Assembly: GCF_000003815.2 (NCBI RefSeq)
Contig: NC_049995.1
Span: forward strand, 3,216,788 to 3,280,787
Length of the DNA: 64,000 bases
Reading direction: 5' to 3'
Origin: Branchiostoma floridae
Lineage: Eukaryota > Chordata > Leptocardii > Amphioxiformes > Branchiostomatidae
Of the stretch, positions 1 to 64,000 are shown one piece after another (position 1 is the stretch's first letter; every line of letters begins with the position of its first letter). Made by a program: the position numbers and the translations under genes. A model generated the notes under the pieces. That model did no database searches and was not told the DNA's origin. It saw nothing but the letters and a program-made list of their open reading frames with translations.

Positions 1-3000
1 ATGCAAGAAACTTGATATACTTGTGACGATAGTCTTATTCTATTCAAGGCGTTGTTAGAAATGGGCTATGTATACGATTTTGTCTTTATTTAGTTTTAGT
101 CAACAAATTCAAACCCCTTGACACTAATTTCACGGTTTTAGCACAAGCCCTAGAAAGCTACCCATGCAAATAAACGTACCAGCACCTCAAAGATAGTCCG
201 TTAGAATGTTCACGGACCACTTGAAAATCCTAGGGAAACTTTAACATTCCAGTAAAATTTGAAAGCGTTCTTTGTTTGCAATTGAATTCTGTTTAAAAAT
301 TAGGACGGGGTATGGAACTATTAACAACGCCCGCGTTGTGTATTTTATCGTCGGATAAGACATACTGTATACGCTGTTGACGGTTTCTCCGTAGATACGC
401 TTATATGTATGACCCTCGAAGATCCGTCCTTAAACAATTTAGGCGCCAAATCACAAGACTAAAGCGTCAAAAAACATTCAACCCCCCTCTTATCACAAAA
501 AATGTCACCGAATATTGCGTCTATTCTGTAATTAATACACTCCAAATCTCTCGGTCGCTATATGACGGAGCGAAAAATACCAGATAGGAAGTTGACTAAT
601 TGCTTGGGTGTTAACCTGCGTGCTTGGTCTTATATGCGGTTGCTTCGGTGTCGGGAAAGATATTCATCAAAAGAAGGAACCCATACGCCCAACAGATGTG
701 CTAGTCTTTCTCCACATTGTAGCCTCTATTCCTAAGGGGTCACTCGCGGTTGTTTAAAGACAGGCGACTTTTTTTAAAGCGAGTCGCACTAAAGGTCAAA
801 AAGGGCGAGGCGAAACAAGGAACGCGAGCTTTGACCCCGCACAAAATTCGATAACCTCTTGTCACTTCGATTCTCCCAAACATTAACTGTTCGAGCGTGC
901 AAAGCGCGGTCTTTGGACAATAGAGCCACCTGGATTTTAAAAATAAACAGGGTACGACCTACGCGGGGGTTACTAACCCTCTTTTGCTAACATAACCAAT
1001 CCGTACACGATAACTTCTAAGTGACGGCACAGTGAGTAGGAATGCTACCCAAATGAAAATACACAGGAGGAGAAGACCACACGAAACAGCTGGAAATAAT
1101 CGATTTGAGAAAAAAAAACTCCTAGTTTCTTGTTCTCGGTCGCAAGTGAAGTGTAAGATTATTCTTATCATTAGGGTAGTAAAATTACGCTCGTAAAATG
1201 CACTGCAAATATCAAGACCATTTCTGCATTCAATTTATTTACCACGTTTTTAGATTATAGTGTTGCTTGCCATGTTTTAGAATTCCCCAAAGGCCCTTTT
1301 GTACAGTTACACTAATACGAAAGGTTGAAAAACGTATACATGTGGTATCCTTATCAAACATATGTATAAAGTGTAACGTCAAATGAACATTCTATCGTTA
1401 TACATTTGTGTATATAAAACGTTAATTTCCTAGATTTTACTAATTCTAGTTTTGATCCCACAAATGTTTTCTTAATCTGGCTCAGAAGACGATTAGGCCT
1501 TGTAATGCCAGCTTGTGTGATAATCCAGGAACGATTACACGGTAGATTAGCACGGTTTAATCCATTAAACCCCAATACAGACGACCAGTGGGCCGTGGTG
1601 GCTACATATGGGTGTCTTTCGATATCCTTGTTGTTTACGTACAAATGCCAAGATACTGTTTAGATACGAAGTCCTGTACGTACATGTGTTTAAGGTAGTG
1701 TATTTGAACACTGACAAATAACGTTACAATATGTAGCTACCGTGGTATAATATAATGGTTATGTAAGATATGAAAACTTACGAGCGGAATATGGATTTGA
1801 AAAGCCAGCTTTTCGTAGATACGTAGCTACTAGATTTTGTCAGTCAGTAATTAAGGATGGCTCGTATTGGGTTCTAGAGTTTCAGAAGTTGTCGAATAAC
1901 TCTTCTGTATCTCAATAATTATAACAACACGCACAAACCCTACATGAGCCAAAGGTACATTTTCATGAAAGATGTACCCACGCGAAAAGTCTGAAATTAC
2001 TTAATCAAGTATAAGTCCAAAACACACTAGAAAATGAAAGGTGATTACGCCTAATTAAAAACAAGCACTATAACCCCACTAACTGGACGATTATGTCCCA
2101 TATGCATACTTTCACTCCTAAGGGCACAATACTACAAATCGATTAAAAGGAAAAACCCTTCAAACAAAGAGATTATAGATCAAAACGTACCTCAGAACCG
2201 TTCTTTTGCTGTTCTCGTTCCATAGCTCTCGAATTTGTCGTCTGAAATTCTCTCAGAGAGTTCCCGCCTGTTTTCTTTAGCACAGATGTTTGGGTCCTTC
2301 GTTGTCCTGTCGAATCCCACGAGGAAGTTTTGAGCTAGCTCTGTACAAATCCACACTGGATTAAAGGATTTCCTTTGATTATCTATGGTACACGCAGGCC
2401 CCAGCTGAAAAGACGGTGGATTTCGAGGGAACAAAGTCCTACTATAAGTAAACAGTGCTAAAACATACGGAAAGAAGACCCGGGACCTCTATTCTGTGCA
2501 GGGAAGCCAGACTTCAACCGCAGTAATGATTGACGTTTCCCTCAGACGACATCCGACCGTCCGTTGCACGCCTGAGCTAATCGCACTCTGTCGTCAAGCG
2601 CTGACTAACGCCGAGGTCCACTTCGGAAACGATCGGCACTCGTCGGCATTGGGGTGTCCACATCATCGGTAAAGGTCGACACTCTTCGGTCATCTTCGTG
2701 CGGCCTATCGAAGAATGACGAACTAGCCTGAGAAGAACAAAATGAAGAAAAATATCTTTTATAACCGATAAAATCGATTTCCAATATTTCTAAATGACAA
2801 CAGACTCTGGTAGACAGGAGAAAATGTATTTACCTGCCTCAGTCTATTGGTAGATTTTGCGAGAGCATTTCACCACTCTATTTCAAAAGTGCATGTTCAA
2901 ACAAAATAACAATTTGGCCACCAGACAATCGCCATTCAAAACTAGTAGTCAAACAGCCTTTCGTAAAATCACTTGACCCAAACTGGGGGCTAGCTGGTCT

Positions 3001-3330
3001 CTACATTATTTTGAAAAGGACGAAAGGACATAGAATAAAGGCAGTGGGATGTTTGTGTAACGCCGATTCGGACCTGAATGCAGCAGGTTGCCATTTACGC
3101 CAAACGTAAGTGGTCAGTGCCACGCTTCCGTGGCTCGACATTCGCCGGCAAAACATTCGGGATGAATGGGAACTGACAAGGTAAACATGCGCTACAAAAG
3201 CGGGTAAAGTACGGGCGGAACGATTGGCTGCTGCTGTATGGGGGTAGTGTGTTGGTGAAGGTAGAGAGCATGCCCTACAATGTTGGGGGATGTTTCATTA
3301 CTAGCCATGGCGAGTAGACTGATGCCAAAC
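1..3330. other. No gene recognised
   Basis: AT-rich; all frames short and without motifs. A CpG-rich patch at about 2500-2720 stands out by composition but has no coherent frame. Confidence 0.5.
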
Positions 3331-3334
3331 AGGT

Positions 3335-3600
3335 GAATTTGCTTGTGTGTGTGTGCTTATACGTCTCTTAGCGTATATCTGTACTACCGCATATGCATGT
3401 GCGCATCTGTGTCAGTGTATGTGTATGTGAACTGTCAACATGTGTGTGTGTGGACGTATGTGCTTGTGTTCAGTGTATCCTTGTGTGAGTGTGCTTGTTT
3501 CACGGTGTCAGTGTATGTGTGTGTGTGTGTGTGCGTGCGTGCGTGTGTGCGTGTGTTTAGTCACAGAAACAGAGAGAGAAACAGAGAGAGAGAGAAAATA
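3335..3600 (+). repeat. (TG)n-rich microsatellite with GAGA end
   Basis: Degenerate TGTGTG tract followed by AGAGAGAGA. The 93-codon frame across it is compositional. Confidence 0.8.
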
Positions 3601-4234
3601 GACATGCATGAAAATGTTACTTAAGAGAACGACACACCGCAACTTCGGCCATGATCCAATGTATTCCGACTTTGACACTATCCAAATATGCCCTTGTACA
3701 AATCATTATAAATGTCACTGAATGTTTTCAATTACAAGCATTATGTTCAAAAATGATCCTCCCCTGACTATACCGTCCGATTTTTCTACCCAAATGAGGC
3801 ATGACTCAATGTTCCATTTTCGCTTTTCTTTGCACAGAAGTATATGCGTGTTTATTTTTACACCCAGGTTGTACGTTTTGGCTAATTTGAATCTATCTAT
3901 AGCCGTCAACAGATGCATAAAAGCGTGGTCCGAAATTTGGGACACGTTGAGATAATGTAGTGCTGGGAAGTTATAGATAAAGATGGAACTTGATGGTATT
4001 ATTGTTATCGCAGCAGTTGCGTTCGTCGTATAAGAGTCATCGTACGATTTCGATGTTGTAGAATTTTCAAGTAGGATATGACAGAACCATTGGCCGACAA
4101 TCATTTAAGAAAGCCTTTTCTTGTTACAGGACGGATGGATTTTGCAACAAGACATGCACGACTGTACCAAGAATGCCATCAGTTTGAAATCGCGCGATGA
4201 TCGTACAACGATTGTGGCCAGGCCAATAGACTAC

Positions 4235-4427
4235 GGAAAAGGTCACATACCAGGAGGGGGGGGGGGGGGCAAAGTTGACCTTGACCTTCGTCTTCCCAAC
4301 ACCTACCCACAGATCAAATGTCATTACAATCCATTCAAAAAATATATGCTCTCGAAAAAAAAATATCCGGAAACACAGCCACACAGTCACACAAAGACAC
4401 ACACACAGGCACACACACACACAGACA

Positions 4428-4464
<37 letters not shown>

Positions 4465-4615
4465 CACGTAAATACACAGACGCACAGACATGCACAGACA
4501 GACAGACAGACAGACACATACAGACGCACACACAGGCATACACAGAGACAGACACACAAACACACACACCCAACACTCACCAAAAACAATACCTTCATTT
4601 TTCATAGAGGTAGCT
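4235..4615 (+). repeat. Dispersed repeat with (CA)n tail, copy 1
   Basis: Shares TTGACCTTGACCTTCGTCTT, CCACAGATCAAATGTCATTA and a long (CA)n/(CAGA)n stretch (about 4380-4570), then CCAAAAACAATACCTTCATT and AGAGGTA, with two other loci (14078-14273 and 49725-49900). The long frames here come from the (CA)n stretch and a G run at 4255-4269. Confidence 0.65.
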
Positions 4616-5412
4616 AGAAATGTCATAAACTCTTGACTGGCGCAAATCTGCTCCCAGCGGATCCAAAGCTTCCTACCGGCACTTCCTTTTCTTACAAGAG
4701 ACGGAACTTCAACTGAAGCACTTATTTTCATCTTCCGTCTTGGCTCTTATCAACGCCGAACAGACTAGTCCATCCCCTGTCTATGAACGTTAGCATGGTC
4801 CTTTTCAAAGGTAGGGCCAGTTACAGAACGGAGAGCGGAGTTTGCGTTACACAGACTATATGGGCGTGTGCCAGGGAAAAGACCGAACCATAAGAGAAGT
4901 CGTCTCGAGTGAGGGGAAAGTCAAGGTTGATGATACTAAACTTTCTTTGTCATGATTGTCATAGTCCAATAAATATTTCGTTCAAAAAGTAACCATATCA
5001 TAAATTCATACCACAATTGTCAGACATTTCTTAAAGGGTGCGTAAAGATTCCTTATCGTAGCAAGGATGAAAAATTTAATCCTTACGCATGCTTTAATGT
5101 ATGCTTAAAGATTAGATTTTGTGATTGTCACTGTGGTAAATGTTTCCAAATTTGGCTACTTCCCTCCGTGAGGCTAAATACATATGCATAGCCGGCTAAA
5201 CCTTAACCTTAACTCCGTTACCTTTGATTGTCATCTCTTGAATAAAGGTATGTACGTCCGTTTAGCGCTTTTTGATGATCACAAAGCTGGCTAAAACCGT
5301 TTGCGCCCCTTGCGACATTAAAATATTACCTTCCAAACGCAAAGAAAACCTCATCAATACCTGCACGTAACGACCAACCCCTTAACTAAACATGCCCGTG
5401 TCATGACCAAAA

Positions 5413-5568
5413 GGTGGCAAGGTGCTCTTGTGGTTAGAGTTGTTGATTTTGAATCTAAAGGTTCTGGGTTGGAATCCGTAGCGTGTGTCAAAGTTGTGTC
5501 CTAGGGAAATACACTTTTCACCTATTTCCTCACTCCACTCAGGTGAATAATAAAAATAAGATTACCTT
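5413..5568 (+). mobile_element. tRNA-derived SINE, copy 1
   Basis: The head has an A-box-like TGTGGTTAGAG and a B-box-like GGGTTGGAATCC. The body has TGTGTCCTAGGGAAATACAC and CCTCACTCCACTCAGGTG. Same family as 44683-44853. Confidence 0.65.
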
Positions 5569-6235
5569 GCTTTGGCTAGGAACGTACTTTAAATGCAGAA
5601 GCCCCATGTACCCAGCTAAAACGAGAATCCAATAAAAGTATTTTTGTAGCTGTAAAATACAATTGCACGAATGACAAATCACAACTCTCCGAATCTCATA
5701 CTCCTATCATCATGTTTGAAATCTGGAAACAACTTTTCAATCCACAACAAGAGAGAAAGAAAGATTGCGCTATCAGTTTCAAATAAATCAGCAGAAGGAT
5801 AAAACTCACCGCGAATTCGGAGCGCTCACCTTTTTTAGTGTCAGAGAACGTATTGTGGGCGCAGGGACAATGTCATATGGGCGATTCCACTTATGATATA
5901 TTTAAGGGTGCATGGACATTTTTGTCTCCTCCCTATATCAAGCGCCGCCTAGTTAATTCAGTATTCAACATTCCCCATGCACCATTTTTGGATATTTACC
6001 CTCTATTTCATTTCATATTTAACGTCACATTCTTTATCAGACTGTTGTCATTTTCGCAATTTTTCTCCCATTAAGCAATCAGTACCGCTTCCTCCCCGCG
6101 ATCATAATGGTATAGTCCTTACACATGGTCACTAGTGTGTTATCAAGATCAAGAGAGCGACCTATTCTTCGAGAAGTCCCACCACAGGAAATAGCTGTTA
6201 TAAAACAATGTAGCACCTGCTGTTTCTTCTGCCTA

Positions 6236-6284
6236 TGACGTCATCAACGGTCATGGTTTCAAGATGGCGGCCGAACATGGCGGC
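6236..6284 (+). promoter_or_regulatory. Promoter-like cluster: CRE plus two YY1-type motifs
   Basis: TGACGTCA (6236-6243) is a perfect palindromic CRE. CAAGATGGCGGC (6260-6271) is a strong YY1 motif, and ACATGGCGGC follows about 5 bp later. In animal promoters YY1 in this orientation commonly overlaps the start of transcription or the first ATG. Here the ATG would open only a 22-codon frame. No downstream gene is recognised. Confidence 0.35.
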
Positions 6285-6660
6285 ATTGAAGTGCAAAAGA
6301 CCATGACGTTTTCTTTCAAACACTCTGCTTGACAAAACGTACTCCGTACGCGCACCACTTAAAATAGTCGTCTTCATAAAATTACAGGTGGATACCAAGA
6401 AATCCTTGACGTCAACAGGTTTTCTTTAAGAAAGCAACGGAAATACGGACCGCGCGTTGAGAAATTTTGAAGTGTCCGAGGTGTTATGTTTGAGTGGTGT
6501 ATTATCCACTAGAGTCCCTCTCGAGAAGATGCAAGTATAGAGGATAATCTACTTACTTGTAATGACTTTACATTTAAATTCCAAAAAAAAAACGTTTGCC
6601 GAGTTTATAAAACTTAATACCAAAGTAAATGTTACGCTTCCAAAGCAGGTGTGTGTGTTG

Positions 6661-6678
6661 GGGGGGGGGGGGGGGGGG
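6661..6678 (+). repeat. G homopolymer
   Basis: A run of about eighteen G; a shorter G run is at 4255-4269. Both could form G-quadruplexes or be miscounted in assembly. Confidence 0.8.
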
Positions 6679-8269
6679 CAACTTTGTGAAGAAAAGTACC
6701 ATCACGGTAAAAATACGGTATGATATTGCGTATACATGGTTAATTATAGTGCAATATATATATTGTGCGAAATGATATCCACCTGATGTAATGTATGTAT
6801 ACAGCTAGTCCATTGGTAGTGGTGTGTATCCAACTATATTGATACCCTTTCTTTTTACCCTTTTCATGTCCTACCGGGTGCGAAAGATTACTCCGGCGGT
6901 AGAAAGCTTCATCTGTCCCGAACAGATCCTGGTCAATCCACGGTGGACTGGATATACCTGGTTACTAACTACAGTACCCATTGTCATAAGTAGCGTTAAG
7001 GACATCTGATAAACATAGAAGGCGATGTGAGCTAAAAGTTTGTTTTATACGACCTGATTCAAAGTTGGTACTGGACCAGCCCTTCCAACTGGGGTGCGTG
7101 GATCGTAGAAGTCGGAAAAATCGGGAAACTGGCAAAAGGAGTCAGTCCACGCTAAGGTTCATGTTTCCCCTCCGGCCGGCCAACTCATCTGGTTGCAAAA
7201 CTCCCCTGGTAAATTATCCTCCCTATAATAAGGTCTCATTGATGTATTACTCCGCGAGTGGGCACCCTAAACTAGATCCGAGCCAAAAAATAAACGGCTG
7301 CATGGACGCGTGCTTTTAGCGGTGAGAAATTCCCTTTTAGCCAGCGGAACTGATCTCAAAAGCTAGATTGGTGAAAGCTTGTTTTTAACTGAAGATATTA
7401 GCAGGTAAAGTTTTGCAGCCGCGCGCTAGGTCGGAGGTACACAGCCTTGGGTTCTGAGTGGTGCGGTTGTACACTCAAAGCGAAAAAAGTGCCTTTTGTG
7501 GGGATTGACTAATCGTCGTTTGTAATTGCTATAAAAAAAGTTCCTACGTATAGTTTACGTTGACAATTTTTTCCCACGATATAGGGTAAATGTGCTCAAC
7601 ATAGAATGAAAAATCTGCTAAAATTTTACGTAGCGTCATTATGAACGCGCCCATGAAAAACACGAATTATAACATACAGGTCTATGGAAAGAAGAAACTC
7701 ATCAATGAGACCTTAAATGGCCAGCGTAGTCAGTCTGGTAGAGACTACCTCCCATGTCGGACATATCGGACCAAGTCAGGCCAAGGTCCGACGACTTTTG
7801 CCAACTGACCGTTAAGATATGTCCCTGTCAGTTACTTGCTTCCCAAGTGAGTTGGTTTCCCATGTCAGTTCGTAATCTGACGTCCGGAACAATGTTTTCT
7901 TAGGCGCTCATTTGTCTCAAATGGTTTCAAGTAAATTGAACAGTGTGAAATCGTAATGATGTTGTCTGTCTCTTTCCGCGACACCTGTTTGCAAACACTT
8001 GCTGCGTCTATCTAATCAGCACCAAGAAGCCACGTCTAGCGAAATAATAGACGTTAAACTAGGACAACAACAACAACAACAATCTGTTTCGCACAACAAC
8101 GAGCAAACCGCCACACACAAACCGTAACACATAGTGTTTTACAGTAAGTACACGTCGTGTATGACCAGGTTTGATCCACTCAGACCAGAAAATTCCCCTT
8201 TAGGTTTCTTTGATAAGTGTTCTTGATTCTTTAACGTTCTTGAGGTATGGCTCTCCTCAAGGATGCTGG

Positions 8270-8385
8270 GGCTAAAGAAAGAGGAGGGGGAATGAGGGAG
8301 CGAGTGAGAGGCAAAGAGAAGAATCAAGAAAGGGAAAGAGAGAGTGACAGAAGGAGAAAGAGAGAAAGGGGAGGAGGGTTAGCAG
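8270..8385 (+). repeat. Purine (GA)-rich tract
   Basis: Almost pure A/G on this strand for about 115 bp; the frames across it on both strands are compositional. Confidence 0.75.
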
Positions 8386-9446
8386 TAGAAATCGTGATAG
8401 CAAAAACGCGACAATTGTCTTTCACCCTCTACGCCATGTGTCTGAGACTCAATTCCAGATCAATAGAAAAAGAATTTCAATTCCGTTTACAACACTACGA
8501 ACACCACGGTTAAATTTGTTGTCTGGCTCTCACTTATTTCTCTTTAACCCGTTTGACGGCCGAAGTCCCTTTAAGTTGTTTTTCCTGATCGTCTAAATGG
8601 TTTTACAAATAAACGCAGTCTCTCAGGTTTTAACCTTGTCCGATTGAGCTGTCAATCATCAGCTCGTTCCCAGAGTACGCAGTGATCCCTGTCCAATTGT
8701 CCCCTGTAATATTTGCGAATCCACCAGATGTCCTTCATGCAACCAGTCTGAGGTTAAGAAATGAGGCGTTACTCGGAGTCCAAACTATGTGTTACTGTTA
8801 GTAAGACGCTTATGCGGCTGTAATCTTCAAGTTTGTGTGGATTTGAGTCGTTTTTAAACGTACGGTCTACGATGACCACTAAGGCTCTTGGAAAAATGGT
8901 TATAGCAGACAGGTGGTATTCTCTAAGCAGAGGTTGGTGGGGAAAATCGTGACCTTTGGTAGGGAGGCTGGTCGAAAAAAATACGGCATATAACGAAAAG
9001 GGCACCTCTGACTCTGCTTGGAGAGTAGACATATGGTACAATAGACAGGATTACTTATCCTCAGGTCAATGGAAAAATAATCTAAGTGACCACCAGAAAC
9101 GGCCACGATGACAAGGCGGCCCCGTTATGTAGAGGTGGTCATCAGGACAGGTTTAATGGACGTTTGATATAACGTTATACAAGTGGACTTAACCGGTAAT
9201 GATTAAAAGCCGAAAATATCACAGTTTTGATAACGGTTTTAGATATGTTACAAAAATTGAAAGAAAGGTAGATTATAACTGAATCATTACACACTTGTTT
9301 CAGGCCACTTGACCTAGTCTTTCAAACAGAATCAAATCAATTGGTGAAAGTCAACTATTTGAATGACAGCATCCAAATGTATTTGCTGCAAAGACCATAC
9401 ACAATCCACTGTTGGGTCTACCAAATTACTATCAAAGTATGACACA

Positions 9447-9665
9447 TTTTAGCTGTAAATTGCCGTTGCCAGTCTATTAACAAAAACAAAAGAGGGGCAA
9501 GTACGTTATTGTAAGATACTTGAATTCACAATGAGAAAATAAAGTCGACAAATGCCACGTTCTAGCTGTAAATCGTCGTTGTCAGTGTATAAACAAACAC
9601 ACAAAAAAGGGGCATTGACTTAAAAGTAAGACATTTGAATCCACGAAGAGCAAATAAAGCCTACA
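9447..9665. repeat. Tandem duplication of ~113 bp
   Basis: TTTAGCTGTAAATTGCCGTT and TTCTAGCTGTAAATCGTCGT start the two units; both continue through a (CA)-rich AAGGGGCA segment to GAATYCACRANGAG and AAATAAAG. Confidence 0.65.
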
Positions 9666-9669
9666 GGGA

Positions 9670-12235
9670 TGAGACTGCAAATCCCCGTGGATGCGTCCCG
9701 AGCCCCTGGATCGGCCGGACGTGACTTGGCGGCCGTAAGTCTCGCGTGAAGCGGAACGTGATCTCACGCTATCACCCATGGGAAGGGTCAAAGGTCATGG
9801 CAACCAAATAAAAACTATGTTGACACTTTTGATACGGAGATACAACACAGATGTTTAAAGATGCTCCGAATCCCATTTCAACTGTATCCGATGCAGTCAG
9901 CTTTACGTCACTATCCGAAAGGACAACCCCACACATCGATATCATTCCCCGACCGGGGTTCGAGCCTCAAGCTTCAATGGATTCGCGGAATTTTGTAATA
10001 TATTATATATATGGGAAAGTTTAACAAAATAACAGACTGCGCCTGCTCACGTCGAAACTTCAGCACTTCACGTCAGCACGTCTTCTTGAAGATAAGCGAC
10101 AGCCCCACCTCTCCTCTGGACTAGCCTGGATGCCAGAGGGCAAGCTCCTCGGCTCTAGTGCTACCCTAGAAATTAGACCTTTAACCAGGGCCGGCGGAGA
10201 ATCTGGCGGCAGGCTAGCTCGGACGGCAAACTCTCCCTGTTCCCGGGCTATCCCTTGTCTTTCGCCAATGATTTGTAGCATAGTTCCGACCCGACCCGTT
10301 TTTTGACCCGAGAACTCGTTGCTAACACGGTATCGTTCAACAAAACGTTGTTTATTTTTCAAAGCGTGTCTTTGTCTTTCACCACAGACCTGGTGTACAG
10401 CACTACGCTGCACTTGAACCCTACTGAAGAGCTATTCATTGAACAATTCTAGGGTCTGATATTTTGTTAGATCCGGAAAGCTTTGTCAAAATTAAGTGTT
10501 TTAGCATTGGTGACAAGGTGGCGGGAGGGAGGGGGGAGGAATTGCGTATAGAAATTTAAAAAAAGTTGTCACAAATAATTTTATGTAACAAAAAAAAACT
10601 TCTGTCACAACAAAAATTCTGACACAAACAAAATGTCACAATCGGCATAGTAAGGACGTGGATTATTCCCGTTTTAACATCAGATTTGATATCTTTAAAA
10701 TCTGCATTGAACGTAGTATATATTTAGCCACAACTGTCATTTTGAAGTGACATAATCATTTTTCATTCAAGGGTTGGGCAAAAAAACAGCAGCAAGACAA
10801 AGTTTACTCCCACAAGGTAAATAAGATTCTGACGTATAAACAAGAAATGTAAACATCATCACAGGCCTCCCGACCTCATTAACACACATGCTAACAGGCT
10901 ATAAAATAGGGTAAAAACTGCTTTGGCAGCAAAAAAGGTGTCTATTTCTAGTTTGAAGGGTTAGAATGTATAGTTTTGCATACAGGACTTTGCGCCAAAA
11001 CGTGTGAAACAATTGTGATTGTGACACTTGTTGGAAGACTTTATGACCAAAACATTACTGTAAAGCAACACAAACATAACCATACCTGGATGTCTAATCT
11101 TCACAAATGTACTGTAAAGCATATTCTTGATTTCAAAAGGTTTCACAAACACTTACGGTGGTTAACGTTGTTTGGAACATTTTAAATCTACTTGTATATT
11201 CCAACAGTACAGATAATGGTAGTTACAAAGACAGTTATATGCTTAGCATAATATATATGTACATGTACTTACCAAGACATGTAATGATTCGTATGCCTAA
11301 CAAAAACGTACTCAACTTACGATTTCTTGCACTTGCTTTCTTTTGTATACCTGTCTTAGGACTTTCAAAACACTTTCAAAGACTATCTGTTCACAAGAAG
11401 ATCTAAATGTCTTTTAAGACAGTCTTGAAGTTTTGGTTTAAGACAACGTAAGGGAATACCTTTGGTCCGTTGTTCCCACGGCTGGTGTATTGTTAGAGAG
11501 AGCTGTTTACAAACGGCTGTCCTCGCGGCGGGGTTGTCCTGTGATGAGTGGGCGGTGTGACAGGCCGCGTCATGTCAACACACAGGTGGTTTAATCATAT
11601 GCGTTTGGGCGCGGTCAGCTCTATGCGTTGTTTTGCGCTCCTAGCTCGCAACGACCACGCGTTTAATCCAATTTTGGAAGCATATTTTCAATATTCCAAC
11701 TCTTATGGTCCATGCGCTGTTTTTCTCTCGTAGGTAGCAAGGGTCGTGGTTATGATTCTATTTTTGAAGACGAATCTTATACAGTATGGCCAAGTCTGTG
11801 GGATTTGTCTTCTTCACGTCTACTTATAATGACGGAAAAGTGTGATTTTCTAACGTATATAGAGTCTAGATGAGCAACGAAAGGTATTTTCTTATCAGTC
11901 AGACGATACTTGTGTTGCGTCAAGGTCTCCTTGGGATACTGGGAACGAGAGGAAAGAATTTTCGTCTCCTAGCAACGCTTGGATGGATTCTCTTGTCCAG
12001 GCAGTTACGTTGATAACTCGAAAAATGAGTATTCAGTGGCCAAGATAAGGTGAAAAATTGGTCATAATTGTCTATTCCATTATAAAAAGGTGGGCTTCGT
12101 CTTCGGGACATGATAAGAAATAGACTGCAATGACGTAATGTATGACGATCGCCCAGTCTTCCTGTCAGTCAAAGAAGATCTCAGGCCTGTTTATGACTGT
12201 GTATATGGTCACCTGTACAACAAATATGTGATGAC
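9670..12235. other. No gene recognised; one unassigned frame
   Basis: A minus-strand frame at 10060-10413 (117 codons, containing GEFAVRASLPPDSPPALVKG) is GC-rich relative to its surroundings. It lacks a recognised domain and could be an old repeat. Confidence 0.4.
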
Positions 12236-12239
12236 TCTG

Positions 12240-12345
12240 GCTGCTCGGTTGGAGAACTGCCCAAGGCTATGGAGGATAGGGAAGGATGGAGGAAGAGAGT
12301 CATGGCCATCCGTGCAACCAGCACGCCTGAATGATGATGATGACA
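12240..12345 (+). pseudogene. Probable LINE 3' end (truncated)
   Basis: A frame reading EDREGWRKRVMAIRATSTPE then stop, followed by a (TGA)n tail. This looks like the extreme C-terminus and microsatellite tail of a non-LTR retrotransposon. Only about 30 codons remain, so the family is not certain. Confidence 0.45.
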
Positions 12346-12519
12346 AAGTCTATCAGACGTCACATGGAAAGGAAACTCCAAGATGATACCTACCGGGTTG
12401 ATAAAGGGGCAGAGTACGTTTTGAAAGCTTCCCAAGCTACGAACTGTAGTTGTGTGTTGTAGTGCATGTTGTTTAAAATTTTGTCAAAACACCCAGCACA
12501 TGATTGATACAAATATCGT

Positions 12520-12900
12520 TTGTACACGTCAATCAGTTGCAAAATGAAGGCTACAAACTTCAACAATTACAGACGCTCTGACGTGTGATTCATCACAACC
12601 GTCACATTGGAACGTCAATCATTTTCAAAATAACGGCTACAAACTGATTTATACTATTGTCTTTCCCACCCGTCAATCATTAAGCAGACTAACTGTAGAC
12701 TGTGATTCATCACAATCGTCACATTGACACGTCAATATTTTTTTTTTCAAAATAACGGCTAAAACCTTGTATGTGTCCCGTGTATGTGTCCGCACCTTAA
12801 TCATTTAGCAGAGCTAGACTAACTATTGACTATGATTTATTACAATCGTCTTGTCAACATGTCAATCATTTTCAATAACAAATGATTTGTTACAGCACGC
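12520..12900. repeat. Degenerate tandem repeat of ~110-130 bp, 3-4 units
   Basis: ACGTCAATCATTTTCAAAAT, AACGGCTACAAAC and TGTGATTCATCACAATCGTC recur. Confidence 0.65.
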
Positions 12901-13159
12901 CCTGTCTAGGTGCCAACCCTTGAATATGATTCATTGCGATATCGTTTGTCTACAACTTATATATGTAACTATGAAAAAACATTTCATGTGTAGTCATGAT
13001 AGTGACATTGCGTGTTAAGTTTTAAGTGAAGCTGCAACTTTGTTGGTTACAAAGAAAAGTTTCCAATAGGTAAAATATATCTAAGGCCCTGATAGATACA
13101 ATCCATGGAAATATACCAGAATGTTATTTGCTTTCGCTTTCACTCTGTAATAATAGGAA

Positions 13160-13315
13160 AATAGTTAGCTAGCTAGCTAGATATGGACAAATATAGACGG
13201 ATAGAAAGATAGATAGAGATAAATAGTTTTATAGATAATTTTGAAAGATTGATTAGTATAGACAAATAGATAGATAAATACATATAGATACATAGATAGA
13301 TACATAGATGGATCA
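13160..13315 (+). repeat. (TAGA)n microsatellite
   Basis: Degenerate TAGATAGATA tract, preceded by TAGCTAGCTAGC. Confidence 0.85.
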
Positions 13316-13377
13316 CAGAAACGAAAGTCCGGGAAAGCAGAATTGACACCTAAGTCTCTCATACAAGGGACCACCGT

Positions 13378-13631
13378 TAATCTCCAAGCAGATCCTACGG
13401 TAACATAGGATAGTATCAAAAGCTGACACAGGAGTGAGGCGACCTAGGAGTGTGTGTGCTCCGGTGCCTGTCAGACTTAATCTCCAAGCAGATTCCTTCC
13501 TCAGCTTATGTTACTGTTTTATGCCACGGAGGAATCTGCTTGGAGATTACGTCTGACTCTCTTTGGCAGGCAATACTCCTTGGCCAGCTTTGATACTGTC
13601 CTATGGCACCGCAGAATCTGCTTGGATATTA
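13378..13631. mobile_element. CTCCAAGCAGATC foldback repeat, copy 1 (compound)
   Basis: TAATCTCCAAGCAGATCCTA and ATAGTATCAAAAGCTG on the left; GCCAGCTTTGATACTGTCCT and GAATCTGCTTGGATATTA on the right. A further internal pair (13477-13547) suggests one copy nested in another. Confidence 0.7.
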
Positions 13632-14814
13632 GACCACTGTCCCCATTTGACCCCATCTCGACCCTCCCTTCTTCTAGAACCACAGAATTTCATCCGCACG
13701 GCAAATCAGCGGCCTCTACGTCTATCATACATACAATAAATCATTGGAAGCCAGCACACACATAAATCATCATTCATCATTGTAGACATGATCTCTGCTG
13801 AATGCGGCGGATTATCTGGATAAACGGATTGACAGATAATTATGACATATAGGCATGTTTGAAACTGAGCAGGCTTTGTCCATATTATATTTTTGACAGC
13901 CATTTGAACGAGTAGCAGTATCAGCTTAATTGTAATGAGGGTATTTGTCATACATTACTTTCTGAATGGTTTGGGTAATAAACTACAGTAGTAGCGAAAC
14001 ACTGTTTATTGAAAACTCAAGACCACAGCATGTCCAGGATAAGAGATAAACAGCTTCAGTACCAAAGAATGTCATCAGGGGGCACACAATCGACCTTGAC
14101 ATTCGTATTCCCAAGACCTACCGTCATACCAAATATCATTATAATCCGCCCATAACTTACTTACATAACATTATTGCGGGCAAAAACGCCCGGGAACACA
14201 AACTGACAGACAGACAAATAAGCAAACAGATAGGCCGAACAAAAACATAACATCTATTTTCACGGAGGTAGTATTGTAACTGGAATCTAGAAATTGGTAC
14301 CTACTAGTACTACCTACCTACATAAACACAACGTAGAGAGAAATATGTCCATTGACATGACTTGAGTGAGTCAAAGCCCTTTTGCAACTCCATGGTCATT
14401 TCCTACCTTCTGTTTAGCTTGAAATTTGAAAAATGCCATTCCTTGTCGTTTGACAAATGGTTAGCATTTTTTGAAAACAACAACAACAACAACAGCAGAT
14501 GGAACGGAATTCTTCAACGCAGTGTTTTTGTCGCCAGAGAAATACCATTGCAATGAATTATGGGGCAGTCTACAAAGAACAGACGGTGACAAAAATGTCT
14601 GTGGTAAACTCGGTGTTTTGGGCGGAGAGAGACTTTTTTTAACTGAGTGCATGTTTTGTTACGCCATAGAGGCCAAAATCATTGGCGACAACAACGTGAT
14701 GCATGACTTCTAAACTTTATGTTGGTTTCTATTTGTGGACTTCGCGCTATAACCGCTATGGGTCGCTACAACACGGTCTTCCCCCCATCTTTTGTCAAAC
14801 ATGTTTCAGCAAGG
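13632..14814. other. No gene recognised apart from dispersed repeat
   Basis: Contains the repeat at 14078-14273 and a short (CAA)n at about 14477-14493. The overlapping frames at 14461-14713 have no motif. Confidence 0.4.
14078..14273 (+). repeat. Dispersed repeat with (CA)n tail, copy 2
   Basis: Contains CGACCTTGACATTCGTATTC, ATACCAAATATCATTATAAT and a degenerate ACAGACAGACAAATAAGC tail, matching copies 1 and 3. Confidence 0.6.
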
Positions 14815-14900
14815 TAATCTCCAAGCAGATCCTACGGCAGCATAAGATAGTAACTTTAACAAAAGCTGGCAGAGGAGTGAAGCTGGCTTAGGAGTGTGTT
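14815..14900 (+). mobile_element. CTCCAAGCAGATC repeat, half copy 2
   Basis: Only the left half is present (TAATCTCCAAGCAGATCCTA through CTGGCTTAGGAGTGTGT). Confidence 0.7.
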
Positions 14901-15029
14901 TCTTTGCTTTCTATTCTCCTAATGAAGAAACATACAATACACGTACCAGACACGGAATATGTAAAGTAATCTTTACCCTACATCTGCTTGAAGATGAAAA
15001 TGTTCTGATGTCTGCAGTTTAGACATATG

Positions 15030-15043
15030 TCGCCAGAGGGCGC
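15030..15043 (+). promoter_or_regulatory. CTCF-like motif beside the giant element
   Basis: TCGCCAGAGGGCGC closely resembles the vertebrate CTCF core (CCASYAGRKGGC). It lies 18 bp outside the left target duplication. Motif match only; occupancy unknown. Confidence 0.3.
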
Positions 15044-15061
15044 AAGTGAACGTGCATCGTG

Positions 15062-15069
15062 TCTGTGTG
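15062..15069 (+). repeat. Left 8-bp target-site duplication (TCTGTGTG)
   Basis: Directly abuts the first base of the left terminal module and is identical to the 8 bp that follow the last base of the right module. Confidence 0.85.
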
Positions 15070-15353
15070 ACCAGGCTGAAGTTGGCCGCCGATTGGGCCG
15101 CCGATTCGTAGCCGCCGATTGGGCCGCCGATTCGTCATTAGACAAAACATAGCATCCGATTCAGACCCCGATTCGAAGAAACTAAAAATTCCTAATTTCC
15201 GTTAAAAGCTTAAATAAATATCAAGCACAGCTGGATATTGTCTATTACCAACCAATATAGGCAAATATAAACATAAATTATAACAAAAAGTAGAAAATCA
15301 ACGATTAAGCGCAAATAATAGGCCTAATCAGCAGCCACTGTCTTCAGCTTGGT
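15070..15353 (+). repeat. Left terminal module (284 bp) of the giant foldback
   Basis: The module has imperfect inverted ends of its own: ACCAGGCTGAAG at the outside, CTTCAGCTTGGT at the inside, with GGCC-containing sequence next to each. It carries four spaced copies of GCCGCCGATT just inside the outer end, which look like subterminal protein-binding repeats. On its own it has the shape of a MITE, and diverged copies recur inside both arms. Confidence 0.8.
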
Positions 15354-15365
15354 CTAACGTTAGCT

Positions 15366-18345
15366 GCCACACTTCTTCTAGAGCAAACTGCTACTTATCT
15401 AAACGTGGCCCGTGAACTTGTAAGACGAATTAAGATAGCGTATACCCTTAGGTAGTCAATACAAGTGTCAAATATTACGGGCCAGATTTAATTAATAAAC
15501 TAGAGCGTAATTAACTAACACGAAATATGCAAGCAAAGGGGCGCCAAAATCGGCTTTCATACGGCTTCTAGAGCAAACTGCTACTTATCTAAACGTGGCC
15601 CGTGAACTTTTAAGACGAATTCAGATAGCGTATATCATAACGTATACAAAACAAGTGTCAAATCTTACGGGCCGGGTTTAATTAATGATCTACAAGGGAA
15701 TTAATTAATAGGAAATGCGCATGCAAAGGGGCGCTAAAATCGGCTTTCATACGGCTTCTAGAGCAAACTGCTACTTATCTAAACGTGGCCCGTGAGCTTT
15801 TAAGACGAATTAAGATAGCGTACATCATAACGTATACAATACAAGTGTCAAATCTTACGGGCCAGATTTAATCAATGAACTACAAGGGAATTAATTAATA
15901 GGAAATGCGAAAGCAAAGTGGCGCTAAAATCGGCTTTCATACTGCTTCTAGAGCAAACTGCTACTTATCTAAACGTGGCCCTTGAACTTTTAAGACGAAT
16001 TGAGATAGCATATATCATAACGTATTCGATACAAGTGTCAAATCTTACGGGCCAGATTTAATTAATGATCTACAAGGGAATTGATTAATAGGAAATGCGC
16101 AAGCAAAGGGGCGCTAAAATCGATTGCCATACGACTTCTAGAGCAAACTGCTACTTATCTAAACGTGGCCCGTGAACTTTTAAGACGAATTTAGATAGCG
16201 TATACCATAACGTATTCAATACAAGTATCAAATTTAACGGGCCGGATTTGATTAATGATTTACAAGGGAATTAACCAATAGGAAACACGCAAGCAAAGGG
16301 GCGCTAAAATCGGCTTTCATACGACTTCTAGAGCAAACTGCTACTTATCTAAACGTGGCCCGTGAATTTTTAAGATGAATTTAGATAGCGTATACGCTAA
16401 GGTATTCAATACAAGTGTCAAATCTTACGGGCCGGATTTAATTAATGATCTACAAGGGAATTAACCAATAGGAAACACGTAAGCAAAGGGGCGCTAAAAT
16501 CGGCTATCATACGGCTTCTAGAGCAAACTGCTACTTATCTAAACGTGGCCCGTGAACTTTTAAGACGAATGTAGACAGCGTATATCATAACGTATTCAAT
16601 ACAAGTGTCAAATTTTACGGGCCGGATTTAATTAATGAACTACAAGGGAATTAACTAATAGGAAATACGCAAGCAAAGGGGCGCTGAAATCGGCTATATT
16701 ATACGGCTTCTAGAGCAAACTGCTACTTATCTAAACGTGGCCCGTGAACTTTTAAGACGAATTGAGATAGCGTATACCCCAACGTATTCAATACAAGTGT
16801 CAAATCTTACGGGCCGGATTTAATTAATGAACTAGAGCGTAATTAACTAATAGGAAATGCACAGGCCAGGGGCGCTAAAGTCGGCTTTTATAGGACTTCT
16901 AGAGCAAACTGCTACTTATCTAAACGTGGCCCGTGAATTTTTAAGATGAATTTAGATAGCGTATACTCTAAGGTATTTAAAACAAGTGTCAAATCTTACG
17001 GGCCGGATTTAATTAATGATCTACAAGGGAATTAACCAATAGGAAATACGCAAGCAAAGGGGCGTTAAAATCGGCTTTCATACGGCTTCTAGAGCAAACT
17101 GCTACTTATTTAAACGTGGCCCGTCAACTTGAAGACGAATTGAGATAGCGTATATCATAACGTATTCAATTCAAGTGTCAAATCTAACGGGCCGGATTTA
17201 ATTAATGAACTAGACCGTAATTAACTAATAGGAAATGCACAAGCAAGGGCGCTAAAGTCGGCTTTCATACGACTTCTAGAGCAAACTGCTACTTATCCAA
17301 ACGTGGCCCTTGAACTTTTAAGACGAATTGAGATAGCATATATCATAACGTATTCGATACAAGTGTCAAATCTTACGGGCCAGATTTAATTAATGATCTA
17401 AAAGGGAATTGATTAATAGGAAATGCGCAAGCAAAGGGGCGCTAAAATCGATTGCCATACGACTTCTAGAGCAAACTGCTACTTATCTAAACGTGGCCCG
17501 TGAACTTTTAAGACGAATTTAGATAGCGTATACCATAACGTATTCAATACAAGTATCAAATTTACCGGCCGGATTTAATTAATGGACTAGAGGGGAATTA
17601 ACTGATAGGAAATACGCAAGCGAATGGGTGCTAAAATAGGCTGCCATACGGCTTCTAGAGCAAAGTGCTACTTATCCAAACGCGGCCCGTGAACTTGTAA
17701 GGCGAATTAAGATAGCGTATACCCTAACTTATTCAAAACAAGTGTCAAATCTTACGGGCCGGATTTAATTAATGATCTACAAGGGAATTAACCAATAGGA
17801 AACACGCAAGCAAAGGGGCGCTAAAATCGGCTTTCATACGGCTTCTAGAGCAAACTGCTACTTATCTAAACGTGGCCCGTGAACTTTTAAGACGAATGTA
17901 GACAGCGTATATCATAATTTATTCAATACAAGTGTCAAATTTTACGGGCCGGATTTAATTAATGAACTACAAGGGAATTAACTAATAGGAAATACGCAAG
18001 CAAAGGGGCGCTGAAATCGGCTATTATACGGCTTCTAGAGCAAACTGCTACTTATCTAAACGTGGCCCGTGAACTTTGAAGACGAATTGAGATAGCGTAT
18101 ACCCCAACGTATTCAATACAATTGTCAAATCTTACGGGCCGGATTTAATTAATGAACTAGACCGTAATTAACTAATAGGAAATGCACAGGCAAGGGGCGC
18201 TAAAATCGGCTTTTAAAGGACTTCTAGAGCAAACTGCTACTTATCCAAACGTGGCCCGTGAATTTTTAAGATGAATCTAGATAGCGTATACCCTAAGGTA
18301 TTCAATACAAGTGTTAAATCTTACGGACCGGATTTAACTAATGAA
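15366..18345 (+). repeat. ~189-bp satellite array, left arm block 1
   Basis: About sixteen head-to-tail monomers. Landmarks recurring every 188-191 bp: CTTCTAGAGCAAACTGCTAC, AAACGTGGCCCGTGAACTTT, TTACGGGCCGGATTTAATTA, and AGCAAAGGGGCGCTAAAATC. Monomers differ mainly in the middle and around TTAATTAA. Open frames seen here are short and have no coding character. Confidence 0.95.
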
Positions 18346-18349
18346 CAAT

Positions 18350-18950
18350 AGTTGTAGGCGACGATCATAGGCTAGCCGCCGATTCGTTATTAGACAAAAC
18401 ATAGCATCCCGTTCAGACGCCCATTCGAAGAAAGCAAAAAAAATCCTCATTTCGTTGAAAATCTTGAAAAAAATATCAATAACTGCTGAATATTGTCTAT
18501 TACTACCCAATATATGGTTATATAAACATAAGTAATAACAGAAAGTATCATGTCAACGATTAAACACAAATATCAGGCCCCATTGACGACCAAGGCTTCA
18601 GCCTGGTCTGAAATCGGAATCTGTCACTTATTTAAACGTGGCCCGTGAGTTTTTAAGCCAAATTTAGAAAGCGCATACCCTAAGGTATTCAATACAAGTG
18701 TTAAATCTTACGGGCCGGATTTAATTAATGAACTATTGCTGTAGGCGACGACCCAGCCGCCGATTCAAAATTAGAGAAAACATAGCATTCTATTCAGACT
18801 CCCATTCGAAGAAACCAAACAATTCCTGCTCATTTCCTTTAAAAGCTAGAACGGATATCAAGAACTGCTGTTTATTGTCTATTACTATACTACCCAATGT
18901 ATGTATATAGACATATAGATAATACCGGAAAGTATTATATTAACGATTAA
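18350..18950 (+). repeat. Internal spacer: two module copies around a partial monomer
   Basis: Contains a diverged terminal-module copy (about 18350-18612, ending CTTCAGCCTGGTCT), a partial satellite monomer, then a second, different module copy (about 18745-18950). The same ~600-bp arrangement recurs at 21440-22040, about 3.09 kb further on, and in inverted form at 25637-26262 and 27425-28025, so it marks a higher-order unit. Confidence 0.8.
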
Positions 18951-21435
18951 AGGGCCAGATTTAATTAATGATCTACAAGGGAATTAACCAATAGGAAACA
19001 CGAAAGCAAAGGGGCGCTAAAATCGGCTTTCATACGGCTTCTAGAGCAAACTGCTACTTATCTAAACGTGGCCCGTGAACTTTTAAGACGAAAGTGGGCA
19101 GCGTATATCATAACGTATTCAATACAAGTGTCAAATCTTACGGGCCGGATTTAATTAATGAACTACAAGGGAATTAACTAATAGGAAATACGCAAGCAAA
19201 GGGGCGCTGAAATCGGCTATTATACGGCTTCTAGAGAAAACTGCTACTTATCTAAACGTGGCCCGTGAACTTTTAAGACGAATTGAGATAGCGTATACCA
19301 TAACGTATTCAATACAAGTATCAAATTTACCGGCCGGATTTAATTAATGGACTAGAGGGGAATTAACTGATAGGAAATACGCAAGCGAATGGGTGCTAAA
19401 ATAGGCTGCCATACGGCTTCTAGAGCAAAGTGCTACTTATCCAAACGCGGCCCGTGAACTTGTAAGGCGAATTAAGATAGCGTATACCCTAACTTATTCA
19501 AAACAAGTGTCAAATCTTACGGGCCGGATTTAATTAATGATCTACAAGGGAATTAACCAATAGGAAATACGCATGCAAAGGGGCGCTAAAATCGGCTTTC
19601 ATACGACTTCTAGAGCAAACTGCTACTTATCTAAACGTGGCCCGTGAATTTTTAAGATGAATTTAGATAGCGTATACTCTAAGGTATTCAATACAAGTGT
19701 CAAATCTTACGGGCCGGATTTAATTAATGAACTACAAGGGAATTAACTAATAGGAAATACGCAAGCAAAGGGGCGCTGAAATCGGCTATTATACGGCTTC
19801 TAGAGAAAACTGCTACTTATCTAAACGTGGCCCGTGAACTTTTAAGACGAATTGAGATAGCGTATACCCCAACGTATTCAATACAAGTGTCAAATCTTAC
19901 GGGCCGGATTTAATTAATGATCTACAAGGGAATTAACCAATAGGAAATACGCATGCAAAGGGGCGCTAAAATCGGCTTTCATACGACTTCTAGAGCAAAC
20001 TGCTACTTATCTAAACGTGGCCCGTGAATTTTTAAGATGCATTTAGATAGCGTATACTCCAAGGTATTCAATACAAGTGTCAAATCTAACGGGCCGGATT
20101 TAATTAATGATCTACAAGGGAATTAACCAATAGGAAACACGCAAGCAAAGGGGCGCTAAAATCGGCTTTCATACGGCTTCTAGAGCAAACTTCTACTTAT
20201 CTAAACGTGGCCCGTGAACTTTTAAGACGAATGTAGACAGCGAATATCATAACGTATTCAATACAAGTGTCAAATTTTACGGGCCTGATTTAATTAATGA
20301 ACTAGACCGTAATTAACTAATAGGAAATGCACAGGCAAGGGGCGCTAAAGTCGGCTTTTATAGGACTTCTAGAGCAAACTGCTACTTATCCAAACGTGGC
20401 CCGTGAATTTTTAAGATGAATTTAGATAGCGTATACTCTAAGGTTTTAAAAACAAGTGTCAAATCTTACGGGCCGGATTTAATTAATGATCTACAAGGGA
20501 ATTAACCAATAGGAAACACGCAAGCAAAGGGGCGCTAAAATCGGCTTTCATACGGCTTCTAGAGCAAACTGCTACTTATCTAAACGTGGCCCGTGAACTT
20601 TGAAGACGAATTGAGATAGCGTATATTATAACGTATTCAATTCAAGTGTCAAATCTAACGGGCCGGATTTAATTAATGAACTAGACCGTAATTAACTAAT
20701 AGGAAATGCACAAGCAAGGGCGCTAAAGTCGGCTTTCATACGACTTCTAGAGCAAACTGCTACTTATCCAAACGTGGCCCGTGAATTTTTAAGATGAATT
20801 TAGATAGCGTATACTCTAAGGTATTCAATACAAGTGTCAAATCTTACGGGCCGGATTTAATTAATGATCTACAAGGGAATCAACCAATAGGAAACACGCA
20901 AGCAAAGGGGCGCTGAAATCGGCTATTATACGGCTTCTAGAGCAAAATGCTACTTATCTAAACGTGGCCTGTGAACTTTTAAGACGAATGTAGGCAGCGT
21001 ATATCATAACGTATTCAATACAAGTGTCAAATTTTACGGGCCGGATTTGATTAATGAACTACAAGGGAATTAACTAATAGGAAATACGCAAGCAAAGGGG
21101 CGCTGAAATCGGCTATATTATACGGCTTCTAGAGCAAACTGCTACTTATCTAAACGTGGCCCGTGAACTTTTAAGACGAATTGAGATAGCGTATACCCCA
21201 ACGTATTCAATACAAGTGTCAAATCTTACGGGCCGGATTTGATTAATGAACTAGACCGTAATTAACTAATAGGAAATGCACAGGCAAGGGGCGCTAAAAT
21301 CGGCTTTTAAAGGACTTCTAGAACAAACTGCTACTTATCCAAACGTGGCCCGTGAATTTTTAAGATGAATCTAGATAGCGTATACCCTAAGGTATTCAAT
21401 ACAAGTGTTAAATCTTACGGACCGGATTTAACTAA
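18950..21435 (+). repeat. ~189-bp satellite array, left arm block 2
   Basis: About thirteen monomers of the family described for block 1, same orientation. Together with the following spacer it forms a ~3.09-kb higher-order repeat; an identical short frame starting MNYCCRRR recurs at 18728 and 21822. Confidence 0.93.
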
Positions 21436-21439
21436 TGAA

Positions 21440-22040
21440 CAATAGTTGTAGGCGACGATCATAGGCTAGCCGCCGATTCGTTATTAGACAAAACATAGCA
21501 TCCCATTCAGACGCCCATTCGAAGAAAGCAAAAAAAATCCTCATTTCGTTGAAAATCTTGAAAAAAATATCAATAACTGCTGAATATTGTCTATTACTAC
21601 CCAATATATGGTTATATAAACATAAGTAATAACAGAAAGTATAATGTCAACGATTAAACACAAATATCAGGCCCCATTGACGACCAAGGCTTCAGCCTGG
21701 TCTGAAATCGGAATCTGTCACTTATTTAAACGTGGCCCGTGAGTTTTTAAGGCAAATTTAGAAAGCGCATACCCTAAGGTATTCAATACAAGTGTTAAAT
21801 CTTACGGGCCGGATTTAATTAATGAACTATTGCTGTAGGCGACGATCCAGCCGCCGATTCAAAATTAGAGAAAACATAGCATTCTATTCAGACTCCCATT
21901 CGAAGAAACCAAACAATTCCTGCTCATTTCCTTTAAAAGCTAGAACGGATATCAAGAACTGCTGTTTATTGTCTATTACTATACTACCCAATGTATGTAT
22001 ATAGAAATATACATAATACCGGAAAGTATTATACTAACGA
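21440..22040 (+). repeat. Internal spacer, second copy
   Basis: Near-identical to 18350-18950, with only scattered substitutions and small changes. This indicates a recent segmental duplication of the [array + spacer] unit. Confidence 0.8.
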
Positions 22041-22044
22041 TTAA

Positions 22045-22835
22045 AGGGCCAGATTTAATTAATGATCTACAAGGGAATTAACCAATAGGAAACACGCAAG
22101 GAAAGGGGCGCTAAAATCGGCTTTCATACGGCTTCTGGAGCAAACTGCTACTTATCTAAACGTGGCCCGTAAACTTTTAAGACGAATTAAGATAGCGTAT
22201 ACTCTAACGTATTCAATACAAGTTTCAAATTTTATACAGGCCAGATTTAATTAATGAACTACAGGACAATTAATTTATAAGAAATACGCAAGCAAAGGGG
22301 CGCTAAAATCGATTGCCATACGACTTCTAGAGCAAACTGCTACTTATCTAAACGTGGCCCTTGAACTTTTAAGACGAATTTATATGGCGTATACCCTAAC
22401 GTATCCAATACAAGTATCGAATCTTACGGGCCAGATCTAATTAATGAACTACAGGGCAATCAACTAATAAGAAATACGCAAGCAAAGGGGCGCTAAAATA
22501 GATTGCCATACGACTTCTAGAGCAAACTGCTACTTATCTAAACGTGGCCCTTGAACTTTTAAGACGAATTTATATGGCGTATACCCTAACGTATTCAATA
22601 CAAGTATCGAATCTTACGGGCCAGATTTAATTAATGAACTACAGGGCAATCAACTAATAAGAATTACGCAAGCAAAGGGGCGCTAAAATCGATTGCCATA
22701 CGACTTCTAGAGCAAACTGCTACTTATCCAAACGTGGCCCGTGAACTTTTAAGACGAACTTAGATAGCGTATACTCTAAAGTATTCAATACAAGTATCAA
22801 ATCTTACTGTCCAGATTTGATTAATGAACTATAGC
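22045..22835 (+). repeat. ~189-bp satellite array, left arm block 3 (innermost)
   Basis: Four monomers, more diverged than the outer ones. It ends in a truncated module piece (22836-22900) carrying GCCGCCGATTCGTGATTAG and the motif GCATCCTAAGAATCCCT. Confidence 0.9.
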
Positions 22836-22900
22836 TGTAGGCGACGATCTAGCCGCCGATTCGTGATTAGACAAAACTTAGCATCCTAAGAATCCCTCTG

Positions 22901-24053
22901 AAACAACAGTGACAAACAGCAACCTACGTATAACATGTGTTACCGTGATCTTAACAAAATGAAGGATGATTTACAAACTTTCATTTTCAGTTTAGAGTAA
23001 AACTTTGTTTCAGAAAACAAGCTATATGTGTCCCCTCGGCACCTTTCTTGGCATTCAGGCGTAAAATTTCATTACATCAGTGACATGCGGAAAGGCGCCT
23101 CATGCCTCTTCTTTCCGTTACTGGTTGTGTAGGATAATAATGGGTTACAGATGTGGAGTGTCTCTCCCTTATAATCAGGACAACATGCAAACAAAGTAAT
23201 GTGCGTTCCCTCGTCAAGAGCACCTTTGCCTTATGTGTTTTAGTTTTTATTGGTCCTTGTTGCCTAAAGTTTACAAGGGCCAATATCATGAAAGCCAACC
23301 GGTTCAAGGGAAAGTCAAGCTCGTTGCTTGTCAGTTAAGGTGGGCTCCCACTGCACTCGCGTCACGCTTGCGTCGCTTCGGGGTTCGTTCATTGTGTCAC
23401 TGTTGTGTTATTTTCGCCGATTTTCTGTTGCGCTCCCACTGACAGGGGTCACTGTTGCGTTTCTAGACTAAATGGACAGGTTACCGGAAGTCGCAGCGTT
23501 GTCAATGTATGAAAAATCACTGTAAAATGATGAAAATCCCTAAAAATGCGATGAAACAACTTCCATTGTGATGATGCTTATGCTTATGAATGTAACTTAT
23601 GTTATATGATAACCTTGAAAGACTTTTACAGTAAAAGAAGTAACCCAAATGAATGGACACGAACCATATACCAGATTTGACTCCATCATCGGCGCTTATG
23701 TGTTTTGCAACAAGTAAGTGTAATGGTGTGTGTTAATTTGCATATTTCACAAATGAAAAATCTTGATATTTCCTACGTTTTAATAGGAAATAGACAAAAT
23801 ATAACCGTGATACTGTTGAAGGCATGTCGGCGTCACTGTTGTGTCACTGTTGTGTTACTCTTGGGTCACTGTTGTAACTGAAAAACTGCTGTAAAATGAT
23901 ATCCAAAATGTATCCAAAATAGCTTTTCAATAATAAAATGATGTTTACTTTTGATACTTGGTGCAAAATAGACAAAATATAACCTTGATACTGTTGAAGA
24001 CATGTTGGCGTCACTATTGTGTCACTGTTGTGTTACTCTTGGGTCACTGTTGT
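22901..24053. other. Central unique region of the giant foldback, left part
   Basis: No gene recognised; open frames are at most about 76 codons. It holds a direct duplication of about 80 bp, 178 bp apart (around 23789 and 23967), in a stretch rich in GTCACTGTTGTGT variants (23800-24060). The truncated module end with GCATCCTAAGAATCCCT at about 22885-22900 is repeated directly at about 24685-24700, so the region between may be a later insertion or a duplication. Confidence 0.55.
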
Positions 24054-24381
24054 GTCACTCTTGGGTCACTGTTGGGGCATCTTGCCACTTGCGTTTTTTT
24101 TAAAACTTCCCAAAAAACGTCGCGCTTGCTTGTGTCACCTCTAGGTTGCNNNNNNNNNNNNNNNNNNNNNNNNNNNNNNNNNNNNNNNNNNNNNNNNNNN
24201 NNNNNNNNNNNNNNNNNNNNNNNNNNNNNNNNNNNNNNNNNNNNNNNNNGCAGAGGGGACGCGAGCGAACCAAGAGGCGACACAAGCAAACCGAGAGGAG
24301 ACGCAAGCAAGCGCGACGTCTTACGGGAAGTCCAAAAAAAACGCAAGTGGCAAGATGCCCCAACAGTGACCCAAGAGTGAC
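24054..24381. mobile_element. Nested inverted-repeat element spanning the N gap
   Basis: The left end GTCACTCTTGGGTCACTGTT and the right end AACAGTGACCCAAGAGTGAC are perfect inverted repeats. The arms continue through a GGGGCATCTTGCCACTTGCG-type segment and a CGTCGCGCTTGCTTG-type segment before the 100-N gap at 24150-24249. The right end abuts a satellite monomer fragment (AGTTTGCTCTAGAAG). Reading frames here that contain X are artefacts of the gap. Confidence 0.65.
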
Positions 24382-24399
24382 AGTTTGCTCTAGAAGCCG

Positions 24400-24700
24400 T
24401 ATGCTGTTGGCGACGATCCAACCGCCGATTCAAAATTAGAGAAATCGTAGCATAGTATTCAGACGCCCATTCGAAGAAACGAAACAATTCCTCATTTCCT
24501 TTAAAAGCTAGAACGGATATCAAAAACTGCTGTTTATTGTCTATTACTACCCAAGACGAATTTACAAAGCGCATATCTTAACGTACTTGATAAAAGTATC
24601 TAATCTTTTGGGCCGGACTTAATTAATGAACTATAGTTGTAGGCGACGATTTCGCCGCCGATTCGTGATTAGACAAAACTTAGCATCCTAAGAATCCCTT
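24400..24700 (+). repeat. Two truncated module copies right of the gap
   Basis: GACGATCCAACCGCCGATTC (about 24411) starts one partial module. GCCGCCGATTCGTGATTAG (about 24652) starts another, which ends at GCATCCTAAGAATCCCT. A short diverged piece of monomer (GGGCCGGACTTAATTAATGA) lies between them. Confidence 0.7.
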
Positions 24701-25440
24701 GACCGGCCGAAAGGCCTTCATGACTGGAAGTCGTTCCGGCAGGTTTGTGATAACTCACCATGGCTATTGGTAATTGGCGTGTAAATAGCCAATTACACGC
24801 CCAGTGTTTCTAACCTCCCCTTTGACAACTGTCCCCTGCCGCGACATTGGAGAGGGTTGGGTGGTCGCCAGATGTGACAGACAGATAGACTTATTTATTA
24901 GAAAGAATTCATTAGCTGAATGCCTAGTTGGCGAACATATATAGCAATATCATTACAGTTATGAGTTAGGTATTAGGTGTGGGGTCTTTACCATGGATTC
25001 ATGCAACTGAATTAGAAACTTGAAAGACATCTACAACTCAGTACGTCTGACGTTGTGTTGTGACAGCCAGGAGAGGAAATTGGATCTTGCTGAGACAAAA
25101 CTCCCCAGAGTTGTGGGCAGAATGGGCAATGCGTTTCCTGTGTGTTTCAAAGTCGCTCGAAAAACATATAGCAGGACGGACTTGAATTATATGCCACTAT
25201 ACTATTCACTCTTACTGCGATGTATTTTATATCAGATAAAAATATCAAAATTACATTCTCACAAGACTGTTAGATTTCTATGGCCGTCTGTAAACAGGCA
25301 TTTTTTGTACTATAATGATGCTTTTGAAGACAAATTATTTATAGACCTTGACCTTAAGACCTTGGCTCTTGTGAATACACCTTGTCTTGCCATAAAAAAA
25401 GCCCAGCTGTACGGGCTGCTACTGCTATGACGATTTTAGC
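24701..25440 (+). other. Central unique region of the giant foldback, right part
   Basis: A frame of 136 codons (25020-25430; TTG at its first position, contains MPLYYSLLLRCILYQIKISK) is the longest in the centre of the element. I recognise no domain in it, and there are no transposase or zinc-finger motifs. The segment also carries a short palindromic stretch (GGTAATTGGCGTGTAAATAG with AATTACACGCC following). Confidence 0.3.
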
Positions 25441-25449
25441 CCCGGCCCT

Positions 25450-28400
25450 CCTTTGCTTGCGCATTTCCTCGCATTGTTAGTAAATTCCACTGTAGTTCAT
25501 TAATTAAATCCGGCCCGTAAGATTTCATACTTGTATTAAATACGTTATTGTATACGCTATCTAAATTCGTCTTCAAAGTTCACGGGCCGCGTTTAGATAA
25601 GTGGCAGATTGCTCTAGAAGCCGACAGCTGATGTCAGACCAGGTTGAAGTCGGTCGCCGATTAGGCCTACATTTGTGCTTTAATCGTTGATAAAATACTT
25701 TCTGGTATTATCTATATTTCTATATACATACATTGGGTAGTAATAGACAATAAACAGCAGTTCTTGATATCCGTTCTAGCTTTTAAAGGAAATGAGGAAT
25801 TGTTTGGTTTCTTCGAATGGGAGTCTGAATAGAATGCTATGTTTTCTCTAATTTTGAATCGGCGGCTGGATCGTCGCCTACAGCAATAGTTCATTAATTA
25901 AATCCGGCCCGTAAGATTTAACACTTGTATTGAATACCTTAGGTTATGCGCTTTCTAAATTTGCCTTAAAAATTCACGGGCCACGTTTGAATAAGTGACA
26001 GATTCCGATTTCAGGCCAGGCTGAAGCCTTGGTCGTCAATGGGGCCTGATATTTGTGTTTAATCGTTGACATAATACTTTCTGTTATTACTTATGTTTAT
26101 ATAACCATATATTGGGTAGTAATAGACAATATTCAGCAGTTATTGATATTTTTTTCAAGATTTTCAACGAAATGAGGATTTTTTTTTTCTTTCTTCGAAT
26201 GGGCGTCTGAATGGGATGCTATGTTTTGTCTAATAACGAATCGGCGGCTAGCCTATAACTATTGTTCATTAGTTAAATCCGGCCCGTAAGATTTAACACT
26301 TGTATTGAATACCTTAGGGTATACGCTATTTAGATTCATCTTAAAAATTCACAGGCCACGTTTGGATAAGTAGCAGTTTGTTCTAGAAGTCCTATAAAAG
26401 CCGATTTTAGCGCCCCTTGCCTGTCCATTTCCTATTAGTTAATTACGGTCTAGTTCATTAGTTAAATCCGGCCCGTAAGATTTGACACTTGTATTGAATA
26501 CGTTATGATGTACGCCATCTCAATTCGTCTTAAAAATTCACGGGCCACGTTTGGATAAGTAGCAGTTTGCTCTAGAAGTCCTATAAAAGCCGACTTTAGC
26601 GCCCCTTGCCTGTGCATTTCCTATTAGTTAATTACGGTCTAGTTCGTTGATTAAATCCGGCCCGTAAAATTTGACACTTGTATTGAATACGTTGGGGTAT
26701 ACGCTATCTCAATTCGTCTTAAAAGTTCACGGGCCACGTTTAGATAAGTAGCAGTTTGCTCTAGAAGCCGTATAATAGCCGATTTCAGCGCCCCTTTGCT
26801 TGCGTATTTCCTATTAGTTAATTCCCTTGTAGTTCATTAATTAAATCCGGCCCGTAAAATTTGACACTTGTATTGAATACGTTATGATATACGCTGCCTA
26901 CATTCGTCTTAAAAGTTCACGGGCCACGTTTAGATAAGTAGAAGTTTGCTCTAGAAGCCGTATGAAAGCCTATTTTAGCGCCCCTTTGCTTGCGTGTTTC
27001 CTATTGGTTAATTCCCTTGTAGATCATTAATTAAATCCGGCCCGTAAGATTTGACACTTGTATTGAATACGTTGGGGTATACGCTATCTCAATTCGTCTT
27101 AAAAGTTCACGGGCCACGTTTAGATAAGTAGCAGTTTTCTCTAGAAGCCGTATGAAAGCCGATTTCAGCGCCCCTTTGCTTGCGTATTTCCTATTAGTTA
27201 ATTCCCTTGTAGTTCATTAATTAAATCCGGCCCGTAAGATTTGACACTTGTATTGAATACGTTATGATATACGCTGCCCACTTTCGTCTTAAAAGTTCAC
27301 GGGCGACGTTTAGATAAGTAGCAGTTTGCTCTAGAAGCCGTATGAAAGCCGATTTTAGCGCCCCTTTGCTTTCGTGTTTCCTATTGGTTAATTCCCTTGT
27401 AGATCATTAATTAAATCTGGCCCTTTAATCGTTAATATAATACTTTCCGGTATTATCTATATTTCTATATACATACATTGGGTAGTATAGTAATAGACAA
27501 TAAACAGCAGTTCTTGGTATCCGTTCTAGCTTATAAAGGAAATGAGCAGGAATCGTTTGGTTTCTTCGAATGGGAGTCTGAATAGAATGCTATGTTTTCT
27601 CTAATTTTGAATCGGCGGCTGGGTCGTCGCCTACAGCAATAGTTCATTAATTAAAGTCGGCCCGTAAGATTTAACACTTGTATTGAATACCTTAGGGTAT
27701 GCGCTTTCTAAATTTGGCTTAAAAACTCACGGGCCACGTTTAAATAAGTGACAGATTCCGATTTCAGACCAGGCTGAAGCCTTGGTCGTCAATGGGGCCT
27801 GATATTTGTGTTTCATCGTTGACATAATACTTTCTGTTATTACTTATGTTTATATAACCATATATTGGGTAGTAATAGACAATATTCAGCAGTTATTGAT
27901 ATTTTTTTCAAGATTTTCAACGAAATGAGGATTTTTTTTGCTTTCTTCGAATGGGCGTCTGAATGGGATGCTATGTTTTGTCTAATAACGAATCGGCGGC
28001 TAGCCTATGTATGTCGCCTACAACTATTGTTCATTAGTTAAATCCGGCCCGTAAGATTTAACACTTGTATTGAATACCTTAGGGTATACGCTATCTAGAT
28101 TCATCTTAAAAATTCACGGGCCGCGTTTGGATAAGTAGCAATTTGTTCTAGATGTCCTTTAAAAGCCGATTTTAGCGCCCCTTGCCTGTGCATTTCCTAT
28201 TAGTTAATTACGGTCTAGTTCATTAATGAAATCCGGCCCGTAAGATTTGACAATTGTATTGAATACGTTGGGGTATACGCTATCTCAATTCGTCTTAAAA
28301 GTTCACGGGCCACGTTTAGATAAGTAGCAGTTTGCTCTAGAAGCCGTATAATAGCCGATTTCAGCGCCCCTTTGCTTGCGTATTTCCTATTAGTTAATTC

Positions 28401-29502
28401 CCTTGTAGTTCATTAATTAAATCCGGCCCGTATAATTTGACACTTGTATTGAATACGTTATGATATACGCTGCCTACATTCGTCTTACAAGTTCACAGGC
28501 CACGTTTAGATAAGTAGAAGTTTGCTCTAGAAGCCGCATGAAAGCCGATTTTAGCGCCCCTTTGCTTGCGTGTTTCCTATTGGTTGATTCCCTTGTAGAT
28601 CATTAATTAAATCCGGCCCGTAAGATTTGACACTTGTATTGAATACGTTGGGGTATACGCTATCTCAATTCGTCTTAAAAGTTCACGGGCCACGTTTAGA
28701 TAAGTAGCAGTTTGCTCTAGAAGCCGTATGAAAGCCGATTTTAGCGCCCCTTTGCTTGCGCATTTCCTATTAATTAATTCCCTTGTAGATCATTAATTAA
28801 ACCCGGCCCGTAAGATTTGACACTTGTTTTGTATACGTTATGATATACGCTATCTGAAGTCGTCTTACAAATTCACGGGCCACGTTTAGATAAGTAGCAG
28901 TTTGCTCTAGAAGCCGTATGAAAGCCGACTTTAGCGCCATTGCTTGTGCATTTCCTATTAGTTAATTACGGTCTAGTTCATTAATTAAATCTGGCCCGTT
29001 AGATTTGACACTTGAATTGAATACGTTATGATATATGCTATCTCAATTCGTCTTAAAAGTTCACGGGCCACGTTTAGATAAGTAGCAGTTTGCTCTAGAA
29101 GCCGTATGAAAGCCGATTTTAGCGCCACTTTGCTTTCGCATTTCCTATTAATTAATTCCCTTGTAGTTCATTGATTAAATCCGGCCCGTAAGATTTGACA
29201 CTTGTATTGTATACGTTATGATGTACGCTATCTTAATTCGTCTTAAAAGCTCACGGGCCACGTTTAGATAAGTAGCAGTTTGCTCTAGAAGCCGTATGAA
29301 AGCCGATTTTAGCGCCCCTTTGCTTGCATATTTCGTGTTAGTTAATTACGCTCTAGTTTATTAATTAAATCTGGCCCGTAATATTTGACACTTGTATTGA
29401 ATACCTAAGGGTATACGCTATCTTAATTCGTCTTACAAGTTCACGGGCCACGTTTAGATAAGTAGCAGTTTGCTCTAGAAGAAATGTGGCAGCTAACGTT
29501 AG
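25450..29502 (-). repeat. Right arm: inverted ~189-bp satellite arrays with module spacers
   Basis: About fifteen monomers in reverse-complement orientation (GCTCTAGAAGCCGTATGAAA, AAGTTCACGGGCCACGTTTA recurring every ~190 bp). Module spacers lie at about 25637-26262 and 27425-28025 with the same internal order as in the left arm. This arm is 4.3 kb against about 7.8 kb on the left. Either the arms differ in copy number or the hairpin was collapsed in assembly. Confidence 0.9.
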
Positions 29503-29786
29503 ACCAAGCTGAAGACAGTGGCTGCTGATTGGGCCTATTATTTGCGCTTAATCGTTGATTTCCTACTTTTTGTTATAATTTATGTTTATATTTGCCTATA
29601 TTGGTTGGTAATAGACAATATCCAGCTGTGCTTGATATTTATTTAAGCTTTTAACGGAAATTAGGAATTTTTAGTTTCTTCGAATCGGGGTCTGAATCGG
29701 ATGCTATGTTTTGTCTAATGACGAATCGGCGGCCCAATCGGCGGCTACGAATCGGCGGCCCAATCGGCGGCCAACTTCAGCCTGGT
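29503..29786 (-). repeat. Right terminal module (284 bp) of the giant foldback
   Basis: Reverse complement of the left module across its full length; I see only a few substitutions. The inner end reads ACCAAGCTGAAG on the plus strand, and the outer end CTTCAGCCTGGT abuts the target duplication. Confidence 0.8.
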
Positions 29787-29794
29787 TCTGTGTG
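29787..29794 (+). repeat. Right 8-bp target-site duplication (TCTGTGTG)
   Basis: Immediately follows the right terminal module (ending CAGCCTGGT) and matches the 15062-15069 copy base for base. Confidence 0.85.
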
Positions 29795-30427
29795 TCGCAG
29801 CAAAAAGTAGCGTGCTGCCTCGGGAGGCACATTTCCTCGATAATTTATCAATTTTAAGAGTATTTACCTTCTTGAAGGGTAAACTATATCGTCGATAGGG
29901 TAAGTATAGTGCTAGGGGTGACTTGTTAACATTCTAGTGCATGAATGGTGAAAATACGGGCATGTTTTTCTGTGTGTTGCCATTTTGTTCAAAGGGGGAG
30001 GGGGGCACTCTTACTAGTACTTTTCCTCGTAAAAAATTAGCGTCTGTTACTACTATGTAGCAGTTAGATGTAGCAGATGTTTCTGCATTCATAACTGGGT
30101 GATTCAGTTCTTCTTTCCAGATAATGGTGTAAGAATACACCTAGTTCTTCAATGATAAGTGCTTATGTAAAGTGTAATTTGTTTGTCATTATTTCAACAA
30201 AAAGATAGTTACAAAAATCGTTATCTTTCTCCATACTCTTCCTGAAATCCAACTTGGGGGTTTAATCAAGAGGAAACCTCCTTGATCTTAACTTGAGCTT
30301 ACGACTTTTATCATCATACTAAAGCATGTGGTAGTACTTCAAACACCAAGTCTTTCAATGAGTTTTCATCAAGAGAAGAGAGGTCCTTGAAAGCTCCAGG
30401 TCTGATGAAAGCTCCTTGGCCATTTTA

Positions 30428-31160
30428 GGCCCCGTTCATGATGCAAAAAATGAAACGGTTCTATCGGTTACTATCGGTTAGACCAGCTGAAACGGATAAG
30501 TTTTGTCATCATGAACGCTCCGAAACGGATCTGAAGCGATAGGAAACGTTTTTTTCGGAACCTCCTTGCGAGGTAGTATTGAAACGGTTTCTTCCTTATC
30601 TGGAATTGCGAATTTGCATCATGAACGCAAAAGCGGCGTGATCCGTTTTACATCGGGGCATGTGCGTTCATATTTGGTGGCGCCACGGGGGAAAAGTACA
30701 ATTTTTAATCTGTCATTCGGGTGTTTCGGCCGCGTTTTCAGTCGTAAAATTCGTTTTTATTATCAGGCCACCTCCTTGTCGACTGAGGAGCCAGCAGTCC
30801 TGATATCGCAAGGGGAATGTGTCAGGAGATCCAGTGGAGATGTCATAGCATGGCATATATCGGGACCACAATGTTTTCAGAGGCATTTCCAAGGTCATAA
30901 CAGAACCCAGCTTCCAATTCAGTAAGACATTAGTTCAATTTCGATCAAAGACCAATAATCTGACACGGAAGTACAAGTTTAGGCAAGATCACAACAACCT
31001 CAGGGGTCAGAGGTCGCATTACCATGCCTTTTCAAGGAACTGAAACGGTTTGCAAGTTTGCATCATGAACGCAAAATGCAAACCGTTTCCTGTCGTTTGC
31101 TGTCGGATTTCCAGGCCTAACCGATAGAACCATTTCATTTTTTGCATCATGAACGGGGCC
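30428..31160. mobile_element. PIF/Harbinger-type non-autonomous element, TTA duplication
   Basis: Ends GGCCCCGTTCATGATGCAAA and its reverse complement form inverted repeats of about 45 bp, continuing to the GGTTCTATCGGTTA segment. TTA flanks both ends (30425-30427, 31161-31163). The phrase CATCATGAACGC recurs inside. The 119-codon frame at 30566-30925 lies inside and shows no transposase feature. It sits just upstream of POLR2K. Confidence 0.8.
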
Positions 31161-31263
31161 TTAGTCTAGATCTACATCAATTGTGAGTTAGCATTAGATT
31201 TGTACAGTAAAGTCATTTTCCTTGCTCCTCAGCTATCCTGTAGTACACTGCAGTGTTTCCGCC

Positions 31264-34200
31264 ATGGACCAGGCAAAAGATTCGGCACCCACAAAACAGA
31301 CCATGATCTACATATGTGGAGGTAGGTTCTTGTTATTTTCTTCATCAAATAATAGTAATATTGCATATGTCATGTGACTGAGAGTGATATATTTCAATAA
31401 TTACGGCAGTTACTTGGTAGCCTGAGTACTAGTTAGTTCCATCCTCTGTAGTAACTGCAGGCCCAGTCTTTTCTGTGGTTTAAGCAAGTGAAAAGACTGA
31501 GCCAGCAGTTACAATGGAGGATGACACCCCAGGGTTCTCCTCAGAATTTTTTAGTGTAGTGGAGGGGCTGGCAAAAATACTAGTAACCTGAACCAACGCG
31601 CTGCGCTTCCATGAAAATGGGTTCATTTTGCAATGACAGAGGGTGTCAAATACTACAGGTATTAAGGGGGCACACACCAGTTTATTTGGGGTTTCAATTG
31701 GAGGCGGCATACCCTAAAGTCTAGCGACCAGCTCTACCAGGGAATTATCCTGAAGCAAAATAACTGTATATCTGGTGAAAGCATATTCCTTTAGCTACAA
31801 GACAAACTAAGTTTCGATCCTTCAACTTCTCTGATTTTAAAAAATTAGAGGGAAGAAACATTATTTTCATGTAAAAAATAATGCAAAAAATCGGGCATTT
31901 TGGCATTGAAAAAAAAACATGAAGATGATTTTTCCGTCAAACACGACTGATACTGTCAGAAAGAGGAAAACCTAACGAGTAATCCAGCTAATTATAAAGA
32001 AAATTCTAGTACTACAGTTTTTTTAATCATCCACGGCGCGCGGCATTACAACTAGGCTTAACACAGCGCTTCAGAGGTTAATCTAGGTCACGAGCCTAAT
32101 CACATTCAGGCGTAGGAATATCCCGGAAGTAAGACGCGGACCAAAACACAATTTGCACCGAAAACACACCATTTCCTACGCTTTTCAGCCATGTAACCGT
32201 TTAATGTCATTTCGCAGGAAATAATGAGAAATGTCAACTCAAACATGGACCCTCGGAAGCCTTTCGTCACTTTTTTCTCGCGCACTAGCTCGAACCCCTG
32301 TCGCGGAAGAACTGGTGTGTGCACCGTTAAGTGATTCCTTTGTTGTGAAGTGGTAAAACACCTATTGTTTCGATCATCGCCCATTCACAAGTTTCTGCAG
32401 ACAATGCCGACTGGAAAAGTGATTCCACTTGGCACAAAAATCTGTGAATTTTCTCAAATTGTAGCAAAACTTACCAAGAAAATAGGGAAGAAACACACTA
32501 AATTTCAAAAGTAGTATAGTGGAGCTGGGCTAGGAGTATAGTGGAGGGCCTCTGTTATTCCATCCTCTGGGGAGGGCCCTGCACCCATATTACTAGCAGT
32601 TACTTGCTCGTACAGAAATAAAGAATTCCAGTGTTGATAGATAGCTGTAGTTATTCTGCTCGCAACTTCTATTTCCTTATATACTGACATAATGTTACAT
32701 GGTTTATCTACTCATGTTTTCTGTTGTGTTCTAATCATTTTGTTTGTTTGTTACTTGCAGAATGTCACTACGAGAACGAGATCAAGGCGCGGGACCCAAT
32801 CCGCTGTCGGGAGTGCGGCTACAGAATCATGTACAAGAAGAGAACCAAGAGAAGTATCCTTTTTGAGGGTCAAAAATTTCCGCATTCACTTTTTTAGAGA
32901 TTGTAGACAAATAAGGGATTGCATTTGTTACTTTTGGAAAGTGACATAAAGCCAGCAGCTACATTTGTTTATTTGCTTATTAGAATTCACCACACAAGTG
33001 GAAGGGACGAGGGAACAGGTGGTGGCACCTTTCCTAGTCTTCGTCCAACATGAAAATACAATGGATACAGATCAAGATACTAGTAACGAAAGATGACATT
33101 ATCAGTCACAGACTACCAAGCCCTTAAATCCTGGCAGGAGGCACACTTAGGCCCAATCTACACACAGTTTTTACCGATATCTGTGGAGATGTTGGGAGGG
33201 ATCTAGAACGTAGGGGGCCGGACACCCATGGCGCTTGCAGTCATAAACATATAGCGTGATTTTCCAAATGGCGTTATATGCTAATGAGCCTTCCCGAAGT
33301 CGGGAAGCATCTACACGCGCGTGAAGCTGTTGGGGACCCCTGCTAAGCTATCGGTAAGGTATCGTACGAATGGTCCGGACCTTTCGGGAGAAATTTCCCG
33401 ATATCGTAATGGCGATATAGTAGTTCCATCTAGACGATGAAAAAAAGCTGTCGGCGAGAGGTTGTAGGCTCGCCGATATCGGGAAAAACTGTGTGTAGAT
33501 CGTGCCTTACTTAGTAGATGCAGTAGACCAGGTACAGGGGTTATCAGTTACAAAGAGACTCCTAAATCTGTCACATTTGGGGACCGTTAGGCAGGTATAG
33601 CTTCATTGGTAAGTTAAAGGAAATGAGGGTCTTAAATCCCAACCAAAGGGACATTTACATTTCATTTAGACATTCATATGAAGTACACAAGAAAGCTCTG
33701 GTTTTGTCTTTTCACATTATTTGGGGTATCAAATACATTATCAGGGCTCGAAATACATTTTCCTGCATACCTGCACTGGTGCAGGTAACATTGAAAATTA
33801 CCTGCACCAGACAAAATTTACCCGCACCACTCTGAATTTAGAAAGTATGGATCATACTAAAATCATTGAGGAATAAGTTTTATGTTTATTTAATCTTAAT
33901 AGGTGGGTAACATTCAAAGCAGCTAATAACAATCCACATACACCTACACCTTAGGACATTTATGTATAAACCCCAGTACATGGATAAGTGCAGGTTAGGT
34001 GCAGGTAGACACCAGAAATACCTGCACAGCTCCAATTTTACCTGCACAAACCTGCATATGCAGGTGGTATTTGGAGCCCTGATTATAAATGAAAGTGGCA
34101 TGTCTGATACAAGAAAACACATTTGATTTTGTAGAATCACAACAGGCACTGAGCATGGGTTTCCTGAGATCACAGAATAAAAAAAAATCTTTTTATGTGT

Positions 34201-34291
34201 TGAGACAACTTTTAGGTAACAAATGTCTTACTCTTAGTTTTGAAGCATTCCTTAACAGTCCTTTACAGTCGTGGTGTTTGATGCAAGATGA
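31264..34291 (+). CDS. POLR2K: RNA polymerases I, II and III subunit RPABC4 (POLR2K / RPB12), three exons
   Basis: Small zinc-binding subunit shared by all three nuclear RNA polymerases; it sits near the assembly platform of the core enzyme. Coding exons are 31264-31321, 32761-32853 and 34269-34291, all with GT/AG boundaries and compatible phases, giving 57 residues (human protein is 58). The start codon lies in a strong context (GCCATGG). The product has an N-terminal Gln/Lys/Pro-type tail, then the conserved MIYICGEC segment, [20 protein letters not shown] and a basic MYKKRTKR stretch, ending IVVFDAR. The four zinc ligands are the CxxC pair split by intron 1 (Cys18 and Cys21) and the CxxC pair in exon 2. 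The last exon codes only eight codons including the stop. A possible poly(A) signal (AATAAA) lies at 34776-34781. Intron 2 carries a TTA-flanked MITE and a CAGGGCTC-ended MITE. Identification is by residue-level recognition of the family and is very secure. Confidence 0.96.
31440..31526. repeat. Imperfect 32-bp hairpin in POLR2K intron 1
   Basis: TAACTGCAGGCCCAGTCTTTTC pairs with GAAAAGACTGAGCCAGCAGTTA, with the flanks TCCTC/GAGGA pairing as well. The phrase TTCCATCCTCTG recurs at about 32558, so a ~1.1-kb diverged element may span 31430-32600. Confidence 0.55.
33150..33506. mobile_element. MITE, TTA duplication, in POLR2K intron 2
   Basis: Inverted ends read GGCNCNATCTACACACAGTT, then TTTNCCGATATC; 357 bp; TTA on both sides (33147-33149, 33507-33509). 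The three-base TTA duplication and GGC start suggest PIF/Harbinger. Confidence 0.8.
33742..34081. mobile_element. CAGGGCTC-ended MITE, copy 1 (POLR2K intron 2)
   Basis: Ends CAGGGCTCGAAATAC and GTATTTGGAGCCCTG. The interior is full of ACCTGCA/TGCAGGT palindromes. It is about 340 bp. A second copy is at 47971-48306. The CAGGG start is hAT-like, but I see no clean 8-bp target duplication. Confidence 0.75.
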
Positions 34292-34299
34292 TCAACCCT

Positions 34300-36046
34300 G
34301 ACGATTCTTGTTCCAGAGAAGAAAGAAGACTCCAAAACCTCATGTCTTAAACTCATTATAGTCAACAGCTATGTTATACCTGTATCTTGACTTGAGCTAG
34401 CTGTAAAGTAGGACTAGTCTTTCTCGTCAACTGGTATCCTGATTCTATTATCGTAAAAACATCCTTAAACTTTAAAGTAAACTTCTACAGGACCTTCATT
34501 AGGATTTAAAATTCAATTAGTTTTAAATCATTGGAATGAACTGCAGATTTCTCCCAAGGTTTCTTTAATTAAGCTGCCATTCAAGTTTCATAGTGTTAAT
34601 GCTCCAGTCTAAGATAAACGTATTGCAAACTGACACTGAAACGTGCCACAAATGACATACGTGTAGCATATTACTTGCAGTATATATTACACCAAGACTT
34701 TTTACTAGTATATGTTAAAGCAGTTTTGGCTTTATCATAAGTTCACGCGTCATCATTCAATGGTTCAGTTTTGTAAATAAAAACTAATTTGCAAAATGAC
34801 TTGTTTGATGCTTGCTATGTAATTCTAGTTATCTATGCCACAAAGATAACAATGGCATAAGGGACTATAACAAAATGGTCAGTGCAGACAGTTGGTCAAG
34901 TATAAACAAGATTGATACACATCTACTTACATCAATACCAGTATTCTAAATTGCCACTAGATATTGCCACAATGACCATGTGGTCCTTACTTCTAATAGT
35001 ATGTTACTTGTACAGGCCTATAGGACCAGTTTTTTTACTATACTTCTAAAGCTACCGTTAGTATATAAAATCTTTTATTCGGGTTAAGATTTCAAAGGGG
35101 AGCTGCATCGCTCCCCTTTAAGGGAACAAATGACGTAAGGTGCCCTTTTCTCGAAAAAAGTTTAATCTGCCTCCTTTCAGACTAGTATCATGTCTCTTAC
35201 TAACTCTTACAATACTTAGCTTATAATCCAATACTTAACATATGTATAAACACATTACATTATGAGCACTTGCACTGAAAGCAAAGTATTACGGTTTATT
35301 AATAATTTATGAACATTTCTTCCGTACACAAATCCGTTCCAGCTAAATAATTCACAAATGAGTGTAAATGAAAAGAACAATTATGTCCCATCTATACACA
35401 GGTCTTATATGCACTGAACTAGTTCTTTGCAAATCAAAAAGTGTAACTAATCTGGTATTTTCAGAGATTATTACTAATGTGTGTATATGATAAAGTAAAA
35501 CCAATCTATCGTTTGTACATTTAGGAACAAAAGGGAAGATTTTACCATGTAGAAAGATTAACAACCTTAACGTAAGTAGATTTGTTTACAATAACAATGG
35601 ACAAAAGTACTTCTATAGGAAACATGCAAAAGAGTTGTATCAAACCAGTTACTACAGTCTCTCATACCTTTCTCATAGAATACGCAAAAGAAACCACTTT
35701 TACCAAAATCACAAAACACACTTAGCATTAAAACATTGGACTGTTCATTGGAAAGTCTTGTGGGGAGTTTGGTGTCGGCTCTCAAATGAAGATGAACCTA
35801 ACTGAACTGTACACACTAGGCAACTTAATCATGCAATAAAACAACAAGGCGTGCATTGATTTCTTCTGAACCTAGTGATCACTAAGTCTCCATGAATAAA
35901 ACGTATAGATTGATATGGTACATTTGTTCCATTGAATTTAGTAACCATATGAAATAGCAACAGAAACAAAACAGGTTGATATTGAATACATCCCAAACAT
36001 ACATGTAGTTCTGAAGTATGGTACTGTTGATACTTTTTTCTCTTAC
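34300..36046. other. Spacer between POLR2K and the potassium channel
   Basis: AT-rich. It probably holds the POLR2K 3' untranslated region up to the AATAAA at 34776. The only structure seen is the hairpin at 35094-35119. Confidence 0.45.
35094..35119. repeat. Perfect 10-bp hairpin
   Basis: AAAGGGGAGC, loop TGCATC, GCTCCCCTTT. It stands alone in an AT-rich stretch between POLR2K and the potassium channel. Role unknown. Confidence 0.7.
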
Positions 36047-36128
36047 CACTTCAATCTGAACTCTTCTTCCTGTCACTTCTGCAGGCCGGACCTCAATAAG
36101 GACACCATCTTCCCAGTCACTTCTTGCC
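36047..36128 (-). other. Exon-like coding fragment downstream of the potassium channel
   Basis: On the minus strand an open stretch reading SDWEDGVLIEVRPAEVTGRRV and then QIEV ends exactly at a consensus donor (GTG then GTAAGA). It lies 3' of the potassium channel stop codon, same strand. The possible acceptor side is a (CA)/(GT) stretch and is not convincing. I do not recognise the peptide. It may be an exon of an unrecognised gene, a relic, or chance. Confidence 0.2.
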
Positions 36129-36288
36129 ACACACATGCACACACACACACGTGATAGATAAATAGATAGATGATTACATACAGACAGACACCTGGCTGAT
36201 ATGTTGACAATCACGAATCGGCGTTACCCCCAACAATAACCGCCACCGCTCGTGGAAGGCCTCGATGAGGCTGCCACAAATCTACGAG

Positions 36289-37260
36289 CTAAGCTGTAAT
36301 AGTGCTTACACTTGAGCCGGTGGTACATGTGCTAGTACTGGTTATTCTTTCCCTAGTCACCGTCTTACTCTGTTCGGACGTTGGATGAACCTTTGTGCTC
36401 ATTTTCTTCAGTGCTTTCGACATCATTGTGAACACCATTCCAAGAAACGCCATTCCAAACCCGGTCCAAAGCAAGATGAAGACCCTATAGAATACCAGAT
36501 TAACAGAATACTCCCTGTCAATCCGTTCCCCGGTTACGTAGTCCCCGAAACCGACTGTACTGAGGGTAATAAAGACGAAGTAGAAAGAGTCTCCGTAAGT
36601 CCAATCTTCCACGATGTGTACCATCCAAGTAGGGATGACGAAAAAGACGACCATCCCGACAGCAACACGACTGGCGTTGCAACTCCTCTCAACCCACTGC
36701 CGATTCCATTGTGGCCGCTTTTCCGATATCTTCTTCGCCAAAAACCGGGAAAAGTTCCTCATCCTTTCGGCGATGGCTGAGACGGTTAAGGCGGTTAGAG
36801 GGATCCCTAGCGTTGCGTACGCTACGCAGAAGGCTTTCCCTGCGGTGGTTACCGGAGAGAAGTGCCCGTACCCGATCGTAGTCAACAGCGCTCCGCTAAT
36901 CCCTAACGCACCGTCCATTCCCCACCGCTTTCGAGAACTCTTTTCCTCGGTACTATCTGGATGCAGCCCCCACGATTGAGCCTTAAAAAATAAATCAAGC
37001 ATTCCATGTAACTCTTCCTGTGTGAGCACTACAACAGGTGACGATTCGTCAGAATTGAAACATTGTGAACTGTTCTGCCATCTTCTGGAAAGGTTTCGTT
37101 TGAACTCCCAGAATTCGATACGCATTTTTTCCTCCGCAGGTGACTCCAGTGCGTGAAAGATAACGGCTCCGAAAATCAAATACACGAAGAAAGCCAGTAG
37201 TAAGCCGGTGGTGACAAAGTTTTTCAGTTTGTGCAGCATGACTTGAGAAATAGGAGCCAT
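36289..37260 (-). CDS. Two-pore-domain potassium channel (KCNK family), single exon
   Basis: Plasma-membrane K2P leak potassium channel; the family works as dimers setting resting potential. Starting at the ATG at 37260 the protein is 323 residues. Visible in order: M1 (about 14-38), an extracellular cap region (39-111, with Cys67 as a possible inter-subunit cap cysteine and an NSS glycosylation motif nearby), pore loop 1 with TTIGYGH (GYG at 130-132), M2 (about 141-166), a basic cytoplasmic linker, M3 (about 199-218), pore loop 2 with STVGFGDYV (GFG at 237-239), M4 (about 256-281), and a short Ser/Thr-rich tail of about 40 residues. GYG then GFG is the usual K2P pair. The reading frame stays open upstream to a GTG at 37332, and an in-frame TAA lies beyond it. 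The first ATG (A at -3, G at +4) is therefore the better start. The GFGDYV pore and the short tail recall the TREK/TALK/TASK side of the family; I cannot assign a subfamily. No intron is seen in the coding region. Confidence 0.93.
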   Translation of the reverse strand: MAPISQVMLHKLKNFVTTGLLLAFFVYLIFGAVIFHALESPAEEKMRIEFWEFKRNLSRRWQNSSQCFNSDESSPVVVLTQEELHGMLDLFFKAQSWGLHPDSTEEKSSRKRWGMDGALGISGALLTTIGYGHFSPVTTAGKAFCVAYATLGIPLTALTVSAIAERMRNFSRFLAKKISEKRPQWNRQWVERSCNASRVAVGMVVFFVIPTWMVHIVEDWTYGDSFYFVFITLSTVGFGDYVTGERIDREYSVNLVFYRVFILLWTGFGMAFLGMVFTMMSKALKKMSTKVHPTSEQSKTVTRERITSTSTCTTGSSVSTITA

Positions 37261-38154
37261 ATTGTAGTATAGTCTGTGTCTGTTGCGCTTCTTTCTCGAC
37301 GTTTCTCCCTGTTTGTTGCGGCCTGTGTCCACGTTTGGGGGTGCCTTGTGGTATAGGACCTGGTGTTGTTACTGTACGTACAGTTTGCACGGAATGTCTC
37401 CTTGACTCTTAGTTGTGTTGACGACTTTTTCTTCTACCCACAGTCTCCTAGGTACCGCTTCGTAGCTATTGTTGTTGTTGCGATTTTTGTCAACGGTTCT
37501 CCCTGTTTGTTCCGTTTCTCTACTATTTCCTATGACTGGGTCAGATGCCTCCTTGATTCCTATAACTAGCAGTATTTGCGCTGACGATTTTTCTATCCCA
37601 TGCATCCACAGTAGTTAGCGTTCATCCGCACTTTCTTTCCCCTGTTCACATCGGAGTTGCTAGCTGTTGATGACTCACCTTGTATCGTCAGTACTTCAAA
37701 CGCTTCTGTGTGTTTTTACACAAAAAGCCACCCAAAGGTTTCTCTTTGAATAAATGGATTAGTTCATAAAACTCATTACTCACATTTGGATACCTAATCA
37801 TGCTATTGCCTTCAAGTAATTCACCTGATGAATTATTGATCTGTCTCGCCCAACCAGATAAAAAAGAAGTAAAACAACAAGTTTGTATTTGCCATTGTTT
37901 CCTTGGTGATATCGTATTCAGCATCACGAAAGCATTAAGATCTCATGATTCGACTATTGTCTGATGGCGTCTTTTTTTTCAAGAAGTAATTCTATCTGGT
38001 AAGAAAATCTGATTAATTATTTAGAAGTGGCAAAGACAATCAATACAACAATATGGGGAATTATGGAGTGAAATGATGATTGAAATATTATACACCTGTT
38101 TATCGTGGGATATTTAATATGTGTGTAGAGATCATACTCCCTCACCAACCAATC
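37261..38154. other. Upstream region of the potassium channel gene
   Basis: Would contain its 5' untranslated region and promoter. The minus strand stays open to 37332 and then meets an in-frame TAA at about 37370. No TATA box or other motif I trust. Confidence 0.4.
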
Positions 38155-38408
38155 AGCACGTCACCGAAACGTACTGCGCCTGTGCGAACCCTGGTGGTTT
38201 GGGGCTTGGTTTGGTCAACGTTGCATTGAAATCCCGCTTGTTGCACAGTATATGTTAGAGACATGGTTTCATGTAAAACGCACACGGGATTTTACCCTTA
38301 TATACGCACGTACTTTCTTAAATGCGGTCCTTTAGTAAACCGGGGGTTTAGCAAGGTTTAGCATGTCTATACTTTTCGCGCAGGCGCAGTACGTTTCGGT
38401 GACGTGCT
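38155..38408. mobile_element. 254-bp foldback MITE
   Basis: Left AGCACGTCACCGAAACGTAC continues TGCGCCTGTGCGAA; the right end is its inverse with one change. The interior is unrelated to the other families here. It is followed by a small GTGGAAGATC / GATCTTCCAC-like hairpin near 38450-38480. Confidence 0.7.
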
Positions 38409-38724
38409 AGTGGCAGTTGAAACTGTCTCAAAGCAGATGTAATTAATAGAGTGGAAGATCTTACAATCTTCCACCTAACATCTACTTGGAAAATAGTATG
38501 ACACTGCACTGCACCATCAAGTCGTAAGGTGGCATGGCAAGTAAGACGATTGAAATTCAACTGCAGAGCGCTGAATGAAGCCGAATATTCAGCACTCTCG
38601 AATCTTTTTTTGTCTCCAACCAAATTTAGATTTAGATTTCATTGACGAGACATTTTCCAACCGCCACATGAAGAAGAAGAAGAAATGTAGACATACCTCC
38701 CTCCCCAAAGTGGTAAGACCCAAG

Positions 38725-38829
38725 ATGGCTCTTCACCATGGCAACAGTCCATATTTGGGAAAGAGCGAGCTGAATCAGAAACAGGTGTACGTACGGGTGT
38801 CACAGGGAAGACGGATACTAGTACACATC
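38725..38829 (+). CDS. Candidate upstream coding exon of the ligand-gated channel gene
   Basis: An ATG in AAGATGG context opens a 35-codon frame (begins MALHHGNSPYLGKSE, ends ILVHI) that runs exactly into a consensus donor, ATC then GTAAGT. It ends in phase 0. The next exon I recognise on this strand (41077) starts in phase 0 right after TTAG, so the two can be joined without a frame break, with the 912-bp transposon at 39281-40192 inside the intron. The peptide has no signal sequence and no family I know, so this is a gene-structure inference only. It could instead belong to an unrelated transcript. Confidence 0.35.
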
Positions 38830-39280
38830 GTAAGTTATGTTTCTTAGATTTGTGCATGTTGATAATTTGCTGGAACGGTAGAAAAAGCGTCTTCTAGTCG
38901 TTATGATGACATTTATCTTGATACGAAAGGATCTTTTGACTTAAGACTTAAGACGATTTAAGATCATTTAAGAGGTGGGTGGAGCCGGAAAATAGGAAAG
39001 GTCTTGTTACTACTTTGTACTACAAGTGGCGTTATACGTGAGATCACTTCGCCAAAGTTATGGGGTATTCTACTCTTTTCTTAGATCTAAGCAACATAAT
39101 ATGCAAGTCTGGACTAATATAATGCCTGTATTATGTGGTAATTGGGCACTCAAGTCGAGGTGTTGTCTAATGTTTAATGTCTTGTTAAATGTGACCTTTG
39201 ACCTAATAAATATGCGGAAGTGCCTCGGACATGCATGTTTTCGGTTTATGGTCTTCTTTGATAGTTTTGTCTCTAAGTTA

Positions 39281-40192
39281 GGCCATGTTGATTTGATTAT
39301 ATGGATGACATCCTCTGGGAACTCCAAAATTGATGCGAGCGAGCGAATAAAAAAAAAGTTTGGCCAAAAAAAAAAGTTGGCTTCAGTATGAAATCAATGT
39401 GGCCAGGAAGGTTGAACATAGGACTACAAACACATAGTATGGTATACCAACAGTTAGATGTTGCGACCAGTACATCATACGGGTGCAAAACATTTTTTTC
39501 CTTCTTGGACCAAGGAGCTTTTATTGGACCAATCTGAAATTAACAGACCTGAAAAAAAATCAGACGAACGGGGTTCGCCAATTGCAAAATGGACACACTA
39601 TGTTGGCGGGTGTTTGGGGTCTTACCGGGCCAAAAAGACAACAAAAGCGAAGTGAGTAGAGGTTATAGTCACTTGTACCAAGTTTCCACAGGCAAAGGTA
39701 CAGAGACAGTTAGCCTTTATTACATGAAGATGGGATTTTAAAATGCCAGTGGTAGTCCAATGATCCACCAAAGAGATTCCTTTGTAGCAAAATTGACCGA
39801 TTACCATTGTTTTGAGTATTAATTTATCAGTTCTAAAGTTTCCACAGACAATCAGGTCCAAGTTCACGTCCACCTGGAAATGATCCTCTGGACCTGAACG
39901 GGACCTATCCTGAATTTACTGGTTCATGTACAAACCCCTACCAAAAATACTTTTTTTTCTTTCTGTCCTTTCACATCTTATTCTTTGACTTTTGAGATTT
40001 ATTTTGCCATTCTATGGCATCAGTTATCGATTTTCTGATACTTTTTTTTCAATCTACGGAATATTTGTTTTGTGCTCATTTTACAGCTGCTTTGCACAAT
40101 TTACTATGTGGTCCAAAACTTTTTTTTTTGTGGAATTGGCCGAAAATTGGTGCGAGCGCGGATGTCATCCATATAATCAAATCAACATGGCC
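39281..40192. mobile_element. 912-bp inverted-repeat transposon, TTA duplication
   Basis: The ends GGCCATGTTGATTTGATTAT and reverse complement are perfect inverted repeats of about 34 bp, continuing imperfectly. TTA lies on each side (39278-39280, 40193-40195). There is no transposase frame. It lies in the presumed first intron of the ligand-gated channel gene. Confidence 0.8.
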
Positions 40193-41076
40193 TTAGAGAC
40201 AAAATAATCACTGAAATGTGGTTATACAGGGTAAATATAAGCGGAGAAAGTACAGTTTTTCAGATAGGTGTTAGGATTAAACCACCACCGTAAGACCTGA
40301 AGTTATTGACACTACGTGAGTCATGGTGGTATAGGATGCGTCATCGTTCTAAACTTAAGGTCTCAGAACACAGTTTTTCGGGTATGGGGATTTACATGGT
40401 TAAGGACCCCAAAGTGAGGTGGTTCGACGACTCAAAACCTATAGTAGGGTGCAGATACAATTCACAAGAATTTAGTATGGTGAAGTTGAGGGTACAAGCT
40501 ACAAAATATCTGAAGATGAGCATTTGCCGGCTCGTTTTTCTATAACAGACACTTTGATTTGACCCCCAGCGGAGGTCATGGAACTGCAGGCGGCGAACAG
40601 GAAGTGCCGGTAACATATCAAGGCGCAAATTCCCGCCGGCCGAAAAAGCGACGTAATCCAACTTATACAGTATGAACACCGATGTATTCCTCTACTATTC
40701 ACCACAGATTCCACCTCGCTGTCGTGCACGGAAGAATAAATACGGCCTTTGCAAGTACCGCGATGCACTATTTTAACCCGAACTACTTTTGGGGACGGGG
40801 GTCGCGGATAAATACTTTGTTATGAGACCTTAAGGCACTGAATCATACGTACTAAATTTGGAGTCTGATTCGTAACCTAGGTAATACGTACGTAACTGTG
40901 ACGTCAATGGCCTAGTATTTAGCAATAGATTCTAGTTAGGGTTAAGGATCATCATAGCGTTGACACCAATGTCATAAAAGACTTTTTAAAGGCGTTAAAC
41001 TGACCCTAAAACTAAAAGTCGTTGCTAAAGATTTTGATGTTGATTGGCAGTTTGTTTTTCTCACTGTTGTTGTTAG
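40193..41076. other. Spacer or intron before channel exon 41077
   Basis: Frames on both strands (up to 95 codons) without motifs. Confidence 0.35.
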
Positions 41077-44000
41077 ATGGACCCACGTCACATGACCTTC
41101 CTGATGACTGATTATCCAGGGCCACCTCAGGAACCGTTTCAGCCAAAAGGTAGTTATTTTATTTTGTTTATTTATTTATCTATTTATTGGTTTGGCTGTT
41201 CAGAATGCACAGCCAGGGCTGCCCAACAAGCCTAGGCTATTACAAAGGGCTTAAGCCCTGCTGACAAAAACTGAGACAAAATGTACTACTACTAAGTAGT
41301 TCTTTTTTATCCGTGGGGATTACCTAGATCCGTTGTTTTTAGGGATGTCGACATGCAGTGGGTTCAATCAATATTGTCAAAATATTACAGTTTGAAGCAA
41401 CCATTCTTATCTTGAATTTGCTGTCCCTTGACGGTTTATAAACCAATATAAAGCAACAATTTTCTTTCTATCAGACTGAATGATTCTGTCCTTTTTGACA
41501 TTCTTTAATGCAGTTACTACTCCGTCGGAGAGAGGCGTACTGGCCGTTCTTAAACAAATTGAGAACAACCAGCGGATCAGCAGTAGCGAAGTCTGGCACA
41601 AAAAACGAGCAGACGGAAAGAAGGTACACCTGCTTTAGATGTCATAATTTTGATATAGTGAAAGCGACCATTAAATGCTTGCTATCATTTAGTCAAAAAG
41701 GGGAGGGTGGTACACACGTGTCAGACGTAATGTGTCAGTTATTGTGAAGATCGCCATAGAGGAGGCTGATATTACCGTGATATAATTCTCTAAGCAGATC
41801 TGTCAGGGGCAAGGACAGATTCCAAAGGGGTAACGGTAAGGATTAGGGTTAGGGTTAGGTTTAGGGTTATGGTTAGATGACTAGGGTTAAGTTAGGTTAG
41901 GGTTAGTTGTAGGGTTAGGTTAGGTGTAGGGCTAGGGCTAGGGCTAGGGCTAGGGCTAGCTATACGGGGCCAATAGAAACTAAGCCCTTGGATACTGTCG
42001 TTGCCGCCAGTATATCCATTTGGAGACGAATGTTTCTGTGTCTTTCTAGGTTCGTGTTCTCATCAAGGCTTCCATCGTCTCTCTAACAGAGATCGACACC
42101 GTGAAGCAGTCATTCTCGGCTGAAGTCTGGCTCTCAGCCTACTTCAAGGAACCTCTGCTCAAGGGGAAGAAGGACAGAGAGGTAAGAGACAAGACACAAT
42201 TAATGTTATAAACTTAAATTGCCACACTTAAAAGGCTGAGCTGCCTTTATCTGGCTTTCACATATACAACAAGAAGCCTCTACTGAATTCTAAAATAGAG
42301 AACGTAGAAAATCTTTTCCTTTGAACTATTATGCCATGTCCAGGTAACTTACAGATTGGTTAGGTCTACAACTTTGCTATTTTCATACATATATCATTAT
42401 GTCGTAGACAAGCAATTACCATGAACTGATCAGGTTTCTTTAACCAACCAACATGGCGTATACTACATGACGTCATAATGTCATGTGATTAACACTTTCA
42501 TTTCTTTTTAAAATCAGGAGGTTGACTGGGCTGACCAATGGGATCCACGGATTGTGCTTTTCAACGCTGTAACGGTCGATAAAGAAGAGATCAAACACAA
42601 CCTGATCCTGTCCGACATGGACGACATTCCCATCGTACAGATCACCAGGAGGGTGCAGGCAACCTTCAAGGAGCCGATGAAGCTGGCAAACTTTCCCTTC
42701 GACTACCAGGTTAGCATTTTTTTATCGTAACCTTAATTAAACTTCAGCCTGCTATAATTATTTACTTAGGTAACCGTAAGAGGTATATAGGCAGCAGTGA
42801 GAAGGTCAGATAGTCAAAGACACTCCTTGTAATGCTAGTTCACATTCATCTGTTCGGTAACCTATATCCGTTGCTTTTCAAAAACAGCATATTTAGGCAC
42901 ATCAAGTCGAAGCTAGGGTGGTAGTTTTAAACTGCAATATCATGAGAGTATTGCAATTTGAAACTAACATTCATCATTAAAGTGAATCATTATTATCCCC
43001 CAATACCCTGTTTTTAATCGCAACGGATATAGGTTACCCAATGAATAAAGGTGAACTAGCGTTAACATCTATTATCATAATACCGGCCGTTTACGACGAT
43101 TTCTCTAGCCATACTGATTTGACAAATTGTCAATGCATCATTTTCTCCAGTTACATGTTGCTGTTATAGGTTACCCTTGCCACTTCTTCTGTGTAACTTT
43201 TCTGCCACTCTTGTCCTGCTAAAAGCGTAATATCGTAATTGTAACACGCCGTGGAATTACACGGCGAACGGGCGCGTGGTTGGGAGGGGGTACAAAATAC
43301 CGGCCGGAAGAAACACGGCACAATTAACTGTCGCTATGTACCTTTATACATCCTCCATGTTCCTTCCTTTTCTGTTTTAAGTAAATGCATAAAACATAAA
43401 CCTGCATGAGCATACAAAATGTCATGAGAAAACGGACATATACTGTCAAGAATTTTCATTTAACTTGCGTCCGCCACAACCGCTATGACGTACAGTGTAA
43501 CACTTCACTGCTAGCGTAGATATAAAAATGGCGGGAAAATGGCTGCGTACGTTCAATTTTGCCCATTCAGTCGTAGATCCGGGCTATTATGCAATGGTTC
43601 TTCACACTTTTACATGAGTTGTAGGTCGATCACCAACAGAAATTCAAGATTGCTGTTGAATCATGTTCGTCTTGTGCCGTGAGCATGTGTAATTATGATC
43701 TACAAATCTGGCAATGAATGTGACAGTGTGTTCGTCCCACGACGAGCTGCCTGTCCTGAAAAAGATACTGAAAACTTTTCGCCTTGTTGTCTTCGAATGC
43801 ATTGTAATCGATGCTTTGTAAATGATGTATTGGACACCTAGATGTCTGAAGTGTGCATACCTCAGAAATAACTATTGTTGCACGTGTAGATCTCTTTAAA
43901 TTCCATTATTTTTTATCGGCCGGTATAAGTCTTACGGCCGGTATTATGCCAATGCATGTTAAGAGTTTAGGCAGAAAAAATAAGCATATTAGATACTAGT

Positions 44001-47000
44001 AGTTGTAAGGAGTCTGTGTTGGTAGATTTGACATCACATGACAGAAGTATTGGGCTAGTTGTACAATATGAGGAAGGCTGACCGCTCAAAGGAACAGACA
44101 TGGTGGACATTTTCTTCTTCTTGTCATTGGATTAAGAAAAATCAATTGAAAACTTTATATATTTTTCCTTAGAGATTCAATATTCTATATATGTCTGAAA
44201 CAAATCATATTGCAGTCAATAGATATAGTAGTTGGGAATTAATAATCAATACTGACTTCTTTCTGACAATGACGTTTTTAGAAGCTGACTATCAAGTTGA
44301 GGTCCAGATGGCCGATTGACCAGGTGGAGCTCCGGAAAAACATGGGAGCCAAGGACACCATCCGGACGGACACTTTTACAGGTAAGCAAATCATTTTGTG
44401 ACCTCTGGGTGGACCTTTACATTCTACCAGTCTTCGCTTACACTAACTTCACTCTTACATCCTGTCACTCCACTGTATTCGAATAACTACCAGAGACACA
44501 CAAGAACACAAAATTTAATATCCACTAACACACACAAAAAGAAATTCTGTAATCGGAGGCAATTATGTAAAAACATATCTAGTCCTTTAGACATAGCCTT
44601 TAACTTAAGGCTAGGACTAAAGGACTAGATATGCCCTTTCTAAGGCCATAGGAGTACTGTGACAACGGCATTATTTTCTTTTACCTCCCCAACTGAAGCC
44701 AGATACCCGTTTTTACACCTGGGTGGAGTAAGGAAAGCCATGTTAAGTGCCTTTCCTAAGAGCACAAGATTGGTACCATGATAGGATTTGAACCAAGAAT
44801 CTCTGGCTTTTGCGCTAAATACGCATTACATAACCCACAAGGCAATCGACACTCACTAAAAACACAAAAAAGGTGATGATTTTATCAAAATTCTTTTTCC
44901 AGCTTCTCAGGAGTGGAAACTGTACGGACATCTCCTCTGTGACCATGACGTCACTAAGAATGACGTGTCCACCTCAGACAAGCAGTTCCCCCTGTACAAC
45001 ATCACCATGCACGTCAAGAGGAAGTCAGGCTTCTACGTCTGGAACGTCGCTTTACTCATGGTAATCAATCAATGATTCAACCAATCTATCAATCAATAAA
45101 TCTTTTGCTTGAGTGTAACCCCCTATGCATCACATCAACAAAGACTAGAGTACAAAGTAAGCTTAAAGGGGCATTCCACTCCAGAAGGGAGTCTTGTTTT
45201 CCAATAAATAATGTGTAATGAATACATAATCAGCCGAATCACCTTGGGATGAATTACGTAATGTGTGTTTTATAAAACAATAATGACACTCACTAAACCC
45301 ATGCAGACCCTACCCATGCATTCACTATACACATAGACACTTTGTTTATCGTAGTGATTTTTTGGGAATAAATGAGGTACGCTGAGCACACCGAGAAGGC
45401 AAATTGCTCATAAGATAGCAAGGGATACAAGAACGAGACGAAATTTCTTAGCGAACCTGAAATTAGTTTGGTAACCTTACCTAAAAGTTCTGCATTGTAT
45501 TCAGCCATAGGGTTAATTCAATCAGAGGGTACTTGGGGAGTTTACTACAACATTGAATGCTTTTGAGGCATGTGGAGCAACTGGGTACTAAATTATCGTA
45601 TAATGTGAAGTCGTATGCAGTTATCACTTCCTAAAATGAATAATCTATGGGAAAATAACACTCCCGTGTGGAGTGGAATGCCCCTTTAAAGTTAAGCTAT
45701 GAATTCGAGCCGACAAAATCAGAAAATGCAAAATATGAAAATTCTGGCAGCCGCTGTACTACGACATTCCCCAGGAAGAATGACCAGATCAATTTGGTCC
45801 CATGGCCTGAGTGATATGTGGAAGGTAGCTTGAAGTCATGTTTGTATTCCAAGTACCTACCAGACTAATCTTCTTTGTCATTTGAAAAATCATTATTCTT
45901 CTCTCTGTATTGAGTTTAGGATGTGAGTAACCTAGAATCCCTTCCAATATCAAACTGACTGTTGTGAAGACGAGTGAAAGATTACCTTTGGCTCAATTGA
46001 ATTTAATTGACATATTTTTGTTTTCTTTGCCTGCAGTTCCTGATCATGTCGCTTTCGTTCACGGCGTTCTCCGTGTCTCCGGACAAACCTGAGTCCCGTC
46101 TCAGTGTCAGCCTCACCCTGCTGCTCACCTCGGTGGCTTTCAAGTTCATGATCTCCCAGAACCTGCCGACTATCTCATACCTAACGCTGCTGGTAAGTGT
46201 AACCTTAGGGTAACGGTTCATTCACACAATACATTACAATGTCAAGGTTAAAATTTTTCTCACATCTTGTTTAGGGCAGTGAGTCACCGACTCACCGTGA
46301 ACGTTTTTTATTGCCCGTGGACCACACAGCTAAGATACAGTAGGGGGCACCGTGCGTTCACTGGCAGCGGTGTGTGTTCAACTTCCATACTCTTTTTTGA
46401 TCTCACGAGTACAGTGAAGGGAGAGAAAGAAAGTTCCATTCTTGAAGTCTTCTTAGGTGGGTTTGAACTCACAACCTCCCGAATGTACTATTACACTCTC
46501 TCTTCTCTTGCAAGTTTTAGGCTGCGAGAGGATCGATCGAGAACATGCCGAGTCCTTTTTGGCCCTCGTTTTCGTGCGAGATTACACACGTTTTCGCCGA
46601 AGTGTTCACTGTGCTCTCACAAAAGCATGTATCAAAATGGTGTCTATTTTTGGATTGATCAATTCATCTATTCTAATTTTTATCGTTTGTCTAGGACAAG
46701 TATGTGCTGTTGTGTATGATCTTCCAATGTCTGGTGGCCGTACAGAACGCCCTGGTGTCCACCGTCCCTAACCCCCGGACATTTGACCTTGTCTCCATGG
46801 CGGTTTTGGGAGGGTTGGTCATCTTCGCACACCTGGTGTTTGGGATACTCATCTGGAGGAAGGTGAGGTCAAGAACGTTTAAATTTCGACGTCATACGGT
46901 CAAGATTAAAAGTTAAACCCTTCCCGCGCCTGATGGTGCATAGGGCGGCACCAATCTCTGTCTCCTTAGCCCTGGGCCACAAGTACACTACGCAATCACT

Positions 47001-47867
47001 ACAGCAGGGGGCTAGTCACCTGGTAGTGGTGTGTGTTTAACTTCCATGCTCTTTCCCAAATGCTGAGTGCTGAGCAGCATGTACCATTTTTAAAGTCTTT
47101 GGTATGACTCGGTCGGGGATCAAACTCACGACCTACCGAATGCAAGGTGAACACTCTACCCACTAGGCCATTGCACCAATCTTATACGGTCAAGATGGTA
47201 TAATAGAATTTATTGGTCACCAATATAACATAACAGTGGCTATTCATAAGTTGTGACGTCATATAGGTGTCTACATGCACGTGACTATGACGTGATTATT
47301 GTCAGTCATGTTAGGTGGTTAAACTTTGAAATTGGCAGGTTAATTTGGATCTGTATGATTGTTCATCAGACTATAGTCACCTAATATGTATTTGCAAATA
47401 GCTCTACCAGTTTTAACCACGGTCCAACAAATTAATAAGAAATTTAGGCGCTGTGTGGATTTTGCTGGCTGCATATGGTCTGTTTTACGGCTGACTTTTA
47501 AACTTTCTTTTTACACGGTAGAAAAGGAAAGCCAACAACCTGTTGAGGAAGGCTAAAAAGGAGTATCTGGTATGTATATAATTTGTATACATTTAATACC
47601 GAAAAGGGGAGAATGTATGCAGTGGTTTTATGTTAGCATTTTTTTCTGACCTCATCATTATCAGTTATCATATCCATAATTTGCTGTTTTCTTCATAAAC
47701 TTTGTGAAGGCTACTCTTATAGAGGTCATGATCATGTATATTGCTAATTTATTTATCCTTTTCACCAACAGCGGACGGGCACCTCAATCGAACGATTTTT
47801 CCAGAGGACCAAGTGCAGCATCACGGGTTTCACGGACGGAGAGGTCACCAGGGTTCAGGGTTACTGA
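41077..47867 (+). CDS. Pentameric ligand-gated ion channel subunit lacking the Cys-loop cysteines, ten exons
   Basis: Predicted exons: 41077-41149, 41514-41623, 42050-42181, 42518-42709, 44282-44381, 44903-45060, 46037-46192, 46695-46862, 47522-47569, 47772-47867. All have GT/AG ends and compatible phases, giving 410 residues. The extracellular beta-sandwich has WDP (113-115), VRVLIKASIVSL in strand 1 and FPFDYQ (164-169). The two cysteine positions that frame FPFD in Cys-loop receptors are Glu157 and Leu171. M1 is about 246-268, M2 about 274-295, M3 about 303-328 and M4 about 339-361. If Arg276 is taken as 0', Leu285 falls at the gate position 9', with Glu274 near the inner mouth, which hints at cation selectivity (inference). 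Only about ten residues separate M3 from M4. A basic tail of about 49 residues follows M4. No signal peptide is visible, and an in-frame TAG immediately precedes the ATG, which also looks like a splice acceptor, so upstream exons are likely. Ligand unknown. Confidence 0.9.
41840..41960 (+). repeat. Interstitial telomere-like tract
   Basis: Degenerate (TTAGGG)n with GTTAGGTT variants, ending in five or six GGGCTA units. It lies in the channel intron between exons 2 and 3. Confidence 0.8.
42830..43065. mobile_element. MITE in ligand-gated channel intron 4
   Basis: Inverted arms of about 44 bp: TAATGCTAGTTCAC ... TAACCTATATCCGTTGC on the left, its inverse on the right (GCAACGGATATAGGTTA ... GTGAACTAGCGTTA). 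Confidence 0.75.
43066..43962. mobile_element. Second inverted-repeat element in the same intron
   Basis: CATAATACCGGCCGT (43076) and ACGGCCGGTATTATG (ending 43948) are perfect inverted ends. Matching TTAACAT sequence outside them suggests the full ends lie about 10-14 bp further out. It directly abuts the preceding MITE and contains a CGCCGTG / CACGGCG hairpin near 43246. Confidence 0.6.
44574..44633. repeat. Perfect 17-bp inverted repeat (hairpin)
   Basis: CATATCTAGTCCTTTAG and its exact inverse, separated by 26 bp, in the channel intron between exons 5 and 6. Confidence 0.75.
44683..44853 (-). mobile_element. tRNA-derived SINE, copy 2 (channel intron)
   Basis: On the minus strand: GGTTCAAATCCT B-box-like sequence, GTGCTCTTAGGAAAGGCACT and CTTACTCCACCCAGGTGTAA. 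It ends in an ACCTCCCC-type tail on the plus strand. Confidence 0.65.
45167..45685. mobile_element. 519-bp MITE with TTAA duplication
   Basis: AGGGGCATTCCACTCC at the left and its inverse at the right, flanked by TTAA at 45163-45166 and 45686-45689. A TTAA target with an AGGG start fits Kolobok- or piggyBac-like MITEs. It is in the channel intron between exons 6 and 7. Confidence 0.75.
46287..46495 (-). mobile_element. Second tRNA-derived SINE family, copy 1 (channel intron)
   Basis: On the minus strand GGGAGGTTGTGAGTTCAAAC gives a B box. The plus-strand body shares GGTGTGTGTTCAACTTCCAT with the copy at 46935. Confidence 0.6.
46935..47180 (-). mobile_element. Second tRNA-derived SINE family, copy 2 (channel intron)
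   Basis: The minus strand begins GGTGCAATGGCCTAGTGGGT (A box GGCCTAGTGGGTAGAG), then GAGTTTGATCCCC (B box). Flanked by channel exons 8 and 9. Confidence 0.65.
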
Positions 47868-47970
47868 AACTGGTCCAAACCAGTCCAAACCCCATCAAAG
47901 GGGCATTATAAAACCTTATTAGACCGACGACTCAAACCTGCATAGAAATCTCAAACGAATCACTGTCTTA

Positions 47971-48306
47971 CAGGGCTCAAAATGCTTTTTTCTGCATACC
48001 TGCACTGGTGCAGGTAACATTGAAAATTCCCTGCACCAGACAAATTTTACCTGCATCACTTTGAATTTAGGAAGTATGTATCATACTAAAGTTGTTCAGG
48101 AACCATTGCTATTTTTTTCTTTTATACCTTATGCAACTTATAACAATCCAGATACACTTAAATCATAGGACATTTACATTTTTTGTATACATAAAACCCA
48201 GTACATGGACCAGTGCAGGTTAGGTGCAGGTAGACACCAGTAATACCTACACAGCTCCAATTTTACCTGCACTAACCTGCATATGCAGGTGGCATTTCGA
48301 GCCCTG
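47971..48306. mobile_element. CAGGGCTC-ended MITE, copy 2 (3' of the ligand-gated channel)
   Basis: Same family and orientation as 33742-34081 and alignable over its whole length. It lies about 100 bp after the channel stop codon and splits a stretch of AAACCAGT repeats, so it probably landed in the 3' untranslated region. Confidence 0.75.
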
Positions 48307-48578
48307 ACCTTATACTGTCATAAACAATTCAAACTGATGCAAACCACTTGAAACCAGTACAAACCAGTTTAATCCGGGAAAAACAGTTCTGAAGAACTAC
48401 ATATTATATATATAACAACAAAAGAATATGAAATATCACTCAGGAATGTAAACGGACATGCCTGCGGGCAGGCTGTCTTATGCATAGATTTATTTTCTAT
48501 ATACCCTCGTATTTTTCTATTTGTCCATTGTTACAAGTTGACATATTCCGAAAATAATTTCATCAGGTTGGTAGAACA

Positions 48579-48728
48579 TAAGACATCAGAGTTTTCTTTT
48601 ACACAACCAGTTTATCACTGGCAAGAAGCAGAACTCCAGTTAGAAGCTCTGAGGAAGATGTCTGACAGACATCGAAATGTCAACAGGTGGGATAAACTGT
48701 TTGTGTAAAAGAAAACTCTTATGTCTTA
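48579..48728. mobile_element. 150-bp foldback with hammerhead-like centre, copy 1
   Basis: Arms TAAGACATCAGAGTTTTCTT and inverse. The centre reads CTGAGGA, A, a 6-bp stem GATGTC/GACATC around TGACA, then GAAATGTC. See the copy at 54625-54740. Confidence 0.65.
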
Positions 48729-49526
48729 AGTTGATATATTATTAAGTAAAAGTATAGTTTGTCTGATATCTTTATATAGAATAGAAGTAGATTTGTCAAG
48801 TTCATCGATTTTCGTTTTACAAAGTTAAGTTAAAACCTTCAATGAGGCTCTTTTTGTTACCCTCATTTGATCATTAAATTATATAATTATACATCATCAT
48901 TTCAGTCTTTGCCTATTCAGATAAATCATACATAATTTCAGGATGTTCTCACCACTTTCCTACCATGAAACAACTCGTAACCAAGGTCAGTGCTGGGTTG
49001 GGAGTAGCCTGCATGGAATCCATTATTTTGGCTCCTGTTCACTTATCTGATAGCATAAATGATCTACAGATAGAGTTTGAGAAGTAGTAGGCAACCTCGG
49101 GGAGCAACTCCCAACCACAGATAACCTTGCTCACCTGTAACTAGCAGCCAACCATATTTCAAAAATTGTTGGAATGGTTGACTATGTCTGACAGGGGCTA
49201 AAATTTGTTTACTGAAGATCTAGTGTAGTCTTCTCGAAGTCATTGTTACAAAAATTTACATCTTAAGACCACACCTACTACTGTAACAATGTATCAACAC
49301 AAGATCATTACCTACACCTGCAATGGCACTTACTGCACTCATAAATACATTATAATTTCATCCAGATTATAAACAACATTGCCAAAAAGAAGAATGAAGC
49401 TGAGAGGTCAGAGTCGACATTTCCACACACATAGTTTTATGCATTATATGCATATGATTATTGAAGTAAGATTACATGTAATTGCAAAATTACATAACCA
49501 ACTTCAGTGTCTTGCGTGCTGATAGG
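48729..49526. other. Convergent intergenic spacer
   Basis: Lies between the 3' ends of the ligand-gated channel and ADPRH; AT-rich, nothing recognised. Confidence 0.45.
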
Positions 49527-56393
<6,867 letters not shown>

Positions 56394-56399
56394 GGCTGG

Positions 56400-58129
56400 G
56401 GGAAAAGATAAATGTCAAACTTCATTAATGAATGAAGACCTTTATTGCACATTTTTGCCCCACTGGGCTAAGTACAGATCACACGGTAAGAATCACATAT
56501 ATGTAACAATGGAAACAGTCATACACATCTATATATGTAGATGTGCGTCTAATCTATTCTAGGACATTCGACTTCCTCTCGCTTCTTGGTAATTGTATAA
56601 ATGTAACTAGCTGTATGGTTGGTTAGAGTTGGTTTATCAAAAGCTGTCAGGAATATAAATTTCTCTTTACTATTTAAGTATTTAAAGTGGGGATATTTAC
56701 CTAACACATAGCCAAATAAAATGCTCCTATCGCTATCATACAAAGGTTAATACATAGAAGGACAGCGGCCCAGCTGACTAGACAGGCTGACATACAACTT
56801 TCAGAAGTGGAGAAACATTGTGGACAGAGTACAGACCGCCCCTACGACTACCTTTAGTTACTAAGCTATGGGACTTATGATGATGATACAAGGGTTAACT
56901 TTTTTAGTTTAACCCTTTTGTCATGTGTTTGTAGTAGTCCTCTTTCACTCCAGGTTGTAGGAGGTCGGGTGGAAGCTGTTAAACTGTCAGCTGTACAAGA
57001 GTATTTAGCATCAAGTTTTATATAGTTCTTTTGTCCTGTGCCAGTGTTCATATGTGGCTCATTGACACTAGCTCCATGGTCGACCGGTCGCTTGGTGTGG
57101 GGGTGTTACTGTACCCCAGGGCTTTAGCCAGCTCGAAATTTTTTTCCGTCAGCCAATTACAATCGTCGTGAAAACCGCGAAAATTAATTAGAAGGACTGA
57201 ACTGAGACCTTGAAAAACGGGTTTTAATGAGATTATCGTATGCGAAAGGGCGCCGACACACATTGTTAACAACCATAACTGTTTAATAGCAAAACAAACA
57301 GTGTGTGGCTTTTACGGCCGTGGACGGCGTCCCCAAGCCACCTGTAGCTTCCACCAAGGATTTTTTCCCCTGCTGTACCCTGAGGACAACAAATTGTATT
57401 CATGAACTAATAAGCTTTTGGTCTAAATTTGAGGTTAAAAGGTAATCTATATCTCGGTAAGCGCACTCAACAGTTCCTGTATGGGGAAGCATCCATAGCT
57501 TGAAATCTTTATACTGAACGAGCGAAAACAAAATGGCACCCGCATCCAACATGTTGGACGCCCGTTTGAGGCACTTGACATGGTCACGTAAAAAAAAGAT
57601 TAAAAATTTGCGGTGGGCTAAATCAGGCTGTCAAAGGTGTCCTCGTAATCCCCACGAGTTGTTCTATCTGCCTTGTGAATCTCAAGCGATGGACTTTTAC
57701 GAGAAAGTATATATTTGATGTCAAAGTTGACCGATTTTCGACAGCTTTTTCCTATGGTTTCGCCATTGTTTTCAAGCCGAAATACGCACCGTATGGGGGT
57801 TTCGGGGTATCCGCTTAGTGGGCGAGGTTCAACTGTTTCCGGGTCACGCTATACCGTTGCGGCAGTCACTCGGGACCTCACTCGGTAGTGTACACAAGTA
57901 CTTTTGATGGTGCTGTCAGCGTTTTATCATGTTACGAAGTAATATTGAAATGTCTTTGAAGTATAAGACAGCACTATGATCTGCAAGGTGTTATTCCAAT
58001 AGGTTGCGTCGTGGGTAAAGTGAACTGTAGGTAACGTTACCCGACGAAGCCTTTTTGCATCTGACTATTAACTGTTGAAGATATTAGATATATTGCTCGC
58101 GCCTGACTGAGGGATTAACTAAGATTAGA
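56400..58129. other. Region 5' of ADPRH
   Basis: Should hold the untranslated first exon(s) and promoter of ADPRH, but I cannot place them. Short frames only. Confidence 0.4.
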
Positions 58130-58420
58130 ACAGTATATAGCTAATTAATAGCGAAAAAACGTGTTCAGAAGAGAAACTGTGCCAATTTGAATGACACAAA
58201 AAATAGCGCCGTAAGAATTGTACATATAACGTTATATAGCTAACTTGTAGCGGAAAAAGTGTTTAGAAGACAAACTGTGTCAATTTGAATGACACATCTA
58301 AAGGACCGTTGTGCGCTGCATTAAGTGTATACAGCTAACTAATAGCGAAAAACGTGTTCAGAAGAGAAACTGTGTCAATTTGAATGACAGACTTACAGAA
58401 CAGTAAGAACAAGAGTTCGT
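58130..58420 (+). repeat. Outlying copies of the ~90-bp palindromic satellite
   Basis: Three degenerate monomers with GTGTTCAGAAGA..AAACTGTG and the TGTGTCA / TGACACA core, separated from the main array by about 2 kb of other sequence. The main array is of the same orientation. Confidence 0.8.
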
Positions 58421-59639
58421 AGACCTCAGGCCTGCATGAAATGTATTGGGTTTCTGTAGACCTATTGTGTATTTTTGCCTTTTTGTCTGTGGTACGTGGT
58501 TGGAAAAATGAGCTTTTTACCGTGTTGGTTGTGCACCATGCAAAAGTCTGACTCTGAAATTCCATTTTCTGAATTTGTAAGTTTGGACAGAGATGAACAT
58601 TACTTATTTTGGATTTCTTAAGTACTGTATGTAACCAACCACAGTACTTTGAAGTTGTTGAGACGCTACCTTTTTTTGTCTCAGATGGCCCATGCACATG
58701 TAGTTACTCTGTCACATGATATACTAATATCTTCCTATTTCAATGTACTGACCTAATGCAGCTGCTAAGTCTCCTTGGTTTGTGTTCTTCCAATGATATT
58801 CATTAAAGATTTATTTCTGGGGTGTTATTCACTTGACATCGGAATGTTACTCGCATAATTTGACCAATGATACTTTTATCTGTAGTTCCATAGACATTAG
58901 ACAACATGAATAGTGGTAGCCCCCATGCAGCAGCAACAGTTAGTCCCCAGGGTGGTATGATATTTTCATTCAATCCATCCAACCCAAACCTAAATCTCCT
59001 GTAGTATCTAAGCCAAATTTAACAGCATAATTTACTATGAAAAATGTCCTTATAGATGGCAAGCTGCTGGCAATGGAAGCTTTGAAAAGTTCAGAAGCTG
59101 TTGTAGTCAAAGCAAACACCCAGCAAACATCCCCACAAACCAATGAGCAGTTGCTTAGAAGGGGAATTTCATCATATATTTGCCGCGACAAAATGCAACA
59201 AACGATACTGAATTTAAAACAGAACAAAGCTAAGCCTCCACCACTTAACCCTGCCTGTACCATAGATTAAGCAGGCCCAAAAACCAAGCGAATATGACTA
59301 GCCCAAAACAACAAATTACCTGAGTGTATACAGTATGGAAATGGCATTACCAAAGAAACAAAAAGAAACACAGGACAAATCATACACATACCTTTCTCTT
59401 ATGCCCACACTCTATACAGTTCTCCTCCACATTAGAAAATTGCATCTTCTTCTGTTTAAGTTCAAGTTCAACCATGATTGCCAACAGGGTAAAGGAACTT
59501 GTACCGGAACTTAAAACTCAGTACTATACAGCTCTAGAAACACCACAAAGAGTAATAAGCAAACTCCAATTATACCTGACCAACAGATATATAATCTGGC
59601 ACACTCCCGTCATCTGGCAAACTGTCAGTGCCACTAAGT
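58421..59639. other. Spacer between outlying and main satellite copies
   Basis: No gene recognised. A minus-strand frame at 58335-58697 (120 codons) starts in satellite sequence and has no known motif. Confidence 0.4.
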
Positions 59640-60400
59640 AACCTGATACATTGAAGGTGGCCCAGGCCAGATGATGGTTCTACACCCAACCATAATCTGT
59701 TTTTAAAACCAAGCAGATATTGGGAGGATGCCCCAACCACACTAAAACAGGGTCAACCTATACAGTATCAAGTTCAAGCACTAGGAGGCCCAAAATCAAA
59801 CCTGACCACCAGGACACCACAAACAACTCACGTACCAAATGGCAACACAATGGCACCTTGCGTTCCGGAGATACAGCGCACGCCCCGTGCCAGCACAAAA
59901 GGTAACCTAAAATGTCAAGTTCAAGCACCAAGGGCGCCAAAATCAAAATTGAGCATTATTCAGCCACCGCCGACACATGTGCCAAATATCATCGCGCCAG
60001 CACCAGCCGTTCAGAAGATATAACTCCGGAAACACCCCTCCCGGACACAAAATTCGACCTGCCGGGTCAAGTTCAAACGCGACAAGGCCCAAAGTCAATC
60101 CTAGGCAACAGGCAACAACCCCCCACCCATGCAACAAAAATCGTCGCAATCGCGCGTATCGTTCCGGACACACAACGCCAAAAGTGCCCCAAAAACACCA
60201 AAAATGCCACCTTCAATGTCAAGGTCAAGCGCCAGGAGGCCCAAAATCACACCTGAGTGTCAAGCCACCACCCCCAACCCACGTACCAAAAATCGTCGTG
60301 CTCGCACCATCCGTTCACGAGATACAGCGCCCTACATCCCCGGCTACCGAAAAGTTTCCACCAGCATCAAAACCATACCTGCATACATGCAGGTAACTAT
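59640..60400 (+). repeat. Degenerate ~150-bp tandem repeat
   Basis: The phrase GTCAAGTTCAAGCRCNAGG followed by GGCCCAAAATCAAA recurs at about 59767, 59909, 60065 and 60221, each time with CACGTACCAAA-type and CCGTTCRCGAGATACAGCGC-type segments. It is C/A-rich on this strand and not coding in any convincing way. It directly abuts the ~90-bp array. Confidence 0.65.
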
Positions 60401-60404
60401 AACG

Positions 60405-63400
60405 TTGTGTAGCTACATGTAATAGCGCAAAACGTGTTCAGAAGACAAACTGTGTCAATTTGAATGACACACTTGCAGATAGCGCAATAAGAAATGTATA
60501 TAGCAAACTAATAGCGGAAAAAGTGTTCAGGAGACAAACTGTGTCAATTTGAATGACACACTTGCAGATAGCGCAATAAGAACTGTATATAGCAAACTAA
60601 GAGCGGAAAAAGTGTTCAGGAGACAAACTGTGTCAATTTGAATGACACACTTACAGGTAGCGCAATAAGAAATGTATATAGCAAACTAATAGCGGAAAAA
60701 GTGTTCAGGAGACAAACTGTGTCAACTTGAATGACACACTTGCAGATAGCGCAATAAGAAATGTACATAGCTAACTCATAGCGGAAAAAGCGTTCAGGAG
60801 ACAAACTGTGTCAATTTGAATGACACACTTGCAGATAGCGCAATAAGAAATGTACATAGCTAACTCATAGCGCAAAAAGTGTTCAGGAGACAAACTGTGT
60901 CAATTTGAATGACACACTTGCAGATAGCGCAATAAGAACTGTATATAGCAAACTAATAGCGGAAAAAGTGTTCAGAAGACAAACTGTGTCAATTTGAATG
61001 ACACACTTGCAGATAGCGCAATAAGAACTGTATATAGCAAACTAATAGCGGAAAAAGTGTTCAGGAGACAAACTGTGTCAATTTGAATGACACACTTACA
61101 GGTAGCGCAATAAGAAATGTATATAGCAAACTAATAGCGGAAAAAGTGTTCAGGAGACAAACTGTGTCAATTTGAATGACACACTTGCAGATAGCGCAAT
61201 AAGAACTGTATATAGCAAACTAAGAGCGGAAAAAGTGTTCAGGAGACAAACTGTGTCAATTTGAATGACACACTTGCAGATAGCGCAATAAGAACTGTAT
61301 ATAGCAAACTAATAGCGGAAAAAGTGTTCAGAAGACAAATTGTGTCAATTTGAATGACACACTTGCAGATAGCGCAATAGGAAATGTACATAGCTAACTC
61401 ATAGCAAAGTGTAACGTGTTCAGAAGACAAACTGTGTCAATTTGAATGACACACTTGCAGATAGCGCAATAAGAAATGTACATAGCTAACTCATAGCGGA
61501 AAAAGCGTTCAGGAGACAAACTGTGTCAATTTGAATGACACACTTGCAGATAGCGCAATAAGAAATGTACATAGCTAACTCATAGCGGAAAAAGTGTTCA
61601 GGAGACAAACTGTGTCAATTTGAATGACACACTTACAGGTAGCGCAATAAGAAATGTATATAGCAAACTAATAGCGGAAAAAGTGTTCAGGAGACAAACT
61701 GTGTCAATTTGAATGACACACTTGCAGATAGCGCAATAAGAAATGTACATAGCAAACTCATAGCGGAAAAAGTGTTCAGGAGACAAACTGTGTCAATTTG
61801 AATGACACACTTACAGGTAGCGCAATAAGAAATGTATATTGCAAACTAATAGCGGAAAAAGCGTTCAGGAGACAAACTGTGTCAATTTGAATGACACACT
61901 TGCAGATAGCGCAATAAGAAATGTACATAGCTAACTCATAGCGGAAAAAGTGTTCAGAAGACAAACTGTGTCAATTTGAATGACACACTTGCAGATAGCG
62001 CAATAAGAACTGTATATAGCAAACTAATAGCGGAAAAGTGTTCAGGAGACAAACTGTGTCAATTTGAATGACACACTTGCAGATAGCGCAATAAGAAATG
62101 TATATAGCAAACTAATAGCGGGAAAAGTGTTCAGGAGACAAACTGTGTCAATTTGAATGACACACTTACAGGTAGCGCAATAAGAAATGTATATAGCTAA
62201 CTAATAGCGAAGTGTAACGTGTTCAGAAGACAAACTGTGTCAATTTGAATGACACACTTGCAGATAGCGCAATAAGAAATGTACATAGCTAACTCATAGC
62301 GAAGTGTAGTGTTCAGAAGAGAAACTGTGTCAATTTTAATGACACACTCACAGAACAGTAAGAACTATAATAACGTTATGAAGCTACATGTAATAGCGCA
62401 AAACGTGTTCAGGAGACAAACTGTGTCAATTTGAATGACACACTTGCAGATAGCGCAATAAGAACTGTATATAGCAAGCTAATAGCGGAAAAAGTGTTCA
62501 GAAGACAAACTGTGTCAATTTTGAATGACACACTTACAGGTAGCGCAATAAGAAATGTACATAGCTAGCTCATAGCAAAGTGTAACGCGTTCAGTTGACA
62601 AACTGTTTCAATTTGAATGACACACTTGCAGATAGCGCAATAAGAACTGTATATAGCAAACTAATAGCGGAAAAAGTGTTCAGGAGACAAACTGTGTCAA
62701 TTGAATGACACATTTATAGAACAGCGATGTAAGTAAGAACTGTATATATCAAACTTAAAGCGAAAAACGTGTTCAGAAGACTACCTGTGTCAATATGACA
62801 CATTATAGAACAAAGCTGTAAGAACTGTATATAGCAAACTAATAGCGAAAAACGTGTTCAGGGGACAAACTGTGTCAATTTGAATGGTACACTTGCAGAA
62901 TAGCGCCGTAAGAACTGTATATACATGTAGCTAGCTTAAAGCAGAAAGCGTGTTCAAGAGACAAACTGTGTCAATTTTAATGACACACAGAATAGCGCCA
63001 AAAAACTGTATATATATATATATAGCTAACTTAAAGCATAAAGTGAGTTCAGAAGACTACCTGTGTCGATTTGAATGACACACCTATAGAATAAGCACTG
63101 TTACAACATGTATATATATTTAGCTAACAGCGCAACGTGTTCAAGAGACAAACTGTGTCAATTTGAATGACACATTATAGAACAGTGCTGTAAGAACTTT
63201 ATATAGCAAACTAATAGCGAAAAACGTGTTCAGGAGACAAGCTGTGTCAATTTGAATGACACACTTACAGAATAGCGCCGTTAAAACAGTATATAACTAA
63301 CTTAAAGCGAAAAGTGTATTCAGTAGACTACCTGTGTCAATTTGAATGACAGATTTATAGAAAAGTGCTGTAAGAACTGTATGTAGCGTAAAACGTGTTC

Positions 63401-63550
63401 AGGGGACCAACTGTGTCAATTTGCATGACATACTCACATTATAGCGCCGTAAAAACAGTACATAGCTAACCAATTTTTAAAAAAAAACGTGTTTAGGATA
63501 CAAAATGTGTCTATGTGAATGACACATTCATAGAACAGCGAGGTAAATTG
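60405..63550 (+). repeat. ~90-bp tandem array with palindromic core
   Basis: About 35 head-to-tail monomers of 89-90 bp. Each has GTGTTCAGGAGACAAACTGT, then an inverted pair TGTGTCA / TGACACA around a 7-bp AT-rich loop, then CTTGCAGATAGCGCAATAAG and ATGTATATAGCAAACTAATA. Copies between 60.4 and 62.3 kb are nearly identical. Those after 62.7 kb are diverged and vary in length. Small frames read through the array are not genes. Confidence 0.95.
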
Positions 63551-63589
63551 ATTTTGACGAAAGCTTGCTCTAACAAAAACTTTTTCAAT

Positions 63590-64000
63590 CGGATGATCAT
63601 ACTATTTAATTATCGCTTTACTTTACTTGTGTGTCATATGAATTGACACAGTTGCCCTCCTAACAAAGTTTTCTGTTGTAAAATGGTTATATGCAGTTCT
63701 TACAGCGCTTTTCTTTAGGTGTGTCATACAAATTGACACAGTTTTGTGTCCTGAACACATTAGCCGTTAAGATTTAGTCATACATTTGTATACTATACGT
63801 TCGGCGCTATTCTACAAATGTGTCGAAACAAATCGACACAGCTGTGCTTTTGACTACGTTTTCAGCAATAAAGTTGTTAGGTACAGCCCAAAGTACACTT
63901 TTTACCAGTGTGTCATATAAATTGACACAAATTCTTTACTGTCCAACTTTTTTCCGTGATCAATTTTACACACGTTAAACAGCGCTTTTCTAATTGTGGG
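63590..64000 (-). repeat. Inverted continuation of the palindromic satellite (runs off the window)
   Basis: Four diverged monomers in the opposite orientation, with cores at about 63628, 63720, 63820 and 63910 of the form GTGTGTCATAYRAATTGACAC. Reverse-strand landmarks (CAGTTCTTACAGCGC, TGTGTCCTGAACAC) match the forward array, so the array folds back here. Confidence 0.8.

Follow-up and report, generated by a model that had tools for sequence, protein, structure and literature searches.

A probable foldback transposon with satellite arms and 8-bp target-site duplications in the lancelet Branchiostoma floridae

The window, i.e. the whole stretch of 64,000 nucleotides of Branchiostoma floridae DNA that was analysed, contains an inserted element of approximately 14.7 kb at positions 15070–29786 (C17:3231857–3246573). 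The element is flanked by two copies of the 8-bp sequence TCTGTGTG (15062–15069 on the left and 29787–29794 on the right, both unstranded), which agree at 8/8 positions, as an earlier note on this DNA had stated; the span 15062–29794 given there is exact once both duplications are included. The 276-bp left terminal module (15070–15345, plus strand) starts with ACCAGGCTGAAGTTGGCCGC and contains a 26-bp direct repeat (TRF, 15085–15135), and the right module, likewise 276 bp (29511–29786, minus strand), has GCGGCCAACTTCAGCCTGGT as its final bases. Both are inverted relative to each other and differ at 2/276 positions, in agreement with the near-identity previously described. The ACCAGGCTGAAG end of elements of this type, referred to as type A, goes with 8-bp duplications. 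For estimation of chance agreement, flanks at the spacing of the element were compared in 200,000 random window placements (drawn with repetition), 27 of which gave a match of 8/8; in 42 non-cognate flank pairings from seven related elements the longest common length was 2. BLAST of the element against the window gave 0 hits beyond the element bounds at 1e-5.

Inwards of the modules lie two satellite arms (7.8 kb left, 4.3 kb right), whose monomers of about 190 bp are inverted between the arms. The left array (15375–22835, plus strand) comprises 30 full-length monomers plus partial ones, and the right array (25444–29481, minus strand) 13 full-length monomers plus partial ones. The earlier count of roughly 48 thus falls between the 43 full-length monomers and the 56 BLAST matches obtained when partial copies are counted. 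The arrays are interrupted by spacers made of degenerate end modules (75–82% identity to the end module): in the left arm at 18375–18950 (plus strand; copies of 81% and 76% flanking a partial monomer) and 21469–22044 (plus strand; 82% and 76%), in the right arm at 27425–28000 (minus strand; 75% and 81%), with further degenerate copies at 25656–26248 (minus strand; 79% and 82%). Both left-arm spacers are set 3,094 bp apart, and together with their adjoining monomers they suggest a segmental duplication of about 3.1 kb within this arm. The core, or middle domain (22887–25489, unstranded, about 2.6 kb), also contains module and monomer fragments, and parts of it are common to two further loci, L025 (98.4%) and L027 (96.8%), and to C17:14840810 (97%). 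Within the core lies an assembly gap of 100 N (24150–24249, unstranded), bracketed by a 49-bp perfect inverted repeat (24053–24101/24334–24382); because of this gap, the left and right arms are joined by scaffolding and not by read sequence. The gap is absent from the earlier note.

The genome was searched for further loci with the same ends and 8-bp direct repeats, as the earlier note had advised. Ends with up to 3 mismatches were counted at 145 + 125 sites (control: 1 + 2). Exact end sites numbered 79 (13 of type A, 38 outer and 22 inner ends of a second type, B, and 6 others), and the module was present at ≥97% identity in 13 of the 79; the 13 A modules differ pairwise at 0–6 of 276 positions. 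Perfect 8-bp duplications were found in three of five paired A-type copies, namely the window element, L025 and L027, the latter two with duplications of their own, TATCTTTC and CCCACCCA, respectively; each agrees at 8/8 positions and extends no further. The lack of other copies with target duplications, named beforehand as an outcome that would speak against transposition, was therefore not encountered. Flanks without a match were seen at the two remaining A-type pairs, both on C1, and at the two pairs of a third type, C. Assembly gaps are present in all three clean copies. One C1 copy is entangled with the window locus in the assembly: at C1:2019753, a flank of 984 bp is 100% identical to window positions 29787–30770 and is bordered by 1.7 kb of N or more, and the end modules are identical to those of the window. 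Misassembly of A-type elements elsewhere, as at C1:2019753, is likely.

Monomer order was compared by reciprocal best pairs and is kept between some copies and arms, while copy number varies among both. The left arm of the window element and the left arm of L025 share 9 such pairs (rank correlation 0.98), and the right arm of the window element shares 8 with the latter (rho 0.86); the two arms of L025 (5 pairs, rho 1.0) and of L027 (6 pairs, rho 0.83) are likewise ordered. No collinearity was found between the two arms of the window element (rho 0.37, p 0.33) or between its left arm and the right arm of L027 (rho 0.62, p 0.10). Among 81 monomers, the nearest neighbour lay in the same arm for 20, in the opposite arm of the same element for 27 and in a different element for 34. 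The latter number is below that obtained by label shuffling (49.9 ± 5.3), hence the arrays evolve within each copy too.

Two related families share parts with the element. In the second family (B), the A-type body is found inside other ends, with 6-bp duplications exact in 7/12 copies and TACGAAGGACC as the corresponding end. Body and junction are common to A and B from the module inwards, the modules themselves differing by about 18%. The B copies examined carry at most three whole or partial monomer matches per arm, and those on C11, C137 and C3 have their core in common with L023. By eye, the module bears inverted ends of its own, which are degenerate in A (GCAGCCACTGTCTTCAGCTTGGT) and nearly perfect in B copies, e.g. 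at L024. In the third family (C), the same end is joined to an unrelated 194-bp satellite, for which homology to the A monomer was not above that of shuffled sequences. End identity is 100% (A–B) and 95% (A–C) at positions 1–21 and 81% and 78% at positions 22–130, figures which are unusable as evidence of constraint on the terminal bases, since the ends were selected by the same 20-mer or its one-mismatch form.

Coding capacity was assessed in the element and its relatives. Five core ORF pieces (four from the window, one from L025) gave no Pfam match above cut-off (one weak match, 14.3 bits, cut-off 23), and inspection by eye of the six longest ORFs (≥110 aa) of each of 18 sequences, i.e. the window element and 17 loci, revealed no transposase. 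The B-type copies on C11, C137 and C3 were likewise without a transposase visible by eye, and no autonomous partner was found among the copies examined. L021 was considered as an autonomous copy and rejected: its end match is limited to the outer 41 bp and a nearby 23 bp, and five ORFs run against Pfam yielded one C-type lectin and one thrombospondin domain, probably host exons. By eye, a 497-aa frame at L026 resembles a reverse transcriptase, and the C11 copy of type B also bears an apparent non-LTR retrotransposon. Regarding superfamily, duplications of 8 bp are made by Mutator and by other superfamilies as well. The 8 bp observed at three pairs lie within the Mutator (MULE) range of 8–11 bp given in the available part of PMC6446971, where evidence of MULE transposases is also reported to be lacking for B. 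floridae; none was recognised in the copies examined here, with ten ORFs run against Pfam. The 7-bp duplication of Galileo, a member of the P superfamily (PMC3573991, in the part available), differs from the exactly 8 bp at three loci.

Taken together, the window element is very probably a non-autonomous foldback DNA transposon of the lancelet that was inserted as one unit. It has the long terminal inverted repeats containing tandem repeats that define the foldback class, and the target-site duplications of this class were found at the same three of five A-type pairs, the two on C1 being the exceptions. Movement of the whole block, as proposed earlier, is supported by the perfect duplication, by the same ends with perfect duplications of their own at L025 and L027, and by a monomer order found again in one or more further copies. 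In the proposed mechanism, a transposase provided in trans would bind the termini at both ends and excise or copy the whole block, which would then be inserted via an 8-bp staggered cut. The satellite arrays would travel with the element, with unequal exchange or slippage causing them to grow and shrink, and there would be partial conversion between the arms.

Unrelated satellite ends could instead have been scaffolded across the N gap, an artefact to which both the gap and the probably misassembled C1:2019753 copy with its duplicated flank and identical end modules would lend themselves; as the flanks agree at 8/8 positions across the gap, and do so in two other gapped copies, this is very improbable. 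Long-armed palindromes can also arise by recombination or replication error. An inverted duplication of this kind, formed without transposition, is hardly credible here given direct 8-bp duplications at three sites and nearly identical termini.

Two further readings concern the origin of the parts. The inverted ends borne by the module itself would permit a composite transposon, in which two separate 276-bp inverted-repeat modules surround a satellite block and, in the manner of composite elements of bacteria, mobilise it through the outermost ends of the two modules. A solo module with an 8-bp duplication was, however, not noticed in an unsystematic look at the 79 exact end sites (six of which, the others, are without a traced partner), and the module–monomer junction, similar by eye in A and B, suggests an old joint structure; we consider a composite unlikely. 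The common body and junction would also fit an A element cut from B, with outer ends and minisatellite lost and the exposed inner module end as new terminus; as the arms of the B copies examined hold so few monomers, the A arrays may have expanded later. Yet the relation could run the other way, A having been inserted into a foldback of B type whose arms then converted each other, and the divergence of the modules implies that neither is a recent derivative; we regard descent of A from B as less likely than not. We tentatively suggest, with somewhat less than even confidence, a modular arrangement: a single satellite-bearing body would be mounted on two end types (8-bp and 6-bp duplications, hence probably two different transposases) and one end type would be joined to two unrelated satellites of nearly equal period (190 and 194 bp), cargo and ends evolving independently and being swapped.

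With the foldback transposon as the preferred reading, the locus is evidence that, in a non-vertebrate chordate, some 40 satellite monomers can be placed together at a new site within an element whose target duplication is still intact. The previously proposed seeding of satellite DNA at new loci is seen here for arrays inside the element. As body and ends are common to families with different duplication lengths, it becomes testable whether satellites ride any available transposase, and also whether monomer periods around 190 bp, similar to a nucleosome repeat length, are favoured.

FB elements of Drosophila melanogaster and TU elements of sea urchin have long inverted repeats with short tandem subrepeats, not satellite-sized ones. 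Helitron-class elements make, to our knowledge, no target duplication. In open-licence PMC literature, no report on amphioxus foldback transposable elements was found, nor, in titles and abstract openings, one of amphioxus satellite DNA in such an element; amphioxus MITEs are named LanceletTn (PMC5802833, available part). According to the accessible part of PMC7492417, Cg_HINE Helentrons of the Pacific oyster are likewise non-autonomous, spread satellite-like arrays and combine flanks and repeats modularly, but they belong to the Helentron superfamily and carry central repeats instead of inverted satellite arms. Galileo (P superfamily, Drosophila mojavensis) is foldback-like, with repeats of about 210 bp in some arms and chimeric copies with mismatched flanks, and differs in its 7-bp duplications, known P-type transposase and longest arms of about 1.26 kb (PMC3573991, same part).

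Tetris of Drosophila virilis, the best precedent and compared by published architecture alone, is a foldback element with an outermost flanking domain, tandem repeats of about 220 bp and a middle domain that seems to encode no protein, in that order, and with 8–9-bp duplications in its three complete copies (PMC4079207, in the part available, as for all Tetris data below). The 8 bp at three pairs lie within the 8–10 bp given for Tetris, a length that is by itself no proof of membership. Tetris also shares its ends with another element, DAIBAM, and no autonomous copy of it was found; its repeats have 87% mean similarity inside complete elements, and allelic copies carry 3 and 4 of them. In the available part of PMC12910113, Tetris is in the reference list only. 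Of 610 Tetris repeats, 395 lie on repeat-only contigs, and derived arrays reach up to 66 copies, as opposed to the 43 full-length monomers within a duplication-flanked element described here, and the hosts are unrelated. With these arm repeats and those of Galileo as precedents, the word unusual in the earlier note is not supported as it stands; only arm length and the parts shared between families stand out. New in comparison with Tetris are arms of 7.8 and 4.3 kb versus up to 1.7 kb (1,735 bp), a body shared with a 6-bp-duplication family and an end joined to a second satellite.

The window element lies at 15070-29786 of the window (C17:3216788-3280787, in a genome of 513 Mb) and is flanked on both sides by TCTGTGTG. 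Its end modules, 276 bp each, differ from each other at 2/276 positions, and the near-identical inverted ends with the same 8 bp outside, as described in the earlier note, were thus confirmed. Inward of the modules follow inverted arms of 7,817 bp (left) and 4,343 bp (right) with 30 and 13 full-length monomers of ~190 bp, respectively; BLAST with the monomer gave 56 matches, partial copies included, so that the ~48 monomers initially claimed lie between the 43 full-length units and the 56 matches. Degenerate end-module copies (75–82% identity) break up the arrays, and the two arms are linked by a 2.6-kb core containing a 100-N gap within a palindromic stretch. A 49-bp perfect inverted repeat and GTCACTGTTGT-type 11-bp repeats around this gap (24053-24382) are probably a small nested element.

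Outside the element, the window gave no BLAST match to any part of it; this includes two tandem arrays at 60420-63351 (89-bp unit, ~33 copies) and 58133-58389 (95-bp unit, 2.6 copies), whose consensus sequences are similar. At 41835-41959, ~21 chromosome-internal GGTTAG units (74% match) were found, a rotation of the letters of the telomere repeat TTAGGG. A 359-aa ORF at 36292-37368 (−) encodes a potassium channel of the K2P type (PF07885). Among 5.8 billion proteins searched, its only close named relative is Branchiostoma lanceolatum KCNK16 (79% identity across 85% of the length), which identifies the host as a lancelet.

An exact search of the genome for the 20-mer at the element's end gave 79 sites (44 forward, 35 reverse; reversed control: 0). 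All 79 sites were classified by flank and module identity, an A-type end being defined as a module at least 97% identical across at least 255 bp: 13 A-type, 38 B outer, 22 B inner and 6 other. The A-type ends form five pairs and three single ends (C15, C17:14840810, C18:12266304). Perfect 8-bp duplications border three of the five pairs, namely the window element (TCTGTGTG) and the copies at loci L025 (TATCTTTC) and L027 (CCCACCCA); the two pairs without matching 8-bp flanks are both located on C1. When 200,000 placements were drawn at random within the window, 27 gave an 8-bp match at the element's spacing, and non-cognate flank pairings had at most two bases in common (0/42 with six or more). 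The suggested search for further copies with the same end and 8-bp duplications was therefore successful at L025 and L027, and with duplications at three A-type pairs the claim that the block moved as one unit has good support.

The first C1 copy (C1:2019753-2030625) is an A-type pair whose flanks lack a matching duplication. The 984 bp at its start are 100% identical to the right flank of the window element (29787-30770) and stop at a stretch of N at least 1.7 kb long. The end modules agree crosswise with those of the window element, left with right and right with left, with 0 differences. In its right arm, 15/15 full-length monomers pair in order with monomers 1–15 of the window's left arm (98.9–100%), and 12 of the 21 in its left arm correspond, likewise in order, to 12 of the window's 13 right-arm monomers; the remaining nine are one single block. 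The right flank has no match to the window's left flank. Given the identity in flank, modules and monomer order, this copy may in part be either a different version of the window locus that was assigned to C1 or a copy of very recent origin attached to the wrong flank. Part of the window locus is present again on another large contig (C1:2018769-2030625; loci L001, L009, L010), probably as an assembly duplication or a misplaced haplotype that differs in monomer number. The second C1 copy begins 71 bp beyond the first; the two cases suggest that the assembly mixes up arms of the A-type family, and matching duplications at three gapped copies therefore carry weight.

Reciprocal best monomer pairs were collinear between the left arms of the window element and L025 (nine pairs, rank correlation 0.98), the window right and L025 left arm (eight, 0.86), and the two arms of L025 (five, 1.0) and of L027 (six, 0.83). 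No significant order correlation was obtained between the two window arms (0.37, p 0.33) or between the window left and L027 right arm (0.62, p 0.10). For the 81 monomers of the clean copies (window, L025 and L027; the C1 copy's 36 were excluded), the nearest neighbour lay in the same arm in 20 cases, in the opposite arm of that element in 27 and in another element in 34, versus 49.9 ± 5.3 for the latter under shuffled labels. On these pairings and counts, the arrays are read as having shared a common descent, which local duplication and exchange between arms within a copy would have followed. The first monomer, adjoining the module, is 0.98–1.0 alike across most copies versus ~0.90 to others in its own arm, with L027 left (0.92) and C18:12266304 (95%) as exceptions.

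B-type copies were recovered through the 20-mer end. Their outer end starts with TACGAAGGACC, and their module, ~82% identical to the A module, sits together with its 20-mer end within a GCTGTGTGCTCACAGC-type minisatellite. Each arm contains at most three monomer matches, whole or partial, and the module–monomer junction, compared by eye, is similar in A and B. Exact 6-bp duplications were found in 7/12 B-type copies (two on C2, one each on C5 and C137, and on C1 at ~4.46, 15.33 and 25.2 Mb), the 12 including those on C8 and C19, whose flanks allowed no evaluation. The copy on C18 matches at 5/6 bases, that on C11 has the same six flank bases shifted by two, and that on C1 at ~7.43 Mb has flanks without a 6-bp match. 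Inside the C11 element, a 968-aa ORF (locus L108, 3866-6769, −) resembles, by eye, a non-LTR retrotransposon endonuclease/reverse transcriptase.

The C-type family, represented by pairs L087 and L088 and the single end L081, has only the outer 130 bp in common with A (80–82% identity). Inward of these, both pairs carry their own ~540-bp domain and then arrays whose 194-bp monomer has no detectable homology to that of A; the periods are nearly equal (194 bp, by TRF also 387, in both pairs; 190 bp, 380, in the window). Target duplications were found in 0/2 C-type pairs, both of which contain gaps.

The perfect 8-bp duplications indicate that insertion took place by a staggered cut at ends beginning with ACCAGGCTGAAG. 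No transposase was recognised among the element's ORFs checked (Pfam, by eye), for which reason mobilisation may have taken place in trans, by an enzyme supplied elsewhere. Duplications of 8 bp are compatible with several transposon superfamilies; they fit the range described for MULEs (PMC6446971). Since the duplication lengths differ (8 vs 6 bp), the A and B families were likely moved by two different enzymes.

In the literature searched, mostly by title and start of abstract, no description was found of a lancelet element of this type that combines intact duplications around 4–8-kb arms with a body common to 8-bp and 6-bp families. Satellite transport by transposons, foldbacks in particular, is already known from Tetris, Galileo and the oyster Cg_HINE Helentrons. 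Galileo is described with ~210-bp repeats in some arms, arms of at most ~1.26 kb, and chimeric copies without matching flanks (PMC3573991), Cg_HINE with a modular combination of flanks and satellite-like repeats (PMC7492417). Tetris is described with the same architecture as the window element, 8–9-bp duplications in all three of its complete copies, repeats that are 87% similar within complete elements, and allelic copies varying in repeat number (PMC4079207). The element, whose long satellite arms were called unusual in the earlier note, is by this analogy Tetris-like as a kind; what stands out and is of interest is the body shared across families with swapped ends, as seen in the 6-bp survey of copies found via one 20-mer.
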